Source of the DNA: Magnetovibrio sp. PR-2
GTDB taxonomy: Bacteria; Pseudomonadota; Alphaproteobacteria; Rhodospirillales; Magnetovibrionaceae
Direction of reading: 5' to 3'
NCBI RefSeq assembly: GCF_036689815.1
Contig: NZ_JBAHUR010000005.1
Location: 171,501-235,500, forward strand
Length of the DNA stretch: 64,000 nucleotides
Below the pieces are notes generated by a model. It did no database searches. It was given only the letters and a program-made list of their open reading frames with translations, and was not told the DNA's origin. A program made the translations under genes and the position numbers. Shown piece by piece: positions 1-64,000 of this stretch; within the stretch, counting starts at the first letter, position 1; the number at the start of each line of letters is the position of its first letter.

Positions 1-818
1 TTGTGATTGTTTTCGGTGCGCTGGCCTAAGTTGGCTTGGGTTTGTTGCGTGCCAGCACCGTTGTTGTCTTTCTTTTGACCGGCCAAGTTTGCCAGGTCTA
101 CATCGCCAGCATCTTCACCGCCGTCGGTTTTTGCCATGCCAGCATTGGGATTGGCGACCGCTTCGCGAACCTTGTCGCCACTTTGAGCTGCAGCGGCTTG
201 CGTTTCAGCACCTTTGTTTTGGCCGTTTTTGTTGACCATATCGACCACACCGGCCAAAGCGGCTTCGTTTTGGCCTTCACTGGCTTGTTGCACGGTGGCA
301 TCTGCGGCGGCGTCAGCAGTATCGGCGGCTTCACCGTCGGAACCGGATTGGGCCTGGTCGTTTTGGCCGTCATCGCTAGAGGCTTGTTGATCGCCAGACT
401 GGTCTTGACCTTGTTCTGGGGCGTCGTTGCCTTGATCGTTTTGAGAGACTTCGCCGCGATCATCGTTGTGTTTCATGGTATCACGAGGCGCGTCATCTTT
501 ATGATCAACCGGACGGGCATAATCGTCGGAATTATCTTGGGCGGGTTCTGCGCGATCACGCACCGGGGCATCGTCGCGGGCCGCTACGTCGGTGTTCTGC
601 GGTTCAGACTTTTGCTCAGGCGCGATGTCTTGTTTGATGTTGACGCCACCGGTCAGATTCGACTGGTTGGAACCGTCAACAACGCCTTGCCCAGACATTT
701 TCATGCGTTCGGCGACGGCGGCCGAGAAGTTCCCCATGAGAGCTTCGGCGGTGCTTTTGGTTTTTGTCGATGCGTTCGCATCATTGATCGTCTTGGCTTT
801 AACAGAAGAAACGTCCAT
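1..818 (-). CDS. fliK: FliK-like flagellar hook-length control protein, N-terminal part (runs off left edge)
   Basis: Open reading frame on the minus strand with no stop before the window edge; about 272 residues are visible. The protein begins MDVSSVKAKTINDANAS and is very rich in Gln, Asp, Ala, Asn and Gly with no hydrophobic segment. This is typical of the exported, disordered N-terminal part of FliK; the diagnostic C-terminal hook domain would lie outside the window. Start at 818 is preferred over an in-frame ATG at 848: a GAGGG ribosome site sits 7 bases upstream of 818, and the sigma-54 promoter at 866-881 would put the transcript start near 856, only a few bases from 848. Identity rests on composition, promoter type and flagellar context, so another secreted flagellar protein is possible. 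Confidence 0.5.
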   Translation of the reverse strand, partial: MDVSSVKAKTINDANASTKTKSTAEALMGNFSAAVAERMKMSGQGVVDGSNQSNLTGGVNIKQDIAPEQKSEPQNTDVAARDDAPVRDRAEPAQDNSDDYARPVDHKDDAPRDTMKHNDDRGEVSQNDQGNDAPEQGQDQSGDQQASSDDGQNDQAQSGSDGEAADTADAAADATVQQASEGQNEAALAGVVDMVNKNGQNKGAETQAAAAQSGDKVREAVANPNAGMAKTDGGEDAGDVDLANLAGQKKDNNGAGTQQTQANLGQRTENNH

Positions 819-865
819 TGGACCAACCCTCGTGACTTTGTGTTGCATTCATCCGCAACAACAGT

Positions 866-881
866 AGCAAGGGGTGTGCCA
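866..881 (-). promoter_or_regulatory. sigma-54 promoter for the FliK-like gene
   Basis: Read on the minus strand the site is TGGCACA CCCC TTGCT, with the -24 GG and -12 GC exactly 10 bases apart. It differs from the RpoN consensus only at the last weak position of each half. It lies about 50 bases upstream of the start chosen at 818. Confidence 0.75.
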
Positions 882-964
882 AGGCGTGGATTGTGTTTAG
901 TGTTTTGAAAATATTGGATAAAAATGAAACTAATTGGGGGCGGAACTAGGTCATTTTGGGTCCT

Positions 965-1001
965 GGCACTACTTTTTTCCGTTCTCGGGGCAAAAAGTGC
1001 C
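965..1001. repeat. imperfect inverted repeat in the divergent fliK/glycosyltransferase gap
   Basis: GGCACT (965-970) pairs with AGTGCC (996-1001), and the inner T-rich and A-rich arms extend the pairing. It lies in a 321-base divergent gap (819-1139) that also holds the sigma-54 promoter at 866-881. It could be an operator or a transcript-end hairpin. I see no other strong signal in the gap. Confidence 0.3.
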
Positions 1002-1139
1002 TAGTGAATGCGATATGGTACGGTGTTATAGGGGAAAGAATAAGTATTATAGTTGATTGACGTCTTTGGCCTTCATTAATCTTTTCCCTTCAAAACTTTC
1101 AAGGTTAAGACAATCGTCCGGCAACACATTAGGTGGGTG

Positions 1140-3086
1140 ATGACAGAAACGGAAGATATGGAATTTGCACGCCGGTTTGAGGCGCTGAAAGCAAGCTTGC
1201 GTGAAGCTGCGTTAAGCAGGGCAGTGCAAGATTGCCAGGACTTCATTGAAAGCTTCCCGGATAAAGGGGAGGGATACTTTTGTTTGGGGATTCTTTCGTA
1301 CCTGTCCCAACGTGAAGGCGACGCGCGCAAAATGCTTGAAAGGGCCCATGAGCTAGATCCCGAAGTGCGGGAATATGCCCTGATGTTGTCTGGCCTCTAT
1401 GCAACCGTCGGCCAGCTTCACGATGCGCTCTATTATTCCAAATTGGGGGTGTCTTATGAGGAAAGGGATGACCTCGCCTATCTCGCTCCGCCGGAATTGT
1501 TGAACTTCGTCGAAGCGACGGAAAACTCGTTACTGCATGTGAATTATGTGAATGCCCTTTTTGCTTATGATCAACATGATTATGCAAGGGTTATTGAGCA
1601 GTGCGAGCTTGATCTTGCGCGTCACGACAATTATGAACCTGCACAGATCCTGCTGGGCAAGGGCTATATCGGCCTTCAGTCATACGGTGCTGCGGCAGAG
1701 CTCTTTCAAAACATCATCGATCAAAATCCCAATTGTGACCTGAAGGTTTTACTCCTACAGGCCGAAGTGCTTTTTAATCTGGGTATGTTTGACAATGCCA
1801 AGCAATACATCGATTTGGCATTGAGCCGTGATGAGGCGGATATAGACGTGGCCTGTCGCTGCGTTTCGTTGTTGGCAAAGCATCCCGACAGCAGCGCGGC
1901 ATTGGCAAAATTGACCAACCAGATGAACGAAGACCATTTCTCTGGGGGGGAGCCTTATTACGAGCCAAGCCCAATGCCGGAAGGAAAGATCTTCATTGGA
2001 TTTCTTTCCGACAAGTTTTACGACTGTTTTGAAGGGCGTGCTCTTCATGAAGTGATCAAGCGGTTGGACCCGGAAAAATTCGTACCTTTTGGTTATATGC
2101 TCAATTTTAAACGCGATGCGCTGACCAGTTCATTTGAAAATATCATGACCGATTGTCGTGAGGCGACCGACATCAATGACAAAACGCTTTCTCTCATCCT
2201 GCGCAACGATGAAATCGATGTGCTGGTCGATATGTGCGGTTATGGTGAAAACCACAGGCTTCCTCTGCTCGCCCGCACACCGGTAAATGTTCAGGTCAAT
2301 TGGCTGTCGCCACCTTATGGTTTGAGAACGCCCGGCTGCGTCGGATCTTTTTGTTGCGCACCTTACAGTGGGCGGGATACGGGCAATGCAGACGATTTTG
2401 TTCTGCCATCTGTTCTGTTTTCAATGCCACTTCGTAAGTCCTTGCAAAGCAAAAACCAACTGACGCTTAAACAAGTCGGAAACTTGGTGTTTGGGGCCAA
2501 ATTGGATTTGGCGGCATTGGCTATGGGGGACGGCGCCCTGTTTGCCCAAATGCTTGCAAAAGTTCCGAATGCGACACTGAAGTTTGCAGCCGAAAATATA
2601 TCTGACCTTGAACTGTCGTTGCTCAACCAATATTTCGGACACGATGACATATCCGAACGTGTTTCGTTGTATACAGCCGAAGACGAACAAACGATTGATC
2701 GGTTCTATTCGTCCGTAGATGTCATGTTGGCGAGTGCAAATAGTCAGCCTGAAGATATCTCGACCCCATTGCAAATGAGCGTTCCTGTCATTATGCGTGA
2801 TCGTCAGAATGTGATGAGCAGCTATGCAGGTCTGGTCCTTTTGGCGGCAGAGCGTGAAGGCTGGCAAGTCACTTCGGATGAGGCGTTTATAGAGCTTGCC
2901 TCAACCTTTTCTGATTTTGACCATCTTGGAAAAGCACGCTTGGCTCTTAAGGACAATCTACTTTCGACGAAACTTTTTGATGCAAATACCAACGCCCTCG
3001 AATTCATGTACGCCGTACTGAACGCTTGCGATCGGGTGCAATCTTTGAAGCACGATAAAGAGGTAGGGGCTGACGATGCTAAATAA
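1140..3086 (+). CDS. TPR protein with SPINDLY/OGT-like (GT41) glycosyltransferase C-terminus
   Basis: The 648-residue protein has TPR-like helical pairs over about residues 1-265, then an alpha/beta region resembling the catalytic part of bacterial O-GlcNAc-transferase homologues. Segments such as DVLVDMCGYG, LLARTPVNVQVNWLSPP and MLAKVPNATLKF align by eye with GT41 conserved blocks. The usual Gly-His-Thr block reads Gly-Tyr-Gly, so activity may be altered. Family members add a sugar to Ser/Thr in the cytoplasm. A GTG at 1137 directly precedes the ATG at 1140; AGGTGG (1131-1136) is the closest ribosome site and is unusually near. The gene overlaps the downstream Maf gene by 11 bases, so the two are translationally coupled and probably both act on flagellin. 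Confidence 0.6.
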   Translation: MTETEDMEFARRFEALKASLREAALSRAVQDCQDFIESFPDKGEGYFCLGILSYLSQREGDARKMLERAHELDPEVREYALMLSGLYATVGQLHDALYYSKLGVSYEERDDLAYLAPPELLNFVEATENSLLHVNYVNALFAYDQHDYARVIEQCELDLARHDNYEPAQILLGKGYIGLQSYGAAAELFQNIIDQNPNCDLKVLLLQAEVLFNLGMFDNAKQYIDLALSRDEADIDVACRCVSLLAKHPDSSAALAKLTNQMNEDHFSGGEPYYEPSPMPEGKIFIGFLSDKFYDCFEGRALHEVIKRLDPEKFVPFGYMLNFKRDALTSSFENIMTDCREATDINDKTLSLILRNDEIDVLVDMCGYGENHRLPLLARTPVNVQVNWLSPPYGLRTPGCVGSFCCAPYSGRDTGNADDFVLPSVLFSMPLRKSLQSKNQLTLKQVGNLVFGAKLDLAALAMGDGALFAQMLAKVPNATLKFAAENISDLELSLLNQYFGHDDISERVSLYTAEDEQTIDRFYSSVDVMLASANSQPEDISTPLQMSVPVIMRDRQNVMSSYAGLVLLAAEREGWQVTSDEAFIELASTFSDFDHLGKARLALKDNLLSTKLFDANTNALEFMYAVLNACDRVQSLKHDKEVGADDAK

Positions 3087-5007
3087 CCAAGAGATGTTTG
3101 AGGCGAACTTAGCTTTCTTTGAAGAAGTCCAGCCCGCACTGTACGAGCTTCTTCGGGCTTACGAACCTCTTGGAGAGGTTATAGAAGATGACGGAGATGT
3201 CGACATTTTGTTCGACGGAACGCGGCTCTACAACACGGGGGCTCAGGCGTATGTGGAAAATCAACTGCGCAATTTTTGGGCTCAGCCCGAGCGCACAAAC
3301 ATTCAACCGATCTCTTCTGATAATGTCGACGCTGAAGGTCAAGAGGTTCTGTTCAATGTCCTGAAGTATGCAGAAAAACAAGAGATTACGTTTTCCACAC
3401 ACCGTGTGATTGACCAGACATACCACCTTCTGATTTTGGGGGTTGGTTTAGGCCTCCATATTCAAGAGTTACTGGATCGCGCAAAACCTAGAAACGTCGT
3501 GATTGTCGAACCCAATCTGGAGTTCCTCTACCAATCTCTCAAAACCTTCGACTGGGTCAAGTTCGGCTCTTATTTCCGGGAATCCGGGGCGTATTTTCAT
3601 TTTATCATTGATGGAAATGTCACACACGCGACGCAGGAAATGCGTTCGCTTTTCAGAAGCTATGGGCCTGTCAGTTTCGACGGATTGACCGTTTACCGCC
3701 ATTATGAAAACCCGTTTAACTCGGCTGTTGTGAAGTACATCGTTGAGCATGGCGACATGACGTATTCTGGTTTGGGGTTCTTCGAAGACGAACTGAATAT
3801 GATCGCCAATACGCACAAGAACTTGCGAACCGGCCAAGAACGCATGTTTTTTGCGAACTTATCGCCCAAGGACTTCCCGGTTTTTGTTGTGGGGTCCGGG
3901 CCGTCATTGGACTCGTCCATGGATGTCATTCGTGAGAACCAACACAAAGCGATCGTCATTTCTTGTGGGACAGCTTTGGCGCCTTTGTTGAGAGGCGGGG
4001 TGACACCGGACTTTCACGTGGAATTGGAACGCGGGGAATTGCAGGCAAAGATCCCCAGCTTAGTTTCCGGCGATTTCGATCTCTCCAAGATTTGTTTGGT
4101 TGCGTCCTCCACGGTTGTCGAAGAGGTCAAAGCCGTCTTCTCAAACCGTGTTTATTTCATGCGCCATATGTTGAGCTCGTACCCGATTTTTTCCGGCAAC
4201 TCTAGAAACTGTTTGCGCAACCCGTCACCAATGGTTGGTAACGCTGGCTGTAGTTTTGCCCAGGACACAGGTTTTCGAGAGTTTTATCTTTTCGGCATGG
4301 ACCTTGGGTTTCGAGATGAAGCCGCGCACCACTCCGACACTGCGGCCTACTGGGATCTCAACGGTCGGGATTTTAGAATGCTTTGGGATCGTTTTGCCCC
4401 AGGCAACTTCGGCGGGCGCATCATGAGTTCCTATGTTTTCCAGTGGTCTCGCGATTCGTTGGAAGCGTCTATGCAGGCGTCATCACAGGGCTATCAGTAT
4501 TATAACTGTAGTGACGGTACGCGGATCAAAGGTGCACTCCCTCTGTTGCCTGAGTTTGTGTCCCTGTCGGAACCCTCAGCGCCGAAGGCCGAATTCATTG
4601 AAAAATTGATCAACGGGTTCCCTGTATACACCCAAGACGTTTTCCGTCAGCACTGGGTGGATGGGGTGCTCCGCCAACAAATTCGCGATTTGGGCGAAAG
4701 CTTGGTCAATGCGATTGAAGACAATCCGGACTTAAGCAGTAAAAAGTATGTGTCCACACTCACGCGTATGGTCGATCCGTCGGGGTACGACGATTCGGCA
4801 AAGATGGTGCTGCGGGGCTCGTTGTATCATTTGCTGATTATCAGTGAATATTATCTCGACCGGGTTATCGACTCGGAAAAACGCGAAATGTTCAGCAATT
4901 ATTTGCGCGAACAGCTCATCAAGGGGATTCAAGACATGTGTCGGATTGCCGATGTTGAGTTCACACACTTAGAAGAGCACGGCACACTTAAGGACAAGGC
5001 GTCGTAA
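3076..5007 (+). CDS. maf: Maf-family (DUF115/MptE-like) flagellin glycosyltransferase
   Basis: A 643-residue cytoplasmic protein with the Maf signature. A Rossmann-like N-terminal part (LLILGVGLGLHIQELLDRA; near residue 120) is followed by the DUF115 core with FPVFVVGSGPSLDSSMDVI and ISCGTALAPLLRGGVTPD around residues 270-310. Maf proteins transfer nonulosonic acids such as pseudaminic or legionaminic acid onto Ser/Thr of flagellin before export. It lies immediately upstream of flagellin and on the same island as pse genes, which supports that role. Length is near the family norm. The start overlaps the end of the GT41-like gene. Confidence 0.85.
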   Translation: MLNNQEMFEANLAFFEEVQPALYELLRAYEPLGEVIEDDGDVDILFDGTRLYNTGAQAYVENQLRNFWAQPERTNIQPISSDNVDAEGQEVLFNVLKYAEKQEITFSTHRVIDQTYHLLILGVGLGLHIQELLDRAKPRNVVIVEPNLEFLYQSLKTFDWVKFGSYFRESGAYFHFIIDGNVTHATQEMRSLFRSYGPVSFDGLTVYRHYENPFNSAVVKYIVEHGDMTYSGLGFFEDELNMIANTHKNLRTGQERMFFANLSPKDFPVFVVGSGPSLDSSMDVIRENQHKAIVISCGTALAPLLRGGVTPDFHVELERGELQAKIPSLVSGDFDLSKICLVASSTVVEEVKAVFSNRVYFMRHMLSSYPIFSGNSRNCLRNPSPMVGNAGCSFAQDTGFREFYLFGMDLGFRDEAAHHSDTAAYWDLNGRDFRMLWDRFAPGNFGGRIMSSYVFQWSRDSLEASMQASSQGYQYYNCSDGTRIKGALPLLPEFVSLSEPSAPKAEFIEKLINGFPVYTQDVFRQHWVDGVLRQQIRDLGESLVNAIEDNPDLSSKKYVSTLTRMVDPSGYDDSAKMVLRGSLYHLLIISEYYLDRVIDSEKREMFSNYLREQLIKGIQDMCRIADVEFTHLEEHGTLKDKAS

Positions 5008-5122
5008 TTGGCATCTCTTTGATATTGTATGGATTTTTCAGCTGATGTGCGGTGTGGAGCAAGGCGATGAACTTTATTGTTGTATAGTTTGAGGGGATTT
5101 GCTAAATTAATTACGTTCGTTA

Positions 5123-5165
5123 TGAGTCAGAAAGACTCAGCGCGAGCTTCAGGAAGATATCCTGA
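5123..5165 (+). promoter_or_regulatory. two hairpins in the flagellin mRNA leader
   Basis: TGAGTC (5123-5128) pairs with GACTCA (5134-5139) around a 5-base loop. TCAGGA (5149-5154) pairs with TCCTGA (5160-5165) around a 5-base loop. Both lie between the Maf stop and the flagellin ribosome site AAGAGGA (5187-5193). In Caulobacter FlbT controls flagellin mRNA through its 5' leader, and flbT is in this window, so this is a plausible control region. No convincing sigma-54 or sigma-28 promoter was found in 5008-5202. Confidence 0.4.
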
Positions 5166-5202
5166 TTGTGACAAGTAACTCTAGAAAAGAGGATTTTTCG
5201 TT

Positions 5203-6384
5203 ATGGCTGACGTCACACTTTCTGCCGCAGTACGCGGTAGCCTTCTCTCGCTGCAAAGCACCACCGATCTTATCGAACGTACCCAAAGCCGTCTGTCGAC
5301 TGGCTTGAAGGTTTCGTCCGCTATTGATGATCCGGTCGCTTTCTTCCAAGCTAAAACACTGACTGACCGTGCGTCTGACTTCACCGAGAAGAAAGACAAC
5401 ATCGACCAAGGCATCAGCTCGCTGTCTGCTGCGGTTGACGGTATCGAAGCTGTTGAAAACTTGGTTAACCAGCTTAAAGGTATTGCGAACTCGATGAAAT
5501 CGGCAACTGGTACCCAGTTCACCGATTTGATCACACAGTTCAATGACTTGCGCTCCCAGATCGATTTGCTCACCACGGATTCTACGTACCAAGGTGTCAA
5601 CTTGATCAACGGTACGGGTCAAACCCTTTCGGTTGAATTCTCCGACAAATCGACTTCCAAATTGTCTGTGTCTTCTGTTGACGTTACGGCCAATGGTATG
5701 GACGTGAATAGCGCAACGAACATCACAGCCCTCGGCACGAACGTGCTGGCAGTGAACCACGCTGACTTTGTCTCCGCTACGACGTTGACGGGTGGCGATA
5801 CGGTTTCATTGACTTATGTCGGTCCAGATGTGACCGTCACGACGGCTGCGAACAAGACCATGACATATGGTACGGCTACTCTTACTCTTGCTATGAGTGC
5901 TGGCGGTTCCGCCACCTTGACGCAGGGTACGACGTATACGGTCACGATCCGTGCAACCACCGCTGCTGGTGGTGGCGCTGCTGCAGGTGTTGTCACCTCG
6001 ACAACGTTCTCTGCACAAATGTCTGGTGCCTCCGCTGGTGGTGCTGGTGCAACCGTGGCTGCTGGTACCGCTGGTAAAACGTATGTTGGTGAAAGCAACT
6101 CGACTTCCATCGATGCTGCGATCACGGATTTGAGCTCAGCTTTGACCACGCTGCGTACCGAAGCTTCTAGCTTGGGTAACAACGTTGCATTGCTGCAAAC
6201 CCGCCTTGAATTCACCGAAGCGTATGTGAGTACCTTGGACGAAGGTGGTTCTAAACTTACCTTGGCCGATATCAACGAAGAAGGTGCAAACCTTCTGGCC
6301 CTGCAAACCCGCCAACAATTGGGTATCCAATCCCTTTCGTTTGCTGGTCAGGCTGAACAATCCGTCTTGGGTCTGTTCCGTTAA
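5203..6384 (+). CDS. fliC: flagellin
   Basis: A 393-residue filament subunit. The N-terminal D0/D1 coiled-coil region has the flagellin pattern (RTQSRLSTGLKVSSAIDDPV, then the NLINGTG segment near residue 140). The C-terminal D0 helix carries LLALQTRQQLGIQSLSFA and ends VLGLFR. The central part (about residues 160-300) is almost entirely Thr, Ser, Ala, Gly and Val and offers many O-glycosylation sites. It is exported through the flagellar type III apparatus with no signal peptide. AAGAGGA lies 9 bases before the ATG. Upstream Maf and GT41-like genes and the neighbouring sugar clusters suggest it is the glycosylation target. Confidence 0.95.
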   Translation: MADVTLSAAVRGSLLSLQSTTDLIERTQSRLSTGLKVSSAIDDPVAFFQAKTLTDRASDFTEKKDNIDQGISSLSAAVDGIEAVENLVNQLKGIANSMKSATGTQFTDLITQFNDLRSQIDLLTTDSTYQGVNLINGTGQTLSVEFSDKSTSKLSVSSVDVTANGMDVNSATNITALGTNVLAVNHADFVSATTLTGGDTVSLTYVGPDVTVTTAANKTMTYGTATLTLAMSAGGSATLTQGTTYTVTIRATTAAGGGAAAGVVTSTTFSAQMSGASAGGAGATVAAGTAGKTYVGESNSTSIDAAITDLSSALTTLRTEASSLGNNVALLQTRLEFTEAYVSTLDEGGSKLTLADINEEGANLLALQTRQQLGIQSLSFAGQAEQSVLGLFR

Positions 6385-6415
6385 TCGCCAATCTAAGCGA
6401 GAACTAAACGAATGG

Positions 6416-6450
6416 AATACCCCCGCAACTTATGTTGCGGGGGTATTTCT
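6416..6450 (+). terminator. flagellin transcription terminator
   Basis: A perfect 14-bp stem (6416-6429 with 6434-6447) with a TTAT loop, followed by a short T-rich tail. It starts 31 bases after the flagellin stop. Confidence 0.9.
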
Positions 6451-6538
6451 TTGTGTGTTTAGGCATGTTTCTTTTGGTCTGGGCACACGTTTTTGGGGAT
6501 CCCTTCGTCGCGCATTTGCTCTGGTGGGAAGGGCGCCT

Positions 6539-6597
6539 CACCCTAAAAAGCACGGCAAAGTTTTTGTGAGCGCAAACCGAAGATGTCCTTTAGGGTG
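6539..6597 (+). repeat. inverted repeat in the non-coding stretch after flagellin
   Basis: CACCCTAAA (6539-6547) is the exact reverse complement of TTTAGGGTG (6589-6597), enclosing 41 bases. It lies in the 561-base gene-free stretch 6451-7011, upstream of the branched RNA candidate. No open reading frame here looks real. It could be the base of a second small structured transcript. Confidence 0.35.
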
Positions 6598-6747
6598 CGA
6601 AATAGGGTGGTGGGACGGCTGGAATGCCAGCAAATCCATGAGGGCTATTTTTTAGTATTTTTCTTCCAAGGATGTTGAAAATCATAGATTTTTCGTTCGC
6701 GACCCTGGTTGGCGTATGCTAATATGGATTCCAGTATTAATTGACTA

Positions 6748-6973
6748 GGACAGAATGTCTGCAGATGGTTTCATCTGCCTCTTTTCAAAGCCAATGGACT
6801 ATGCCTGTCGGCGTTTGAAAGGGGCTCGTCATCGAAAGTCGGCCGCACTGCGGTGCACGAACGCATCACGTGGCCGGATGGCCTATACCAAAGATGCATG
6901 AGAGACATTTGAATGACGTGAACCATGTTCACACGTTCAAGTGTTCGCGCGCTATCGAGCGACAATTCTGTCC
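6748..6973 (+). ncRNA. candidate branched structured leader RNA upstream of the sugar operon
   Basis: Pairing worked out by hand. The closing helix P1 joins 6748-6756 with 6965-6973 (9 perfect pairs) and continues 6757-6759 with 6961-6963 across one bulged A. Inside are P2, 6761-6767 with 6772-6778 (7 pairs, GTTT loop); P3, 6779-6792 with 6810-6824 (14 pairs, one bulged G, two G-U); P4, 6840-6844 with 6872-6876, enclosing GCAC/GTGC 6845-6848 with 6853-6856; and P5, 6905-6913 with 6936-6944, enclosing 6918-6923 with 6927-6932. The element ends 38 bases before the first operon start codon. It matches no RNA class I recognise. It may be a leader, riboswitch-like element or antitermination RNA, or a free sRNA. 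Confidence 0.55.
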
Positions 6974-7011
6974 CTGGTTGTAAGTGTCAGTGACGAGTGG
7001 AAACTTCGCGC

Positions 7012-7599
7012 ATGTCTCATATGCAGAACTACTTTCAACAGGTCAGCCAGATTGCTGAATCCATTGATCTAGCCACCATCGAACAGTTGGTCGATAAGCT
7101 TGTCGCGCTGCGCGCACGGGGTGGACGCCTGTTTGTCCTGGGTGTTGGCGGCAGCGCGGCGAACGCTTCGCATGCGGTGAATGATTTTCGCAAATTATGT
7201 GGGATTGAAACGTATGCTCCGACCGACAATGTGTCGGAGCTGACGGCCCGCACCAACGACGAAGGTTGGGAAACCGTTTTTGCCGGTTGGCTGAAGACCA
7301 GCCGCCTCAATGAGAACGATGGCGTATTTGTTTTTTCCGTCGGCGGTGGAAATGTCGAAAAAAATGTCAGCGTCAATTTGGTGAAAGCCTTGGACGTCGC
7401 TAAGGACGTCAGCGCAATGATTTTGGGCGTTGTCGGACGCGACGGCGGTTACGCCAAGCAATCGGGCGGCGATGGCGTTGTTGTCGTCCCGGTCGTGGAC
7501 GAAAGCCTGGTAACCCCTCATACCGAAGCGTTTCAAGCGGTCGTGTGGCATGGCTTGGTGTCTCACCCCAAATTACAAACGCAAGCGACCAAGTGGTAA
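7012..7599 (+). CDS. SIS-domain phosphosugar isomerase, GmhA-like
   Basis: A 195-residue single SIS domain. VLGVGGSAANASHAVNDF (near residue 45) matches the phosphate-binding loop of phosphoheptose isomerases, and SVGGGN corresponds to the second Ser/Gly loop. GmhA converts sedoheptulose 7-phosphate to D-glycero-D-manno-heptose 7-phosphate. A GmhB-like phosphatase and an HldE-like protein in the same operon support a heptose route. ATG at 7012 is preferred to the in-frame GTG at 6997. It is the first gene of the plus-strand sugar operon, 38 bases after the structured RNA candidate. The exact sugar phosphate is not provable from sequence. Confidence 0.75.
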   Translation: MSHMQNYFQQVSQIAESIDLATIEQLVDKLVALRARGGRLFVLGVGGSAANASHAVNDFRKLCGIETYAPTDNVSELTARTNDEGWETVFAGWLKTSRLNENDGVFVFSVGGGNVEKNVSVNLVKALDVAKDVSAMILGVVGRDGGYAKQSGGDGVVVVPVVDESLVTPHTEAFQAVVWHGLVSHPKLQTQATKW

Positions 7600-7614
7600 A
7601 GGAGCGTTGACAAA

Positions 7615-8208
7615 GTGCCTTTGAAAAGAGCCATATTCCTAGACCGGGACGGTGTGTTGAACCGTACAGACGTGCGGGACGCAAAGCCATACGCCCCAAC
7701 CCGTGTTGAGGATTTTGATATTCTTCCCGATGTGGCAGAGGCTTTGTCATCTTTCAAACGCGCAGGCTTTTTTCTGGTCGTTGTGACTAATCAGCCCGAT
7801 GTCGGTAACGGCAAGGTCGAAAGAGAGACTGTCGAAGCCATGCATCAAAGCCTCATGCGTGATTTGCCCATTGATGCTTTGAAAGTTTGCTACCACAAAC
7901 AATCTGAAGGCTGCCCGTGTCGCAAACCCGAACCCGGTATGTTGCTGGACGCGGCAGAGGAATACGGCATAGATGTTCCCAACAGCTTCATGATTGGGGA
8001 CCGGGCGGGCGACGTTTTGGCCGGTAAATCTGCAGGCTGTCGCACGGTGTTTATCGACTTGGGGTATCGCTCAAGCGAACAAACAACACAAGCCGATATC
8101 ATTACTAATTCTCTCCCAGAAGCGGCAGACAGAATTCTCGCCCTTTTGACCCAGGAAGCGCCAAAGAATCTGCGCGTGGGTGCTGTGGAGATACGAGAGG
8201 TACCATGA
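7615..8208 (+). CDS. gmhB: HAD phosphatase, GmhB-like (heptose bisphosphate phosphatase family)
   Basis: A 197-residue HAD hydrolase. It has the catalytic FLDRDGVLN motif at the N-terminus, VVTNQ as motif II, and MIGDRAGDVLAGKSAGC as motifs III/IV. The segment CYHKQSEGCPCRKPEPGM keeps the Cys/His zinc-loop pattern typical of GmhB. The family removes the C7 phosphate from heptose 1,7-bisphosphate. It starts with GTG and has an AAAGGAG ribosome site 11 bases upstream. Its end overlaps the transaldolase start by 4 bases. Confidence 0.8.
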   Translation: MPLKRAIFLDRDGVLNRTDVRDAKPYAPTRVEDFDILPDVAEALSSFKRAGFFLVVVTNQPDVGNGKVERETVEAMHQSLMRDLPIDALKVCYHKQSEGCPCRKPEPGMLLDAAEEYGIDVPNSFMIGDRAGDVLAGKSAGCRTVFIDLGYRSSEQTTQADIITNSLPEAADRILALLTQEAPKNLRVGAVEIREVP

Positions 8209-8933
8209 CAAAAGTCGATAATCTCAACGTCAAGATTTATGCGGACGGCGCGAACCTGGAAGAAATCAGGGCGTTGGCGCAAAACCCATTGATTGAAGGC
8301 TTTACCACCAATCCCACCTTGATGCGGCGTGCGGGTGTGAGCGACTACGAAACCTTTGCCCGTGATGTGTTGGCAGAGATTACGGATCGTCCGGTGAGTT
8401 TTGAAGTCTTTGCCGATGACAAAGACGGCATGATTGCGCAAGCGCGCACCATCGCGACATGGGGCGAAAACGTCAACGTCAAAATTCCGTTTACCAACAC
8501 CTTGGGCGAATCAATGCTGCCCGCCATTGAGGAGTTATCGAACTCCGGCGTGCAAGTGAATGTGACCGCGATGATGACGGTGGACCACGTTGCCCAAACT
8601 GTGAATGTTCTCAATCCCGACGTGCCGGCAATTGTTTCTGTTTTTGCCGGGCGCATTGCCGATACCGGCATGGACCCCGTGCCGGTCATGCAAGAGGCCG
8701 TGGCCCTTTTATCCGATTGCCCCAAAGCGGAGTTGTTGTGGGCAAGCCCACGCGAACTGTTGAACATCTTTCATGCGGATGACGCAGGCTGTCATATCAT
8801 TACGGTGACCAATGACTTGTTGGCAAAACTGGTGAATGTTGGGAAAGACTTAGATCAGTTCAGCTTGGAAACGGTATTGATGTTCTATCGTGATGCCAGC
8901 GAGGCCGGTTATAGCATTCGCACACAATCATAA
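8205..8933 (+). CDS. transaldolase / fructose-6-phosphate aldolase family protein
   Basis: A 242-residue protein of the short transaldolase (TalC/FSA-like) type. It contains IEGFTTNPTLMRRAGV near residue 30 and VNVKIPFTNT near residue 90, whose Lys is the Schiff-base residue in the family. It transfers or cleaves three-carbon ketose units. In this operon, with transketolase subunits and an SIS isomerase, it could make sedoheptulose 7-phosphate or build a longer sugar chain. It overlaps gmhB by ATGA. Confidence 0.8.
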   Translation: MTKVDNLNVKIYADGANLEEIRALAQNPLIEGFTTNPTLMRRAGVSDYETFARDVLAEITDRPVSFEVFADDKDGMIAQARTIATWGENVNVKIPFTNTLGESMLPAIEELSNSGVQVNVTAMMTVDHVAQTVNVLNPDVPAIVSVFAGRIADTGMDPVPVMQEAVALLSDCPKAELLWASPRELLNIFHADDAGCHIITVTNDLLAKLVNVGKDLDQFSLETVLMFYRDASEAGYSIRTQS

Positions 8934-8953
8934 ACGGATAGGTGAACAAGCGC

Positions 8954-10051
8954 ATGGCGGATCGTTTTCAAATCGACAGTCACAAAATGGCGTACCACCC
9001 CGAACGCACAACCGCGTTGATGGAAGCCGGTGATGATTGGGAGAAGGCAAAATCCATCTACCCGATTTATGTCGAAGTCTCCCCTGTCGGTGCGTGCAAT
9101 CACAGGTGCGTGTTCTGCGCATACGACTACATCGGTTATAAAACAATCCAGCTTGACTATGAGATGCTTGCCGAGCGCCTGCCCGAAATGGGCCGTTTAG
9201 GCGTGAAGAGCATTATGTTCGCCGGCGAAGGTGAGCCGATGCTGCACAAACGCATTGTCGACATTGTCCGGGTGACGAAAGAATCCGGCATCGATGTTTC
9301 GTTTACAACGAACGCGACGGCCATGCCGAAGAACTTCCCGGATGAAGCTTTGCAGCATGTGTCTTGGATCAAGGCGTCCATCAATGCGGGCACGGCCAAA
9401 ACCTATGCCGAGATACACCAAACCAAAGAACATCATTTCGATCTAGCCATTAAAAACCTGAAGGCATTGGTGGAAAAACGAAACGCAAACGGTTGGAATA
9501 CGACATTGGGCGCACAGATTTTGCTATTGCCGGAAAACGCGGGTGAAATCGAACAGCTCGCGAAAATCTGCCGCGATCAGATTGGTCTGGATTATTTGGT
9601 CGTGAAACCCTATTCCCACGTCGAAGCCAGCGAAACCACGCGCTACAAAGATTTGGACTACACCCAGTTTTTAGAACTGGAAGACAGCCTCAAACACCTC
9701 AACACAGATGATTTCAGTTTGGTCTTTCGCGCCAACACCATGCGGCGTTATACGGATGCTGACCGTTATCCGGTTTGTTATTCCGTTCCCTTTATGTGGG
9801 CCCATATCATGGCGTCGGGGGATGTGTTCGGCTGCGGCGCATTTTTGCTGGACCCGCGCTTTAAATATGGGAACATCAAAGAAAACGCTTTCCAAGACAT
9901 TTGGGAAGGCGAAAAACGCCATAAGAATTTCGACTTTGTTCGCCATGAATTGGATATTTCAGAATGTCGGAGGAACTGTCGTATGGATGCTGTGAACAGA
10001 TATTTGTATCAAGTGATCGATCGCAAACCGGATCACGTGAATTTTATTTAA
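8954..10051 (+). CDS. radical SAM/SPASM-type enzyme
   Basis: A 365-residue protein with the radical SAM cluster motif CNHRCVFCAYDY (Cys-x3-Cys-x2-Cys) near residue 50, followed by MFAGEGEPMLHK as the SAM-binding GGE-like segment. The C-terminus has a SPASM-like Cys region (GDVFGCGAF and SECRRNCRMDAVNRY) that would hold an auxiliary iron-sulfur cluster. It would catalyse a radical modification of a substrate; the operon context suggests a sugar nucleotide, not a peptide, but this is inference. ATG at 8954 is chosen over GTG at 8942. It is one of three CxxxCxxC proteins in this operon. Confidence 0.8.
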   Translation: MADRFQIDSHKMAYHPERTTALMEAGDDWEKAKSIYPIYVEVSPVGACNHRCVFCAYDYIGYKTIQLDYEMLAERLPEMGRLGVKSIMFAGEGEPMLHKRIVDIVRVTKESGIDVSFTTNATAMPKNFPDEALQHVSWIKASINAGTAKTYAEIHQTKEHHFDLAIKNLKALVEKRNANGWNTTLGAQILLLPENAGEIEQLAKICRDQIGLDYLVVKPYSHVEASETTRYKDLDYTQFLELEDSLKHLNTDDFSLVFRANTMRRYTDADRYPVCYSVPFMWAHIMASGDVFGCGAFLLDPRFKYGNIKENAFQDIWEGEKRHKNFDFVRHELDISECRRNCRMDAVNRYLYQVIDRKPDHVNFI

Positions 10052-10072
10052 TCTTTTGCAATTGGGTGCGCC

Positions 10073-11095
10073 ATGAGCCAATGGAATCCAAATCATAAAA
10101 AAGTCGCCGTCGTCACAGGCGGGGCCGGTTTTATCGGCAGCCACATGACGGATTTGTTGTTAAGCGAAGGCTATGCGGTGTGTGTCATCGACAGTTTCGT
10201 CGGTGGGCATGAGCGCAACTTAGCGCACCTTTCGGGCAACCCGGACCTGCACATTGAACGCACGGACATTCGGGACCTGGACAGCGCTCATCCCTGTTTT
10301 GTGGGTGCTGAGTTCGTTTTTCATTTTGCTGGCATCGGCGACATTGTGCCCTCTATAGAACAGCCCATCGACTATATGGACGTGAACGTTCAAGGTACAG
10401 TGCGCGTGCTGGAGGCTGCACGGGCTGGGGGGGTGAAGAAGTTTGTCTATGCCGCGTCGTCATCGTGTTACGGTCTGGCCGACACGCCGACGCGTGAAGA
10501 CCATCCCATTGATCCGAAGTATCCTTATGCATTGTCAAAGTATCAAGGCGAACAAGCGGTCTTTCATTGGCACAACGTGTATGACCTCCCGGTCAATTCC
10601 GTTCGGATTTTTAACGCATATGGAACGCGTGTGCGTACGACGGGCGCTTATGGGGCTGTGTTCGGCGTGTTCTTTAAGCAAAAGCTTGCGGACAAACCGT
10701 TCACAGTCGTTGGGGATGGGGAGCAGTCGCGTGACTTCATCTATGTCACGGATGTGGCCAAAGCATTCTATGCAGCAGCGGTTGCGGATGTGAGCGGCGA
10801 GGTCTTTAATCTTGGCGCAGGTGCGCCTCAAACCGTGAACCGCCTGGTCGAATTGTTGGGTGGAGATGTGGTCTATGTCCCCAAACGACCAGGTGAGCCC
10901 GATTGCACATGGGCGGATATCACAAACATAACCGCGAAGCTCGATTGGCAACCGAGCGTCTCTTTTGCCGACGGTGTCGCGATGATGGTGGCTGAGATTG
11001 ACAACTGGAAAGACGCACCCTTGTGGGAGCCCGACAGCATTGCCGTCGCAACCGAAAGCTGGTTCAAATACATGGGGGGAGACAACGCAACATGA
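10073..11095 (+). CDS. NAD-dependent sugar epimerase/dehydratase (extended SDR)
   Basis: A 340-residue extended SDR. It has the NAD-binding motif VVTGGAGFIGSH at the N-terminus, Ser/Thr in VYAASSSCYG and the catalytic pair in YPYALSK, so it looks active. The C-terminal part has the usual substrate-binding pattern (NLGAGAPQTVNRLVELLGG). It probably acts as a 4-epimerase or 4,6-dehydratase on a nucleotide sugar. Its stop overlaps the start of the HldE-like gene as ATGA. Confidence 0.8.
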   Translation: MSQWNPNHKKVAVVTGGAGFIGSHMTDLLLSEGYAVCVIDSFVGGHERNLAHLSGNPDLHIERTDIRDLDSAHPCFVGAEFVFHFAGIGDIVPSIEQPIDYMDVNVQGTVRVLEAARAGGVKKFVYAASSSCYGLADTPTREDHPIDPKYPYALSKYQGEQAVFHWHNVYDLPVNSVRIFNAYGTRVRTTGAYGAVFGVFFKQKLADKPFTVVGDGEQSRDFIYVTDVAKAFYAAAVADVSGEVFNLGAGAPQTVNRLVELLGGDVVYVPKRPGEPDCTWADITNITAKLDWQPSVSFADGVAMMVAEIDNWKDAPLWEPDSIAVATESWFKYMGGDNAT

Positions 11096-12639
11096 CGGAA
11101 GAGTTCTTCGAACAATATGCGCACAAAATCGTAACGCCTGACGATCTGTGTGAACGGTTCGGGCCTTGCCCGCGCGATCAGCGCGTGATCATGTGTCACG
11201 GTGTGTTTGATGTTGTCCACCCCGGTCACGTCCGTCACTTGGCCTATGCCAAAAGCAAAGCCGATGTGTTGGTGGTCAGCATTACGGCAGACAAGCACAT
11301 CACCAAAGGGGCTTATCGTCCTCACGTTCCCGAACAACTGCGCGCACACAATTTGGCTGCGTTTGAAATGGTCGATTTTGTTTTGATCGATCAAAATGCA
11401 AAGCCGCTTGAAAATATTCGAAAACTTCAACCCGATCTATTCGCCAAAGGTTTTGAGTACACCAACACCGGATTGCCCCCGGAAACCCAAGAAGAAACCG
11501 ATGCTGTGGAAAGCTATGGCGGTGAGATGATCTTCACGCCGGGCGATATTGTCTATTCTTCGTCGCGTATCATTGATGCAGAACTGCCGAACATCGGTAT
11601 TGAGAAGCTGTTGACGATGATGAAAGAGGGCGACTTCGGTTTTGACGATTTGCGCGAAGCCGTGAGCAACCTGCAAGGCAAGCGCGTTCACGTTGTTGGC
11701 GACACGATTGTCGACAGTTATACGCGATCCAATTTAATCGGTGGGCAAACCAAAACGCCGACGTTTAGCGTCTTGTTCGAAGGGCGCGATGACTACATCG
11801 GTGGGGCAGGCATTGTGGCCCAACACCTACGCGCAGCCGGAGCCGATGTGGTCTTCTCAACCGTGTTGGGTGACGATGAATTTAAGGACTTCGTCCTCGA
11901 CGGCTTGCGCGATGCGGGGGTCGAGTGCAAGGCTATTATCGACAAGACACGCCCGACGACCAATAAAAATGCAATTATTGCAAGTGGTTATCGTCTGTTA
12001 AAGATCGATACTCTGGACAACAGTAGCATTTCAAAAACCCTTATTGGCAAGCTTGTGAAACAAATTTCCGAAACGCCCGCCGATGCGGTTGTGTTCAGTG
12101 ATTTCCGTCACGGGATCTACAACGCCCTGTCCGTGCCGACGTTGACGCAAGCCATTCCAGACAACGTTTACCGTGTTGCTGATAGTCAAGTGGCTAGCCG
12201 TTGGGGTAACATCACGGAATTTCTTGGTTTTGATCTGATCACGCCGAACGAACGCGAGGCGCGGTTCTCTTTGGCGGATCAAGATTCCACCGTGCGCAAC
12301 CTGTCGCTCAAACTGATGGCAAAAACCGACTGCAATACGGTCTTTTTAAAGCTCGGCAGCCGCGGTGTATTTGTGTCCTACATGGATGAAGATAAAGGCG
12401 AGTGCTTCATTGCCATCGACAGTTTTGCCGGAAACGTTGTTGATGCGGTCGGAGCTGGCGATGCCATGCTGGCGTATTCGACGTTATGCATGATGACGAC
12501 GGGCTCTCCGTTCATCTCATCCATTGTTGGCAGCATGGCCGCAGCGTGTGAATGTGAATACGATGGCAACATTCCCATTCGCCCCGAAGACGTCTTGCGC
12601 AAAATCGACACTGTTGAAAAACTGGCGAATTATTCATGA
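11092..12639 (+). CDS. bifunctional HldE-like protein with domain order reversed (cytidylyltransferase then PfkB kinase)
   Basis: A 515-residue fusion. Residues about 30-170 form a nucleotidyltransferase with GVFDVVHPGHVRHL, whose HxGH motif binds nucleotide. Residues about 195-510 form a PfkB sugar kinase with VVGDTIVDSY, the GGAGIVAQHL glycine segment, TPNERE and the catalytic DAVGAGDA. Canonical HldE has the kinase first and the nucleotidyltransferase second. The pair would phosphorylate C1 of a heptose 7-phosphate-like sugar and, after GmhB acts, activate it with a nucleotide. The start is set by the ATGA overlap with the previous gene. It overlaps the next gene by 4 bases. Confidence 0.85.
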   Translation: MTEEFFEQYAHKIVTPDDLCERFGPCPRDQRVIMCHGVFDVVHPGHVRHLAYAKSKADVLVVSITADKHITKGAYRPHVPEQLRAHNLAAFEMVDFVLIDQNAKPLENIRKLQPDLFAKGFEYTNTGLPPETQEETDAVESYGGEMIFTPGDIVYSSSRIIDAELPNIGIEKLLTMMKEGDFGFDDLREAVSNLQGKRVHVVGDTIVDSYTRSNLIGGQTKTPTFSVLFEGRDDYIGGAGIVAQHLRAAGADVVFSTVLGDDEFKDFVLDGLRDAGVECKAIIDKTRPTTNKNAIIASGYRLLKIDTLDNSSISKTLIGKLVKQISETPADAVVFSDFRHGIYNALSVPTLTQAIPDNVYRVADSQVASRWGNITEFLGFDLITPNEREARFSLADQDSTVRNLSLKLMAKTDCNTVFLKLGSRGVFVSYMDEDKGECFIAIDSFAGNVVDAVGAGDAMLAYSTLCMMTTGSPFISSIVGSMAAACECEYDGNIPIRPEDVLRKIDTVEKLANYS

Positions 12640-13598
12640 GCAATTCCATGCGGATCATCATTGCTGGATTGGGTGTGCAAGGGCACAAACGTCGTGCTGT
12701 GGCTGGGACGGATTGTGTCGCCATTGTTGACCCCGTTCACGAAGATGCCGACTTTCGCACTGTAGAAGATGTTCCACTGGACAGTTATGACGCTTGTTTG
12801 GTTTGTACGCCCGATGAAGCCAAGGTTGATCTGCTGACTTATCTGTTGAACAACGCCAAGCATGTGATGGTGGAAAAGCCGTTGCTCACCCATGACGACA
12901 AAACTCTCACCACGTTGCAGGGCTTGGCCAGCGACAACGCTGTGGTTTGTTACACAGCCTACAACCACCGCTTTGAGCCGCACTTCATGGCCATGAAGGA
13001 TCTCATAGATAGTGGAGAGTTGGGCGAGATTTATTCCGTTCGCATGTTCTACGGAAATGGAACGGCGCGTTTGGTTCGTGACAGCGTTTGGCGCGATCAG
13101 GCTGCGGGCGTGTTGCCGGACTTGGGCTCACACCTTTTGGACACGTTGCGCTATTGGCTGGGGGACGATTTTGACCAGACGTTTGAAACGCGCGGGGCGT
13201 TTTGCCACGAAAACAAATCTTTCGACCACGTGATCATCGGTTCCAACGCGGGCCCGGTTGTTCAGTTGGAAGCCAGTATGCTGAGTTGGCGCAACCACTT
13301 CACGTGTGATGTGTTGGCTGAAAAGGGCAGCGCACATATTGAATCGTTGTGCAAATGGGGGCCCAGTACCTTTATCCATCGCACGCGTATTTTGCCCGCA
13401 GGCCGTCCGCCGGAAAGCTCGACAACCTTGGTGAAAGATGATCCCACCTGGGAATTGGAATACGATCACTTTAAAAATCTGTGTGTGTCTGGAGGCACAG
13501 GCAATCTGGAAAATGATTTGTGGCTGAACAAAACGCTGCGTGAGTTGGCTCAGCAAGTGGGTGTTTCTTCTGTCTTGCCAAAGGACGTGCCGTCATGA
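12636..13598 (+). CDS. Gfo/Idh/MocA-family NAD(P)-dependent sugar oxidoreductase
   Basis: A 320-residue protein with an N-terminal Rossmann motif (IIIAGLGVQGHKR), the family's catalytic-lysine motif in MVEKPLLTH near residue 90, and DLGSHLLDTLRYWLG in the C-terminal substrate domain. Members oxidise or reduce a hydroxyl of a sugar or sugar nucleotide. It could make the keto group that a DegT aminotransferase then converts to an amine. It overlaps both neighbours by 4 bases. Confidence 0.8.
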   Translation: MSNSMRIIIAGLGVQGHKRRAVAGTDCVAIVDPVHEDADFRTVEDVPLDSYDACLVCTPDEAKVDLLTYLLNNAKHVMVEKPLLTHDDKTLTTLQGLASDNAVVCYTAYNHRFEPHFMAMKDLIDSGELGEIYSVRMFYGNGTARLVRDSVWRDQAAGVLPDLGSHLLDTLRYWLGDDFDQTFETRGAFCHENKSFDHVIIGSNAGPVVQLEASMLSWRNHFTCDVLAEKGSAHIESLCKWGPSTFIHRTRILPAGRPPESSTTLVKDDPTWELEYDHFKNLCVSGGTGNLENDLWLNKTLRELAQQVGVSSVLPKDVPS

Positions 13599-14863
13599 AC
13601 CAGCCTGTCATCGGATACTGCGGTATGACGCATCTGGGTCTGAATTCTGCCGTGGCCTCAGCAGCACATGGTTTTGAGACTTACGGCTTCGATTTGGATG
13701 GCGCGTTGGTCGATGCCATCGCCGCAGGGGACTTGCCGGTGGTGGAACCTGGTCTGGACGATCTGTTTGCCAAGCACCGCGATCACTTGACCTTTACGTC
13801 ACGGGCCGAAGATTTGGCCCACTGCGATGTGGTCTATGTTGCACCCGATGTGCCGACGGATGATGCCGGCCAAAGCGATTTGTCTGGGATTGAGACGTTG
13901 TTGTCTATTGTTGAGCCGCAGGTGCGTGACGACGCGGTGCTGGTCGTGCTGTCCCAAGTGAACCCGGGCTTTACCCGTTCCCATGCCCGCCCAGCGGGAC
14001 CGCTGTATTATCAAGTTGAGACCCTGATCTTTGGCCGAGCCGTTGAACGGGCCTTGTATCCGGAGCGCTTCATTGTTGGCTGTGCTAACCCCGATGAACC
14101 TTTGGCGGAGGCGTTGGAAACTTATCTAAAAGCGTTCGACTGCCCGGTTCTGCCCATGCGTTATGAGAGTGCCGAGCTGGCGAAAATTTCCATTAACATG
14201 TGTTTGGTGGCTTCCGTCACCGTGGCCAACACCATGGCGGAGATTTGTGAATCCATCGGTGCCGATTGGTCGGAAATCATCCCGTCCTTGCGGCTGGACA
14301 AGCGTATTGGTGAGTACAGTTACATCGTTCCGGGCTTAGGCATATCGGGTGGAAATTTAGAGCGAGACTTGGCGTCAGTCATTCGTATGGCCGATAGCCA
14401 CGGGACGGACGCAGGTGTCGTGCGGGCTTGGCTCACGAACAGCACGCACCGCAAAAATTGGCCCATGCGGACGTTGCAAAAAGAGGTTCTGGACGACCAG
14501 CCGGATGCAACCGTCGCCGTGATTGGCTTGGCGTATAAAGAAAACACGCACAGCACCAAAAACTCACCGGCCCTTGTTTTGTTGGATCAGTTAAAAGACC
14601 GCAGCGTGAAGGTCTATGACCCGGTTGTGCCGCCCTCTGCCGGGGGTGAGCATGCTCAAGGGGCAGACAGTGCTTTGGCCGCAGCTGCGGGTGCCGACGT
14701 TGTTGTGTTGATGACTCCGTGGCCGGAATTTCGCGATATTGACCCCGTCGCACTTGCCAACGCGATGGCTGGGAAAACGGTTATAGATCCGTATGGATTG
14801 CTGGATGGTGATGCCTTGGCTGGTGCTCAAATGAAACACCATAAACTTGGCGTTGCAGGTTAG
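13595..14863 (+). CDS. UDP-glucose/GDP-mannose dehydrogenase homologue lacking the catalytic cysteine
   Basis: A 422-residue protein with the three family regions: an N-terminal NAD domain (GYCGMTHLGL), a central domain with SAELAKISINMCL, and a C-terminal UDP-binding domain (VIGLAYKENTHSTKNSP). In active UDP-sugar 6-dehydrogenases the loop reads G-G-S-C-F-P-K-D. Here residues 252-258 read GGNLERD, putting Asn254 at the cysteine position. The conserved Lys and Asn of AELAKISIN (about 197 and 201) remain. Four-electron oxidation to a uronate is therefore unlikely. It may stop at a keto or aldehyde stage or do other redox work. Confidence 0.75.
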   Translation: MNQPVIGYCGMTHLGLNSAVASAAHGFETYGFDLDGALVDAIAAGDLPVVEPGLDDLFAKHRDHLTFTSRAEDLAHCDVVYVAPDVPTDDAGQSDLSGIETLLSIVEPQVRDDAVLVVLSQVNPGFTRSHARPAGPLYYQVETLIFGRAVERALYPERFIVGCANPDEPLAEALETYLKAFDCPVLPMRYESAELAKISINMCLVASVTVANTMAEICESIGADWSEIIPSLRLDKRIGEYSYIVPGLGISGGNLERDLASVIRMADSHGTDAGVVRAWLTNSTHRKNWPMRTLQKEVLDDQPDATVAVIGLAYKENTHSTKNSPALVLLDQLKDRSVKVYDPVVPPSAGGEHAQGADSALAAAAGADVVVLMTPWPEFRDIDPVALANAMAGKTVIDPYGLLDGDALAGAQMKHHKLGVAG

Positions 14864-14880
14864 GGAAGAAGGCGAAACAC

Positions 14881-15768
14881 ATGCTGGAACATTTAAATGC
14901 TCACCCCCAAAACCCCGAGCGCGTCGTGATCCTTGGCGCGAAGGGGTTTGTGGGTTCTGCGACGGCAGATGTCTTGGCCAAAGACGGGGTCGAGGTCTTA
15001 GCCCTTGGTCGCCAAGAGCTTGATTTGCTGGGGGGCGAAGCCGCGCGTGATTTGGCAAATGTCTTAAAGCCGAGCGACAGCGTTGTTGTGATCTCTGCCC
15101 AAGCTCCGGTGAAAAACAACGCCATGTTGGAAAGCAACATCGCGATGATGAGCAACGTCTGTGCAGCCTTTGATCAGGTTGAACCGGCGCATATGGTGTA
15201 TGTCAGTTCCGATGCGGTGTATGCCGACAGCATGGAGCCGTTAGACGAACGTTCATGTGCGGAGCCGGGCTCGCTTCACGGGATTATGCATATTGCGCGC
15301 GAAACCATGTTGGCTAATGCTTACAGTGGGCCATTGGGAATACTTCGCCCGACACTCATCTATGGTGAAAGCGATCCCCATAACGGATACGGTCCGAACC
15401 GTTTTCGGCGCTTGGCCGCAGAGGGTGAGGATATCGTGTTGTTTGGAGAAGGCGAAGAACAGCGCGATCACGTCTTGATTGATGATGTCGCAGACTTAAT
15501 CGTGCGCATGTTAAAATCCAAAAGCCACGGTAAATTGAATGCCGCCACCGGTACGGTCATATCGTTCCGCCATATCGCTTTGGCTGTTGTGGCGCAATTC
15601 TCTGATCCCGTGGACATTAAAGGGTCGCCGCGTGTTGGTGAAATGCCGCACAATGGCTACCGCGCCTTTAATCCAGCAGCAACGAAAGCGGCTTTCCCAG
15701 ATTTTTCCTATACGGACATTCAAACCGGCTTGTCACAGGTGCACGCACAAATGATGGAGAAACTCTAA
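14881..15768 (+). CDS. SDR-family nucleotide-sugar protein with altered active site
   Basis: A 295-residue extended SDR fold with an intact NAD motif (VVILGAKGFVGSATADVL) and the conserved VYVSSDAVY strand. Where the YxxxK catalytic pair is expected the sequence reads HGIMH (His133 to His137), followed by the usual helix and Glu. Both catalytic residues thus appear to be replaced by His. It may be a reductase or epimerase with unusual chemistry or a non-catalytic partner. The stop TAA shares its last base with the next gene's ATG (15768). Confidence 0.7.
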   Translation: MLEHLNAHPQNPERVVILGAKGFVGSATADVLAKDGVEVLALGRQELDLLGGEAARDLANVLKPSDSVVVISAQAPVKNNAMLESNIAMMSNVCAAFDQVEPAHMVYVSSDAVYADSMEPLDERSCAEPGSLHGIMHIARETMLANAYSGPLGILRPTLIYGESDPHNGYGPNRFRRLAAEGEDIVLFGEGEEQRDHVLIDDVADLIVRMLKSKSHGKLNAATGTVISFRHIALAVVAQFSDPVDIKGSPRVGEMPHNGYRAFNPAATKAAFPDFSYTDIQTGLSQVHAQMMEKL

Positions 15769-16418
15769 TGCGCGAAGTTGATCTTCTTCGGGGCTTGCCC
15801 AAAGGCAAACGCAATGTCAAAGCGCGTGAAACGGCCAAGACCGACGAGCACATCCGTGTGTCGCGCGAATACGGTGAAACTTATTTCGACGGACCGCGTG
15901 AGTATGGTTACGGCGGTTATCGTTACGACGGGCGTTGGCGTCCGGTGGCACAGGACATGGTCGATCACTTCGGCCTGAAACCGGGCGATAAGTTTTTGGA
16001 CGTGGGTTGTGCAAAAGGTTTTTTGGTTAAAGACCTTTTGGAATTGGGCGTCGACGCATATGGTTTGGATATCTCGCACTATGCCATGATGAATTGTGAA
16101 CCTGAAGTCGTTGGTCGTTTGCACATCGGCAGTGCGGAAAGCCTGCCGTTCCCGGATAACAGTTTTGATGCGGTTGTGTCCATCAATACGGTTCACAATT
16201 TGGAACGTGATCTGTGTGTGCAGGCCGTGAAGGAAATTGAACGCCTAGCGCCCGGCAAAGGTTTCATCCAGGTCGACAGTTATAAGACGCCTGAACAAAA
16301 AGAGATTTTTGAAAGCTGGGTTTTGACGGCTCACTTTTACGATTACCCCGAAGGTTGGCTGAAACTCTATGAAGAGGCTGGCTATACGGGGGATTATAAC
16401 TGGACCATTATCAACTGA
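15768..16418 (+). CDS. class I SAM-dependent methyltransferase
   Basis: A 216-residue methyltransferase. Motif I is FLDVGCAKGFLVKDLL (near residue 68), with VDAYGLDIS as the acidic second strand and FDAVVSINTVHNLERD as motif II. The N-terminal 55 residues include a Gly/Tyr-rich stretch (REYGYGGYRYDGRW). Likely substrate is a sugar hydroxyl or carboxyl, from context only. It is coupled to the preceding SDR gene by a TAATG overlap. Confidence 0.75.
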   Translation: MREVDLLRGLPKGKRNVKARETAKTDEHIRVSREYGETYFDGPREYGYGGYRYDGRWRPVAQDMVDHFGLKPGDKFLDVGCAKGFLVKDLLELGVDAYGLDISHYAMMNCEPEVVGRLHIGSAESLPFPDNSFDAVVSINTVHNLERDLCVQAVKEIERLAPGKGFIQVDSYKTPEQKEIFESWVLTAHFYDYPEGWLKLYEEAGYTGDYNWTIIN

Positions 16419-16439
16419 CCGGGGGAAGAGGAGAGAATT

Positions 16440-17264
16440 GTGTCCAACACGTCGTTCGACAACACAGAGGCCCGAAAACGGTGTTTGAAATACCGTCGCC
16501 GTTTGCTTGATATCTCTCAACAAGTCAGCGCCCTACACGGTGGCGCGGCGCTGTCGGCCATGGAAATGGTTGATTGTCTCTATCACGGATTGATGCGCGA
16601 CCCGGCTGGCGCGAATTCACCCGATACCTTCGTCATGTCCAAGGGCCATGGCTGTATGGTGCAGTACATTATCTTGGAAGAAATGGGTGTCTTGTCGCGC
16701 GAAGACCTTGATCTTTATTGCAAGGCCGATGGGCGACTTGGTTGTCATCCTGATTACGGAAATCCAGGGATCGAAGCGTCTACCGGGTCTTTAGGTCATG
16801 GTATGGGGCTGACCGTCGGCATGGCGTATACGGAAAAATTCGTCAAAAAGACTGACGGAAACGTTTTTGTGGTTGTCAGCGATGGCGAGTTTCAAGAGGG
16901 ATCGACCTGGGAATGCATGATGATGGCGGCCAATTTGGGTGTTGATAATCTGATTGCGTGCTTGGATCACAACGGCTTTCAATCGTTTGGCCGGACCTCT
17001 GAAACGCATCCTCAGTTTTACCCGATCCGCGAAAAGGTCGAAGCTTTTGGTTGGGAATGTGCAGAAGTCAACGGCCACGACGCGGCTGCTGTGGTTGATG
17101 CCATTCAATCCAGAAAAGGCGGCAAGCCGTTCCTGTTGGTGGGCAACACCGTTAAAGGCAAGGGCGTGTCGTTTATGGAGAATATACCCATCTGGCACTA
17201 TCGCTCTCCCAATCCGGAAGAATATCAGCAAGCCATTGATGAGCTGCAGGAGGTGTCATCATGA
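16440..17264 (+). CDS. transketolase-like N-terminal (TPP-binding) subunit
   Basis: A 274-residue protein equal to the first domain of transketolase. It carries SKGHGCMVQY, TGSLGHGMGLTVGMAYTEKF and the TPP/Mg motif VVSDGEFQEGSTWECMMMAA ending in a conserved Asn (LDHN). Starts with GTG after a GGAAGAGGAG ribosome site. It overlaps the C-terminal subunit by 4 bases. Split transketolases in sugar clusters move a two-carbon ketol unit, either to make sedoheptulose 7-phosphate or to extend or branch a special sugar. Confidence 0.85.
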   Translation: MSNTSFDNTEARKRCLKYRRRLLDISQQVSALHGGAALSAMEMVDCLYHGLMRDPAGANSPDTFVMSKGHGCMVQYIILEEMGVLSREDLDLYCKADGRLGCHPDYGNPGIEASTGSLGHGMGLTVGMAYTEKFVKKTDGNVFVVVSDGEFQEGSTWECMMMAANLGVDNLIACLDHNGFQSFGRTSETHPQFYPIREKVEAFGWECAEVNGHDAAAVVDAIQSRKGGKPFLLVGNTVKGKGVSFMENIPIWHYRSPNPEEYQQAIDELQEVSS

Positions 17265-18175
17265 GAAACAAGTTTGCCGATGTGATTTACGAAATTGGAC
17301 AAAAAGACGACAGCATTTGCGCGTTGGTCGCCGACATTTCCCCTGCGGGGTCCATGGTCAATTTTCGCGAAGACTTTCCCGAACGCTTCATCAACTGCGG
17401 TGTTGCCGAACAGTCGATGATCGGTATCGCGGCGGGCATGGCGTTGAAAGGCATGCGTCCGTTTTGCTACACCATTGCGACGTTTAGCCTCTATCGTCCG
17501 TTTGAGATGATCCGTGTCGATCTGGCTTATCAAAATTTGCCGGTCACGGTGATTGGCATGGGGGCAGGTGTGATCTATTCCACACTGGGCAGCACGCACC
17601 ATTCCATGGAAGACATCGCCGTTGCGACGGCGGTTCCCAACATGACGGTTATAGCACCGTGTGATCCGGATGAAATGCGCCAAGCCACACTGTGGTGCGC
17701 GACCCAAAGCCAAGGCCCGGTCTATATGCGTCTGGGCAAAGCCGGTGAACCGGACTTGACCGAACATGCGATTGACGATTTCGAAGTTGGTAAAATCCGA
17801 TACATTCGCAAGGGTAAAGACGTCGCAATCCTGACTTACGGTCCCATCACCGCAATGGCTTGTGAGATTGCGGATCGGCTGGAAGCGCAAGGCAAAAGCG
17901 TTTCGCTTGTTTCTTGTCACACCATCAAACCGCTGGATGAAGACGGTGTGTGTGGTGTGCTTACATCTCACGATCACGTGGCGGTTATAGAAGAGCATGT
18001 CCCCCATGGCGGCCTGACGTCTCGGGTCAAAGAATTGGCGTGGGAAAACAAAGTTGGTTGTCAGTTGTCAGCTTGGACGTTGAAGGACGAATTCATTCAC
18101 TGTTACGGCACTTACGAAGAACTGTTGGCCGCGCACGGTATTGAGAAAGAGGCGATCATCGCTGCCCTGAGTTAG
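17261..18175 (+). CDS. transketolase-like C-terminal subunit
   Basis: A 304-residue protein with the pyrimidine-binding domain (FINCGVAEQSMIGIAAGMAL, with the catalytic Glu) and the C-terminal domain (KDVAILTYGPITAMACEIAD). Together with the preceding gene it forms a complete two-subunit transketolase-like enzyme. It starts at the ATGA overlap. It lies between a methyltransferase and a DegT aminotransferase, so it is dedicated to the sugar pathway rather than central metabolism. Confidence 0.85.
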   Translation: MRNKFADVIYEIGQKDDSICALVADISPAGSMVNFREDFPERFINCGVAEQSMIGIAAGMALKGMRPFCYTIATFSLYRPFEMIRVDLAYQNLPVTVIGMGAGVIYSTLGSTHHSMEDIAVATAVPNMTVIAPCDPDEMRQATLWCATQSQGPVYMRLGKAGEPDLTEHAIDDFEVGKIRYIRKGKDVAILTYGPITAMACEIADRLEAQGKSVSLVSCHTIKPLDEDGVCGVLTSHDHVAVIEEHVPHGGLTSRVKELAWENKVGCQLSAWTLKDEFIHCYGTYEELLAAHGIEKEAIIAALS

Positions 18176-18184
18176 AAGGAAAAC

Positions 18185-19426
18185 ATGACGGACGTAGCTG
18201 ATAGAAAATTGGCGATTTTGGGTGGAGAGCCGATGCGGGCAACTCCCATGCCGCCGCGTTTTGCGCTGGGAGCGGCGGAGGAAGCTATGATCCAAGACGT
18301 TTTGGCTCATTACCGTGCGCGCGATCTCGATCCCGGATATCAGGGCCATTTCGAACAGCTCTATTGCGACGCGTTTGTCGACTTTCAGGGCGGTGGTTAC
18401 GCCGATTCCGTTGCCACAGGTACAGCAGCTATCTTCGTTGGCTTGGCTGCGCTCGAGCTTCCCAAAGGTTCAGAGGTGTTGGTTTCACCCATCACCGATC
18501 CCGGCACCTTGTCGGCCATCGTGCTAAATGGATTAAAACCGCGTTTGGTGGATGCCAAACCCAACAGCTATAACGTTGGCCCAGACGAATTCGAAGCCGC
18601 CATCACGCCCGCGTGTTCCGCTGGCGTGATTGTTCACGCTGTGGGTCAGGCAGTTGAAATTGACGGGGTCGTCGACGTGGCGCAGCGTCATGGCATCAAG
18701 GTGTTGGAAGATTGCTCTCAAGCTCATGGTGCTGGGTGGAAGGGACAACGGGTTGGCACGTTTGGCGACATTGCCGCGTTTTCGACCATGTACCGCAAAG
18801 CCCACATGAGTGGCGCTTCGGGTGGGATGATTTATACGCAAGACTTAGACTTACACCGCATGGCTCTCGCCCATGCCGACCGGGGCAAGCCCACGTGGCA
18901 AGAAGACCTAGATGATCGCAATCCCAGTCAATTTTTGTTTCCTGCATTGAACCTGCATTCGGATGAAATCTCTTGTGCCATGGGCTTGGCCTCATTGCAG
19001 CGCTTAGAGACGACGATTGAGAAACGGCTGGATTTTGTCGCGCGCTTTACACAGCGTCTGGAAGAAACATCCCACGTGTGCCGCCCTTATGGCTACACCA
19101 AAGGGGATTCTCCTTTTATCTATCCCGTTTTTGTGGACCCATCAAAGATTTCTTGTACCGTGGAAGCGTTCGCCAACGCCGTACGTGCCGAAGGCATTGG
19201 GCTTAATCCGCACTATGAATACTTGGTTGCCAATTGGCCGTTTTTAAAACCGCATATGGCCGAAGAGACGGACACCCCCAATGCCCGCACTATGCTGGAC
19301 ACCAGCTTTGCGCTGTATCTCAATGAGAATTATGGAGAAGCAGAAGTGGAAGACTGCATCGCGGCAATTAGCAAAGTTGAAGGTCATTATCAGTCTGGCG
19401 ACAATGCAACCGATCGTCTGGAGTAA
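18185..19426 (+). CDS. DegT/DnrJ/EryC1/StrS PLP-dependent sugar aminotransferase (first copy)
   Basis: A 413-residue fold-type I aminotransferase. VATGTAAIFVGLAAL is the cofactor-pocket motif, VLEDCSQAHGAGWKGQRVG the PLP ring-stacking region, and the Lys in FSTMYRKAHMSGASGGMI the Schiff-base residue. It would convert a ketosugar nucleotide to an aminosugar. Its N-terminus (ILGGEPMRATPMPP) resembles AHBA-synthase and scyllo-inosose aminotransferase members. It is distinct in sequence from the second DegT protein at 21244. Confidence 0.85.
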   Translation: MTDVADRKLAILGGEPMRATPMPPRFALGAAEEAMIQDVLAHYRARDLDPGYQGHFEQLYCDAFVDFQGGGYADSVATGTAAIFVGLAALELPKGSEVLVSPITDPGTLSAIVLNGLKPRLVDAKPNSYNVGPDEFEAAITPACSAGVIVHAVGQAVEIDGVVDVAQRHGIKVLEDCSQAHGAGWKGQRVGTFGDIAAFSTMYRKAHMSGASGGMIYTQDLDLHRMALAHADRGKPTWQEDLDDRNPSQFLFPALNLHSDEISCAMGLASLQRLETTIEKRLDFVARFTQRLEETSHVCRPYGYTKGDSPFIYPVFVDPSKISCTVEAFANAVRAEGIGLNPHYEYLVANWPFLKPHMAEETDTPNARTMLDTSFALYLNENYGEAEVEDCIAAISKVEGHYQSGDNATDRLE

Positions 19427-19435
19427 GGCTAGAGA

Positions 19436-20191
19436 ATGCACATTGGCATCGTGACATATCAAACGGGACACAAGAAGACACTGGATGTTATCCGGCGCTT
19501 CTTGCCGAAAGGGTATGAGATCACCGTTCTCGCGTTTCCGTTCCAAAAACGCCCACATGTGGTGACGTCTTATGAAGACCGTCCGTATCAAATTTTGGAT
19601 ATGGATATGGAGGCGTTTTGTGAGACCTATAACATAAACTATATCCGCGTTTCTGGATGGGATGAGGCCAGCATTCAAACTATGCAAGTCCTGGCCGTGC
19701 CCGATGTTTTTGTGACGTGCATCGCAAAAATAATCCCGCAGCATCTTTTAAGATTGGGGCCGTTTGTCAACGCTCACCCTGGTCTGTTGCCCCACAACCG
19801 GGGGGTTGATGCCTTTAAATGGGCCCTGTTTCACAAATGGCCGCTTGGCGTTACTCTGCACGTTATTGATCGCGAAATCGACCGCGGTACAATCTTAAAA
19901 CGTGCCAGGGTTCCAATATATAACAACGACACCTTAAAAGACGTTTGCATGCGTTCTTATGAGTTGGAGTGTGATTTAATCGGGGATATCGAACGCTATC
20001 TCCCCTTTTATCAAAAAGGTTGGGGGGTAACGGATGACTATCCACTGAGCCGCAAATCCGTTTCAGCTGAATTTGATAGCGATATTGAGAATTATTTCGT
20101 CGAAAACAGAGAAATCTTTATGAATTTGTCTGTAGACTTAACCGCACAGGCCCATGAATCAGATGGTGTGATAGATGAAACAACACGCTGA
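19436..20191 (+). CDS. folate-dependent formyltransferase (sugar N-formyltransferase candidate)
   Basis: A 251-residue protein with a formyl_trans_N core. The catalytic triad is visible as Asn and His in FVNAHPGLLPHNRGVDAF (near residue 110) and Asp in VTLHVIDREIDRG. Fmt, PurN and sugar N-formyltransferases share this core; no tRNA-binding domain is present, and DegT genes lie on both sides, so N-formylation of an aminosugar is most likely. The last 17 bases overlap the next radical SAM gene. Confidence 0.75.
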   Translation: MHIGIVTYQTGHKKTLDVIRRFLPKGYEITVLAFPFQKRPHVVTSYEDRPYQILDMDMEAFCETYNINYIRVSGWDEASIQTMQVLAVPDVFVTCIAKIIPQHLLRLGPFVNAHPGLLPHNRGVDAFKWALFHKWPLGVTLHVIDREIDRGTILKRARVPIYNNDTLKDVCMRSYELECDLIGDIERYLPFYQKGWGVTDDYPLSRKSVSAEFDSDIENYFVENREIFMNLSVDLTAQAHESDGVIDETTR

Positions 20192-21224
20192 ACGCTCACA
20201 CAAAGAAACAGCCATTGAGGACACTTCGGTGTATGAAGTTCCTAAAATGCCTCCGCGTGTGATTGTCGATTTGCGCACGGACTGCAATTTGAAATGTCCG
20301 ATGTGTATTGTTCACGGAGATACGGACAACCCCAAGCTTGATGGTTTCTTAAAACGTGATGTTGATCTCGATCAGCTGTTGAGCATGGTCGACGAGGTTG
20401 CGCCCCATAGTCCCATGATGATGGCGAGCTTGTGGAGTGAGCCGTTGCTGGCCAAAGCTTTTAAACCGTATGTCGAAAAATTGAATGGCCTGGGATTGAC
20501 GCTTGCGTTGAACACAAATGGGCTACGCATTCGCAAAGATTTTGCAGAGTATCTTATTGAGCAAAATATCGATGCGATTGCCGTCAGTGTTGATGCCCAC
20601 ACACCTGAAACTTTGCTCAAAGTACGGGGTGTCGATAAGCTTGAAAAAATCCAAAATGCCGTACACATGCTGCTCGATGCTCGGGGGGATAAACTCGCTC
20701 CGAGGATCGGTGTCTCCATAACCGTGCAAGACGAAAATAAGCACGAAGTTGAGGATTTTGTTGAACATTGGATTGAGTATGTAGACTTTGTTCGTGTTGG
20801 TGAGCTTTATACCGTAGACGGATTTTCTCAAATCAATACGGACATGGAACGCAAACCGTGTCTAGCACTCTACAACACCATTGCCATTCATGCCGATGGT
20901 AACGTGTCATACTGTTGTTTAGATGGGTTTGCCGAAACCAGTGTCGGGAATGCTTATGAAGATGGCGTTGAGACGGTTTGGAATGGCGATAAAATGAATC
21001 AAGTGCGCCATTGGCATGAAACTGCCCAATGGGACAAAGTCCCGTTCTGCAAAAACTGTGATCGTTGGGCGTCGTATGATTTTGAAGAAACGGTGAAGGA
21101 CGGCGTTTTGATCCGCAAATCACCGGAATACACGTATTATAATCGCATCGATCGCTTGGAAAATTGGAGCGAAGAGCTTTCGGGTGGACTTCACGATATC
21201 CCTACTGAAGATGTGAAGGAATAG
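20175..21224 (+). CDS. radical SAM/SPASM protein
   Basis: A 349-residue protein. The radical SAM motif is TDCNLKCPMCIVHGD near residue 37. The C-terminal SPASM-like Cys set is GNVSYCCLDGFAETSVGNAY followed by FCKNCDRWASYDF. It resembles radical SAM proteins often found in glycan clusters, whose substrates are mostly unknown. It overlaps the formyltransferase gene by 17 bases, so the two are co-expressed. Confidence 0.8.
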   Translation: MKQHAERSHKETAIEDTSVYEVPKMPPRVIVDLRTDCNLKCPMCIVHGDTDNPKLDGFLKRDVDLDQLLSMVDEVAPHSPMMMASLWSEPLLAKAFKPYVEKLNGLGLTLALNTNGLRIRKDFAEYLIEQNIDAIAVSVDAHTPETLLKVRGVDKLEKIQNAVHMLLDARGDKLAPRIGVSITVQDENKHEVEDFVEHWIEYVDFVRVGELYTVDGFSQINTDMERKPCLALYNTIAIHADGNVSYCCLDGFAETSVGNAYEDGVETVWNGDKMNQVRHWHETAQWDKVPFCKNCDRWASYDFEETVKDGVLIRKSPEYTYYNRIDRLENWSEELSGGLHDIPTEDVKE

Positions 21225-21243
21225 AAGACGTGGACGTGATGGT

Positions 21244-22434
21244 ATGAGCCAAGACACACTATCCGCATTTGCTTTGGGCGGTGTTCTGGAAGGCTTCGAT
21301 CTCCAAGAACTGATCCAGCCGCCTTTAAGCAATCCCAAAGTGCGCTTTCGCAATCTTGCCGTGGAAAACGATGAACTGCGTCACAAGCTTTTAGCAGCGG
21401 TTGACGATGTGCTCAAAAGCGGTCAGTTGATCATGGGGGCTGCGGTTCGGGACATGGAAGAAAAGCTTGCGGCCTATTGTCAAACGAACCATTGCATTGG
21501 CGTCAGTTCAGGAACCAGCGCGATTTATGTTGCACTGGCAGGAAAAGGTGTCGGCCCAGGTGATGAAGTCATCACGACGTCCCTGTCTGCAATCGGCACG
21601 GCAACGGCCATTATGGCTACAGGCGCAAAGCCGGTGTTCGTCGACATTGGTGAAGACCTCAACATCAATGCTGACCTCATCGAAGGCGCCATCACGCCAC
21701 TTACAAAAGCGATCTTGCCCGTTCATTACACTGGTCGCTTGTGCGACATGGACAAAATCATGGCGGTGGCGCACAAGCACGACCTCATTGTCGTAGAGGA
21801 CGCCAGCCAAGCTTGGGGGGCAAAAAATCATTTGGGCTATGCGGGTGCCATCGGCGACAGCGGTGCGATCAGCACCAGCCAAATGAAAATCCTCAACAGC
21901 TATGGCGAGGCGGGGATCATTCTGACTGCGGACATAGACTATGCCGACGAAATGGTCTCCATTCGCTATCTCGGCATGGTGAATAGGGAAGTTTGTGTTT
22001 TCCCCACCATGAACCATAAAATCGATACCCTACAGGCGGCCATGATGATGGCTGGGTTCGATTTGGTGGAGGGCTATATCCAACGCCGCTTGGAAATTGC
22101 CATGCGCTATCACGATGGGCTGCACGATGTTGTGAACTGTCCGGAGCCTCCAAAGTCCTTGGAAGACCGCACATGTGTGTTTTTCGATTACACCGTCTAT
22201 ACACCCGAACGGTCCCGGCTGCGCTTGTGGATGGAAGAGAAGGGGGTTGAGGTCAAAATTCGCCATCCTTTGTCATTTATTGATCAGCCCTGTTTCCAAG
22301 ATCTGCCAAAACCCGATGCCCCGGTCGTACAAAGACTGGTTCATGAAATTCTCAGTTTGCCAATCCATGAAAAAATGACGAACGATGATGTAGATTATGT
22401 CATAGAGGCTGTACGCAGCTATTTCAGGGCATGA
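21244..22434 (+). CDS. DegT/DnrJ/EryC1/StrS PLP-dependent sugar aminotransferase (second copy)
   Basis: A 396-residue aminotransferase. IGVSSGTSAIYVALAG and VVEDASQAWGAKNHLG are the cofactor motifs, and the Lys in STSQMKILNSYGEAG forms the Schiff base. The N-terminal 35 residues extend beyond the usual start. It might supply the PseC step for the nonulosonate cluster, which has no PseC of its own, or a second amination in this operon. The ribosome site is weak. Confidence 0.85.
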   Translation: MSQDTLSAFALGGVLEGFDLQELIQPPLSNPKVRFRNLAVENDELRHKLLAAVDDVLKSGQLIMGAAVRDMEEKLAAYCQTNHCIGVSSGTSAIYVALAGKGVGPGDEVITTSLSAIGTATAIMATGAKPVFVDIGEDLNINADLIEGAITPLTKAILPVHYTGRLCDMDKIMAVAHKHDLIVVEDASQAWGAKNHLGYAGAIGDSGAISTSQMKILNSYGEAGIILTADIDYADEMVSIRYLGMVNREVCVFPTMNHKIDTLQAAMMMAGFDLVEGYIQRRLEIAMRYHDGLHDVVNCPEPPKSLEDRTCVFFDYTVYTPERSRLRLWMEEKGVEVKIRHPLSFIDQPCFQDLPKPDAPVVQRLVHEILSLPIHEKMTNDDVDYVIEAVRSYFRA

Positions 22435-22447
22435 GGGCTTCGACGGC

Positions 22448-23458
22448 ATGAACCAAGAACGCAAAACAGAGACACGGTTGCAGACACGCCAGGAAAGGGA
22501 AGCCTTCATCCTGCGCCGCCAGTGCGGCCAATCTCTGAATGAGTTCGAACGCTTTCCCCAATATGTAAACATTGAAACGACAAACACATGCAATGCCCGT
22601 TGCATTATGTGCGGCATTGATTTCGACGAGCGCCCTTTGGTTCATCTCGATGATGAGATTTTCGAAAAAATTCTCAAAGAGCTGAGCCACTGGACGGCGC
22701 ACATTCGAAAAGCCAATCTCTTTTCCGACAACGAACCGTTATTGGATCGCAAGCTTGGATCCAAAATCAAAGCTCTGAAAGAGATCGGCATTCAGACCGT
22801 TGCCATCTCAACCAATGCAAGTGCGTTGACCGCCAAACGCTCTCAAGAGCTCTTGGATGCAGGGCTGGATGAAATATATATCAATATCGATTCACTGGTT
22901 CCCGAGATATACGAAGATATTCGTGTCGGCCTGAAGTTTGAAAAAGTGTATGCAAATACGCTGAAGTTCATTGAGCTGCGGGATGTTTCAAACGCCCATA
23001 CCGTTGTGCGCGTGCAAATGGTGCTACAGAAATTGAACGAAGCCGAAAGCGATCACTTTGCCCAGCATTGGACGCCCATACTCAGCGCGGGCGATCACAT
23101 TGTCGTTCACCGGGCCCACAATTGGGGTGGTACGGTGGAAACTCTGGCACAAGACGGTGATGATGACATCAATTCTTATCCTTGCACGTCTTTGTGGTCC
23201 AACGTCATGATCCATGCGGACGGGCTTGTTGCTTTGTGTTCCGTCGACACCAAACAAAACAGCCCCTTTACACTTGGTGATATGCGCTTTCAAACGATAG
23301 AAGAGATATGGACAGGTGATGACATCCGCATGATGCGTAAACGACATTTGTCAAATGAACGCACAGGCCACCCCCTTTGTGATGGATGTACAACGTGGCG
23401 TGAATGCAAATCAGATATTCATACCGTTGTTGGCCCGCATGACAAAGATACCGAATAG
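22448..23458 (+). CDS. radical SAM/SPASM protein
   Basis: A 336-residue protein with the cluster motif TTNTCNARCIMCGID near residue 45 and a C-terminal auxiliary-cluster region (GLVALCSVD, then LCDGCTTWRECKSD). It is the third CxxxCxxC enzyme in the plus-strand operon and differs clearly from the other two. Substrate unknown; a nucleotide sugar is likely from context. Confidence 0.8.
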   Translation: MNQERKTETRLQTRQEREAFILRRQCGQSLNEFERFPQYVNIETTNTCNARCIMCGIDFDERPLVHLDDEIFEKILKELSHWTAHIRKANLFSDNEPLLDRKLGSKIKALKEIGIQTVAISTNASALTAKRSQELLDAGLDEIYINIDSLVPEIYEDIRVGLKFEKVYANTLKFIELRDVSNAHTVVRVQMVLQKLNEAESDHFAQHWTPILSAGDHIVVHRAHNWGGTVETLAQDGDDDINSYPCTSLWSNVMIHADGLVALCSVDTKQNSPFTLGDMRFQTIEEIWTGDDIRMMRKRHLSNERTGHPLCDGCTTWRECKSDIHTVVGPHDKDTE

Positions 23459-23533
23459 CGACTTACATATATTATTGAGATTTCGACAAGCCTGATTGAA
23501 AATAGATAGAACAGTTGAAACTGGGACGACACA

Positions 23534-24721
23534 ATGACGAAACAAGATGAAAATGATGTGAATGAAGATGAACCCTACATCGGGTTTTATACGAAAAATA
23601 AAATTTCCCCAGTTCATCAAAACATCAGCGACTTGGAAAAACATTTCAGTCGAAGGGACTATTTGTATCGCACCTTAGGCGTTCCGCCTTATGCGCTAGA
23701 GGGTAAATCTGTCGTAGAATTTGCACCAGGTTCCGGGCACAACGCTTTATACACAATGAGCTTGTCACCAAAGCGCTATCTCTTGGTCGATATGAATACA
23801 ACCGGCATTGACGAAGGCAAGGCTTTGTTAAAGGAGTACTACCCTAACGCTGATTGCTATGAATTTGTGCGGTCCAAAATCCAGGACTTTCAATCTGTAG
23901 AAAAATTTGACGTCGTGATTTGTGAAGGGGCGGTCCCCAACCAAACGGATTCCGCCGCTTTCGCCAGGCATGTGGGCTCTTTTGTGAAGCCTGGTGGCAT
24001 GTTGGTGATAACCGTCTGTGATAATGTTGGTGTGTTGTCAGAGCTCATCCGTCGATTGATCGCAGAGAAAATCTGTCCATCAAGTGAGCCTTTTGATACG
24101 CGCCTGGAGGCGGTTCGGTCCATATTTGCGCCTCACTTTGAGGCGATCTCTGGAACCAGCCGCCCTCTTGATCATTGGCTTATGGATAACATCATCCAAA
24201 AATGGCTCTACCCCGTCTTTGCGGTTGATGAAGCCATTGAGGCCCTGCAAGACGCGTTCGAAGTTTATGGAACGTCGCCTCAGTTCTTGACGGATTGGCG
24301 TTGGCACAAACAAATTCACGGTGACGAGGCCGGGTTGAACGAACGGGCGATCGAACAATACAAAGTCCATGGCATTTCATTCATAAATGGAAGCCGTTTA
24401 TTGCCCCCGGTCATAGTGCAAGATGCAGACGTTATTCGACAGCATGCACAAAAGATCTGGGATTACATGATCGAAATTCAGGACGGTAATACCGATCTGT
24501 GGCAAATGGTGGCTGATAGCTGCAACACAATTGCGGCATCTCTACAAGCATACGACACGCAAACATCCGAAGCGATTAAAGAGGCTGCAGTCTTTTTTGA
24601 GCGTGAAGGCAAGGTTGATCCGCAGGCACATTTTGACAAGTTCACGTCCTTGTTCGGTCAAGGCCAGCAATATATCAGCTTTGTCCGTAAGCGCGATTTA
24701 ATCCCCACGGCTAATGCTTGA
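23534..24721 (+). CDS. SAM-dependent methyltransferase with long C-terminal extension
   Basis: A 395-residue protein with motif I VVEFAPGSGHNALYTMS near residue 60 and DVVICEGAVPNQTDSAAFAR as motif II. The C-terminal 200 residues are helical and do not match a domain I know. A 75-base AT-rich gap before the gene (23459-23533) is the largest inside the operon and could hold an internal promoter, though I see no clear one. Confidence 0.7.
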   Translation: MTKQDENDVNEDEPYIGFYTKNKISPVHQNISDLEKHFSRRDYLYRTLGVPPYALEGKSVVEFAPGSGHNALYTMSLSPKRYLLVDMNTTGIDEGKALLKEYYPNADCYEFVRSKIQDFQSVEKFDVVICEGAVPNQTDSAAFARHVGSFVKPGGMLVITVCDNVGVLSELIRRLIAEKICPSSEPFDTRLEAVRSIFAPHFEAISGTSRPLDHWLMDNIIQKWLYPVFAVDEAIEALQDAFEVYGTSPQFLTDWRWHKQIHGDEAGLNERAIEQYKVHGISFINGSRLLPPVIVQDADVIRQHAQKIWDYMIEIQDGNTDLWQMVADSCNTIAASLQAYDTQTSEAIKEAAVFFEREGKVDPQAHFDKFTSLFGQGQQYISFVRKRDLIPTANA

Positions 24722-24748
24722 GCAATCATTAGAATATATGGTGCGGCT

Positions 24749-25465
24749 ATGAGTAAGTTTTCCACAAAAGGCGATAAAACAAAAACCCACGCAGCATGGG
24801 ATGCGGTGACGTCTCGCGATCCGTCACATCAAGATCCCAATGAAAAAATTGATTTGGGGCCATCCGCAAGTGTGACGTTCAAGAACGATCCCAAGATGTT
24901 GCTGTTTACGCTTTCGCGCTACAAGTTCGTGGCGAAGATGCTCCGGGGGGCTCGCAATGTCTTGGAAATTGGATGCCAAGAAGGTATCGGCGCACGCTTG
25001 GTGGCGAAGGATGTCGGATCATACACCGGGATCGATTTTTTTACGCCTTATATCGATGAATGCCAATCGGGCAGTCCTACGACGATCGATAATGCTCAAT
25101 TCTTGGCGCATGATATTTTGGACGGCCCCGTTGCGGGGGAATTTGATGCAGCGTTTTGTATCGATGTGATTGAACATATCGCCAACGAAGACGAGCCGGC
25201 TTTTCTCAAGAACGTGCTCTCGTCTTTGACAGAACATGGCACCATGATTGTCGGCGCCCCGACACTTGAAAGCCAGCAGTATGCCTCTGCGGGTTCTAAA
25301 ATGGGACACATCAATTGCAAATCCGGCGAACAATTTCAAAATGATATGGATGCATACTTCCACAACACATTTTTGTTCGGGATGAATGATGAGGTTATCC
25401 ATACGGGCTATAACCCAATGTGCCAATATCACTTTCTGATTTGCACAGGCCCCAAACGCTTATAG
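24749..25465 (+). CDS. class I SAM-dependent methyltransferase
   Basis: A 238-residue methyltransferase. NVLEIGCQEGIGARLVA is motif I and FDAAFCIDVIEHIANED includes the usual DxxEH motif. The N-terminal 50 residues are polar. It is the third methyltransferase of the operon and probably acts on the sugar or on the finished glycan. Confidence 0.75.
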   Translation: MSKFSTKGDKTKTHAAWDAVTSRDPSHQDPNEKIDLGPSASVTFKNDPKMLLFTLSRYKFVAKMLRGARNVLEIGCQEGIGARLVAKDVGSYTGIDFFTPYIDECQSGSPTTIDNAQFLAHDILDGPVAGEFDAAFCIDVIEHIANEDEPAFLKNVLSSLTEHGTMIVGAPTLESQQYASAGSKMGHINCKSGEQFQNDMDAYFHNTFLFGMNDEVIHTGYNPMCQYHFLICTGPKRL

Positions 25466-25480
25466 GTTTTTGAGGATACA

Positions 25481-26755
25481 ATGAAGACGGTTTTATACGG
25501 CCTCAATGGGGCAACCGATATTTGCCTCAGGGAAATGGGGCATGACCACGAAATCGTGCTGGTCACGACAACAGGGGCTCCGGCCTATCAAGGGCGCGAC
25601 GTTCTCAATCTCGAAAATCTGGCGCAGCTCAATTTTGATGAGATCGAGCAAGTGATCATTTGTTCTATGTTCGTCAACGAAATTACCGCTTCCTTGCTGA
25701 GCATTGGGTTTCCCATTCAAAGGGTCTACTTTCATGACATGCAAGACTGGGTGGTGAATAGGTGTGCAGATAAAATAAACAACGTCGTGCACAAAGATGA
25801 CGTTTTGTATGCCTTCTTTGACCTTGCGTGCAGTGTTGCGACCTTTGATGTCGTATTTTTTGCTGTTGCGGCTGAGGTTGAACGAAAGCTTCAAAAGAAA
25901 AAGCATATTCATTTCTTTATCGTGCCCGGTGCTTCATGCAATCCGGATTGGGTGTCAATCCAGACCATTCATACGCCTGCGGATACACGCTGGCGCATTG
26001 ACCACATCATTACGCCGATTTTCAACATGATTGAAGCCACAATCGGCATTTCGAGTTTGGCTTTTCGCGAAGAGACACTGAATGCCTTATCAAGCGGGAC
26101 TTCGATTTTTCCTTCACACTTCAGCCCAGATAAACATGACCATCAGGTTCTGGTTCCCGAGATCAAACCTTATGTGGAGCAAGGCCACTCTCTGATTTGT
26201 CTGAAACCTCAAGAGGAAGCCAAGCGCCTTGTCGACAGCTTCTTAAGCGACAAGTTGGGCGATCGTGAGCTCGTGGTTGTGACGTTGCGTGAGTACGCGC
26301 AGCAAGGCCAGCGCAATTCTAAATATGATGTGTGGGCGGATTTTATTAAGGCGTTGGATCAACGCGCCTACATGCCGGTTCTTGTGCGCGATACGTACAA
26401 ATCGACAACACCGTTGCCGCCGGAATTCGAAGACGTCGTGGATTTTCCCATGGCTTCGATTGATCTCAATGTCCGTGTCGCCCTTTATGAGAAGGCCTTT
26501 ACAAATATTGGTACCGCGACAGGGCCTGCCGTGTTGCCCAACTTTGTTGCTGACACATCGTATGTCACGTTTGTACCTGATTTTAAGGATGCACCAACCT
26601 CCAATTATGAATCGTGTCGGCGTGCCGAAATGATTCCGTATGAAGAAGTGTTCTTTCGCGGCAATGAGAATCAATTGGTCGTTTGGGATGCTCCCACGAC
26701 GGAGCTCATTATGAAAAGCTTCAAGAAAATTTGTGAGAACAAATCAACTTCATAA
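25481..26755 (+). CDS. uncharacterised protein, last gene of the plus-strand sugar operon
   Basis: A 424-residue soluble protein not recognised with confidence. Residues 1-90 look like a small Rossmann-type domain (MKTVLYGLNGATDICLREMG). The C-terminal half has alternating strands and helices, with LVVVTLREYAQQ near residue 265 and a late NIGTATGPAVLPN segment, which recall GT-B type glycosyltransferases. There is no signal peptide or membrane segment. A role as the transferase for the operon's sugar is possible but unproven. It is convergent with the next gene, 30 bases apart, with no clear terminator. Confidence 0.5.
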   Translation: MKTVLYGLNGATDICLREMGHDHEIVLVTTTGAPAYQGRDVLNLENLAQLNFDEIEQVIICSMFVNEITASLLSIGFPIQRVYFHDMQDWVVNRCADKINNVVHKDDVLYAFFDLACSVATFDVVFFAVAAEVERKLQKKKHIHFFIVPGASCNPDWVSIQTIHTPADTRWRIDHIITPIFNMIEATIGISSLAFREETLNALSSGTSIFPSHFSPDKHDHQVLVPEIKPYVEQGHSLICLKPQEEAKRLVDSFLSDKLGDRELVVVTLREYAQQGQRNSKYDVWADFIKALDQRAYMPVLVRDTYKSTTPLPPEFEDVVDFPMASIDLNVRVALYEKAFTNIGTATGPAVLPNFVADTSYVTFVPDFKDAPTSNYESCRRAEMIPYEEVFFRGNENQLVVWDAPTTELIMKSFKKICENKSTS

Positions 26756-26785
26756 GTCTTTCTGGAAAAAGCCGTGCGCAGCTGT

Positions 26786-28555
26786 TTAAAACACAAAACC
26801 CGTGTTTACAGACGGGGGAGCTTCGGCCACATTGGCTTTGAATTCTTCCGGAACCTTCTCCATCAGTTCCGGCATTTTGGAGCCATAGCGTTCCCAAAGG
26901 CTGCGGGCGATATCTGAGGTTTTGATTTGGTCAACGGCCTGGTTCAAATCCTTTTGAGCCATTTCTTGATTGCCGAGTTTTGCATACGCCATTGAGCGCA
27001 TATAAAGAGCAGGGACGTGGAAATCGTAGTTTCTCAGAACCATGCTGCTGAAATAATCGGCTGCACGTTGATAACGGCCATTGAGCATGTTCCGATTGCC
27101 AAAGAAATTCGTGAAGATATTGACGTCATAAACCAACTCCGTCAGCTCTTGCGCCGAAATCTCTTCCGTGTCGAATTCTCGGGCGGCGTATCCACAACGG
27201 TCCCAGTCGATGTTTTGCGGATCCAATTTTCCCATTTTGACAAAGCCATGAAAGGCTTCGGTTCCAGGAAGGGGGAGGAGTGAAAAGACCTGAATCCAGT
27301 CCACATCAATGGTCTTGATATAGTCGATGGTTTCTTGCATATGTGCGCGGGTTTCACCGGGGAAACCGAACAAGATGTTGGTTTCCACTTTCACATCTTG
27401 TGTGCGTGCGTGAGCAATCAGACTTCGCGCTTTATCCAGGTTGACCTTTTTCTTGACGATGTTTTCTTGAGCGTCTTCGGAACCGGACTCGATCATGATG
27501 CGGATATAATCAAAACCAAGCGAACAAATGGTTTCAATCAAATCATTGTCCATGACACGCACACTCAAACCGCTGGGCATGGTGAAGGAAAGTCCTTCAT
27601 TGACTTTCTCTTCAAGAATTTGCTTCACCAATGCTGTGAATTTAGTTTTTCGTGCGGCCAATAGGTCGTCCCAAAGGATGATGGTTTCAAAACCGCAATC
27701 ATCACGCAGGTAACGTAAGTCTGCGATGATTCGGTCGTTTGATTTCGTGCGGATGCGTCCGCCATGGATCACCATTGATGCGCAATATGTACAACTGAAC
27801 GGGCAGCCGCGCTCCATCATGACGCCAATAGCCCCTTTGGCGCTGGCGTTGGAGAAGTTCCGATATGTCTCTAAATCCATCAGGTCGTAGGCGGGCAACC
27901 CAATTTCATCTAGATCGACCAATGTTTCTCCGAAGACGGCGCTGGTTATGCCCTTCTGTGAATCAGCTTCAACCTTTGCCCGGTCATAGAGCCCCGCAAT
28001 GTCGTCAACACAAAGCCCATCTAAGTTCCCGGTTTTAACGTCATAGGCTCGCTCCACAAACGTTCCGAAAGCCAGTTCAGCTTCGCCGATAAAGACATAA
28101 TCGATGTCCGGCGAATCTTCAAAAGTCTTGGCATGAAAAAAGGTTGGGTGACCGCCTCCAATAACGACTTTGGTGTTGGGCCACTTTGTCTTGATCAGGC
28201 TGCTTAACTTCAACGTAGACATATATGACGATGAAAACAGAACAGATATACCTACAATGTCCGGGACATAATCAATTGTGCCTAGGTGTTTATTGAAGAA
28301 GTCATCCGTAGAGGTTGGTTCCGTGTCGGCGTAGTTGCGTTTGTACAGAAACAACTCTTTAGCAAGGTCCAACATTTCAAACTTGGCGAAGTCGAACTTA
28401 TTGCGGGTGTACGAAGCGAGTTCAATTAAGCCCGTTGGTGTTTCAAACTTCGGCGTCAAGTTTTTGTTGGTATGGCCCAGCAACTGTTCTTGTTCGTACA
28501 ACGGCATGGTGCTGGGGCTGATAAAAAGAATGTTCATGTTATCATGTTCTATCAT
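26786..28555 (-). CDS. B12-binding-type radical SAM protein with C-terminal helical repeats
   Basis: A 589-residue protein. Residues about 1-180 form a cobalamin-binding-like domain (IVGISVLFSSSYMSTLKL, VVIGGGHPTF), though the DxHxxG ligand motif is not seen. The radical SAM motif ERGCPFSCTYCASM lies near residue 250. The last 120 residues look TPR-like. Class B radical SAM enzymes methylate or rearrange unactivated carbons. A second ATG at 28537 is an alternative start. It is the last gene of the minus-strand nonulosonate cluster; 28556-28731 upstream of it holds nothing I recognise. Confidence 0.75.
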   Translation of the reverse strand: MIEHDNMNILFISPSTMPLYEQEQLLGHTNKNLTPKFETPTGLIELASYTRNKFDFAKFEMLDLAKELFLYKRNYADTEPTSTDDFFNKHLGTIDYVPDIVGISVLFSSSYMSTLKLSSLIKTKWPNTKVVIGGGHPTFFHAKTFEDSPDIDYVFIGEAELAFGTFVERAYDVKTGNLDGLCVDDIAGLYDRAKVEADSQKGITSAVFGETLVDLDEIGLPAYDLMDLETYRNFSNASAKGAIGVMMERGCPFSCTYCASMVIHGGRIRTKSNDRIIADLRYLRDDCGFETIILWDDLLAARKTKFTALVKQILEEKVNEGLSFTMPSGLSVRVMDNDLIETICSLGFDYIRIMIESGSEDAQENIVKKKVNLDKARSLIAHARTQDVKVETNILFGFPGETRAHMQETIDYIKTIDVDWIQVFSLLPLPGTEAFHGFVKMGKLDPQNIDWDRCGYAAREFDTEEISAQELTELVYDVNIFTNFFGNRNMLNGRYQRAADYFSSMVLRNYDFHVPALYMRSMAYAKLGNQEMAQKDLNQAVDQIKTSDIARSLWERYGSKMPELMEKVPEEFKANVAEAPPSVNTGFVF

Positions 28556-28731
28556 AACGCTTCGGTCCTTTTTAGGGTCGGCTGTATGGAGTGCACGTTA
28601 GCATTTTGCTGGGCTCGCCAAGATCGATTGCACCTGATTACAGCTTGGTTGGCAAGTCGAATATCTCAGGTTTTGGTCACTTTTTCACGACCTGTTTGGT
28701 CGGGGAAGGGGCAAAGGCGGTTGAGCGCGAT

Positions 28732-29784
28732 CTATCGCTTCACCCTGTCGTAATCACCGTCTCCACGGGTGAAGTAGACGTTTTCTAGGTGCGCGCCTTC
28801 TATGGGAACTTGCAGAGCACCGTTAATCGGCAACAAATCGTCATCATAGTTCAGGGGACGGAATAACCTTGGGATATAGCTCTGCCCGTATTGCGCCGCC
28901 GGGAACATGCCGAAGGGTTCAAGCCGTTGGCCGGCACGCTCAACAGTGCAATAGAAGTCAATGAGAATGACATCGTGCGCTTGAGCATCGGCCACTATGG
29001 CAGACATCACACTAGAGGCCTGGGGGTCATCATCTTCTAGAGTCCATTCGAGAAGCCGTATAACTGCCCCGAAGCCGTGCATGATGTCTTCAACACGCCA
29101 AACCGCGAGCCCCGTCTGCCCTTCGGCAATGCGATAATCGTGGCCGGGGATGTCGACATATCGATGGTTTAAATATTGACCCGTTCGCGCGGCCCAGAAT
29201 TTTACACCCTGAGGCGGGATGAAATAATTCTTGCTGTCATCAAGCCGAGCAGACCGCGTGGTGGGTGACGTTGATTGGGCGGTCTTGAGAAGATTTGCGG
29301 ATTGCGATGCGCGTTTGGAAAACTGCTCGTCGGAGGTTTGTAAGATTGCTTTTGCTTTTTCCGGTTCGAAAACCCCAACCCAACGCGGCATAGATTGGAA
29401 ACAGTACATGCCGAGTTTCTGACAGATCCGAAACGATTCTTTGGTGTTATATAAGTACACCATCGCATCCAGCTCTTGCTTGATCATTGAAGAAACACGC
29501 AAGCCGATGCCGCCTTTTACATCAGAGAACCAACACAAAGAATATCCACCGGCTAATGTGCGGTCCCCACAATGGAGATCGAACGGCTGATAGCCTTGAA
29601 ATGCGACAAGTTTGTCATCCTCGACGCCAATGAAAGCTCTGAACTGCTCTTGCTCGTGATCATAAAACTGCCAATTAAAATAATCTTTGGTCACGATCAA
29701 GGGGTTGTTGGCATAGCGTTTTTTGAAATCTTCAAAGATTAACGTCACGTCATCTTCACGGGCTCGGCGAACCGTTGTTTTCAT
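28732..29784 (-). CDS. GNAT-like acyltransferase
   Basis: A 350-residue protein whose N-terminal 150 residues look like a GNAT fold (VRRAREDDVTLIFEDF start, RAFIGVEDDKLVAFQGYQPF strands, and TKESFRICQKLGMYCF as the C-terminal helix-strand). The second half (about 200-350) is unassigned. It lies next to an acyl-AMP ligase and an acyl carrier protein, so it probably transfers an acyl group to an amino group of the nonulosonate or its precursor. Confidence 0.6.
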   Translation of the reverse strand: MKTTVRRAREDDVTLIFEDFKKRYANNPLIVTKDYFNWQFYDHEQEQFRAFIGVEDDKLVAFQGYQPFDLHCGDRTLAGGYSLCWFSDVKGGIGLRVSSMIKQELDAMVYLYNTKESFRICQKLGMYCFQSMPRWVGVFEPEKAKAILQTSDEQFSKRASQSANLLKTAQSTSPTTRSARLDDSKNYFIPPQGVKFWAARTGQYLNHRYVDIPGHDYRIAEGQTGLAVWRVEDIMHGFGAVIRLLEWTLEDDDPQASSVMSAIVADAQAHDVILIDFYCTVERAGQRLEPFGMFPAAQYGQSYIPRLFRPLNYDDDLLPINGALQVPIEGAHLENVYFTRGDGDYDRVKR

Positions 29785-29856
29785 GAGCTCACCTCATCTT
29801 TAAATCTTAGAGATGAATAAATGAACATGGTTCCAGCAAAGTTGATTTTGTGTCGG

Positions 29857-31371
29857 TTATTGACCATAGAGAAGATACCTCAATGGGTCTGTCCAGCCCT
29901 GGTTCAGGGGGCTATACGTTTCGCGTAAAGTTTTTTTGGAGACTTTCCCGGAACTGGTGAGCGGCAGGCTATCGACGAAGAAATATTTTAAGGGGCGTTG
30001 AAACGGCGCAAGGGTGTCGTTAGCGATTTTTCTCAGTTCTTTTTCCAGGTTCTCTTGGTTTGGCGTCACACAGACGGCAACAATGACTTCACCAAGCAAG
30101 TCATCTACCACACCAATGACCGCGATTTCTTTGAGACGTTCATGGCGCGATAGTGTTTCTTCAATGTCTTTGGGGTAAATGTTAATGCCACCCGAAATGA
30201 TGATGTCTTTTTGCCGAGTGAGATAGGTCAGAAAACCGCTTTCGTCGATAAAGCCAAGGTCCCCTGTTAAAAAATAATTGTCGTGGAAGGATGCAGCGGT
30301 GCGTTCTGGCTGCTGATAATACCCTTCAAACGCAAGCGGAGATCGAACCGCAATTTCCCCGACTTCACCCATGCCGACCGCCATCCTGTCTTGATCCAAT
30401 ATCTTGAGATCGACACCATCACAAAGCGATCCAACAGTCGCAGACTTTGTCCGGGCATCGCGTGGAAACAGGTTGGTTGCGCACGCGACTTCGGACGTGC
30501 CGTAAATTTCATGGAATTGACAGTTTATCGCCTTGTACAGGTCTTCTTTGAATTGTGCATCAATGGGTGCCGAAGAGGTCACGATGGTTTTGAGAGACTT
30601 CAGTTGATCGACATTGTCCATCAAACTGTCTTTCAGCGCGTACAGGTGGGTCGAGACCGCTGTGAAAAACGTGACCTTGTGTTTGGCCACAAGCGCTAAC
30701 CAGTCGCGGGGTGTGAAGCGTTTCATATAGACCAAGGTTGCGCCCATCAACAGGGCGACAAAAACATGGCGCTGGCCGAGAGAATGATAGAACGGCGACG
30801 CACACAGCACCACATCTTCAGACGTCAGTTCATACATGTCCCAGGCTTGTTGGGCGCGTTTCAGCTTCACATCTTGGGAGATGACGATGGGTTTAGGCTG
30901 GCCTGTCGAACCTGAAGAAAAGGTGATCAAAAAATCAGTTTCTGCAGATTTACGCACCAAATTTTGTTGTGTGCCGGTCGAGGCGTCTTCATCACCGGGC
31001 GACACTTCGATGACGCCGGGAAGCTTGTGCTGTGTGCCCAAGTCGGATTGATATGGTTCTCGAAGAACGATGTTCACATCGCATGCCCGCCAAATGGGGC
31101 TGAGCTGATCTGGGTGCATTGACGAATTAGACGGGATGCTGACCCCATCAATTTTCGCCAACCCTAAAGTGGCGGATATGATGTGCAAAGGATGGTCGGT
31201 TAAAATGGCGACGCGGGGGCGAGCGGGTTGGATTTGGCAGAAGTGTTCTGCCCACTTATCCGCCCGGTTTAGGATTTCTGCGTAGGTATAAGTATTCCCC
31301 TCATAGATCAACGCCGTCTTGTCAGCATGGCGTTGGGCCTGAATTTGAAATTGAGAATAAAGGCTGCCCAT
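29857..31371 (-). CDS. AMP-forming acyl-CoA synthetase/ligase (ANL superfamily)
   Basis: A 504-residue adenylating enzyme. It shows the P-loop-like FSSGSTGQPKPIV (near residue 150), EIYGTSEVA, the YFLTGDLGFID hinge Asp, RQKDIIISGGINIYP, and the late catalytic Lys in SSGKVSKKTL. It activates a carboxylic acid as an acyl-AMP and can load it on a carrier protein. The acyl carrier gene sits 4 bases upstream, so the two are a functional pair. The acid is unknown. Confidence 0.85.
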   Translation of the reverse strand: MGSLYSQFQIQAQRHADKTALIYEGNTYTYAEILNRADKWAEHFCQIQPARPRVAILTDHPLHIISATLGLAKIDGVSIPSNSSMHPDQLSPIWRACDVNIVLREPYQSDLGTQHKLPGVIEVSPGDEDASTGTQQNLVRKSAETDFLITFSSGSTGQPKPIVISQDVKLKRAQQAWDMYELTSEDVVLCASPFYHSLGQRHVFVALLMGATLVYMKRFTPRDWLALVAKHKVTFFTAVSTHLYALKDSLMDNVDQLKSLKTIVTSSAPIDAQFKEDLYKAINCQFHEIYGTSEVACATNLFPRDARTKSATVGSLCDGVDLKILDQDRMAVGMGEVGEIAVRSPLAFEGYYQQPERTAASFHDNYFLTGDLGFIDESGFLTYLTRQKDIIISGGINIYPKDIEETLSRHERLKEIAVIGVVDDLLGEVIVAVCVTPNQENLEKELRKIANDTLAPFQRPLKYFFVDSLPLTSSGKVSKKTLRETYSPLNQGWTDPLRYLLYGQ

Positions 31372-31375
31372 AGCG

Positions 31376-31618
31376 TTATTTCATTTTTTCAACCACACAC
31401 TGTGTAAGCGCGCCAACCGTTCTGAGGGCGGGGTCTGCCAATTCGTGGGGTTGAAATTTGATCTCGTACTCAGCCTCGAGCGTCATGATTAAGTTGAGTA
31501 TTGCAAAGGAATCCAACAGGCCGTCTTCGGCGAAATTTGTACTCACGCCGATCTCGCTGATTTCGTGGCTGGCGTTTGCATAAATATATTTGATAATTTC
31601 GGATTGAATGTCGCTCAT
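31376..31618 (-). CDS. acyl carrier protein
   Basis: An 80-residue acidic helical protein. The phosphopantetheine site is Ser in GLLDSFAILNLIMTLE, near residue 37. It would carry the acyl group made by the adjacent ligase to a transferase. Standalone carriers with a dedicated ligase in a nonulosonate cluster are unusual. Confidence 0.85.
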   Translation of the reverse strand: MSDIQSEIIKYIYANASHEISEIGVSTNFAEDGLLDSFAILNLIMTLEAEYEIKFQPHELADPALRTVGALTQCVVEKMK

Positions 31619-31626
31619 GTGTATCT

Positions 31627-32682
31627 CTAGCTGTCAATGACGTCCCAGGTTAGCCGGTCACCCAATTTGAGGTCACGTTTCGCCGTGCGCCCGATGACTT
31701 GATTTTTATATTTGGGATGTAGGCCGTACCCTGGACGGACGGATTTAATGTTGTCTTCGCTAAACGGTTCACCTTGTTGTACGTCGGCGCTTATATAGAG
31801 AGACCGTCGCCCATTTTTGTTTTTTAGGGCTTCAGGGGACAAAGCATAATCAACCTCACCAATCGCGGCTTCGACGCGGCGTATTTCTTGGATGAGTGTT
31901 TTAAACTCCGAAGGGGTAAGGGAGAAAAAACTGTCGACGGTTTCTTCGTTGGTTTCCAGCTTCACATGCTTTTCGATGACGTGGGCGCCCATGGCGACCG
32001 CACCGATCGATATACCAATACCTTCCGAATGATCGGAAAGGCCCGACAGGCAGTGGAACGTGTCTTCCAGGTGTTGAATGGTGCGCAAGTTCACCTCACG
32101 GGGTGGGGTTGGGTAAGCCGTGGTGCACTTCAACAAGATGATGTCTTCACAGCCTGCATTGCGCAAAAACTTCACAGCTTCATCGATGTCGCTTAGGTTC
32201 GCCAATCCGGTGGACACAATGACAGGCTTTCCCGTCTTTGCGACCTTTGTCAGCAATCCCGTGTCGATGATTTCCGGCGATGCGATCTTGTAGGCTTTGC
32301 AGTCGTGGGCTTGCAAGGCGTCAACAGACGTTTCGTCAAAAACCGATCCGAACAACTCCACGCCACGCTGTTGAGCAACCGCAAACAAAGTGGGGAACCA
32401 ATCCCAGGGCGTGTGCGCATAACGGTAGAGATTGTATAAGTTTCCGTAAGATGCCCACGCATTGTCAGGTGCGATGCTAAAATCTTCGTTGTCGCAATTC
32501 AGCGTTATCGTATCGGGTGTGTAGGCTTGTATTTTGATGGCGTCGGCACCCGCATCACATGCAGCGTGAAGCAGCTCTACACAGTTATTCAGATCGCCGC
32601 CATGATTGCCGGACAGTTCCGCAATCATGTATGTCGGGCAATCATGTCCAATGACTTTGTCCCCAATTGTGATGGGTTTCAT
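31627..32682 (-). CDS. pseI: pseudaminic acid synthase (PseI/NeuB family)
   Basis: A 351-residue protein. A NeuB-type TIM barrel begins MIAELSGNHGGDLNNCVELL, with ADAIKIQAYTPDTITL, AYKIASPEI, VIVSTGLANL and LLKCTTAYPTPP. A C-terminal SAF domain (about 290-351) follows. It condenses phosphoenolpyruvate with a diacetamido-trideoxyhexose to form the nine-carbon acid. Motifs such as YTPDT and YAHTPWDW match PseI rather than NeuB. The start at 32682 (MKPITIGDK) is set by an ATGA overlap with the upstream gene; a longer in-frame extension is non-coding in character. Confidence 0.88.
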   Translation of the reverse strand: MKPITIGDKVIGHDCPTYMIAELSGNHGGDLNNCVELLHAACDAGADAIKIQAYTPDTITLNCDNEDFSIAPDNAWASYGNLYNLYRYAHTPWDWFPTLFAVAQQRGVELFGSVFDETSVDALQAHDCKAYKIASPEIIDTGLLTKVAKTGKPVIVSTGLANLSDIDEAVKFLRNAGCEDIILLKCTTAYPTPPREVNLRTIQHLEDTFHCLSGLSDHSEGIGISIGAVAMGAHVIEKHVKLETNEETVDSFFSLTPSEFKTLIQEIRRVEAAIGEVDYALSPEALKNKNGRRSLYISADVQQGEPFSEDNIKSVRPGYGLHPKYKNQVIGRTAKRDLKLGDRLTWDVIDS

Positions 32683-33821
32683 TGCCAGCCCTCCGTCACG
32701 AGGTCCTGCCAAGTTTTGTGCGTATTGGCGTTGCTGGCCGTTTGCAGCAGGCGAAGTCCTTCGTCTGCATGGTCCCAGCCAAACACATAAGGCGACGTGT
32801 GGCTGCCAGAAACGCGCTGTTGTTCGAGGGCATCGGCAATGTCTGCATAGAGATTGGCGAAAGCTTCGACAAATCCAGCCGGATGGCCGGGTTTGAAACG
32901 TTCGCGGATTTCGTCCGGATGCTGACAATTCCCACGGTCATAAGTCGTCCGCGTGGTGTCTTTTTGAAAGATATGCAGACGTTCCGGTTCTTCTTGAAGC
33001 CACTCAGCACTGGCTTGGTCACCGAACAGACGAAGCTTTAAGCCATTGCGATAGCCCAAGGCGGTCTTGCTGACCCATAGGGATGCGCGAAAATCGTTTT
33101 CGTATCGAACCCACAGATAGGCGTCATCGACAATCCCCTCAAATGTACTGTCATGATGGAAATCGGCTTGCACGCTTTGGGGCTTTAACGCTGTTAAGAA
33201 ACTGCACAGCTGATGAAGGTGGACAGCCAAGTCCAGCAAGATTGTTGGAATAGGCCCATCTTTCAAACGCCAGTGTTGCGGGGACATGCGCTCTTCGGGT
33301 TGGACGAAAGCGTCAGAAGGCATTTCGATTTGGATCTGTTTAAGCGTGCCCAAATCTCCATTTTCCACATGTTTTCGCAAGACGCGCAGCAATGGATAGC
33401 CGCTGTAGTTATACGTCATGGCCAAAAACCCCTGATGTCGGTTCAGGGCGTCTTTGATGGTGGCGGATTGTTGAAGATCGGCCGCCATTGCTTTTTCGCA
33501 TATGACAGGCACACCGTTTTCGATTAAGGCGCAGACAATGTCGGCATGGTCCGGGGTTGGCGTCAGCACGGCGACCGCGTCTAGGTTTTCCTTTTCCGCA
33601 GCGATGTATGCGCGCCAATCGCTATAGGTTTTGTCTTTTGAGATTTGCCATTCAAGAGCGGTTGCATTCGATTGGTTTTCGTCATGGCTGAAGCAGCCAG
33701 ATACGACTTTCCAACGGTGGTCGAGCTGGCTGGATACAAAATGGGTGTAACCGACTGCGGAGGTCATTGAGCCACCAATAAAGCCAAGTGATAAAATCTT
33801 TGGGCTATTGGGTGGCGACAT
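32679..33821 (-). CDS. Gfo/Idh/MocA-family oxidoreductase
   Basis: A 380-residue protein. The N-terminal Rossmann part (ILSLGFIGGSMTSAVGY) is followed by the EKAMA catalytic-lysine motif near residue 100 and LDLAVHLHQL in the substrate domain. The start at 33821 (MSPPNSPK) overlaps the PseG-fusion gene by 17 bases; a 21-residue extension to 33884 would overlap further. It is not part of the standard Pse pathway, so it likely gives a modified nonulosonate or precursor. Confidence 0.8.
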   Translation of the reverse strand: MSPPNSPKILSLGFIGGSMTSAVGYTHFVSSQLDHRWKVVSGCFSHDENQSNATALEWQISKDKTYSDWRAYIAAEKENLDAVAVLTPTPDHADIVCALIENGVPVICEKAMAADLQQSATIKDALNRHQGFLAMTYNYSGYPLLRVLRKHVENGDLGTLKQIQIEMPSDAFVQPEERMSPQHWRLKDGPIPTILLDLAVHLHQLCSFLTALKPQSVQADFHHDSTFEGIVDDAYLWVRYENDFRASLWVSKTALGYRNGLKLRLFGDQASAEWLQEEPERLHIFQKDTTRTTYDRGNCQHPDEIRERFKPGHPAGFVEAFANLYADIADALEQQRVSGSHTSPYVFGWDHADEGLRLLQTASNANTHKTWQDLVTEGWQ

Positions 33822-35466
33822 ATCGGGTGTCTCTTTGTTTGATGGATTTATTTTTTGTCGCTTGCTGCAGTTCCACAGGATCACGGGTTAGGAAATAAAA
33901 TTGATCCGTATCAGAGATGTGCAGCACTTCGGATATCAACTTAAATGATGGGTGCGTGTCGTCGATTTCGGTAAACGATAAATAGTCATTGAGTAGCTTC
34001 GTGAATTTGTTGGACCGGTGAATAACGGCGATCCACGGTGCGCTCGGATGGTGTTCGGCACAGTAGTCGAGTTGCCAATTCAGCGCGAGCAGGGGCTCGC
34101 CAAAGTCTGTTTTCTCATCATAAACAAACCACCCACCAATCAAATAAGGCTGGTCTTCATTGACAATAGTGTCGTGCCAGATAAAGAGCGTTGGCTTGTG
34201 CTGTGCTTCCAGAAGGAAGGATTCCCGGGTGCTGTTAAACCACCAAGCATAGTGATGCAAATAGGGGATCGGGTCCGTCTGTACCATGTTTTGCGCATTT
34301 TCTTGTCGGTTTCGGCTGATGAGATATTGGTTGATGTCCCGGTCAGTCACTTTGCGCAGCGTGTGAGTTGGTGACAGGTCAAGATATTCATAAGCTTCGT
34401 TGGTATAGTGAAGTGACGTCGCCGTGCCTTTGTCACCGAGAAGTGTTCCGGCAATGCGCTTGGCGCCCTTGCCGTCGATTTTCACTCTCGGTTCATCACC
34501 AAGCGCACAAACGCGCGTGTAGTGGGATTGTACAGTTCTGATGAAACGAGGCAGATCCGCAAAATCATTTTCAGACCATGCGTTCAAATGGAAATAATGC
34601 CCAAGGTCTTCGAGGTGAGACAGTTCGTTAAACTGGTTGTCGGCGAGCGAAAGCGTGAGGGCTGGGATGTTGTAGGCTCTGAGTTGATAGAGCGTGCTGC
34701 CTGCGGCTCCAATATAAAAATTGGCGTGTTTCAGGTCGGTGGAAATATCCGTTTTACCGATCAAAAGCTCGACATCTTCGTGATCTTGGTAAGCCGAGAG
34801 GAACGCTTCACTGTTTTCCGCCAAGGGCCCGACGACAACGTGCAGCTTGAGCGGCGTGGTATAGGTGTTTTGCGCGGCCAACAGTTGATCGACCATCGCC
34901 TTGACCAAATTGAAGTCACCACCTCCGCCGAGAGAAATGACAATGTCAAAGCTTGAAGATTTGCGGGGGCGGGGGCTGGGTTTATGAACGTCCAACAATA
35001 CGAAAGACGGTCCCACAAGGTGGTCGGCATCTTCGTTCGTGAGCCCATTGTACGAAGCATGGGTGTCTTCGCCACGCCATTTATAGTCAACCAAGCAATC
35101 GCACGCATGGCGGCGTTGGGTGTCATCAATCACGCACAGCTTGTAGGGCTGTGCGCGCATGCGGGCTTCCCAAGTGTCGTCCAACAGGTAGTGATCAACG
35201 ACCAGCCAGTTGCAGTGGTGTTCTATGCAAAGTTGGCGTGTTTTGTCAGCGTCTTCATCTTGGTTCAGAATGGAGGACGGCGCCGCATAGAGAGCGTGAT
35301 AGTCAAAACCTTCCAGAAAGGGGATGATGTTCTCGTCCGCAAAGTCCAAAACGAAAACGCAGGTCGCTCCCTGGCTGGTCAACTCACGGGCAAGTACCAA
35401 GCAGCGCGTCAGATGGCCAAGGCCACTGATCTTTCCAGCATTTGTTCTGAACACGACAGTCTTCAT
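33805..35466 (-). CDS. pseG: PseG-type UDP-sugar hydrolase fused to an extra C-terminal domain
   Basis: A 553-residue protein. Residues 1 to about 340 are PseG-like: RTNAGKISGLGHLTRCLVLA at the N-terminus with the conserved His of the GxGHxxR loop, the glycine-rich IVISLGGGGDFNLV, and IGAAGSTLYQLRAYNIP. PseG removes UDP from the altrose-type precursor. The remaining ~200 residues (after GTATSLHY) form a separate domain, perhaps GNAT-like, that could replace the missing separate PseH acetyltransferase. Usual PseG is near 280-350 residues. The start is set by overlap with pseF. Confidence 0.8.
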   Translation of the reverse strand: MKTVVFRTNAGKISGLGHLTRCLVLARELTSQGATCVFVLDFADENIIPFLEGFDYHALYAAPSSILNQDEDADKTRQLCIEHHCNWLVVDHYLLDDTWEARMRAQPYKLCVIDDTQRRHACDCLVDYKWRGEDTHASYNGLTNEDADHLVGPSFVLLDVHKPSPRPRKSSSFDIVISLGGGGDFNLVKAMVDQLLAAQNTYTTPLKLHVVVGPLAENSEAFLSAYQDHEDVELLIGKTDISTDLKHANFYIGAAGSTLYQLRAYNIPALTLSLADNQFNELSHLEDLGHYFHLNAWSENDFADLPRFIRTVQSHYTRVCALGDEPRVKIDGKGAKRIAGTLLGDKGTATSLHYTNEAYEYLDLSPTHTLRKVTDRDINQYLISRNRQENAQNMVQTDPIPYLHHYAWWFNSTRESFLLEAQHKPTLFIWHDTIVNEDQPYLIGGWFVYDEKTDFGEPLLALNWQLDYCAEHHPSAPWIAVIHRSNKFTKLLNDYLSFTEIDDTHPSFKLISEVLHISDTDQFYFLTRDPVELQQATKNKSIKQRDTRYVATQ

Positions 35467-36206
35467 GCTTGACCGCCTTGCGCGTCTTGCAGCGCTTTGT
35501 ACATCAATTCAGCTCGCACCCAATCGTCAGGTGTATCGATATCTACGGCTTCGTAGTGTGGGATCACGTATGGCAAAGTGCTGGGCCCCCAGGCGGTTTG
35601 ATCCAGGTTTGGCCGGCTATAAGCCGCCCACGAAAACTGTCCTGCATCATGATAAGCCTGTTCCAAGTCTTGGGAGCGACAAGAAAAGTATTCCGGCTGG
35701 AACATATCGGCCGCGCCGTCTTCGGTAATCCGAATGGCGCGTTGTATGGGGAAGGTATACTCCACCACTGAGAAACACTCTGCTTTATCCGGGCGCGCGC
35801 GAAAAATCTCAAAGGATTCGCGCAAGCGTTCCGGTCTCACAAACGGTGCGGTGGCGAACAACATGCAATGAAAATCGAATTCAAACCCAGATTCCTTCAA
35901 CCACTCAAGAGCATGCATCATCGGCTTGCCAACACTTTGGTAGTCATCGGCGAGTTCTGCGGGGCGAAGGAAGGGGGTTTCCGCGCCGTAGTTTACAGCG
36001 ATCTCGGCGATCTCTTGATCGTCCGTCGTGACGATGACACGCTTAAACACGTCGCTTTCCAACGCCGCGCGGATCGAATAGGCGATCATCGGCAAGCCGC
36101 AAAACAACTTGATGTTTTTGCGGGGAATTCGTTTGCTTCCGCCTCGAGCTGGGATAATGCAGACGGTGATGATGCTACCTCGTTCGTTTGGTTCAAGGGC
36201 CTTCAA
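35463..36206 (-). CDS. pseF: pseudaminic acid cytidylyltransferase (PseF) without a canonical start codon
   Basis: A CMP-sugar synthetase with the signature CIIPARGGSKRIPRKNIKLF, VIVTTDDQEIAEIA and the LFATAPFVRPE active-site segment. It activates the nonulosonate with CTP for transfer by Maf. Homologues begin just before the VCIIPARGG strand. Here two ATC codons stand at that place (36173-36168) behind a GAGG ribosome site (plus-strand 36177-36181), with no ATG, GTG or TTG. The only usual start codon in frame is TTG at 36206 without a ribosome site. The true start is therefore uncertain; ATC initiation or start-codon loss is possible. Confidence 0.8.
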   Translation of the reverse strand: MKALEPNERGSIITVCIIPARGGSKRIPRKNIKLFCGLPMIAYSIRAALESDVFKRVIVTTDDQEIAEIAVNYGAETPFLRPAELADDYQSVGKPMMHALEWLKESGFEFDFHCMLFATAPFVRPERLRESFEIFRARPDKAECFSVVEYTFPIQRAIRITEDGAADMFQPEYFSCRSQDLEQAYHDAGQFSWAAYSRPNLDQTAWGPSTLPYVIPHYEAVDIDTPDDWVRAELMYKALQDAQGGQA

Positions 36207-36277
36207 AGGGTAAGGACCGGGTTGGGGGTTTAAAACTACCCGAATTGGCTCATTTTTCTAAGTCCTTCTGGACCTAA

Positions 36278-36559
36278 TCACTGTGTATTTGTTGTATAAC
36301 TTGAATACGATAGTCTTCCCATGCCAAAGGGCACAGCGGCCACAAGCAGGTGTGTGCCATGCCAAAAGGTGCTTGCGGGCTTGATCATAGCCCACAACCT
36401 CAACTTTTGTGTGTTGATAGCGTGATTTTGCGGGAATAGGTTCTGCGTGATGGGGGTATGCCTGGGTTTACATGCGTTCAGGACCATGTGGACCAGTTCT
36501 TGTCCAATTGTTCCTGTCCCACCCGTGATGAGAACTGTTTTGCCTTTAAAAATATCCAT
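36278..36559 (-). pseudogene. truncated remnant of a PseB-type UDP-GlcNAc 4,6-dehydratase
   Basis: The first ~27 residues (MDIFKGKTVLITGGTGTIGQ, then ELVHMVL) match the NAD-binding start of PseB/CapD-type dehydratases. From about 36475 the sequence no longer resembles the family and the frame stops at 93 residues. The family is over 320 residues long. The other frame after the break (same frame as pseF) is open and contains HTKVEVVGYDQARKHLL, so a deletion or frameshift junction is likely. It lies 45 bases after flbT and before pseF, where an intact pseB would be expected. The rest of 36207-36604 holds nothing else recognised. Confidence 0.65.
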
Positions 36560-36604
36560 GAATTCTTCCTGGTATACTTAAAGTGCTGTGAGGTGCGGTC
36601 CTGC

Positions 36605-37087
36605 TTAAGAAGCAGGGGCCACTTCACCTTCTGATACTTCGATGTCGTCTCGGTCCGCGGCTTCTGTTTCTTCCAGAAATGCTTGGAGTTGCGCGCTGAA
36701 CTCTTGCAAAACGTCGGCTTCGTATTTGATTAAGTTCCGGGCTTCTTTCAGTCCTTTGTAAACACGGTCGTTCTCGACGTGCTCGCGGACTTTGTCGGCG
36801 ATATCCATGGCGTTGGGGCAAGCGGCAATGAATTCGCTCAGGCGTATGTTAAAACGTTTGAGGCTTTCATCACGCTCCGCCGGGTCCTGATGGATGTAGG
36901 CGCCTTGGAGTTCGAAATACACGCGCGACGCGGGGGTTTGAGCATCCTCTTGAGCGAGGACTTCTTTTTCGCGCAGGATGGCGGATTTGTTATGCACGAG
37001 AATTTTCGTGTTGCCGCCGATATTTTCCATCACGGAGCCATTGATCAGCAATTTGTCTCCGCTTTTAAAATCGATAAGTAGGGGCAC
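36605..37087 (-). CDS. flbT: flagellar biosynthesis regulator FlbT
   Basis: A 160-residue FlbT. The family pattern MPLLIDFKSGDKLLINGSVM, ILVHNKSAILREKEV and RVYFELQGAYI is clear. FlbT acts after transcription on flagellin mRNA in Caulobacter and relatives. It starts with GTG at 37087 behind AAGGA. The C-terminus is acidic. It is the last flagellar gene before the nonulosonate cluster and may be co-transcribed with it. Confidence 0.9.
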   Translation of the reverse strand: MPLLIDFKSGDKLLINGSVMENIGGNTKILVHNKSAILREKEVLAQEDAQTPASRVYFELQGAYIHQDPAERDESLKRFNIRLSEFIAACPNAMDIADKVREHVENDRVYKGLKEARNLIKYEADVLQEFSAQLQAFLEETEAADRDDIEVSEGEVAPAS

Positions 37088-37131
37088 GATTAATCCTTAA
37101 ATTATAGCTCTGAAGCGTTGCGTTCGTCGGG

Positions 37132-38001
37132 TTAGGCAAAAAGGTTCATGACGGAGCCACTGGGAATGTCAAAGCCGTTCATCGCCGTTTGCATTTGCTC
37201 GACGCTGGCCATGCGGGCTTCGAAAGACAAGGAAATAGCACGCAAAATATTGCCGTACTTGGCTTTGATGTCTTCGATCTCGGCTTCACGCTCTTTCAGC
37301 TCAACCGTTGAAATTTTGGTCATGTCAGCCAGGCGGGTCGCCATTGTAGCCTGAATATCCAAAGAAATGTTTTGGGCGTTGTCGTTGGCGATGTCCGTGA
37401 CGGTGTAGGCCGTTTCCATCAAGCTGTTCAATTCCGTCAGCTTGTCGTAGAGATTGCGGTTGTCGTTGGACGGGGAACCGGAGCCTTCGGCGTCAATGGT
37501 GCCTTCAACTGGGCTCAACGCTTCGATTTCGCTCAACAGGTTTTTGACGTCGCGCACGACAAACGGTGTTTGAATGTCGGGGTGAACCGTCAGCAACAGC
37601 TTTTTGCCGTCCTCAACCAGGCTGGTGGTCTTTTCGGTCAGCGTGGTGAGTTCGTCAGCTGTGAGATTCGTATCGTCATCGCTGGCCGTGAGCGCAGAGA
37701 TGGCTTCGTTCCCGGTGGTTTGCATATTGACCAAGTGGAGCATATTGGTATGCGTGTCGAAGGCATATCCATCAATCAGCACTTTGTTGGTTTGCAGCTT
37801 GCCGTACTCTTTTTCCAACGCAGCCAAACGGGCCGGCGTATCGTCGGACGAGATAACCTTATCAATTTCAGAGTTGATGCGCTTGATCGTGGTGTTTTCG
37901 ATCTGTTGATAGGAATGCTCAAACCCAATCCGAAAATTCCCCTGGGAAATTTTCAAGAGGGCCTGTCCTATCCCACCACCGTACGCTTGTATCGGGTTCA
38001 T
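37132..38001 (-). CDS. uncharacterised helical protein between flaF and flbT
   Basis: A 289-residue acidic protein without signal peptide or membrane segment. It is predicted to be mostly helical, with Leu/Glu/Lys heptad-like stretches and ends that resemble axial flagellar proteins (start MNPIQAYGGGIGQALLKISQ; late segment RAISLSFEARMASVEQM). The start at 38001 has a GGGAAG ribosome site; the longer frame to 38040 does not. Position between two flagellin regulators suggests a flagellar export or regulatory role. I do not recognise the family. Confidence 0.6.
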   Translation of the reverse strand: MNPIQAYGGGIGQALLKISQGNFRIGFEHSYQQIENTTIKRINSEIDKVISSDDTPARLAALEKEYGKLQTNKVLIDGYAFDTHTNMLHLVNMQTTGNEAISALTASDDDTNLTADELTTLTEKTTSLVEDGKKLLLTVHPDIQTPFVVRDVKNLLSEIEALSPVEGTIDAEGSGSPSNDNRNLYDKLTELNSLMETAYTVTDIANDNAQNISLDIQATMATRLADMTKISTVELKEREAEIEDIKAKYGNILRAISLSFEARMASVEQMQTAMNGFDIPSGSVMNLFA

Positions 38002-38099
38002 TCTTCCCGTCTCCAATCTAGGATTCTCTTTACACTTCAAAGCATTATGTGTGTTCAGAACACAACGCTAGTGTACAAAGAATCACGACCCTTCTGGAT

Positions 38100-38126
38100 C
38101 TAGTCTACGTAACTGTATTAGACTAG
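38100..38126 (-). repeat. inverted repeat between flaF and the downstream gene
   Basis: CTAGTCTA (38100-38107) pairs perfectly with TAGACTAG (38119-38126) around an 11-base loop. It lies in the 159-base gap after the flaF stop. No T-run follows on the minus strand, so it is more likely a processing hairpin or operator than a terminator. Confidence 0.45.
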
Positions 38127-38160
38127 CACCAAACACCCGAAAATTCAAGCAAATCAGGCC

Positions 38161-38625
38161 TTAGACGTTGGTGTTCAGCGTTCCGCCAGCGGGTGCAGGG
38201 GGTGTTTCGGATTCTTTTTGGCCGCCCTCTTGCTGAGATGCGTTGCTCAAGCCTTCCAAAAGGCCCTGGGCGATGTTGCGATTGATGTCGATCAGGGTTT
38301 TGATTTTTTCCGGATCCAGGTCGCTCATGCATTGGATGGTGTGGTTGTCCACGAACTGACACAACGTCAACATGTTCTGGCGCATGTCAAAGGGTACGGG
38401 ATTGGTGTCTAAGGTCAATTCAGCCTGAAAAATGGTCCAAAGGCGCCAATTCAAGCGAATCGCATCACGCAATTCCCGCTTTGCAGCCGGCAATTCCAAG
38501 GCATCGACCGTGACCATTTTTTCCAATCCCACGGCAATACGCCGTGCGGCCTCTGTCAAAGCCCAGGCCTCCGTATGGCTGGGAGAGCCCGGAGAAGGAA
38601 TGGAAGAGTAGTTTTGGTTAGACAT
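38161..38625 (-). CDS. flaF: flagellar biosynthesis regulator FlaF
   Basis: A 154-residue FlaF. SHTEAWALTEAARRIAVGLE and AIRLNWRLWTIFQAELT are the family segments (conserved N-x-x-LW), followed by PFDMRQNMLTLCQFV. FlaF is needed for flagellin production and opposes FlbT. The start at 38625 has a GCGGAG ribosome site; longer in-frame starts lack one. The Pro/Glu-rich C-terminal tail is longer than in typical ~115-residue members. Confidence 0.85.
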   Translation of the reverse strand: MSNQNYSSIPSPGSPSHTEAWALTEAARRIAVGLEKMVTVDALELPAAKRELRDAIRLNWRLWTIFQAELTLDTNPVPFDMRQNMLTLCQFVDNHTIQCMSDLDPEKIKTLIDINRNIAQGLLEGLSNASQQEGGQKESETPPAPAGGTLNTNV

Positions 38626-38723
38626 GTGCGCTCCGCTCTTTTGATGCATGCCCCAATATACGATGCTCAATCCCAATACGATACGTGCCGAACGGGGGGT
38701 GTGTCTAGGGCTAACCTGTTAAA

Positions 38724-40547
38724 TTACATGAATTTCACCAAGCTCAACTCGCGAATCCGCGCGAGAGATGTGTAAGAAGCTTCCAGCGCTGTTTGTTCGT
38801 CTTGCAAGCTCACGATACTTTCCAAGGGGTCAGCGTCTTCGACATTCGACACTTGGCCTTCGAGGTAGCCCTTATACGTCGAGTGGATGTCCGTCGTGCG
38901 ATCAATCAAAACCGAGTTGTATGCGTTGGTTGTGATCAAGGCCTGCAGGTTCGACGATAACTCGTTACCGTAGGGTGCCGTGCCGGTTTCTGTGCCGTTG
39001 TACGCACTTTGCAGCAGATAAATGGCATCGTCCAGACGCGACAAGTTTTGGTCCAAACCGCCTTCGGAATTGTATGCCCCTTGGGCGATGATGCCCATGG
39101 CGCGGATGGCTTTTTCAAAGGCGGGATCCAGCCCGTTGATGTCGAAATTGAAATTGCGGAATTCGTCCACACGGTGATTGTGGGCCAATTCGTCGCCATT
39201 GTAGTAGTCCAGCGAGCTGATAGTGCCATCCGCAAGACTGACGTCCGCATCGCTGGCCACTGGGCCTTCAGCTGTCAGGGTGTTGCTGACATAGACGGTC
39301 GAACCATCACTCGAAACGGATGTCACGGTGAGGGTGGCGTCGTTGCTGGCAGTGCCTGCGATGACAAGGCTCATACCGGCGCTCAGACCAGTATACGTGC
39401 CAGCTGCGGCTGTGATGCTGTCGTCACCAGCGTTGACCGCGAAGGTTTGGTTGCCGGTGAAGTTCAACGTTGGCGTTGCGGCAGTGCCTTCGTCTGTGAA
39501 CTTATTGCTTTCGATGGTGATCGTCGTCGCTGTGATCGCGCTGACCGTATACGTGGCATCGTTTTGGGCCGTGCCGGAAACGGTGAAGCTTTCGCCAACG
39601 CTGAGAGAGGTGCGCAAATCACCGGATGCCGCCGTGATCAGGTCCGTTCCGCGGGTGAATGCCAAGCTGGTGAAGTCGGTGCTGTCGAGCTTACTGCCGT
39701 CTTGTAATGTGATCTCAGCCGCTGCATTTGCGGCTTCGTCAGTCAGCATGCGCGTTTCAACTTCGATATAGTTGTTGGTCGTATCGACAGCCGTAACTTT
39801 GTAATAGCCATTGTTGTTGGCAGTGCCGCCAACTTGAATAGATGTACCCACGGCGATGTTGTCGAATTCGTCACCCGATGCGGTGATGCGTCCACTGCCC
39901 GACGTCGCCGTGTTTCCATCACCGTCTTGTTCGAACGTCAGCCAGTTCGTGGTGCCGCCGATGGTTCCAGACATATTGAATTTATCAATGTGTGTGGTGC
40001 GGGTTGTGGGATAGGTCGACGTCGAACCATTGTACTTCGACTGGAAATCGGTCAGGTTCGTCAGACCGAAATCGATGGGGGCTTGATTGACACGGCCGCC
40101 GCCAAACACAAAACGCCCGCCGGACGTCATATTCATGTCGCCTTCCAGCGCAATCAGTGCGCCGAACGCTGCGGTTTGAATGGTGGCGATGGTTTCTTCG
40201 GTTTTGCCGGTCAGTCCTTTGAAGTCTTTTAGCTCTTTCAGAAAGTCGCCAATGGTGCGGCTGATGCCGGTTTCCGATCCATCGTCAGCCTTCACACCGC
40301 CCAATGCCAAGTTGGTGACGTTGAGACGCAGGTTCATCAGCTCGTTGTTTTTCATATAGCCTTCAAGATGGCCCAACGAGTTTTCGATGTTGGTCAGATA
40401 CTGTGCATCTTTTGCAATCCCTTGATAATCAGGGGATATCTTTTGCGTGCTGACGTTGTATTGCAAATCAAGCATGCGCCTTTGAGAAACTTTCAAGTAG
40501 CTCAAGAGTTGGTTGCTCGTTGCGTAGTTTGCGATCCGGGTGGACAT
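38724..40547 (-). CDS. flgL: hook-filament junction protein FlgL with a repeat-containing insert
   Basis: A 607-residue HAP3. The N-terminal coiled coil (MSTRIANYATSNQLLSYLKV) and the C-terminal helix (LQDEQTALEASYTSLARIRE) are typical. Residues about 220-440 contain three related ~65-residue Thr/Ser/Ala-rich beta units. Each has the pattern V/G-GTA-(N/Q/S)-N and a following (L/F)T-D/A-E segment. Usual FlgL is 300-400 residues, so the insert explains the length. It follows flgK by 23 bases in the same operon. Confidence 0.88.
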   Translation of the reverse strand: MSTRIANYATSNQLLSYLKVSQRRMLDLQYNVSTQKISPDYQGIAKDAQYLTNIENSLGHLEGYMKNNELMNLRLNVTNLALGGVKADDGSETGISRTIGDFLKELKDFKGLTGKTEETIATIQTAAFGALIALEGDMNMTSGGRFVFGGGRVNQAPIDFGLTNLTDFQSKYNGSTSTYPTTRTTHIDKFNMSGTIGGTTNWLTFEQDGDGNTATSGSGRITASGDEFDNIAVGTSIQVGGTANNNGYYKVTAVDTTNNYIEVETRMLTDEAANAAAEITLQDGSKLDSTDFTSLAFTRGTDLITAASGDLRTSLSVGESFTVSGTAQNDATYTVSAITATTITIESNKFTDEGTAATPTLNFTGNQTFAVNAGDDSITAAAGTYTGLSAGMSLVIAGTASNDATLTVTSVSSDGSTVYVSNTLTAEGPVASDADVSLADGTISSLDYYNGDELAHNHRVDEFRNFNFDINGLDPAFEKAIRAMGIIAQGAYNSEGGLDQNLSRLDDAIYLLQSAYNGTETGTAPYGNELSSNLQALITTNAYNSVLIDRTTDIHSTYKGYLEGQVSNVEDADPLESIVSLQDEQTALEASYTSLARIRELSLVKFM

Positions 40548-40570
40548 TTTCTAGGTCTCCTTATCGCTCA

Positions 40571-42784
40571 TCAGCTGATCACACGGTCAAGGGAATCGAA
40601 CATACTTTGTATGACCGAAATCACCCGCGCCGCAGCTGAGTAAGATTGTTCGTATAGGATCAGTTGAGACATTTCTTCGTCCAAGTTGACCCCGCTAAAA
40701 GAATCGGTTTTCAGTTTCAAGCTGTCCTTCAAGCTTTCATGGTATTCCATGTTGAAATCGTTGCGATCCGCAAGGCTCGAGTTGTAGGACAAGATAGATG
40801 TGGCGCGCACAGAGAACGTCACCGTCGTGCTGGACAATCCGCCAGCAGCGTCGAAGGCGTTGCCGGTCTGGAACATCGTGGCCATATCTTTGATGATGGA
40901 GCCATCACCCTTGGAAATATAGTATTCACCCGCGAAGCCCTTTGTGGAATCCCATTGCATTTGAGAACGGGTCACGTTGCCGGGTGTCGCTTCTAAGTCT
41001 GTACGGACTTTGATGTTTTGGGTGACGCGCACATCGGCACTGTGCATGCCGATATCGGTCAGAATGGAATCGCCCGCAGCCTGGGTCACGGCAAAATTCG
41101 AACCATCGTCAGATGTGATGCGCAATCGTTCGCCCGAGCCATCGGGGATGACTGTTGCTGTGAAACCGGCACTGGCGTTGTTGATGCTATCTGCGATATT
41201 GCCCAGGTTTTGACCCGAGGTCACCGCGATATTGGTCGAGGCCGCACCCGTGTACAGGGTGATGGTTCCCGCCGTCGCTGTAAACGTGGTGTTTTGAATA
41301 TTGGTTTCGTGGATGTTGTCAGCCAAATCATCGACGAAGAAATCGTTGAGTCCGAAGAAATTAGAAAACCCACTGACGGTTTCATCAATGGTGCCATCAG
41401 CATTGGCGTCGAACTGAATGGTGGCGTCTGATGCTGTGCTACCCGTGGGGGCTGGCACGGTGCCGGCAGAATTGACTTCATCGCGCATAGACACGTAGTA
41501 GGTCGTGGAATTGAGCTCGAGGTTGAGTTTCTTGGTGGTGGCGTCTACGGCAACAGTGGCCGACGAAGTTCCATTGGCTTGCAGCCAGCCTTGCATGGAC
41601 AACGCGACTTCATCAATGTCCCAAGGACCGTTGGCGGCTTGGGCGCCGGTGCCATAGGTGGCGCTGGCCATGATGGTTTGGATGGTTGTCGTGGCGTATT
41701 GATCGCCTGCGCTGTCGAACACCGTCAAACGCGTGTCGGAGTTGTTGCCCATGGTGATGGTTTGGGTCGCAGAGTTCAAAAACGCACGCGTACCGTTCAT
41801 CGTTGTCAGGCCTGGATAGGTGCTGCCGCGATTGTGATACAAGTTGATGGCGTCACGCATTTCGCCTGCGAACTCATCCAATTGACTTTGTAAATCGGCC
41901 AATACGCCATCGCGCAAATCAACCAAGCCTTTGAGTTCGCCATCGCGTAATTCATTGGTGATGTCGTTGGCGACGAGTTGACTGCCGATGTAGATCCCGG
42001 AAAAATCGCCCTCTGCGTGGGTCGTGGTGGGTGCCACGTTGCTGGCAGCCGTGTGCGTCACGGAAACGGCAGAGTTGTCCACCAACGTTTTGCCGTTTTG
42101 GGTAAAGACCACCACATCACCATCGCTGCGATAGAAGTATTTGATGTCGATGTATTCAGCCAAATCGTTCAGCAATGTATCGCGTTTGTCCCGCAAGTCG
42201 GTGACATCTGCACCGGCGGTATCGTTCTCGATGATCGAGTTGTTCAAGTTCACCAAGTTTTCCGCAATGGAATTGATGGAAGCAACCCGGTTCGCAATTT
42301 CCGAATCCGCCTGTTCGCGCAACTCTTGCAGGGTGTCACTCATGTCTTGGAGTTTGTCGGCAACCTCTGCACCTTGGCGGACGAACTCGGTGGCTTCCAA
42401 GCTTTGATCGGGCGATAAGGCAAGTGCTTCAATGGCGTTACCGAACTCAGTGATGGTGTGCGCAATGGAAATGTTGTCGCCCGGTGCGCCGAACAAATCC
42501 TGCATGCGCGCATAGTAGCTGTTTTGGGAGTCATGCTGGCCGGCCGTGCTGATGGATTCACGCAAGCTTTCCAACAAGCCTTCATCAACCGCGCGCACAA
42601 CTTCGGACAGCTCCACGCCTGCACCGACACCGGCAACAACGCGCTGTTCCATGTGTACGATTTTGCGGGAGTAACCGGGCGAGTTGACGTTCGCAACGTT
42701 CTGTGCGACCGCGTCAAGCGCGCTTTGGCTGGTCAACAAACCGCTTTGTGCGGTTCTCAAAGCTAGGGTCAGACTACCGGACAT
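40571..42784 (-). CDS. flgK: hook-filament junction protein FlgK
   Basis: A 737-residue HAP1. The rod/hook N-terminal motif (LRTAQSGLLTSQSALDAVAQ then NVANVNSPGYSRK) and the C-terminal LILYEQSYSAAARVISVIQS are diagnostic. The middle carries Thr/Ala-rich beta domains. Longer than the ~550 residues of E. coli FlgK. Exported by the flagellar apparatus with FlgN as chaperone, whose gene is immediately upstream. Confidence 0.92.
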   Translation of the reverse strand: MSGSLTLALRTAQSGLLTSQSALDAVAQNVANVNSPGYSRKIVHMEQRVVAGVGAGVELSEVVRAVDEGLLESLRESISTAGQHDSQNSYYARMQDLFGAPGDNISIAHTITEFGNAIEALALSPDQSLEATEFVRQGAEVADKLQDMSDTLQELREQADSEIANRVASINSIAENLVNLNNSIIENDTAGADVTDLRDKRDTLLNDLAEYIDIKYFYRSDGDVVVFTQNGKTLVDNSAVSVTHTAASNVAPTTTHAEGDFSGIYIGSQLVANDITNELRDGELKGLVDLRDGVLADLQSQLDEFAGEMRDAINLYHNRGSTYPGLTTMNGTRAFLNSATQTITMGNNSDTRLTVFDSAGDQYATTTIQTIMASATYGTGAQAANGPWDIDEVALSMQGWLQANGTSSATVAVDATTKKLNLELNSTTYYVSMRDEVNSAGTVPAPTGSTASDATIQFDANADGTIDETVSGFSNFFGLNDFFVDDLADNIHETNIQNTTFTATAGTITLYTGAASTNIAVTSGQNLGNIADSINNASAGFTATVIPDGSGERLRITSDDGSNFAVTQAAGDSILTDIGMHSADVRVTQNIKVRTDLEATPGNVTRSQMQWDSTKGFAGEYYISKGDGSIIKDMATMFQTGNAFDAAGGLSSTTVTFSVRATSILSYNSSLADRNDFNMEYHESLKDSLKLKTDSFSGVNLDEEMSQLILYEQSYSAAARVISVIQSMFDSLDRVIS

Positions 42785-42817
42785 GACATCTTCCTTTCTG
42801 GGTCTCGTCCTGTGGCT

Positions 42818-43264
42818 TTACAGCACTTCATCCAGGGCCAACGAAGGCGCATTGGTGCGTGCGGAGTACGTTTGCGAATCAGACTTACCGTTGGGGGCAT
42901 AAGCACCGGTGCCTGGGGCCGTGTCTTTCACGGCGTTTGCAACAGCGTCCATAAAGCGGCGGCGCACTTCCAGCTCGATGCCCAACTTGCGTTCGTTTTT
43001 GACGATCAACTCATCGATTTGTGGGGCCAGTTCGCGCAAGTGTTCAACTTTGGCCAAGTCTTCTTCGTCATAGTCTTCGCCTTCGGTTTGTTTTAGGCCA
43101 AAGACGCGAATTTCATAAGCGCGGCAAAGTTTGTTTTTGCGCTCCAACAAACCGTGCACGACGTCCAGGCGGTTGGTTTCCAGTGCCGCATTTTCTTCAG
43201 TCAACAAATCGATCAAAGAGTTGACGAGAAACAACATGTCATCCAAGCGTTTTCCGGTGTCCAT
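42818..43264 (-). CDS. flgN: FlgN-like export chaperone
   Basis: A 148-residue helical protein. RLDDMLFLVNSLIDLLTEEN and the Leu-rich helices that follow fit FlgN, the cytoplasmic chaperone of FlgK and FlgL. The ATG at 43264 is 8 bases after AGGAGG; the longer frame to 43288 is not supported. It sits 4 bases after flgJ and 33 bases before flgK. Family similarity is weak, so context carries much of the call. Confidence 0.65.
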   Translation of the reverse strand: MDTGKRLDDMLFLVNSLIDLLTEENAALETNRLDVVHGLLERKNKLCRAYEIRVFGLKQTEGEDYDEEDLAKVEHLRELAPQIDELIVKNERKLGIELEVRRRFMDAVANAVKDTAPGTGAYAPNGKSDSQTYSARTNAPSLALDEVL

Positions 43265-43268
43265 GTTT

Positions 43269-43586
43269 CTATACCTCCTGCATTTCAAGCATTGTGCGCA
43301 TCACCGCGTCGGCAATGCCGACCCCGCCTTGTTTGGCGATGGATTTGCCATATTCGTCGACCATCAAGGACCGCCACATTTCTTCACCTTGCCCGCCGCC
43401 AAACATGCCGTCGGTCTCAATCCCTTCGAACATGGGCTTCAGCATTTGTGACAAAAACACGGCTTCGAAATCTTGTGCGGTTTCGCGTAGCTTGTTGATA
43501 TCTGCGTTTTTGGGGACGCTCGGCAGAGAGCTACCCGAGGCGTGGGTCATAGCGGTGGCTGCGTCCATTTGAAGAGCGGTGGTCAT
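43269..43586 (-). CDS. flgJ: FlgJ-type rod-binding protein (N-terminal domain only)
   Basis: A 105-residue protein with the rod-binding pattern KLRETAQDFEAVFLSQMLKP and the Gly-rich MFGGGQGEEMWRSLMVDEYG. It lacks the C-terminal muramidase domain, as is usual in Alphaproteobacteria. The ATG shares its A with the flgI stop TGA. It caps the growing rod in the periplasm. Confidence 0.88.
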   Translation of the reverse strand: MTTALQMDAATAMTHASGSSLPSVPKNADINKLRETAQDFEAVFLSQMLKPMFEGIETDGMFGGGQGEEMWRSLMVDEYGKSIAKQGGVGIADAVMRTMLEMQEV

Positions 43587-44794
43587 CACATCACCTCGAT
43601 TTCAGCTTGCAGCGCGCCAGCGGCCTTGACCGCTTGCAAAATCGTGATCATGTCGCGCGGACCGATGCCCAACGCGTTCAGGCTGTTGACGAACTCTTGC
43701 AAGGACACACCGTCTTGAACCACGGTCAGGCGAGCATCGCTGTCTTGATCCACTTGCACATCCGTGCGGTCGACAACAGCTGTCGTCCCGGTTTCAGAGA
43801 AAGGCCCAGGTTGGGAGACCTGTTGCGTTTCCGTGATACGCACCGTCAGGTTGCCTTGCGCGACGGCGACAGTGGACAGCCGGACGTTTTCGCCCATAAC
43901 AATGACGCCGTTTTGTTCATCAATAATAATGCGTGCGATTTGATCAGGCTCAATGCGCAACTGTTCAATGTCAGTGATCATGTTCACGACTTGACCGGCG
44001 TAGGCACCGGGCACCTGCACATTGACGGAACTCGGATCTGTGGCCTCGGCCGCAGATGTGCCCAAGAAAGCGTTAATGGCCTGTGCGACGCGGCGTGACG
44101 TGGTGAAGTCGGGATTGCGCAGGCTCAAGTTGACAGAAGACATGGCGTCCATGTCGAATTCAATTTCGCGCTCGACAATCGCGCCATTGGCGATGCGTGC
44201 GGAGGTCGGAACCCCCTTGGTGACCGTTTCAGCATTGCCGCCTGCGCTAAAGCCGCCGACAGCGACTTGGCCTTGGGACACGGCATAAACTTCACCGTCG
44301 GCACCCAACAGCGGGGTGACCAAAAGTGTTCCACCCAAAAGGCTGGAGGCATCGCCCAGGGCGCTGACCGTCACATCGACGCGTGCACCTTTAGAGGCAA
44401 ATGCGGGAAGGGAAGACGTCACCATCACTGCGGCAACGTTGTCGGACGACAAGCCAGCGTCCGTCGGTTTCACACCTAAGCGATTGAGCATGGCTTGCAG
44501 GCTTTGTTTGGTGAAGTGTCCGTCCGCTAAAGAATCACCGGTGCCGTTGAGGCCGACCACTAGGCCGTAACCCACCAACATGTTGTCGCGAACGCCTTCG
44601 ACGTCAACGATGTCTTTAATGCGCGACGCGGCGTTGGCCGGTGAAGCCCAGGCCAGCATGAACACAATCAACAAACCGAGCAGAGCCGACCCAATGGCTT
44701 GTGTGAACAGCTGACGCGACTTGGCGCTCTCAGACATTTCGACGGCTGGAAGCGCTTCTAGGTTCTGATGTGAACTGACGATTGCGCGATACAT
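43586..44794 (-). CDS. flgI: flagellar P-ring protein FlgI
   Basis: A 402-residue FlgI. After the signal sequence the mature protein starts near ASRIKDIVDVEGVRDN and shows MLVGYGLVVGLNGTGDS, SLQAMLNRLGVKP, and ends GIGPRDMITILQAVKAAGAL. The signal peptide is preceded by about 33 extra N-terminal residues if translation starts at 44794, the ATG best placed below the sigma-54 promoter. A shorter start at 44737 (MSESAKSRQ) is possible. It forms the bushing in the peptidoglycan layer. Confidence 0.92.
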   Translation of the reverse strand: MYRAIVSSHQNLEALPAVEMSESAKSRQLFTQAIGSALLGLLIVFMLAWASPANAASRIKDIVDVEGVRDNMLVGYGLVVGLNGTGDSLADGHFTKQSLQAMLNRLGVKPTDAGLSSDNVAAVMVTSSLPAFASKGARVDVTVSALGDASSLLGGTLLVTPLLGADGEVYAVSQGQVAVGGFSAGGNAETVTKGVPTSARIANGAIVEREIEFDMDAMSSVNLSLRNPDFTTSRRVAQAINAFLGTSAAEATDPSSVNVQVPGAYAGQVVNMITDIEQLRIEPDQIARIIIDEQNGVIVMGENVRLSTVAVAQGNLTVRITETQQVSQPGPFSETGTTAVVDRTDVQVDQDSDARLTVVQDGVSLQEFVNSLNALGIGPRDMITILQAVKAAGALQAEIEVM

Positions 44795-44874
44795 TGTCTT
44801 TTCCCGTTTCAGACGGCCCGTTTGAGGCCTGTGATCATTTCTTGACACGGCTCGTGCCGCTTTCAACATATTAA

Positions 44875-44890
44875 TGCGAAGTTCGTGCCA
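44875..44890 (-). promoter_or_regulatory. sigma-54 promoter for the flgI-flgJ-flgN-flgK-flgL unit
   Basis: On the minus strand it reads TGGCACG AACT TCGCA: a perfect -24 half and a one-mismatch -12 half with GG-N10-GC spacing. It lies 81 bases upstream of the flgI start. Confidence 0.8.
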
Positions 44891-44956
44891 AGTCGTGAAG
44901 TGGTCTAATGCATTGAAAGTGAATAAAAAAGATGAAGGGCGTGGCGTAAAAAATCA

Positions 44957-44987
44957 CCCCCGCACGGCAGGGTCTGCCGTGCGGGGG
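44957..44987 (-). terminator. flgE transcription terminator
   Basis: A perfect 14-bp GC-rich stem (44957-44970 with 44974-44987) and a 3-base loop. On the minus strand it is followed by a run of six T after TGA. It lies 44 bases after the flgE stop, separating flgE from the flgI unit. Confidence 0.9.
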
Positions 44988-45030
44988 AAAAAAGTGCCGA
45001 GTGTGGGGTTTAGCGTAGATTTTCAGACGC

Positions 45031-46617
45031 TTAACGTTTGAGATCACGCGCCACGGTGGTCATTTCATCGGTGGTCTTAAAAACCGTTGAAGATGCGTTG
45101 TACGCGGTTTGCGTCGTCATCATTTTTGTGAATTCTTCAGCGATATCGACGTTGGACACTTCCCGTGCGTTGGGACTCATCGTTGCGTACCCGTCCGAAC
45201 CGGCGGTCGTCAAGGTGACAGAACCGGAATCAGGGCTTTCGGCATAAACGTTACCATTTTTCGCTTCCAAGGCATTGGGGTTGGCAAACACGCCCAATGC
45301 CAATTGGTAGATTTCACGATATGTGTTGTCATCAAACACACCGATGATGTTTCCGGCATCGTCAAAATTGAATGACCGCATGCTGGATGAGGCGTACCCA
45401 TTGCGCGAATAGCTGGGGTTCAAGTCCGAGCCTTCACTGACGAACTGGGTCATGGATGATATATCCAAGGTCATGCTTGACGTCGTGCCACCTGCGAAGC
45501 TGAGCGTTAAGGTCACGGTTGTTGGTGAACTAATCGTGCCGTCATCGTTGAAGGTGAGTGCGGTGGCTGTTGAGGTCTGTGTGCTGGCAACGTTGGCCGT
45601 TGTTGTGGCGGTGGTCGCGGTGTTATCCGCTGTCGCACCGCCGTTGGCAGCAGAAGAGGTTTGCGTAAACGACGTACCGGCGCTGTCGGCAGTAATCGTC
45701 AGCGCGCCCGTGCCACCTGCAGCAGCTGTCACCGATCCGTTCACAGATGTATTGGTATTTATCGCACTGACTAAACTGTCGCGAATGGCGTCTAGGCTGG
45801 CTTCTGTCCCGTCGGTCGTATAGGAGATGGTTGTGCCGTTGATGACCACACTGTAATTGTCCCCGACCTCACCCACAGTGCCGCCCAACGTTACGGTGTT
45901 GACTTGGGCAACTGGGTCTTGAGATGTGGTATGCGTCATATTCCAGGCGTTGATGTCGGTTTTGGTGAAGGTCAATTGGTCAGATTGTTTGTTCCCGCCA
46001 CTGTCAATCATGGTGATATCGTATGTCCGTGTATCACCAACGGAATCGCTTGCTGAAAGGTTCAACCCAAGGGTCCCGCTCGTCGTTGCTTCGAAGACGC
46101 TGCTAAATGCATACTGATCAACGCGCAAGCTCTGGGTTGAGCCTGTGGTCGTGACAGAGCCGTTCACATAGGGCCAACCTTGGACAAAATATCCATTTTT
46201 ATCAACAAGATAACCGTCCTTTGTGGAGACGTTTGTGCCGCCTATACCAGTGACGGTGATGTCGTTGACGGTGGCCAAACCAAAGCTGCCATCGCGTGTA
46301 AAGAGATTGGTGCCGGAGCCGTCTTGTTCGGAATTCAGAGCAAAAAAGCCTTTGCCCGCAATGGCCACATCGGTCGCTGAGGAGCTTGCAACGATGTTGC
46401 CTTGCTGGGCGACCGTCGAAACGTCTTGGGGCTTCACACCACCGACATCACTGATGGAATCCGCGTAACTGCGACTGAGGATCGTCGAAAACGCCGTATC
46501 CACGCGCTTGTAGCCGCCCGTATTCACGTTGGCGACGTTGGTGCCGATGTTGTGCAGGGCATGGGACTGCGACATCATGCCAAGCACGGAATTGGAAAAG
46601 GCGCCGTAGAGGGCCAT
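45031..46617 (-). CDS. flgE: flagellar hook protein FlgE
   Basis: A 528-residue hook protein. The N-terminus MALYGAFSNSVLGMMSQSHA, then NIGTNVANVNTGGYKR, is diagnostic, as is the C-terminal EVSNVDIAEEFTKMMTTQTA. Residues about 240-370 are a Thr/Ser/Ala/Gly-rich insert. The start at 46617 follows CGGAGAAG and is 67 bases downstream of a sigma-54 promoter; a 22-residue extension is not supported. Confidence 0.92.
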   Translation of the reverse strand: MALYGAFSNSVLGMMSQSHALHNIGTNVANVNTGGYKRVDTAFSTILSRSYADSISDVGGVKPQDVSTVAQQGNIVASSSATDVAIAGKGFFALNSEQDGSGTNLFTRDGSFGLATVNDITVTGIGGTNVSTKDGYLVDKNGYFVQGWPYVNGSVTTTGSTQSLRVDQYAFSSVFEATTSGTLGLNLSASDSVGDTRTYDITMIDSGGNKQSDQLTFTKTDINAWNMTHTTSQDPVAQVNTVTLGGTVGEVGDNYSVVINGTTISYTTDGTEASLDAIRDSLVSAINTNTSVNGSVTAAAGGTGALTITADSAGTSFTQTSSAANGGATADNTATTATTTANVASTQTSTATALTFNDDGTISSPTTVTLTLSFAGGTTSSMTLDISSMTQFVSEGSDLNPSYSRNGYASSSMRSFNFDDAGNIIGVFDDNTYREIYQLALGVFANPNALEAKNGNVYAESPDSGSVTLTTAGSDGYATMSPNAREVSNVDIAEEFTKMMTTQTAYNASSTVFKTTDEMTTVARDLKR

Positions 46618-46683
46618 GGGACTTCTCCGTCTTACGATCCAGTGCAGACCCATTGCCTGCACACATTTACCTGCGGATAGCAA

Positions 46684-46699
46684 AGCAAGATGGATGCCA
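46684..46699 (-). promoter_or_regulatory. sigma-54 promoter for flgE
   Basis: On the minus strand it reads TGGCATC CATC TTGCT with GG-N10-GC spacing. Confidence 0.8.
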
Positions 46700-46749
46700 A
46701 ACTTTAACGGAGGTTATCTATCTGAAGTAGAACGACTTTTCAAATTCCG

Positions 46750-46810
46750 ACTGGGCAAGCTTTTCCGGTTTTGCCCGGTTGAATTTGCGGGGCAGCAAAA
46801 CTTGCCCAGT
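46750..46810. repeat. inverted repeat between flgE promoter and the ABC transporter
   Basis: ACTGGGCAAG (46750-46759) is the exact reverse complement of CTTGCCCAGT (46801-46810). It lies just after the ABC ATPase stop codon on the minus strand and upstream of the flgE promoter. It may end the iron-transport transcript or bind a regulator; no T-run is seen. Confidence 0.45.
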
Positions 46811-46814
46811 GAGG

Positions 46815-47903
46815 TCAATCGTGCGCGAAGGCAAAGGCTTGTTTCGGATCAGCCCAAACGGTGACCGTTGCGCCGGGTTCTGGTTTCATCACCCCCGATA
46901 CACGCACGTGCAGCAGCACTTTGTGTCCATCGGGTAGAAGATGATTTTCTGGGACACGAATATGTAGATGGGTCGAGCGACCCAACAAATAGGCGTTTTC
47001 GACACGGCCCGTGGTATAGCCACACTCTTGGGGCAAATCATCGTTGCGCCCTAAGGTGACGTTGATGCCTTCCATGCGCACCAAAACCTTGGCCGGTTGT
47101 CCGTCGGGGATGGACGGAATGGGGAAGGGGCCGAACGGTGTTATCAAGGCCCCTTTGTCCACCAAACCCTCAAAATGGTTCATCGGCCCAAACAGTTCGG
47201 CGACGTAAGCATCGACCGGGTGGAAATAGGTCCGCACCGGCGTTCCGGCTTGCACCACTTTGCCGTCTTTCATCACCACGATGTGATCGGCCATGAACAT
47301 GGCTTCTTCGGGGTCGTGGGTGACCATCAATACGGCAACGCCGCATTCTTTCAAAAAGTTCAAGGTGTCTTCGCGCACTTGGGCGCGGCGCGTGACATCC
47401 AGTCCTGAAAAAGGCTCATCCAACAGCAAGATTTGCGGCTCTGGCGCCAGTGCGCGCAGCAAAGCGACACGTTGCTGCTGGCCACCGGAAAGCATGTGCG
47501 GATAGCTTTCGCGGTGCTCAGCGAGCCCCATGCGTTCCAAGCCTTCGGTGATCCATTGTCGGCGCTCCGCCGTGAGGCTCTTGAGGCCGAACGCAATGTT
47601 TTTGAAGACAGAGAGGTGCGGGAACAAGGCATAGTCTTGAAACATCAAACCCACGTCGCGTTTTTCCGGGGGCAAGCTCAAGCGCGCGGCTCCGTCGCCG
47701 ACCTGCTTTTTGTTTAAGTGGATTTGACCGTCTTGCACGGTTTCCAATCCGCCGGCCAGGCGCAACAGCGTGGTCTTGCCGCAGCCGCTCGGCCCCAGCA
47801 GGCAGGTGAGTTTGCCCGCCTCCGCGACGATGGAGACGTCTTTTAAAACTTCGTTCGCGCCATAAGAATGGCGGATGCGTTGCATGACCAGTCCGCTTGT
47901 CAT
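46815..47903 (-). CDS. fbpC: ABC transporter ATP-binding protein, ferric iron type (FbpC-like)
   Basis: A 362-residue ATPase with Walker A GPSGCGKTTLL, the signature HMLSGGQQQRVALLRAL, Walker B ILLLDEPFSGLD, a switch His in VTHDPEEA, and a C-terminal TOBE-like domain (about 245-362). It powers the permease encoded by the overlapping upstream gene. Confidence 0.88.
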   Translation of the reverse strand: MTSGLVMQRIRHSYGANEVLKDVSIVAEAGKLTCLLGPSGCGKTTLLRLAGGLETVQDGQIHLNKKQVGDGAARLSLPPEKRDVGLMFQDYALFPHLSVFKNIAFGLKSLTAERRQWITEGLERMGLAEHRESYPHMLSGGQQQRVALLRALAPEPQILLLDEPFSGLDVTRRAQVREDTLNFLKECGVAVLMVTHDPEEAMFMADHIVVMKDGKVVQAGTPVRTYFHPVDAYVAELFGPMNHFEGLVDKGALITPFGPFPIPSIPDGQPAKVLVRMEGINVTLGRNDDLPQECGYTTGRVENAYLLGRSTHLHIRVPENHLLPDGHKVLLHVRVSGVMKPEPGATVTVWADPKQAFAFAHD

Positions 47904-49615
47904 TCGGCGGTGTTCTCCTTACCCGTTTGGTGGCCCGCGCGTGAGCGCGTGATGGTGATGGACAGTAAGATCACCGGGATGATCCCGGCAATCACGATGC
48001 TGAGCGCGGCCAGCGCTGCTTCGGGCAACATTTCATCGGATGCATATTGATGTACGAACGTCGCCAAAGTTTCAAAGTTAAATGGACGCAGCATCACCGT
48101 CATGGGCAATTCTTTCATGCAATCGACGAACACCAACAGGGCTGCAGTCATGATGGACCCACGCATAATCGGCAGGTGAACGCGGCGCAGTGTCGCCATG
48201 GGGCCTAAGCCCAAGGTGCGTGCCGCCCCATCCATATTGGCGGTGATTTTGCCCAAGCCTGTTTCTGCCGACCCAAACGAAAGCGACAAGAACCGCACCA
48301 CATAGCCAAATGTGATGGCGATAATGGTGCCGGAAAAAATCAATCCGGTGGAAAAGCCAAAGCTCTCGCGTGCCCAGCCATCAATGGTGTTGTCCACCCA
48401 TCCCAGATACATCACCAAACCGATGGCGAGCACAGCACCGGGAACCGCATAGCCCATTGCCGCAAACCGTGTCATGGCATGGATCCAGGGGCTTTGGCCT
48501 AAGCGCAGGCTGTAGGCCAAGAATATGCCTAAGATAATGGCGATGATGGCGGCGAGGGTCGACAGCAACAAGGAATTCCAAGTGGTGGTCCAGTAGTCGG
48601 CATCCAGTGTGTCTTGATAAAAATCAAGCGCATATCCGCCCAAGACCCATGACGGAACCAAAAAACCCAACACCACAGGCAACGCGCAGGCCATGAAGGC
48701 CAATGCACTCAGGCCCGGTGACAGTTTAAATCCAGGCAAAGCGCGTGTTTGGGTTGCGGTGTTGTGAAACTTTTGTTTGCGTCGGCCATAGCGTTCCAAC
48801 CCGACCAAGACCATAACGAACATCAACAACAGACTGGCCAGTTGTGCGGCACCTTCGGGGCTGTTCATGTTCAGCCACACGTCGTAAATGCCCTTGGAAA
48901 ATGTCGAGACGGCGAAGAAGTCCACTGTGCCGTAATCGTTCAGGGTTTCCATCATCACCAGGCTCACCCCAACGGCGATGGCAGGGCGGGCCAGCGGCAG
49001 GGCAACTTTCAAAAAACTTTCCCATGGGCCCTTGCCCAGTGTGCGGCTGGCTTCCAAAACACAAACACTTTGTTCCAGAAAGGATGCCCGCGCCAACAAA
49101 TAGACATAGGGGTAGAGCACCAACGTCATCATGGTGATCGCGCCCCCCAGCGAGCGAATTTCCGGGAAATAATAGTCGCTCTTGGTCTCAAACCCGTAGA
49201 AATCGCGGATCATGCCCTGGATGGGGCCGGAATATTCCAGCAAGTCCGTGTAGACATACGCGATCACATAGGCCGGAACCGCCATGGGGATCAGCAAGGC
49301 CCACTCAAAAATGCGCTTGCCGGGAAACCGGCACATGGTGACGATCCACGCCGTTCCGGTTCCAATCACGAAGGTGCCAAAGCCCACGCCCAACATCAGC
49401 AACAGTGTGGTGATCACCAAATTGGTCAAAACCGTATCGACCAAATGTTGCCAAATGTCGCCGGACGGTGTCAGCGCCAAACCCAAAACCCACACGATGG
49501 GCATGGCAACGCCCAAGCACACGGCGAGTGTGCCAAATCCCCAGACATTAATCCTGGGCATTTTAAAGCGTTTTGGCGGTGTATCCACCAAGGTGGTCGG
49601 TGCTGTGTCTGTCAT
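47900..49615 (-). CDS. fbpB: ABC transporter permease, ferric iron type (FbpB-like, two fused halves)
   Basis: A 571-residue inner-membrane protein with about 12 hydrophobic segments in two homologous halves. Each half has an EAA-type loop facing the ATPase (EASRTLGKGPWESFLKVALP near residue 195; a second near residue 465 with AARTLGLGPMATLRRVHLP). It overlaps the ATPase gene by 4 bases. Confidence 0.88.
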   Translation of the reverse strand: MTDTAPTTLVDTPPKRFKMPRINVWGFGTLAVCLGVAMPIVWVLGLALTPSGDIWQHLVDTVLTNLVITTLLLMLGVGFGTFVIGTGTAWIVTMCRFPGKRIFEWALLIPMAVPAYVIAYVYTDLLEYSGPIQGMIRDFYGFETKSDYYFPEIRSLGGAITMMTLVLYPYVYLLARASFLEQSVCVLEASRTLGKGPWESFLKVALPLARPAIAVGVSLVMMETLNDYGTVDFFAVSTFSKGIYDVWLNMNSPEGAAQLASLLLMFVMVLVGLERYGRRKQKFHNTATQTRALPGFKLSPGLSALAFMACALPVVLGFLVPSWVLGGYALDFYQDTLDADYWTTTWNSLLLSTLAAIIAIILGIFLAYSLRLGQSPWIHAMTRFAAMGYAVPGAVLAIGLVMYLGWVDNTIDGWARESFGFSTGLIFSGTIIAITFGYVVRFLSLSFGSAETGLGKITANMDGAARTLGLGPMATLRRVHLPIMRGSIMTAALLVFVDCMKELPMTVMLRPFNFETLATFVHQYASDEMLPEAALAALSIVIAGIIPVILLSITITRSRAGHQTGKENTAE

Positions 49616-49637
49616 ACTGGGGTCGGCCTAATAAACG

Positions 49638-49675
49638 AAAGCCCCCCCATTGGCTGTGATGCCTGGGGGGGCTTT
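49638..49675 (-). terminator. hairpin between the substrate-binding and permease genes
   Basis: AAAGCCCCCCCA (49638-49649) pairs fully with TGGGGGGGCTTT (49664-49675), and an inner GGC/GCC extends it. On the minus strand it is followed by a moderately T-rich stretch. It probably lets most transcripts end after the binding-protein gene and so adjusts its ratio to the permease. Confidence 0.7.
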
Positions 49676-49679
49676 GTGT

Positions 49680-50723
49680 TTAGTCGTCGAAGTGGACCTT
49701 ATCCATCAACTTCGTTGCAGACGTTTGTGCCGCAATGATTTTGGTGAGATTGGTGTCATCCGCTTTGAACGTGCCCCAGGTGGCGACCAGGGAGTCCATT
49801 TTGACGCCGGGCTTCAACGGGTATTCGAAGTTGCCCGAAGAATAGATCGTCTGGGCCGTTTCCGAAGACAGGAAGGTCAGGAACTTATTCGCCAGGTCGA
49901 AGTGCTTGGACGCCTTGGTGATCGCCCCGGTGGACACGTTCACATGCGTGCCGCGGTCGCCTTGGTTGGGGAAAATGATGTTGACGGCTGCAGCCCATTG
50001 CTTTTGCTCGGGCTTTTTCTCGTTCGTGATCATTTTGCCAAAGTAGTAGCTGTTGCCCAAGGACACATCACATTCACCTTCGAAGATCGCTTTGACTTGT
50101 GCGCGGTCATTGCCTTGAGGCTTGCGCGCCAGATTGGCCTTCAAGCCTTTGGCCCAGTCTTCAGCAGCCGCTTCGCCGTTGGCGGCGATGACCGATGCGG
50201 TCAGGGTCACGTTGTAGGGGTGTTTGCCCGAACGGGTACAGACACGGCCTTTCATGTGTGGTTTTGCCAAGTCTTCGTATGTGGTCAGCTCGCCTTCTTT
50301 GACGCGGGTTTTCGACGCATAGACCGCGCGGGCGCGCATGGTGAGCCCCGTCCACATGTCGTTCGGATCACGGTATTGGGCGGGAACGTTACCTTTCAGT
50401 TCTTCACTTTTGAACGGCTGCAATAGACCTTCTTGGTCGAATTGAACGATCTGGCTGGCGTCAGCAGTGAGCACCACGTCGGCGGGGCTGTTCAGGCCTT
50501 CGGACTTCAAACGTTGCAATAGGCCTTTTTTCGAAAAGACGATGTTGACCTTGGCGCCGGTTTCTTTTTCAAACGCTTTGACCAGGGGATCGATCAAGAA
50601 AGCTTGGCGATACGAATAAACGTTGAGTTCTTGCGCTTGTGCAGCGGTGGTGAAGGTGGCGGCAACAACGCCCAAGGCAGCAAGGCCCAGGACCAGTGTT
50701 TTGTTTGTGCGTGAATGGGGCAT
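49680..50723 (-). CDS. fbpA: periplasmic Fe(III)-binding protein (FbpA/FutA-like)
   Basis: A 347-residue substrate-binding protein with a Sec signal peptide (hydrophobic core LVLGLAALGVVAATF, cleavage near AQA-QE). ELNVYSYRQAFLIDPLVKAF, DVVLTADASQI and SLGNSYYFGKM, with its double Tyr, match iron-binding members. A Fur-like palindrome lies about 90 bases upstream. Confidence 0.88.
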   Translation of the reverse strand: MPHSRTNKTLVLGLAALGVVAATFTTAAQAQELNVYSYRQAFLIDPLVKAFEKETGAKVNIVFSKKGLLQRLKSEGLNSPADVVLTADASQIVQFDQEGLLQPFKSEELKGNVPAQYRDPNDMWTGLTMRARAVYASKTRVKEGELTTYEDLAKPHMKGRVCTRSGKHPYNVTLTASVIAANGEAAAEDWAKGLKANLARKPQGNDRAQVKAIFEGECDVSLGNSYYFGKMITNEKKPEQKQWAAAVNIIFPNQGDRGTHVNVSTGAITKASKHFDLANKFLTFLSSETAQTIYSSGNFEYPLKPGVKMDSLVATWGTFKADDTNLTKIIAAQTSATKLMDKVHFDD

Positions 50724-50807
50724 GGTGTGTTTTACTCTCGTCGCAGATTTATGAGGGGGGAGGCTGGCTCACATCCGATTTTGGTGGGTCTTCTCAGTTC
50801 CAGTTTG

Positions 50808-50834
50808 GAATGATTATGAACTTGATAATCATTC
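50808..50834. promoter_or_regulatory. Fur-like iron-response palindrome
   Basis: GAATGATTAT (50808-50817) and ATAATCATTC (50825-50834) are perfect reverse complements with a 7-base spacer. Each arm resembles the Fur half site GATAATCATT. It stands upstream of the iron transporter start on the minus strand. Confidence 0.7.
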
Positions 50835-50974
50835 GCAACAACTCTGCGGAACTTAAATAAGTTGCGAGTGAGTTGCAACAGCAAAAGTTGATTTTTATGA
50901 TGAGATGATTTTCAAGACGGTTGAAGTTAAGCAAAGCGTTTGATTTCAAGAGAAAAAATTGCATCAACCGTTGT

Positions 50975-50989
50975 TTAACCCTAACTTGA
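50975..50989 (+). promoter_or_regulatory. CtrA-type site upstream of fliX
   Basis: TTAA CCCTAAC TTGA, one mismatch from TTAA-N7-TTAA, located 51 bases upstream of the fliX start. CtrA controls fliX in Caulobacter. Confidence 0.5.
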
Positions 50990-51007
50990 GATGATCTATG
51001 ATGATTT

Positions 51008-51021
51008 CAGACTCGAGTCTG
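51008..51021. promoter_or_regulatory. 14-bp perfect palindrome upstream of fliX
   Basis: CAGACTCGAGTCTG is its own reverse complement and ends 19 bases before the fliX ATG, probably near the transcript start. It may be an operator or a leader hairpin; no known factor is assigned. Confidence 0.45.
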
Positions 51022-51040
51022 CCGAAAGGTGCAAACTCTC

Positions 51041-51490
51041 ATGGCGATGAAAATCGGCAACGTTAGCGGATCCAAGGGTGTTGGCGGGACCAAGCGCAAA
51101 AAAAGCGCTTCGGGTGCCGGTAGCAGTGCTTTTGCCGACCAACTGCGCTCAGCGGGTGGCGCGGATGGCGCTGCGCCGGCCGAAGGCGTCGTGGGCACCA
51201 GCGCTCTAGAAGGTGTCGACGCTTTGTTGGCCATGCAGGAAGTTGGCGATTCGACGGAAGAGAACAACCGCAAGCAGGCGCAAAACTATGCTTCGGATTT
51301 GCTCGACCGTCTGGCTCGAATCCAAGATGCTCTGTTGCGGGGGGGCATTGCGAAAGAAGACCTCATGCAACTCGCCAAACGCATCCGCGAGGGGCGAGCC
51401 AAGATACAAGATCCGCGTTTGAACGAAATTTTGGATGAAATCGAGCTCCGCGCGGAGGTCGAGATCGCCAAATACACCCGCGGCCTCTAA
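51041..51490 (+). CDS. fliX: flagellar assembly regulator FliX
   Basis: A 149-residue FliX. It starts MAMKIGNVSGSKGVGGTKRK and has the family C-terminal helices (LLDRLARIQDALLRGGI and RLNEILDEIELRAEVEIAKY). FliX links flagellar assembly to FlbD/sigma-54 transcription in Alphaproteobacteria. The ATG at 51041 follows AAAGGTG at good spacing; GTG at 51029 is less likely. Confidence 0.88.
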   Translation: MAMKIGNVSGSKGVGGTKRKKSASGAGSSAFADQLRSAGGADGAAPAEGVVGTSALEGVDALLAMQEVGDSTEENNRKQAQNYASDLLDRLARIQDALLRGGIAKEDLMQLAKRIREGRAKIQDPRLNEILDEIELRAEVEIAKYTRGL

Positions 51491-51669
51491 TTTTTCTGTT
51501 CCTTTTCCGACAAACATCTCAGATTTTGCCGGATTTGAGCGATAACAGGGTGTCTTTACCCCTCAAAACGCGATTTTTCCACAGTTGAAGTGAAACGCCT
51601 CTTGCCTCAACCCGTGGGCTTTCATATATTCCGCGCGAAATACCAAACCTAGGGGGACATAGGTCGAAC

Positions 51670-52086
51670 ATGAACGTTACACTTCCTCCCGATTATAAAC
51701 CCTCTCCCAAAGAGGAGTTTATGAATCCGATGATGCTCGAGTACTTCCGTCAAAAATTGTTGGACTGGAAGAACGAGCTTTTGAAGGAATCCAACGAAAC
51801 GCTTGAACACCTCCAAGAAGGCGGTGTGATGGAGCCCGATATTGCTGATCGCGCGTCCATCGAAACGGACCGTGCGTTGGAGTTGCGCACCCGGGATCGC
51901 GCGCGCAAGCTGATCGCCAAAATTGATGAAGCTTTGGAACGCATCACTGACGGATCTTATGGCTATTGCGAAGACACGCACGAGCCCATTACGATCCCTC
52001 GTCTGGAAGCCCGCCCCATAGCGACGCTATCCATCGATGCCCAAGAGCGTCATGAACGTATGGAAAAAACCCACCGCGACGACTAA
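51670..52086 (+). CDS. dksA: DksA/TraR-family RNA polymerase regulator lacking most zinc ligands
   Basis: A 138-residue DksA with the coiled-coil tips acidic (EPDIADRASIETDRALELRT, near residue 55-75) and the zinc-finger region GYCEDTHEPITIPRLEARP then ATLSIDAQERHER. Only one of the four usual zinc cysteines remains, as in other alphaproteobacterial DksA. It modulates transcription with ppGpp. An in-frame ATG 17 codons later (51721) is an alternative start. Confidence 0.9.
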   Translation: MNVTLPPDYKPSPKEEFMNPMMLEYFRQKLLDWKNELLKESNETLEHLQEGGVMEPDIADRASIETDRALELRTRDRARKLIAKIDEALERITDGSYGYCEDTHEPITIPRLEARPIATLSIDAQERHERMEKTHRDD

Positions 52087-52105
52087 AAGCGGTGAACTGA
52101 ACAAC

Positions 52106-52135
52106 AAAAGGCCGGAGAGAAATCTCCGGCCTTTT
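52106..52135 (+). terminator. dksA transcription terminator
   Basis: A 13-bp stem (52106-52118 with 52123-52135), GAAA loop, and a run of T at its 3' side. It begins 20 bases after the dksA stop. Confidence 0.9.
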
Positions 52136-52172
52136 TTGTATCTGAATCTCACTAAGGAACAAGAACTCCGAA

Positions 52173-52234
52173 GGGCGCAGCCCGAGGCAAGGCCAAGTGG
52201 CCGCCACGCGAGTGCGTGCAAGCCAAGGGAGCCG
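52173..52234. repeat. cluster of small hairpins between two terminators
   Basis: GGGC-GCA-GCCC (52173-52183), GGCC-AAGT-GGCC (52191-52202) and CACGC-GAGT-GCGTG (52205-52218) follow each other closely, with a weaker GCC-GCA-GGC afterwards. There is no credible gene in 52136-52279. It could be a repeated intergenic element or a small RNA. Confidence 0.3.
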
Positions 52235-52279
52235 CAGGCGACCGCCCGGCGTTTGAGGGGCAAAATAAGACAAAAAAAG

Positions 52280-52304
52280 AAGCCGGAGCGAGACGCTCCG
52301 GCTT
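52280..52304 (-). terminator. terminator of the flgF-flgG-flgA-flgH unit
   Basis: An 11-bp perfect stem (52280-52290 with 52294-52304) with a 3-base loop. On the minus strand it is followed by a C and a run of seven T; on the plus strand by TT and later T, so it may act both ways. Confidence 0.85.
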
Positions 52305-52367
52305 TTGAGTTTTGTTGGCAGGGCGGGGACGGCCCACCCTGACCAAACGGGAAACGATCCATACAAC

Positions 52368-53129
52368 TCAGAACGGGAATAAGATGTCGAAGAGTTGCAT
52401 GCCCCAGCGCGGTTGCTGGAGATCGCTGAGGGTTCCGCGGCCACCATAGGCCACGCGCATCTCAGCAATTTTGGTGTGTTGAACGCTATTGTCTGCGGCG
52501 ATGTCGGACGGGCGGACCACACCGCTGACTTCCAACTCGCGCATTTCCGCGTTCACCATGACCTCTTGACGGCCCAAGATCACCAAGGCGCCGTTGGGCA
52601 GGATCTGGGTGACCACAGCGGCAAACGTCAGGCTGACCGTTTCAGAACGGTCAATGCTGCCGTCGCCTGCGGTTTTGTGCGTATTGCCGAAGTTGGCGGC
52701 ATCGGTGCGATCAAAGCCCTGGGGCAAGTTGTTCTTGGCGAATTTTTGCGGATAGCCCAGCAAGGACGTGATGTCCGCATCTTCGCGGTCCGTGCGGTCG
52801 CGTTCCGTTTTGTTGCTCAAAGACGCACTGTCGTTCAGCGACAAGTTGACGGTGACGATATCGCCCACTTCTTTGGCGCGGTGATCTTTGAAAAACGCCT
52901 TTGCGCCGGGGCTCCACAATGAGTTGGCGTTGTCAGCCGGACGTTGCGGGGCGGGCATGGGCATGCTCACCGGGCGGTAGTTCGGCATGGCTTGTGGGTT
53001 GGTGATTTCGGTCAACTCAGGTCCGTCGCCGACTTGGGAGATCCGCGATACCGTGTTGCAGGCGCTGAGTGTCGCCGTTAAAGCCGTCGCCAAAGTGAGA
53101 GCTTTAAATGTGGAGATGGTCCGTTTCAT
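52368..53129 (-). CDS. flgH: flagellar L-ring lipoprotein FlgH
   Basis: A 253-residue outer-membrane lipoprotein. The signal sequence ends with the lipobox LSAC (Cys24). NSLWSPGAKAFFKDHRAKEV, GDIVTVNLSLNDSA, and NGALVILGRQEVMVN are FlgH family segments. The last gene of the rod/ring operon. Confidence 0.92.
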   Translation of the reverse strand: MKRTISTFKALTLATALTATLSACNTVSRISQVGDGPELTEITNPQAMPNYRPVSMPMPAPQRPADNANSLWSPGAKAFFKDHRAKEVGDIVTVNLSLNDSASLSNKTERDRTDREDADITSLLGYPQKFAKNNLPQGFDRTDAANFGNTHKTAGDGSIDRSETVSLTFAAVVTQILPNGALVILGRQEVMVNAEMRELEVSGVVRPSDIAADNSVQHTKIAEMRVAYGGRGTLSDLQQPRWGMQLFDILFPF

Positions 53130-53146
53130 GGTCTCTCTCCCTTTCC

Positions 53147-54127
53147 TTAGCGCAACGCAACGCTGAGCGGGGCCTCGACGCGGGCTTCGCCTGCGCCTGT
53201 GACGGTCGCTTCAACGACGGTGCGGGTTTGCGTGTTGGTGATGCGAATGGTGTCACCCTTAGATCCCGATTGCAGCGCTTTGCCTTGGACGGTTAAGCGC
53301 ATTGCGGGGGTGGACAAAACCATCGTCACGAGATCGCCTTTGGTCACCGCCAAAGGACGGCGGATGTCACTGGACGAAATCGGTTTGCCGGGGGCAATGG
53401 CGCGTTTGGCGGCCATGCCAACGATGCGGCTGCTATCTGTGACGGCATTGCGCGCCAAGCGTGACTGCGGCATGGAGACCCAATCCAAATCGTGTTTGGA
53501 AATGATGTCGCCTTTCATCAAGCGTGATGACAAGACCGGAACCTCGCTCATGCGTTCCATACGGCCTGAAACCCGTCGGCGTTCGTCTTTGCCCGTGCCC
53601 CAGATTAAGATGGCGCTGAAGCGCGAGTTGGACATGTCGTAGTTCATCTGCTCGATGCCCAGCAGGTATTCTTCACCCACAGGAAGGTCCAGACGGAACG
53701 AACGGTTGGAAAGCTGGACCCGGGCGTTGGGGTCTGCGCCTTCGGCAATCAGGCGTTCGTAAAGTATTTCTTCGACTTCGGATTTGTTGACGATTTGGCT
53801 TTCGCGCTCAACGACGATGCGCTCAGCGGCAGAGCCCGGGCGCCAATCCATTTTGAAGGCTTTTGCAACCCGGCGCAGCCAGCGCGCATCGAACACGGAA
53901 CGTGTGCCCGGGCGTGGGGCATAGGCGACCACGCGTTCTGCGTATTTGCCTGCGTTTTGGAACACATCGCCCAAGCGGATGACGCCGTCTTGGATAACGA
54001 TGTGGTTGTTGAGCGTGATAAAGTCGATCTCGGGTGCGGGGGCGCCTTTTGCGTCCTTGGCGTTGGCTTGACCCATGGGGGCTGCCAACAACAAACCGAG
54101 AGCGAGTAGGATGGTGATGAGTTTCAT
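53147..54127 (-). CDS. flgA: flagella basal body P-ring formation protein FlgA
   Basis: A 326-residue periplasmic protein with a signal peptide (MKLITILLALGLLLAAPMGQ, cleaved near ANA). The C-terminal SAF-like domain has VPVLSSRLMKGDIISKHDLD, IVGMAAKRAIAPGKPIS and GDTIRITNTQTRTVVEATV. It is the P-ring assembly chaperone. The ATG at 54127 follows GGAGGG; the longer frame to 54139 would overlap the flgG stop. Confidence 0.9.
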   Translation of the reverse strand: MKLITILLALGLLLAAPMGQANAKDAKGAPAPEIDFITLNNHIVIQDGVIRLGDVFQNAGKYAERVVAYAPRPGTRSVFDARWLRRVAKAFKMDWRPGSAAERIVVERESQIVNKSEVEEILYERLIAEGADPNARVQLSNRSFRLDLPVGEEYLLGIEQMNYDMSNSRFSAILIWGTGKDERRRVSGRMERMSEVPVLSSRLMKGDIISKHDLDWVSMPQSRLARNAVTDSSRIVGMAAKRAIAPGKPISSSDIRRPLAVTKGDLVTMVLSTPAMRLTVQGKALQSGSKGDTIRITNTQTRTVVEATVTGAGEARVEAPLSVALR

Positions 54128-54138
54128 GACACCCTCCA

Positions 54139-54924
54139 TTACCTCAGTGACGTCAGGGTGCCCATCATGTCGTCCGAAGTCTGAATGACTTTGGAGTTCA
54201 TTTCATAGGCACGCTGTGCTGAAATCAGGTTGGAAATTTCTTCCACCGCATTGACGTTTGAGGTTTCTAAGAAGCCTTGCAAAATGGTGCCGTACCCGGT
54301 GGAACCCGGTGCAGCCGTCGCAGCGTTGCCCGATGCGGGCGTTTCCAGATACAGGTTAGACCCAATGGATTCCAAGCCTGCATCGTTGGGGAAGATGGCG
54401 GTGTTGAGCTGACCAACGTTGGAATAGCTCACTTGGCCGTCCAATTTGACCAGGACTTCGCCGGACGTGTTGATGGAAACGTCAACGGCGTTGGACGGGA
54501 CCGTAATGTTGGGCAGGATGGCGTAACCATCGTGGGTCACCAACTGGCCGTCGGCGTTCAGCTGGAACGTGCCGTCACGGGTGTAAGCGGTTTCACCGTT
54601 GGGCATTTGGATTTGGAAAAATCCACGGCCCTGAATAGCCAAGTCAAATGCGTTGTCGGTGGGGTTCAAGTTGCCTTGTTCGTGGATCCGGTAAACAGCG
54701 GCGAGTTTCACACCTAAGCCCAGCTGCACACCAGAAGGAACAATGTCGCCGGCGTCCGAAGACGTTGAACCCACGCGACGCAAGTTTTGATACAACAGAT
54801 CGTGAAATTCGGTCCGGCGGCGCATGAAGCCGGTGGTGTTCATGTTGGCTAAGTTGTTCGAAATGACTTCGACGTTGCGTTGTTGGGCCAACATACCCGT
54901 TGCGCCGATGCTGAGAGATCTCAT
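54139..54924 (-). CDS. flgG: flagellar distal rod protein FlgG
   Basis: A 261-residue rod protein. MRSLSIGATGMLAQQRNVEV with the SNNLANMNTTGFMRRR motif and the C-terminal EEISNLISAQRAYEMNSKVI are diagnostic, at the standard length. It follows flgF by 78 bases. Confidence 0.95.
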   Translation of the reverse strand: MRSLSIGATGMLAQQRNVEVISNNLANMNTTGFMRRRTEFHDLLYQNLRRVGSTSSDAGDIVPSGVQLGLGVKLAAVYRIHEQGNLNPTDNAFDLAIQGRGFFQIQMPNGETAYTRDGTFQLNADGQLVTHDGYAILPNITVPSNAVDVSINTSGEVLVKLDGQVSYSNVGQLNTAIFPNDAGLESIGSNLYLETPASGNAATAAPGSTGYGTILQGFLETSNVNAVEEISNLISAQRAYEMNSKVIQTSDDMMGTLTSLR

Positions 54925-55002
54925 TGTTCCGTCCTTTCGCTCTTTGGCGTTTATCTTGTTTCTGGTGGAGACCTGTTATTTTTTTGCGGTCTCTACACCG
55001 GA

Positions 55003-55746
55003 TTAGCTTTGAGAAATTTTGGCCAATTCTCCGATGGCCTTACGAATGCGTTCGTCTTCCTTGGTCAGCATGTTTTGAATGCTTTTGTATTTGCGGCTGA
55101 TTTCGATCATGCGCGTCATTTCCATCACGCCTTCGACGTTGGAGCGCTCCAAGGCATATTGAGCCACTTCGGGGCGGTCCATGGCGATGGCGGCTTGATC
55201 GGTGGTGTACATGCCGTTGGCGGCGCGCTTGAGCTGCATTTCATTATCGAACTCGACGACTTGCAGTTTGCCCAGTTGGCCGTTTTGGGTGGAAATTGTG
55301 CCGTCGCCCGTGATGACGATATTGGTGTCTTCCGGAGCAAAGAACACAGGCGCGCCGGCCTGCGTCAAAACCGGAAGACCGGCTTGGGTCACCAGTTGTC
55401 CGGTGTTGTCCATGCGGAAGTTGCCGTTGCGGGTGTATTGCGGATCGCCATCCGGACCTTGGGTGACAAAATACCCTTTGCCGTGGATCGCGACATCCAA
55501 CGGATTGCCGGTTTGTTCAATGGGACCGTCGTTGATGTTGCGATAAGACGCGACGTCGCGGGTGAAGGCCAGTTTCTGGTCGGCGATAAAGTCGGCAGAC
55601 TTGGACCGGGTCAGGTGCTCAACAAACATCATGCGTTCGCCTTTGTAGGCGGTGGTGTTCATATTCGCGAGATTGTTGGCGATGGTGCTCATTTCCCGAC
55701 GCAACGTCCCTTGACGAGATAGCGCGATATAGCCTGTATTTTCCAT
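55003..55746 (-). CDS. flgF: flagellar proximal rod protein FlgF
   Basis: A 247-residue rod protein. MENTGYIALSRQGTLRREMS then TIANNLANMNTTAYKGER at the N-terminus and the MTRMIEISRKYKSIQNML segment at the C-terminus are typical. The start at 55746 follows GAAGG; a 35-residue Lys/Arg-rich extension to 55851 would begin upstream of the sigma-54 promoter at 55817-55832 and is rejected. Confidence 0.92.
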   Translation of the reverse strand: MENTGYIALSRQGTLRREMSTIANNLANMNTTAYKGERMMFVEHLTRSKSADFIADQKLAFTRDVASYRNINDGPIEQTGNPLDVAIHGKGYFVTQGPDGDPQYTRNGNFRMDNTGQLVTQAGLPVLTQAGAPVFFAPEDTNIVITGDGTISTQNGQLGKLQVVEFDNEMQLKRAANGMYTTDQAAIAMDRPEVAQYALERSNVEGVMEMTRMIEISRKYKSIQNMLTKEDERIRKAIGELAKISQS

Positions 55747-55816
55747 CTGTCTAACCTTCGGTTTTGATCGTTTCCGTTTGTGCCGCGTTTTTTTGTGCGG
55801 CGATTGACCAAAGGAT

Positions 55817-55832
55817 TGCATAGACCGTGCCA
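55817..55832 (-). promoter_or_regulatory. sigma-54 promoter for the flgF-flgG-flgA-flgH unit
   Basis: On the minus strand it reads TGGCACG GTCT ATGCA with GG-N10-GC spacing; only one core position of the -12 half differs from consensus. It lies 71 bases upstream of the flgF start. Confidence 0.8.
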
Positions 55833-55877
55833 ATGTATAAAATATATGCAAATCAATATGTTAATGTGGTTTGAGAG

Positions 55878-56114
55878 GTGCCCCGAGATGGGAAAAAATC
55901 GGGCTGCGGCATGGCCTGCCGGGCAGAACTTGCCGAGAGATTGCGCCGCAGCCCTCAAGTGAAGTTGATTTGTCAGCCTTTGGGGTGTCTGGGGGGGATT
56001 GCCCAGGCCAGCCGTGCGGCGATCAGGGCGCTGGATTCGCAACAAAAAGTGAAATTTGAGGTCAACAAGGTGCGGCGGGTGGAGTGGCGAAACCCCTTGG
56101 TTTTCTTGGGTTAG
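55878..56114 (+). CDS. possible small uncharacterised protein upstream of fliL
   Basis: A 78-residue open frame, GTG start (or ATG at 55911). It has a protein-like pattern in the second half (VKLICQPLGCLGGIAQASRA then AIRALDSQQ and FEVNKVRRVEW) and ends 1 base before a CtrA-type site. Against it: no good ribosome site and a 10-bp inverted repeat inside (55901-55910 with 55945-55954). On the minus strand that repeat is followed by a T-run and could instead be a terminator. The 490-base gap 55747-56236 otherwise holds only the promoter and CtrA signals. Confidence 0.35.
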   Translation: MPRDGKKSGCGMACRAELAERLRRSPQVKLICQPLGCLGGIAQASRAAIRALDSQQKVKFEVNKVRRVEWRNPLVFLG

Positions 56115-56130
56115 TCAACCCCTTGTTAAC
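56115..56130 (+). promoter_or_regulatory. CtrA-type site upstream of fliL
   Basis: TCAA CCCCTTG TTAAC, one mismatch from TTAA-N7-TTAAC, about 107 bases before the fliL ATG. fliL-fliM is a CtrA-controlled class II unit in Caulobacter. Confidence 0.55.
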
Positions 56131-56236
56131 CATCCGCGCTTTATTGTGATCAGCTGAGTTATGTTGCTTGGCGTCGCGGTTAGCCCCTTGGGGGGTGATG
56201 AGCGGCAATTGAGCATGAAAAGCAGACGGAGACGGC

Positions 56237-56797
56237 ATGGCCGACGAAGAGCTGGACGAGGATCTGGAAGAAGGCGTTGACGAAGGTGACTTCGACGACG
56301 ATGAAGACGGTGAAGGCGGTGCCGGTAAGAAACGCCTTTTGATCGTCGTTGCCGCCGTTCTGGTCCTGATTTTGGGTGGTGCAGCCGCCGCCTACTTTAC
56401 AGGCCTGTTGCAGCCTGTGATTGACATGCTGGCCGGCGGTGAAGACGCCGCAGCGGTTGAAGAAGTTGAAGATACGCAAATCATTTCCGGTGATGCGGTG
56501 TTTTTCGATTTGCAGGAAATGTTGGTGAACATCAATACCGGCGGGCGCAAGGCGGTCTATTTGAAGATCCGCGTCAGCCTGGAACTGCAAAACGATCAAG
56601 ACATCGTCAAGATCGAAGAGATGATGCCGCGCATCGTCGATAACTTCCAAATCTATCTGCGCGAGCTGCGCATTGAAGATTTGAAAGGGTCCGCAGGGAT
56701 GTACAGGCTGCGCGAAGAGTTGTTAAAGCGCGTGAATGTGGCCGTGGCGCCTGCCGTGGTCAATGACGTGCTGTTTAAGGAAATGTTGGTTCAGTAG
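56237..56797 (+). CDS. fliL: flagellar basal body-associated protein FliL
   Basis: A 186-residue single-pass inner-membrane protein. A strongly acidic cytoplasmic N-terminus (about 30 residues, mostly Asp/Glu/Gly) precedes the membrane segment LLIVVAAVLVLILGGAAAAY. The periplasmic domain has FFDLQEMLVNIN, YLKIRVSLELQND and the terminal VLFKEMLVQ. FliL supports stator function. First gene of the fliL-fliM unit; GGAG lies 6 bases upstream of the ATG. Confidence 0.92.
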   Translation: MADEELDEDLEEGVDEGDFDDDEDGEGGAGKKRLLIVVAAVLVLILGGAAAAYFTGLLQPVIDMLAGGEDAAAVEEVEDTQIISGDAVFFDLQEMLVNINTGGRKAVYLKIRVSLELQNDQDIVKIEEMMPRIVDNFQIYLRELRIEDLKGSAGMYRLREELLKRVNVAVAPAVVNDVLFKEMLVQ

Positions 56798-56820
56798 AGC
56801 CTGAGGTTGGACACGAGCAC

Positions 56821-58011
56821 ATGACAGCGCCTGGAGAAGATGTCGATCAAGACGCCATGGCTGCGGCCTGGGAAGCCGCCATGGGCGGTGGCGATGACGA
56901 CGGCGGTGGTGCCGACGACGGCGGCGGTGGTGGTGCTGATGGCGGCGCGGATGACGGCGGTGATGATCTTGCGGCCGAGTGGGCGGCGATGCTCGATACC
57001 GGGGATTCCGGTGGAGGCGGCGGTGATAGCGGGGGGGCGCGTGAATCCACCCGTGTCCTGAACCAGGACGAAATCGATAGCTTATTGGGTTTTGATGATG
57101 AACTCGAAGATGGCGATCAGAAGTCCGGTATCCAAGCAATCCTCAACTCCGCGCTGGTGTCCTATGAACGCCTGCCCATGTTGGAGGTTGTGTTTGACCG
57201 CTTGGTGCGCCTGATGTCCACCTCGCTTCGTAACTTTACGTCGGACAACGTCGAGGTCTCGCTCGACAACATCACCTCTATTCGTTTTGGCGATTACCTG
57301 AACTCCATTCCGCTGCCGGCCATGTTGTCGGTGTTTAAAGCGGAAGAATGGGACAACTATGGTCTTTTGACGGTGGACTCGTCCCTGATCTATTCCATCG
57401 TGGACGTTTTGTTGGGTGGTCGCCGCGGCACCGCTGCCATGCGTATTGAAGGGCGTCCTTACACCACCATTGAACGCTCGTTGGTTGAACGCATGGTGCA
57501 TGTGGTGCTGTCCGATTTGTCGGGTGCGTTTGAACCGCTGTCCCCGGTGACGTTCCGCTTTGACCGTTTGGAAACCAACCCGCGCTTCGCCACCATTTCG
57601 CGCCCGTCGAACGCGGCCATCGTGGCGCGCCTGCGCATTGACATGGAAGACCGCGGCGGGCAGATGGAACTGTTGTTGCCCTACGCAACGTTGGAACCGG
57701 TTCGCGAACTGTTGCTGCAGATGTTCATGGGTGAAAAATTCGGCCGTGATAGCATTTGGGAAACTCACTTGGCCGAAGAACTGTGGATGACGGAGGTCGA
57801 GCTGGAAGCCGTGCTGGATACGCAAACCATGCGTTTGGGCGATGTGTTCAGCATGCAAAAAGGCTCACACATGGATTTAGGAGCGACGCCGGACTCGCAA
57901 GTTATGTTATTATGTGGCGATATTCCCATGTATCTTGGCCGCATGGGGCGCAAAGGTGATCAGATCGCCATTCGCATCGATGGTCGGTACGAAAAACCAA
58001 AAGCCGATTAG
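56821..58011 (+). CDS. fliM: flagellar motor switch protein FliM with long Asp/Gly-rich N-terminal extension
   Basis: A 396-residue switch protein. The CheY-binding peptide NQDEIDSLLG is at residues 81-90 instead of the extreme N-terminus. It is preceded by a Gly/Asp-rich linker bearing two similar short helices, AMAAAWEAAM (12-21) and LAAEWAAML (50-58). The FliM middle domain starts near SALVSYERLPMLEVVFDRLV, and the C-terminal SpoA domain contains LRLGDVF-like MRLGDVFSMQKGSHM and LGRMGRKGDQIAIRI. It is 24 bases after fliL. Confidence 0.92.
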   Translation: MTAPGEDVDQDAMAAAWEAAMGGGDDDGGGADDGGGGGADGGADDGGDDLAAEWAAMLDTGDSGGGGGDSGGARESTRVLNQDEIDSLLGFDDELEDGDQKSGIQAILNSALVSYERLPMLEVVFDRLVRLMSTSLRNFTSDNVEVSLDNITSIRFGDYLNSIPLPAMLSVFKAEEWDNYGLLTVDSSLIYSIVDVLLGGRRGTAAMRIEGRPYTTIERSLVERMVHVVLSDLSGAFEPLSPVTFRFDRLETNPRFATISRPSNAAIVARLRIDMEDRGGQMELLLPYATLEPVRELLLQMFMGEKFGRDSIWETHLAEELWMTEVELEAVLDTQTMRLGDVFSMQKGSHMDLGATPDSQVMLLCGDIPMYLGRMGRKGDQIAIRIDGRYEKPKAD

Positions 58012-58057
58012 TGGGTTGAAGGCAATAGGAAAAGCGTGAGAACGCTCTGAGGTTAAT

Positions 58058-58861
58058 GTGCAAATAGGGCTCATACTCGATAGTGTCATCGTTGTACTTT
58101 TGGTGCTGACCATCACCTATGCTGCGCGCTTGAATCAACGCCTGTCCCAGCTGCGTGGCGATAAAAAAGAACTGCAAGCGCTGGCGAAAACCTTTGCCGA
58201 TGCCACCGCCAAAGCCGAAACCGGCATTAAAAACCTCAAAATTTCCAGCGATTCTCTTCAGTCCGAGGTCGAAAAAGCGCATGCCTTGCGTGACGACTTG
58301 GAATATCTGGTTCAGCGTGGCGGGAAAGCGGCCGATTCGATGGTCGACACTGTTTCCAAAAGAAACGAGAAGGTTTCAATGCCGAGGCGTCAACATAGGC
58401 AAAGTGACGAAGTCGAGGATCTGTTGATCGAAGAAGCAATCCGAGCGGCCAAGCCGTTGGCGGAAGCTGCCGATCAAGATCGCCCCCAGGGGCGCCCCCA
58501 GGGGCGTCCCGAGGGCCGTTCCCAAGACCATTCACAAGACCGTAACAGGGGTAATATGTTTGCCCCGGCACCACAACCGAGCCCGCGTACCGCTCAACGT
58601 GCCCCAGAAGGGGCCTTGCGTGCGCTGGCTCAATCGACGCCGAAAGATCCCAATCGGCGTTCCGTCGGTCATCCCGAGCCCAAACCTGCACCGTTGCCGC
58701 GCGCTAATGAGGGCGCGCAATCTGAGATGGGTGGCGGCTTAGGGGGCTTGAGCCCTGAAGACCGACTTTTAGATGAGCATTTGAACCGCTCGCGCGATGG
58801 CAGCATTGGTGAATCCGATGCGGCGCGTGAACTGCTTAAAGCTCTGAGTTCAGTCAAATAA
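58058..58861 (+). CDS. DUF6468-like flagellar-associated membrane protein
   Basis: A 267-residue protein with an N-terminal membrane helix (MQIGLILDSVIVVLLVLTIT), a coiled-coil stretch (residues 25-110) and a Pro/Arg/Gln-rich disordered region with PQGR-type repeats (near 142-155). A conserved short C-terminal helix (ESDAARELLKALSSVK) ends it. Proteins of this pattern lie between fliM and motE-like genes in Alphaproteobacteria and are called DUF6468. Function unknown. GTG start behind GAGG. Confidence 0.7.
   Translation: MQIGLILDSVIVVLLVLTITYAARLNQRLSQLRGDKKELQALAKTFADATAKAETGIKNLKISSDSLQSEVEKAHALRDDLEYLVQRGGKAADSMVDTVSKRNEKVSMPRRQHRQSDEVEDLLIEEAIRAAKPLAEAADQDRPQGRPQGRPEGRSQDHSQDRNRGNMFAPAPQPSPRTAQRAPEGALRALAQSTPKDPNRRSVGHPEPKPAPLPRANEGAQSEMGGGLGGLSPEDRLLDEHLNRSRDGSIGESDAARELLKALSSVK
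58484..58519 (+). repeat. three 12-base tandem units in the DUF6468-like gene
   Basis: CCCCAGGGGCGC, CCCCAGGGGCGT and the diverged CCCGAGGGCCGT follow head to tail and encode the repeated PQGR, PQGR, PEGR units. Such a tract can gain or lose units in frame. Confidence 0.7.
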
Positions 58862-58883
58862 TTGGTGAGAGAAGATCGCTGAT

Positions 58884-59738
58884 ATGACATTTCCTGCTTC
58901 CGTTCCTCCCGCTCCCGGCTCTCCTGCCTCCAGTGGTGCCGGTAATATCAATGACGAAATCGACTTCGATTACGATCAAAAAGAGCCTCAACCCAGCCTT
59001 TTGCGCCGCATTGTCGTGAAAATCAGGCTGTTGCCTATGGTGATCTTTTTTTCCACCCTGACGCTAACCGTGCGTATCGGCGACATCTGGGAAGGTGTGG
59101 ACACGATTTTGAACGGCACCGTGACCGTGGCTGAACTGCAAGCCCAAACGGCGGGGCAAGAGCCCACCGATGCGGGACTGCCGATGGCGGATGAAGAGAT
59201 TCCCGGCATGACACCCGATCTGGAAGGGGTGGATACGGACGCGCCCATCTCCATGCCTGAAGAAGATCAGGCGGCCGTCGCTGCGCGCATGTTGGCGGAC
59301 GATCCCACGCTTTTGACCCAATCTGAAATCGATCTGTTGCAAAAACTGGCCGAGCGCCGGGTCGAGATCGACTCCCGTGCCAAAGAGCTGAAAACCCGCG
59401 AAGCTCTGCTTGCGGCCGCTGAGGCGCGGATTGAAGGAAAAATCGAAGATTTCAAAGCTTTACAGGCGACCATCGAAAGCCTGATCGTGACCTATGACGA
59501 ACAGCAGGACGCGAAGTTGCTGAGCTTGGTGAAGATCTATGAAAATATGAAGCCCAAGGATGCCGCGCGGATTTTTGAAGAACTAGAAATGGAGGTTTTG
59601 CTGCAGGTCGCCGAACGCATGAAGGAACGTTCTTTGGCGCCAATCATGGCCAAAATGAACCCTCAGCGTGCGCGTGACGTGACCATCGAGCTCAATGCTT
59701 TGCGCAAAATTCCGCGTCCAGAGATCGAAGACGGCTAA
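58884..59738 (+). CDS. MotE-like flagellar protein (MgtE-N-like domain)
   Basis: A 284-residue protein. A membrane-type segment lies near residues 48-68 (LPMVIFFSTLTLTVRI), followed by an acidic region, a long coiled coil (about 150-215), and the KIYENMKPKDAARIFEELEM motif of the MgtE N-terminal-like domain seen in MotE and FliG-related proteins. MotE is a periplasmic chaperone of MotC in Rhizobium. Here the role is presumably in stator or basal-body assembly. Confidence 0.7.
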   Translation: MTFPASVPPAPGSPASSGAGNINDEIDFDYDQKEPQPSLLRRIVVKIRLLPMVIFFSTLTLTVRIGDIWEGVDTILNGTVTVAELQAQTAGQEPTDAGLPMADEEIPGMTPDLEGVDTDAPISMPEEDQAAVAARMLADDPTLLTQSEIDLLQKLAERRVEIDSRAKELKTREALLAAAEARIEGKIEDFKALQATIESLIVTYDEQQDAKLLSLVKIYENMKPKDAARIFEELEMEVLLQVAERMKERSLAPIMAKMNPQRARDVTIELNALRKIPRPEIEDG

Positions 59739-60036
59739 TTTTTGGCGTGCGGCGTAAGGGCTATCTCTTTAAAAAGGTTGCGAACTCTTAGCGACTCCTT
59801 TACCTAAGTAGTGCAATAAAGCGAATAATCCTGCTGAATCTTTGGGATAAATACCAAATAGCCACTTCCAAAATGATTTACAGGGCATAAAATAGGGTGG
59901 TGCGAAAGTGCACCGATGTGGGGACCGGGTACTTAAAAGTGGGGTCTTTCACAAAACAGATGAATTTAACTGCGCAAACTGACAGTTGCGTGGGAAGAAA
60001 TGAAGGCCTTGGTCGGCCTGGAAATGGAGTATTCAG

Positions 60037-60429
60037 ATGGCTGTCGATATGAATATGAATGTTCTGATTGTGGACGATTATAAAACCATGCTCAGGATCA
60101 TCCGTAACTTGCTTCGCCAGCTCGGGTTTGAAAACGTTGACGAAGCCACCGACGGCACCGAAGCGCTTTCCCAGTTGAAAGAAAATAATGGCAACTATGG
60201 CCTGGTCATTTCGGACTGGAACATGGAGCCCATGACAGGGATTGAGCTGCTGCGCCACGTCCGCGCAGACGATGGCCTCAAACACATCCCGTTCATCATG
60301 GTGACCGCTGAATCCAAGTCTGAAAACGTGATCGCGGCAAAAGAAGCCGGCGTGTCCAACTACATTGTTAAGCCTTTCAACGCTGACACCTTGAAGTCGA
60401 AAATGGTCAGTGTGCTTGGTGATTTCTAG
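60037..60429 (+). CDS. cheY: chemotaxis response regulator CheY
   Basis: A 130-residue single receiver domain. The acidic pair Asp13-Asp14 (VLIVDDYKTM), phospho-acceptor Asp60 (VISDWNMEPM), Thr90 (MVTAES) and Lys112 (IVKPFN) are all present. It binds FliM when phosphorylated. The 298-base gap before it (59739-60036) holds a small hairpin (59973-59990) but no promoter I can define. Confidence 0.92.
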   Translation: MAVDMNMNVLIVDDYKTMLRIIRNLLRQLGFENVDEATDGTEALSQLKENNGNYGLVISDWNMEPMTGIELLRHVRADDGLKHIPFIMVTAESKSENVIAAKEAGVSNYIVKPFNADTLKSKMVSVLGDF

Positions 60430-60461
60430 GGGCGATTGGGTCACCGTTTAAGGAACGCTCC

Positions 60462-61154
60462 ATGGCGGCTAGCAAAGCTAAGGGTACGGACAAGTCAAAG
60501 AAAAAGGCGAAAGCCAAAAGCAAAGCTAAATCCGTCACGAAAGCGAAGGCTAAAACCGCAAAGCGTGCGGCTGCGCCTAAGAAACCTTCCAAAACTAAGA
60601 AAAAATCCAAATCCGTTGAGTTTCAAGCCACCTTCAAAGGTGTCTACGCTGAATTGGAGCGCTTAGCGGGTATCATCGATGCGGCCAAGCAAGAGATTTC
60701 GGATCTGCGTCCCCATGAGGATGGGGACGATCAGTTCGTCACGGCTTCCGATCAGCTCGATGCCGTGATTGAAGCGACGGCGGACGCCACCAACACCATC
60801 ATGGACAGCTGCGACGTTATCGAAGGGGTGATGGGCGACGTTTCCCCAGAGGTATCGGCCAAATTGATGGACGCTACCACCCGCATATATGAGGCTTGCT
60901 CGTTCCAAGACATCACCGGTCAGCGCATAGGTAAGGTTGTGGGGGCGCTCAAAAGCGTTGAAGAACGCATCGACGTGATGGTGGACACCTTGGGCGGCGG
61001 CTTGCCAAAACCCCCGGCAAAACCCAAAAAAGCGGATGAAAAATCCGTCGAACCCCAGCCAGTGTCGGATGAGGACCTGTTGGAAGGCCCTCAACTGGGT
61101 GAAAAAGGCAAAAGTCAGGCCGAAATTGACGATCTGTTAGCAAGCTTTGATTAG
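60462..61154 (+). CDS. cheZ: CheZ-like CheY-P phosphatase with Lys-rich N-terminal tail
   Basis: A 230-residue protein. The first 50 residues are nearly all Lys, Ala and Ser. The helical core has the CheZ catalytic segment YEACSFQDITGQRIGKVV with Gln149. The C-terminus QAEIDDLLASFD matches the CheY-binding tail of CheZ. It dephosphorylates CheY-P; the gene is 32 bases after cheY. CheZ is uncommon in Alphaproteobacteria but known in some spirilla. Confidence 0.85.
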   Translation: MAASKAKGTDKSKKKAKAKSKAKSVTKAKAKTAKRAAAPKKPSKTKKKSKSVEFQATFKGVYAELERLAGIIDAAKQEISDLRPHEDGDDQFVTASDQLDAVIEATADATNTIMDSCDVIEGVMGDVSPEVSAKLMDATTRIYEACSFQDITGQRIGKVVGALKSVEERIDVMVDTLGGGLPKPPAKPKKADEKSVEPQPVSDEDLLEGPQLGEKGKSQAEIDDLLASFD

Positions 61155-61234
61155 GCTGTAGCGTTGAAAATGAGCGTATAATATCTGGCGATTCGCCTGC
61201 GCTTCATGCACGTTTCACGACCGGCTTGGCTGCT

Positions 61235-61927
61235 ATGCAAACTTTTGATGACGAAATTCAGAGATTACCCGAAGAAGGCCCCAACACGGTTGCCTTGTTT
61301 TTGGGCCTGTATCTGGTGATTTTGGCCTTCTTCATTTTGCTAGTGACCATTTCCACCATCGAAGAAAACCGCTCCAAAAAGGTCATGGACAGCCTGTCGA
61401 GCACCTTCACCTCAATCGTGCCGCCGTCTGCAAACTTGATGACACTGAACCGTTCCGCCGAAGAAGGCGTTTTGGCGGGACAAGAGTTTCAGCAACAAAT
61501 CACCGGTATTTTTGCTACGGAATTGGGCATATCCAAAGTTGATACGTTGCAGCCCGGCCGCCAAATGCGATTGATGTTAAAATCCGACAGCCTGTTCTTT
61601 CAGGGCGAGGCGCGCATCCGTTCGGCGATGTATCCGCTTTTGGACCGGACCGTTGCAGCGCTGTCTAATCGTCCCGCCGGTCAACGGTTTGATATGGAAT
61701 TCGTGATCGGCACAGCCCCGTCTGCGGACGGCAAGACATTGCCGACAACGGAAACATTGGCGATTAAGCGTGCTGGGGCGTTTGCCAATGAAATGAATTC
61801 GCGCGGTATCCCCCCCGACAGCATTGCCGTGGGCGTGCGTCCCGGGCGTGAGGGTGACGTTGCGATCTATTTCTACACCCGTGATGTTGAAAAATCGAAA
61901 TTGAACTTCACGCAAGACGAACGTTAG
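61235..61927 (+). CDS. MotB-like paralogue without the proton-binding aspartate
   Basis: A 230-residue protein with a single N-terminal membrane helix (TVALFLGLYLVILAFFILLV) placed as in MotB. The Asp needed for proton flow is absent from the helix. The periplasmic part resembles a weak OmpA/MotB-like domain (LKSDSLFFQGEARIRSAMYP). The ATG at 61235 is chosen over TTG at 61226; no strong ribosome site. It ends 5 bases before the true motB, so it is probably a stator accessory or structural partner. Confidence 0.65.
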   Translation: MQTFDDEIQRLPEEGPNTVALFLGLYLVILAFFILLVTISTIEENRSKKVMDSLSSTFTSIVPPSANLMTLNRSAEEGVLAGQEFQQQITGIFATELGISKVDTLQPGRQMRLMLKSDSLFFQGEARIRSAMYPLLDRTVAALSNRPAGQRFDMEFVIGTAPSADGKTLPTTETLAIKRAGAFANEMNSRGIPPDSIAVGVRPGREGDVAIYFYTRDVEKSKLNFTQDER

Positions 61928-61932
61928 GGGCT

Positions 61933-62661
61933 ATGGGGCCGATGGTGCACGACGAAATGGAGGATCTGAAGAAACCAGCCAAGCCGGGTTCGGCTTGGAT
62001 GGTGACGTTTGCAGATCTGGTTTCGTTGATGCTGACGTTTTTTGTCTTGTTGTTTTCCATGTCGTCGTTGCAGATGGACGACTGGGACGCCATGACCGAC
62101 ACCCTGACCCAGACATTGAACCCCGGCAAGCTCAAAGCGGTGGCTGCTCAAACAGCGGAATTCAACATCCCCAAAGTTTTTCGCCGCCAAGCCGACAACC
62201 TGGACTATCTCTCAGGCGTGCTGAGCAAAGGCATTGCAGAGGACGAGCTTCTCAAAAGCTCACGCATTATGCAGCTCGACGACAGACTGGTTGTGGCTTT
62301 GCCGGGTGATCTGTTGTTCCAAGCGGGCAAAGCGGACATGCCCGAAGAAGCGTTGGGGGCTTTGCACACTTTGGGCTCCATGTTGCGCAATGTTGACAAC
62401 CAAATCGGTGTGAACGGTCACACGGACCCGGTTCCACCTGGGAGCGGCAGTGCCTTTGCGAGCAATTGGGAGCTGTCCTTGGCCCGCGCCGCCGCAGTTG
62501 CCAATGCCCTTCGCCGTTCGGGCTATACCGATGAGATTTTGGCCTATGGTTATGCCGATAGCCGCTATGAACAGCTTCCCCAGTTGACCCAGGAAGAGCG
62601 CGACAAGTTGGGGCGGCGCGTGGACGTGATCATCTTCCCGACCGTGGGTGGGGAGGATTGA
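61933..62661 (+). CDS. motB: flagellar motor stator protein MotB
   Basis: A 242-residue stator subunit. The membrane helix WMVTFADLVSLMLTFFVLLF carries the proton-binding Asp28. The C-terminal OmpA-like peptidoglycan-binding domain has NQIGVNGHTDPVPPG, NWELSLARAAAVANAL and LGRRVDVIIFP. The start may be ATG 61933 or 61942. No motA is in the window. The stop shares its A with the next gene's ATG. Confidence 0.88.
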   Translation: MGPMVHDEMEDLKKPAKPGSAWMVTFADLVSLMLTFFVLLFSMSSLQMDDWDAMTDTLTQTLNPGKLKAVAAQTAEFNIPKVFRRQADNLDYLSGVLSKGIAEDELLKSSRIMQLDDRLVVALPGDLLFQAGKADMPEEALGALHTLGSMLRNVDNQIGVNGHTDPVPPGSGSAFASNWELSLARAAAVANALRRSGYTDEILAYGYADSRYEQLPQLTQEERDKLGRRVDVIIFPTVGGED

Positions 62662-64000
62662 TGGTCAAACGCCTTCTCCTGGTTTTGGTTGCGTTTTTCA
62701 TTGGCTTAGCGTCGACAGGTGCTCTGGCCGATCAAGTGCGCGTGCGTACCAGTGTGCAAGACGGATATGCCCGCATCACCTTTCGTTGGTCTTCTCCGGT
62801 GGGTCATCAAGCGCAAAAGCAAGGCGATCAGCTTGTGGTGCTGTTTTCGCGCCCCATCGAAGCGAACCTAGGCGGTGTGCCGCGCGCGTTGAACAGGTGG
62901 GTGGCCGGCGTGGGGACACCGCCCAGTCCCAACTCTGTTGCGTTCCGCATCAAAGGCGACTTTTCTGTGCGCAGCTATGACAGCGGCTCTTCCGTTGTGG
63001 TGGATGTGGTCGGACTGGGGGATGCGGCCCAGCCCCCCACACAGCTAGAAGAACGTCCTCAGCAGACCGCCGCGACGAAACCTGCGGGCCCCACTTCGGG
63101 CGGGTCCGGCACCGACGTGCCCATCCGCACGGGTGTGCATGCGGACTACACCCGCGTGGTTTTCGACTGGCCGACCAGCACGGGGTTCAAAGTTGTGCGT
63201 GATGGCGACAAGGCGTCCATCCAATTTTCTAAGCCCGGGAAAAGCAACGTGTCACGGTTGGCGACGGGGCGTGTCAAAAACATCCAAGGTGCCAGCGTGT
63301 CGGTAGACGGCGGTAATTTAACGGTAGCCTTGAACGTTGACGCCACGTCTCAGCTAAAAGCGTTCAACAGCGGCGCGAAGGTGGTCGTGGATGTTTACGG
63401 CCCTGGGACACAAGCTGCAGCACCGCCTTTGAGCCAAGCCGTAGCAGAGCCGAAACCTGCCCCAACAGTTGAGCCGAAACCTGAACCTGCGCCCGTTGGT
63501 GCGGATCAACCGCCCGCGCCGAAAAAAGCACCTGTCGCTCCGGTTGAAGTGGCCCAAGAAACTAGTGCAGGCGAGGCCTCAAGCGCCTCTTCGAATACGC
63601 AGACTGCGCCCTTGGCTTTGCAACCCGAAAAGCCAGTTGCGCAACCCCTGACCACCAGCGAACAGACGGCTATTGAAGAAGAAGCCGCTGTCGACACTCG
63701 CGCCGAAGCCTCTAAGGTTGGGGATGTGGGGGTTGCGCTGAAGTTCAACTGGGATGAACCCGTCGGCGCGGCGGTGTTTCGCCGTGGCGGCGATTTGTGG
63801 GTCGTGTTCGACAAGCGTGCCAACGTGGATACAGGCGCCTTGTTGCGCGACGGCCAAGGTTTGATCACACAAGTCGAACAAGTCCCGTCGAGAACCGGCG
63901 CTGTTTTGCGTTTGCGCACCCAAGAAGGGGTCAATCCCAGCGTGAAGCGCGCGGGGCTTGCGTGGCTGTTGGAGTTTTTGCCTCAACCTTTAGTGCCGAC
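62661..64000 (+). CDS. exported protein with AMIN-like repeats (runs off right edge)
   Basis: About 446 residues are visible and the frame is open at the edge. A Sec signal peptide (MVKRLLLVLVAFFIGLASTG, cleaved near ALA-DQ) is followed by at least three similar beta units, starting near VRTSVQDGYARITFRW, IRTGVHADYTRVVFDW and VGVALKFNWDEPVG, separated by Pro/Glu/Lys/Ala-rich linkers. The units recall AMIN-type domains that localise periplasmic proteins. The ATG at 62661 follows GGAGG at 5 bases and overlaps the motB stop, so it is co-expressed with the stator genes. A motility-linked envelope role is inferred. Confidence 0.6.
   Translation, partial: MVKRLLLVLVAFFIGLASTGALADQVRVRTSVQDGYARITFRWSSPVGHQAQKQGDQLVVLFSRPIEANLGGVPRALNRWVAGVGTPPSPNSVAFRIKGDFSVRSYDSGSSVVVDVVGLGDAAQPPTQLEERPQQTAATKPAGPTSGGSGTDVPIRTGVHADYTRVVFDWPTSTGFKVVRDGDKASIQFSKPGKSNVSRLATGRVKNIQGASVSVDGGNLTVALNVDATSQLKAFNSGAKVVVDVYGPGTQAAAPPLSQAVAEPKPAPTVEPKPEPAPVGADQPPAPKKAPVAPVEVAQETSAGEASSASSNTQTAPLALQPEKPVAQPLTTSEQTAIEEEAAVDTRAEASKVGDVGVALKFNWDEPVGAAVFRRGGDLWVVFDKRANVDTGALLRDGQGLITQVEQVPSRTGAVLRLRTQEGVNPSVKRAGLAWLLEFLPQPLVP

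What the first reader, a model, noticed from the sequence alone, without database searches (positions are those of the whole stretch)
6748..6973. Unassigned branched RNA element ahead of a 20-kb sugar operon
Over 226 bases, five helices pair compatibly: a 12-bp closing helix with one bulge, a 7-bp stem with tetraloop, a 14-bp stem with one bulge, a two-tier stem and a 9+6 bp stem. Chance would rarely give a closing helix of that length around several perfect internal stems. The element stops 38 bases before the first gene of a 20-gene operon. Long glycan operons elsewhere use leader elements for processive antitermination (ops/RfaH, the EAR element), so this could be an alphaproteobacterial counterpart; a ligand-sensing leader or a free sRNA are alternatives. 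The pairings are seen; the function is inference.
Basis: partly seen in the sequence, partly recalled or inferred. Interest (0 to 1): 0.85.

Follow-up and report, generated by a model that had tools for sequence, protein, structure and literature searches.

The report
Orphan folded RNA before glycan operon
A 226-base stretch just ahead of a 20-gene sugar operon can fold into an unusually stable branched RNA, but no relative of it was found in the genomes searched, so it is a credible yet unproven leader RNA whose job is unknown.

Summary
The fold is there as described. 6748-6973 folds at -94.5 kcal/mol (z -4.67, 0 of 200 shuffles). A blind local-fold scan of the window returns it at 6748-6974 (z -5.79). 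Of five + strand loci at z <= -5 and >= 150 nt, it alone is not built round a terminator or one long hairpin. The shape alone is not rare: a >= 12-bp closing helix round >= 4 branches appears in 160 of 1500 shuffles of the intergenic region; with E <= -90 it appears in 3. The fold modestly prefers the operon's strand (z -5.79 versus -4.91).

It is an orphan: single-copy, no BLAST relative in 317 genomes of the order, and no convincing covariance-model relative in those, in a 385-genome class sample or at 86 loci carrying the first gene. No Rfam family matches. Pair conservation could not be tested.

Best reading: a lineage-specific cis-acting leader of the glycan operon. Antitermination is unsupported: no ops-like site lies in the leader, although an RfaH-like NusG paralogue is encoded elsewhere. 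Mobile-element and inverton readings are weaker.

The parts
6748..6973 (+). whole branched element: closing helix round four solid branches and a weak fifth (6947-6960)
   Evidence: MFE -94.5, z -4.67; local optimum of a blind window scan at 6748-6974, z -5.79; fifth branch p 0.33-0.40
6748..6759 (+). 5' arm of the closing helix P1 (GGACAGAATGTC)
   Evidence: pairs with 6961-6973 (one bulged base at 6964); pair probabilities 0.85-1.0 except 0.51 beside the bulge
6961..6973 (+). 3' arm of the closing helix P1 (GACAATTCTGTCC)
   Evidence: as above
6761..6778 (+). P2: 7-bp perfect stem with tetraloop
   Evidence: z -5.7 alone, stem chosen after the fact; p 0.94-0.99
6779..6824 (+). P3: 14-bp stem with one bulge and a weak 4-bp tip; two U-G pairs near its base
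   Evidence: (z -3.1)
6825..6902 (+). P4: two-tier stem
   Evidence: z -2.1, the weakest of the large stems; base p about 0.72
6904..6945 (+). P5: long stem of 12+6 bp
   Evidence: z -4.1 for 6903-6944; core p about 1.0
6755..6901 (+). 48-codon open frame starting inside P1, AGGA 4 bases ahead of its ATG; possible leader peptide, no relatives established
   Evidence: no Pfam match; one insignificant PHROG match, E 0.15; no plasmid match at E <= 1; only weak matches in the order
6414..6449 (+). intrinsic terminator of the upstream flagellin gene; separates the element from upstream transcription
   Evidence: 16 pairs, then T-rich tail; strongest local fold of the window (6397-6465)
7012..26755 (+). 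20-gene glycan operon: SIS isomerase, HAD phosphatase, transaldolase, radical SAM/SPASM, epimerase, HldE-like kinase/nucleotidyltransferase, further sugar enzymes, methyltransferases, aminotransferases
   Evidence: ORFs; Pfam; NCBIfam for six of them (five with matches)
5203..6384 (+). flagellin gene upstream, preceded by a Maf-type glycosyltransferase gene (3076-5007)

Best explanation
The element is the structured 5' part of the untranslated leader of the 20-gene glycan operon: an RNA transcribed on the operon's strand from a promoter between the flagellin terminator (6449) and about 6735. Shown: the fold, its statistical excess, a modest strand preference, its place 38 bases before the first gene, and the absence of detectable relatives in the sets searched. 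Inferred: transcription and function. Most likely mechanism (inference): the closed multi-helix fold keeps about 260-280 bases of untranslated leader compact. That would deny Rho and RNase E an unstructured landing site until RNA polymerase reaches the first gene, and so favour full-length, stable transcripts. A dedicated ligand or protein need not be involved. It is young or fast-changing, since it was not found in the five other genomes of the genus.
For: Energy excess. Blind recovery at the same coordinates, and the one locus among the five strongest long + strand folds that is not built round a terminator or one long hairpin. Strand: 11 G-U pairs in the + optimum against 4 in the - optimum; local z -5.79 on + against -4.91 on -; mirrored on the other strand the + optimum falls from -94.5 to -61.8, the - optimum only from -86.4 to -69.0. 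A strong terminator separates it from the flagellin gene. Energy is spread over several stems. The scan's one terminator-like call inside is P2 with CTCTTTTC after it, followed by further stems, so it is not simply a terminator.
Against: No homologue in 317 order genomes by BLAST or by covariance model, in the 385-genome class sample or at the 86 loci, so no covariation. The same-genus orthologue of the first gene (G005) has an unstructured leader (z +1.7 over 164 nt, +1.2 over 226), though its gene order differs. No consensus sigma-70 promoter was found in 6380-7100. The - strand also folds beyond chance (z -4.57), so the strand preference is modest. Natural sequence here folds somewhat better than shuffles anyway: 283 window tiles average z -0.53, and 3 of them reach z -4.67 or lower, all over the terminator regions; a coding stretch at 61912-62051 reaches z -5.52 over 140 nt (-4.08 over 157 nt). 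A 48-codon frame with a fair ribosome site starts in P1, which would open the fold if translated.
Confidence: 0.35

Rival explanations
1. Processive-antitermination leader: the RNA (or a sequence in it) loads a NusG paralogue or other factor on RNA polymerase so that it reads through the 20-kb operon.
For: Position before a 20-gene glycan operon; the genome carries a second NusG-family protein whose best model is RfaH (127.6 bits, below that model's cut-off of 144.5), next to a gene that looks by eye like a mannose-1-phosphate guanylyltransferase.
Against: No ops-like site within 2 mismatches in 6385-7011. E. coli RfaH is recruited by a short DNA hairpin (PMC7593976, passages), not by a 226-nt RNA. 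[quoted passage not shown] The paralogue is on another contig, and the element is not repeated in the genome.
Confidence: 0.12
2. Ligand-sensing leader (riboswitch) or attenuation leader with a short peptide (48-codon frame 6755-6901).
For: Large multi-helix junction; open frame with AGGA 4 bases ahead of ATG.
Against: Over the element no Rfam class even at E <= 10 except dauA at 19 bits against a gathering score of 45. No terminator called between element and gene, and no clear ribosome-site switch: the best anti-SD match, 6995-7002, is largely paired in a small separate helix. No conserved core, whereas riboswitches are usually widely conserved (general knowledge).
Confidence: 0.12
3. Free small RNA or other non-coding transcript that merely lies there.
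For: A closed fold of 226 nt with a neat closing helix would suit a free RNA.
Against: No terminator called directly after it; only 38 bases to the start codon; no relatives found.
Confidence: 0.12
4. DNA-level feature: relic of a mobile element with 12-bp terminal inverted repeats, or an invertible promoter segment.
For: Inverted repeats of 9 perfect plus 3 bp enclose about 200 bp ahead of a surface-glycan operon. The 12-mer with <= 1 mismatch has 27 matches in the genome against 5 for the pattern read backwards, an excess not explained here.
Against: Single copy. Of the 26 other matches of the 12-mer, the 8 examined all lie in open frames of over 100 codons with no exact 9-base inverted partner in the 1.1-1.5 kb fetched around each; 18 were not examined. 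No target-site duplication seen by eye. No such pair in viral contigs. The interior folds beyond chance without the closing repeats (z -3.6 to -3.8). Modest strand preference.
Confidence: 0.12
5. Chance: a non-functional intergenic stretch that happens to fold well, noticed because it was looked for.
For: No conservation found; the shape alone occurs in 160 of 1500 shuffles; natural tiles of this window are shifted to negative z.
Against: Energy at this level in 1 of 1500 (E <= -95.4) or, with the shape, 3 of 1500 (E <= -90) shuffles of the region; the best z of one shuffled 64-kb window, + strand, is -5.37 against -5.79 here.
Confidence: 0.17

Closest known systems
ops element / RfaH (Enterobacteria; RfaH-like proteins also in Alphaproteobacteria, PMC7593976, passages)
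   Same: Acts at the start of long glycan operons (recalled); this genome has an RfaH-like paralogue.
   Different: ops is a short DNA signal; none was found in the leader. The structure here is a large RNA fold.
EAR (eps-associated RNA, Bacillus)
   Same: RNA sequence linked to a long exopolysaccharide operon; processive antitermination (PMC7858274, passage; its being large and structured is recalled).
   Different: EAR lies between genes 2 and 3 of its operon; no Rfam family matches here.
Riboswitch and leader classes of Rfam 15
   Same: Multi-helix junction in a presumed 5' leader.
   Different: No match of 4227 families at gathering score in the window, none convincing over the element at E <= 10.
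Invertible promoters ahead of capsule operons (Bacteroides fragilis PSA, named in an abstract start listed)
   Same: Inverted repeats enclosing about 200 bp ahead of a surface-glycan operon.
   Different: The interior is itself richly paired; no promoter or recombinase was shown. Orientation not tested, no reads held.

Membership tests
RfaH/ops processive antitermination | ops sequence (GGCGGTAGCNT, recalled consensus) in the leader | tested here: not met
   no match with <= 2 mismatches in 6385-7011
RfaH/ops processive antitermination | RfaH-like NusG paralogue in the genome | tested here: inconclusive
   L141: best NCBIfam model is RfaH, 127.6 bits, but below that model's cut-off of 144.5
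RfaH/ops processive antitermination | anti-polar effect on distal genes | not testable with these tools
   needs expression data
EAR | match to an Rfam covariance model | tested here: not met
   no Rfam family at gathering score; none convincing at E <= 10
Conserved structured RNA (riboswitch or ncRNA class) | homologues that keep the pairing by compensatory changes | tested here: inconclusive
   no homologue found, so covariation cannot be counted
MITE / insertion-sequence relic | several copies or a parent element with the same terminal repeats | tested here: not met
   single copy; 8 of the 26 other matches to the 12-mer examined, all in open frames without inverted partner; the other 18 were not examined
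Invertible promoter | both orientations present in a population | not testable with these tools
   no reads held
Intrinsic terminator cluster | G+C-rich hairpin followed by a run of T | tested here: not met
   only P2 is called, followed by CTCTTTTC and then by further stems

The most novel reading that the evidence does not exclude
A new, sequence-variable but shape-kept class of large branched leader RNA ahead of glycan genes in this order. A second species of the order (G016) has a different-sequence fold of 162 nt (10-bp closing helix, five hairpins, z -6.5, ending 46 bases before its copy of the first gene). If real, these leaders would be held by shape alone and be invisible to sequence and covariance searches.
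Probability: 0.05. Interest if true: 0.75.

Novelty: new member of a known kind. Interest (0 to 1): 0.35.

Why it matters
If transcribed and functional, it would be an unassigned large leader RNA controlling a flagellin-linked glycan operon, and an example of a structured leader restricted to one species, the kind that comparative RNA discovery misses by design. It also gives a concrete candidate with which to ask what the RfaH-like NusG paralogues of such bacteria act on. Without transcript or relatives it stays a candidate.

Tried and rejected
Rfam at gathering score and at E <= 10: nothing over the element but dauA at 19 bits against 45. BLAST: own genome single copy (8 other pieces spanning 15-26 query bases), 6 genus genomes including own (only pieces of 16-21 bases), 18 of the family including own, 317 of the order including own (two candidates a genome scored), plasmids, phages: no relative. 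Covariance model R1: self only among 87 sources (six others at 7.8-12.9 bits). At E <= 1, 9 of the 316 other order genomes had 15-18.3 bits. At E <= 0.1, 2 of the other genomes in the 385-genome class set had 17.5-18.2 bits; both genome runs used the stricter filters that lose weak matches. Of these 11 weak matches, 9 lie in stop-free frames of over 300 codons; for L118 and L120 the test was not valid because those loci are cut by contig ends. I take all 11 as chance.

Upstream folds were examined for 71 of the 80 plus 7 others including the window's own (78 in all). Nine of the 80 were left out, most for short upstream sequence, though three of them had over 400 bases. At z <= -5.7: 3 of 78, namely own, L076 (by eye a terminator behind an upstream gene) and L020 (branched), against 0 of 183 control stretches from inside the same loci; at z <= -5, 4 of 78 against 1 of 183. 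Those controls are probably mostly coding, so this is not a fair intergenic control. Means and medians of the two sets hardly differ (-2.65 and -2.36 against -2.53 and -2.41), so a structured leader is not a general feature of this gene.

One search printed three order loci (L016, L017, L019) in the wrong orientation; this was put right. The 48-codon frame searched in 317 genomes gave 57 genomes at E <= 0.1 including own. About 32 would be expected from the E-value alone; the next best E is 0.003, and several matches run through stop codons, so I take it as noise, though the excess is not explained. One search timed out and was redone smaller. Searches were made to check the statement that the other strong folds are terminators: three of the four loci hold a called terminator, the one at 49.6 kb does not but is one long hairpin (25-31 pairs in its best folds). 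Literature: searches listed no paper whose title or abstract start describes such an element (one search listed 8 of 19,722 and 8 of 14); these six searches do not prove absence. I saw passages of PMC7593976 and PMC7858274, and only listings with abstract starts of the rest.

Full report
WHAT IS THERE. The MFE is -94.5 kcal/mol; 200 dinucleotide shuffles average -69.3 and none folds as well. A blind local-fold scan of all 64 kb returns this element with almost the same ends (6748-6974, z -5.79). On the + strand, five separate loci reach z <= -5 over at least 150 nt. Three of the other four (6.3-6.6 kb behind the flagellin gene, 44.9-45.1 kb, 51.9-52.4 kb) hold called terminators. The fourth (49.6-49.8 kb) is one long hairpin at a gene end, not called as a terminator. 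This element has no single dominant hairpin, and its energy is spread over P1, P2, P3 and P5, with P4 contributing least (the single stems were chosen after the fact, so their own z values flatter). In 40 kb of the same genome around the NusG paralogue and 19.9 kb of a sister species, both strands, the longest fold among the listed non-overlapping best ones is 168 nt at z -4.4; a longer fold overlapping a better short one would not have been listed.

HOW UNUSUAL. Three cautions. The shape, a closing helix of 12 or more pairs round four or more branches, appears in 160 of 1500 shuffles of the intergenic region 6450-7011; only the shape together with an energy at or below -90 is rare (3 of 1500). 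Natural sequence of this window folds better than shuffles on average (mean z -0.53 over 283 tiles, 3 of them at or below -4.67, over the terminator regions). And a coding stretch at 61912-62051 also reaches z -5.52 over 140 nt. The fair statement is: rare by energy, not by topology.

STRAND. Inverted repeats in DNA would fold about equally on both strands. Here the + fold uses 11 G-U pairs, the - optimum 4. Mirrored on the other strand, the + optimum falls from -94.5 to -61.8 and the - optimum from -86.4 to -69.0. Local z is -5.79 on + and -4.91 on -; the tool's test gives -4.67 and -4.57. This favours an RNA of the operon's strand, but only modestly.

SURROUNDINGS. Upstream lie a Maf-type glycosyltransferase gene and a flagellin gene ended by a strong terminator at 6414-6449. 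Downstream, 38 bases on, begin 20 same-strand genes to 26755: SIS isomerase, HAD phosphatase, transaldolase, radical SAM/SPASM, epimerase, an HldE-like fusion, sugar oxidoreductases, split transketolase, aminotransferases, a formyltransferase-like protein and methyltransferases; the last has no Pfam match. The order SIS-HAD-transaldolase-epimerase-HldE is complete on one strand in 26 of the 80 relatives fetched; many others are cut short or differ. No consensus sigma-70 promoter was found in 6380-7100. By eye there is an extended -10-like TGCTAATAT at 6717-6725, without a good -35; this is weak.

RELATIVES. None found. Own genome: one copy. BLAST: 0 of the 316 other order genomes, 17 of which are of the family and 5 of those of the genus; no plasmid, no phage record. 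A covariance model built in effect from this one sequence finds only itself among 87 sources. It finds nothing above 18.3 bits in 316 other order genomes at E <= 1, and nothing above 18.2 bits in the other genomes of a 385-genome class set at E <= 0.1, against 273.5 bits for itself. Rfam has no family for it. The closest orthologue of the first gene among the genomes, in a genus member (G005), has a leader that folds less well than chance (z +1.7), but its operon is only partly the same. So the decisive test for a functional structure, covariation, could not be made. No metagenome collection was searched.

WHAT IT MAY DO. Commitment: a lineage-specific cis-acting leader, confidence 0.35, working most likely by keeping a long untranslated leader compact against Rho and RNase E (inference). 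For it: the genome has a second NusG-family gene whose best NCBIfam model is RfaH, below that model's own cut-off. Against it: that gene lies on another contig, beside what looks by eye like a mannose-1-phosphate guanylyltransferase gene; no ops-like site is in the leader; and the element is not shared with other operons of the genome. A riboswitch is possible but has no conserved core to show. A 48-codon frame starts inside P1 with AGGA ahead; if translated it would disrupt the fold, which is a real argument against a simple closed leader, or for an attenuation-type leader. The mobile-element reading fails on copy number and on the 8 of 26 other matches of the terminal 12-mer that were examined; the excess of 12-mer matches over the reversed control (27 against 5) is not explained. 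The inverton reading cannot be excluded without reads, but it does not explain the internal stems (interior alone z -3.6 to -3.8).

MOST NOVEL READING NOT EXCLUDED. In one other species of the order (G016) the stretch ahead of its copy of the first gene also folds into a branched, closed element (162 nt, z -6.5), again better on the gene's strand (-53.5 against -40.6; z -6.5 against -5.1), with unrelated sequence and no Rfam match at E <= 1. Against it: its first 55 bases, with the 5' closing arm and the first hairpin, lie inside the end of the upstream open frame; the intergenic part alone has z -4.5; its family has no second genome held; the genes behind it are not the same operon; and upstream stretches of the 78 loci as a whole are no more structured than controls. 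Two cases do not make a class. On checking, the larger overlap with the upstream frame made me lower the probability from 0.06 to 0.05, and the more modest strand preference and the unconfirmed terminator at 49.6 kb lowered interest from 0.36 to 0.35.

VERDICT. Observation confirmed; function unproven; antitermination not supported; orphan candidate leader RNA. Interest 0.35.

Noticed in passing
L141 1495-1995 (matched part G000:C6:36333-36617): Second NusG-family protein of the genome, best model RfaH but under its cut-off; by eye it sits beside a winged-helix-type regulator gene and a mannose-1-phosphate guanylyltransferase-like gene (neighbours not searched).
   Followed up: partly
L020 / L163 6335-6496 (G016): Branched 162-nt fold (z -6.5) ahead of the orthologous SIS gene in another family of the order; sequence unrelated, first 55 bases inside the upstream open frame.
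   Followed up: partly
window 5203-6384 and L132 (G000:C12:52110-53285): Two flagellin genes 94% identical in protein; the stretch behind the second copy shows no similarity to the window behind the first.
   Followed up: no
window 6755-6901: 48-codon open frame with AGGA four bases ahead of its ATG, starting within the closing helix.
   Followed up: partly
window 8942-10051, 20175-21224, 22448-23458: Three radical SAM/SPASM proteins inside one glycan operon, plus a B12-binding radical SAM protein on the opposite strand at 26786-28555.
   Followed up: no
window 25481-26755: Last gene of the operon (424 aa) has no Pfam or NCBIfam match.
   Followed up: no
window 16440-18175: Transketolase split into two adjacent genes within the glycan operon.
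   Followed up: no
window 49553-49814: Very strong long hairpin at the end of a - strand gene (z -7.0), not called as a terminator by the consensus scan.
   Followed up: no
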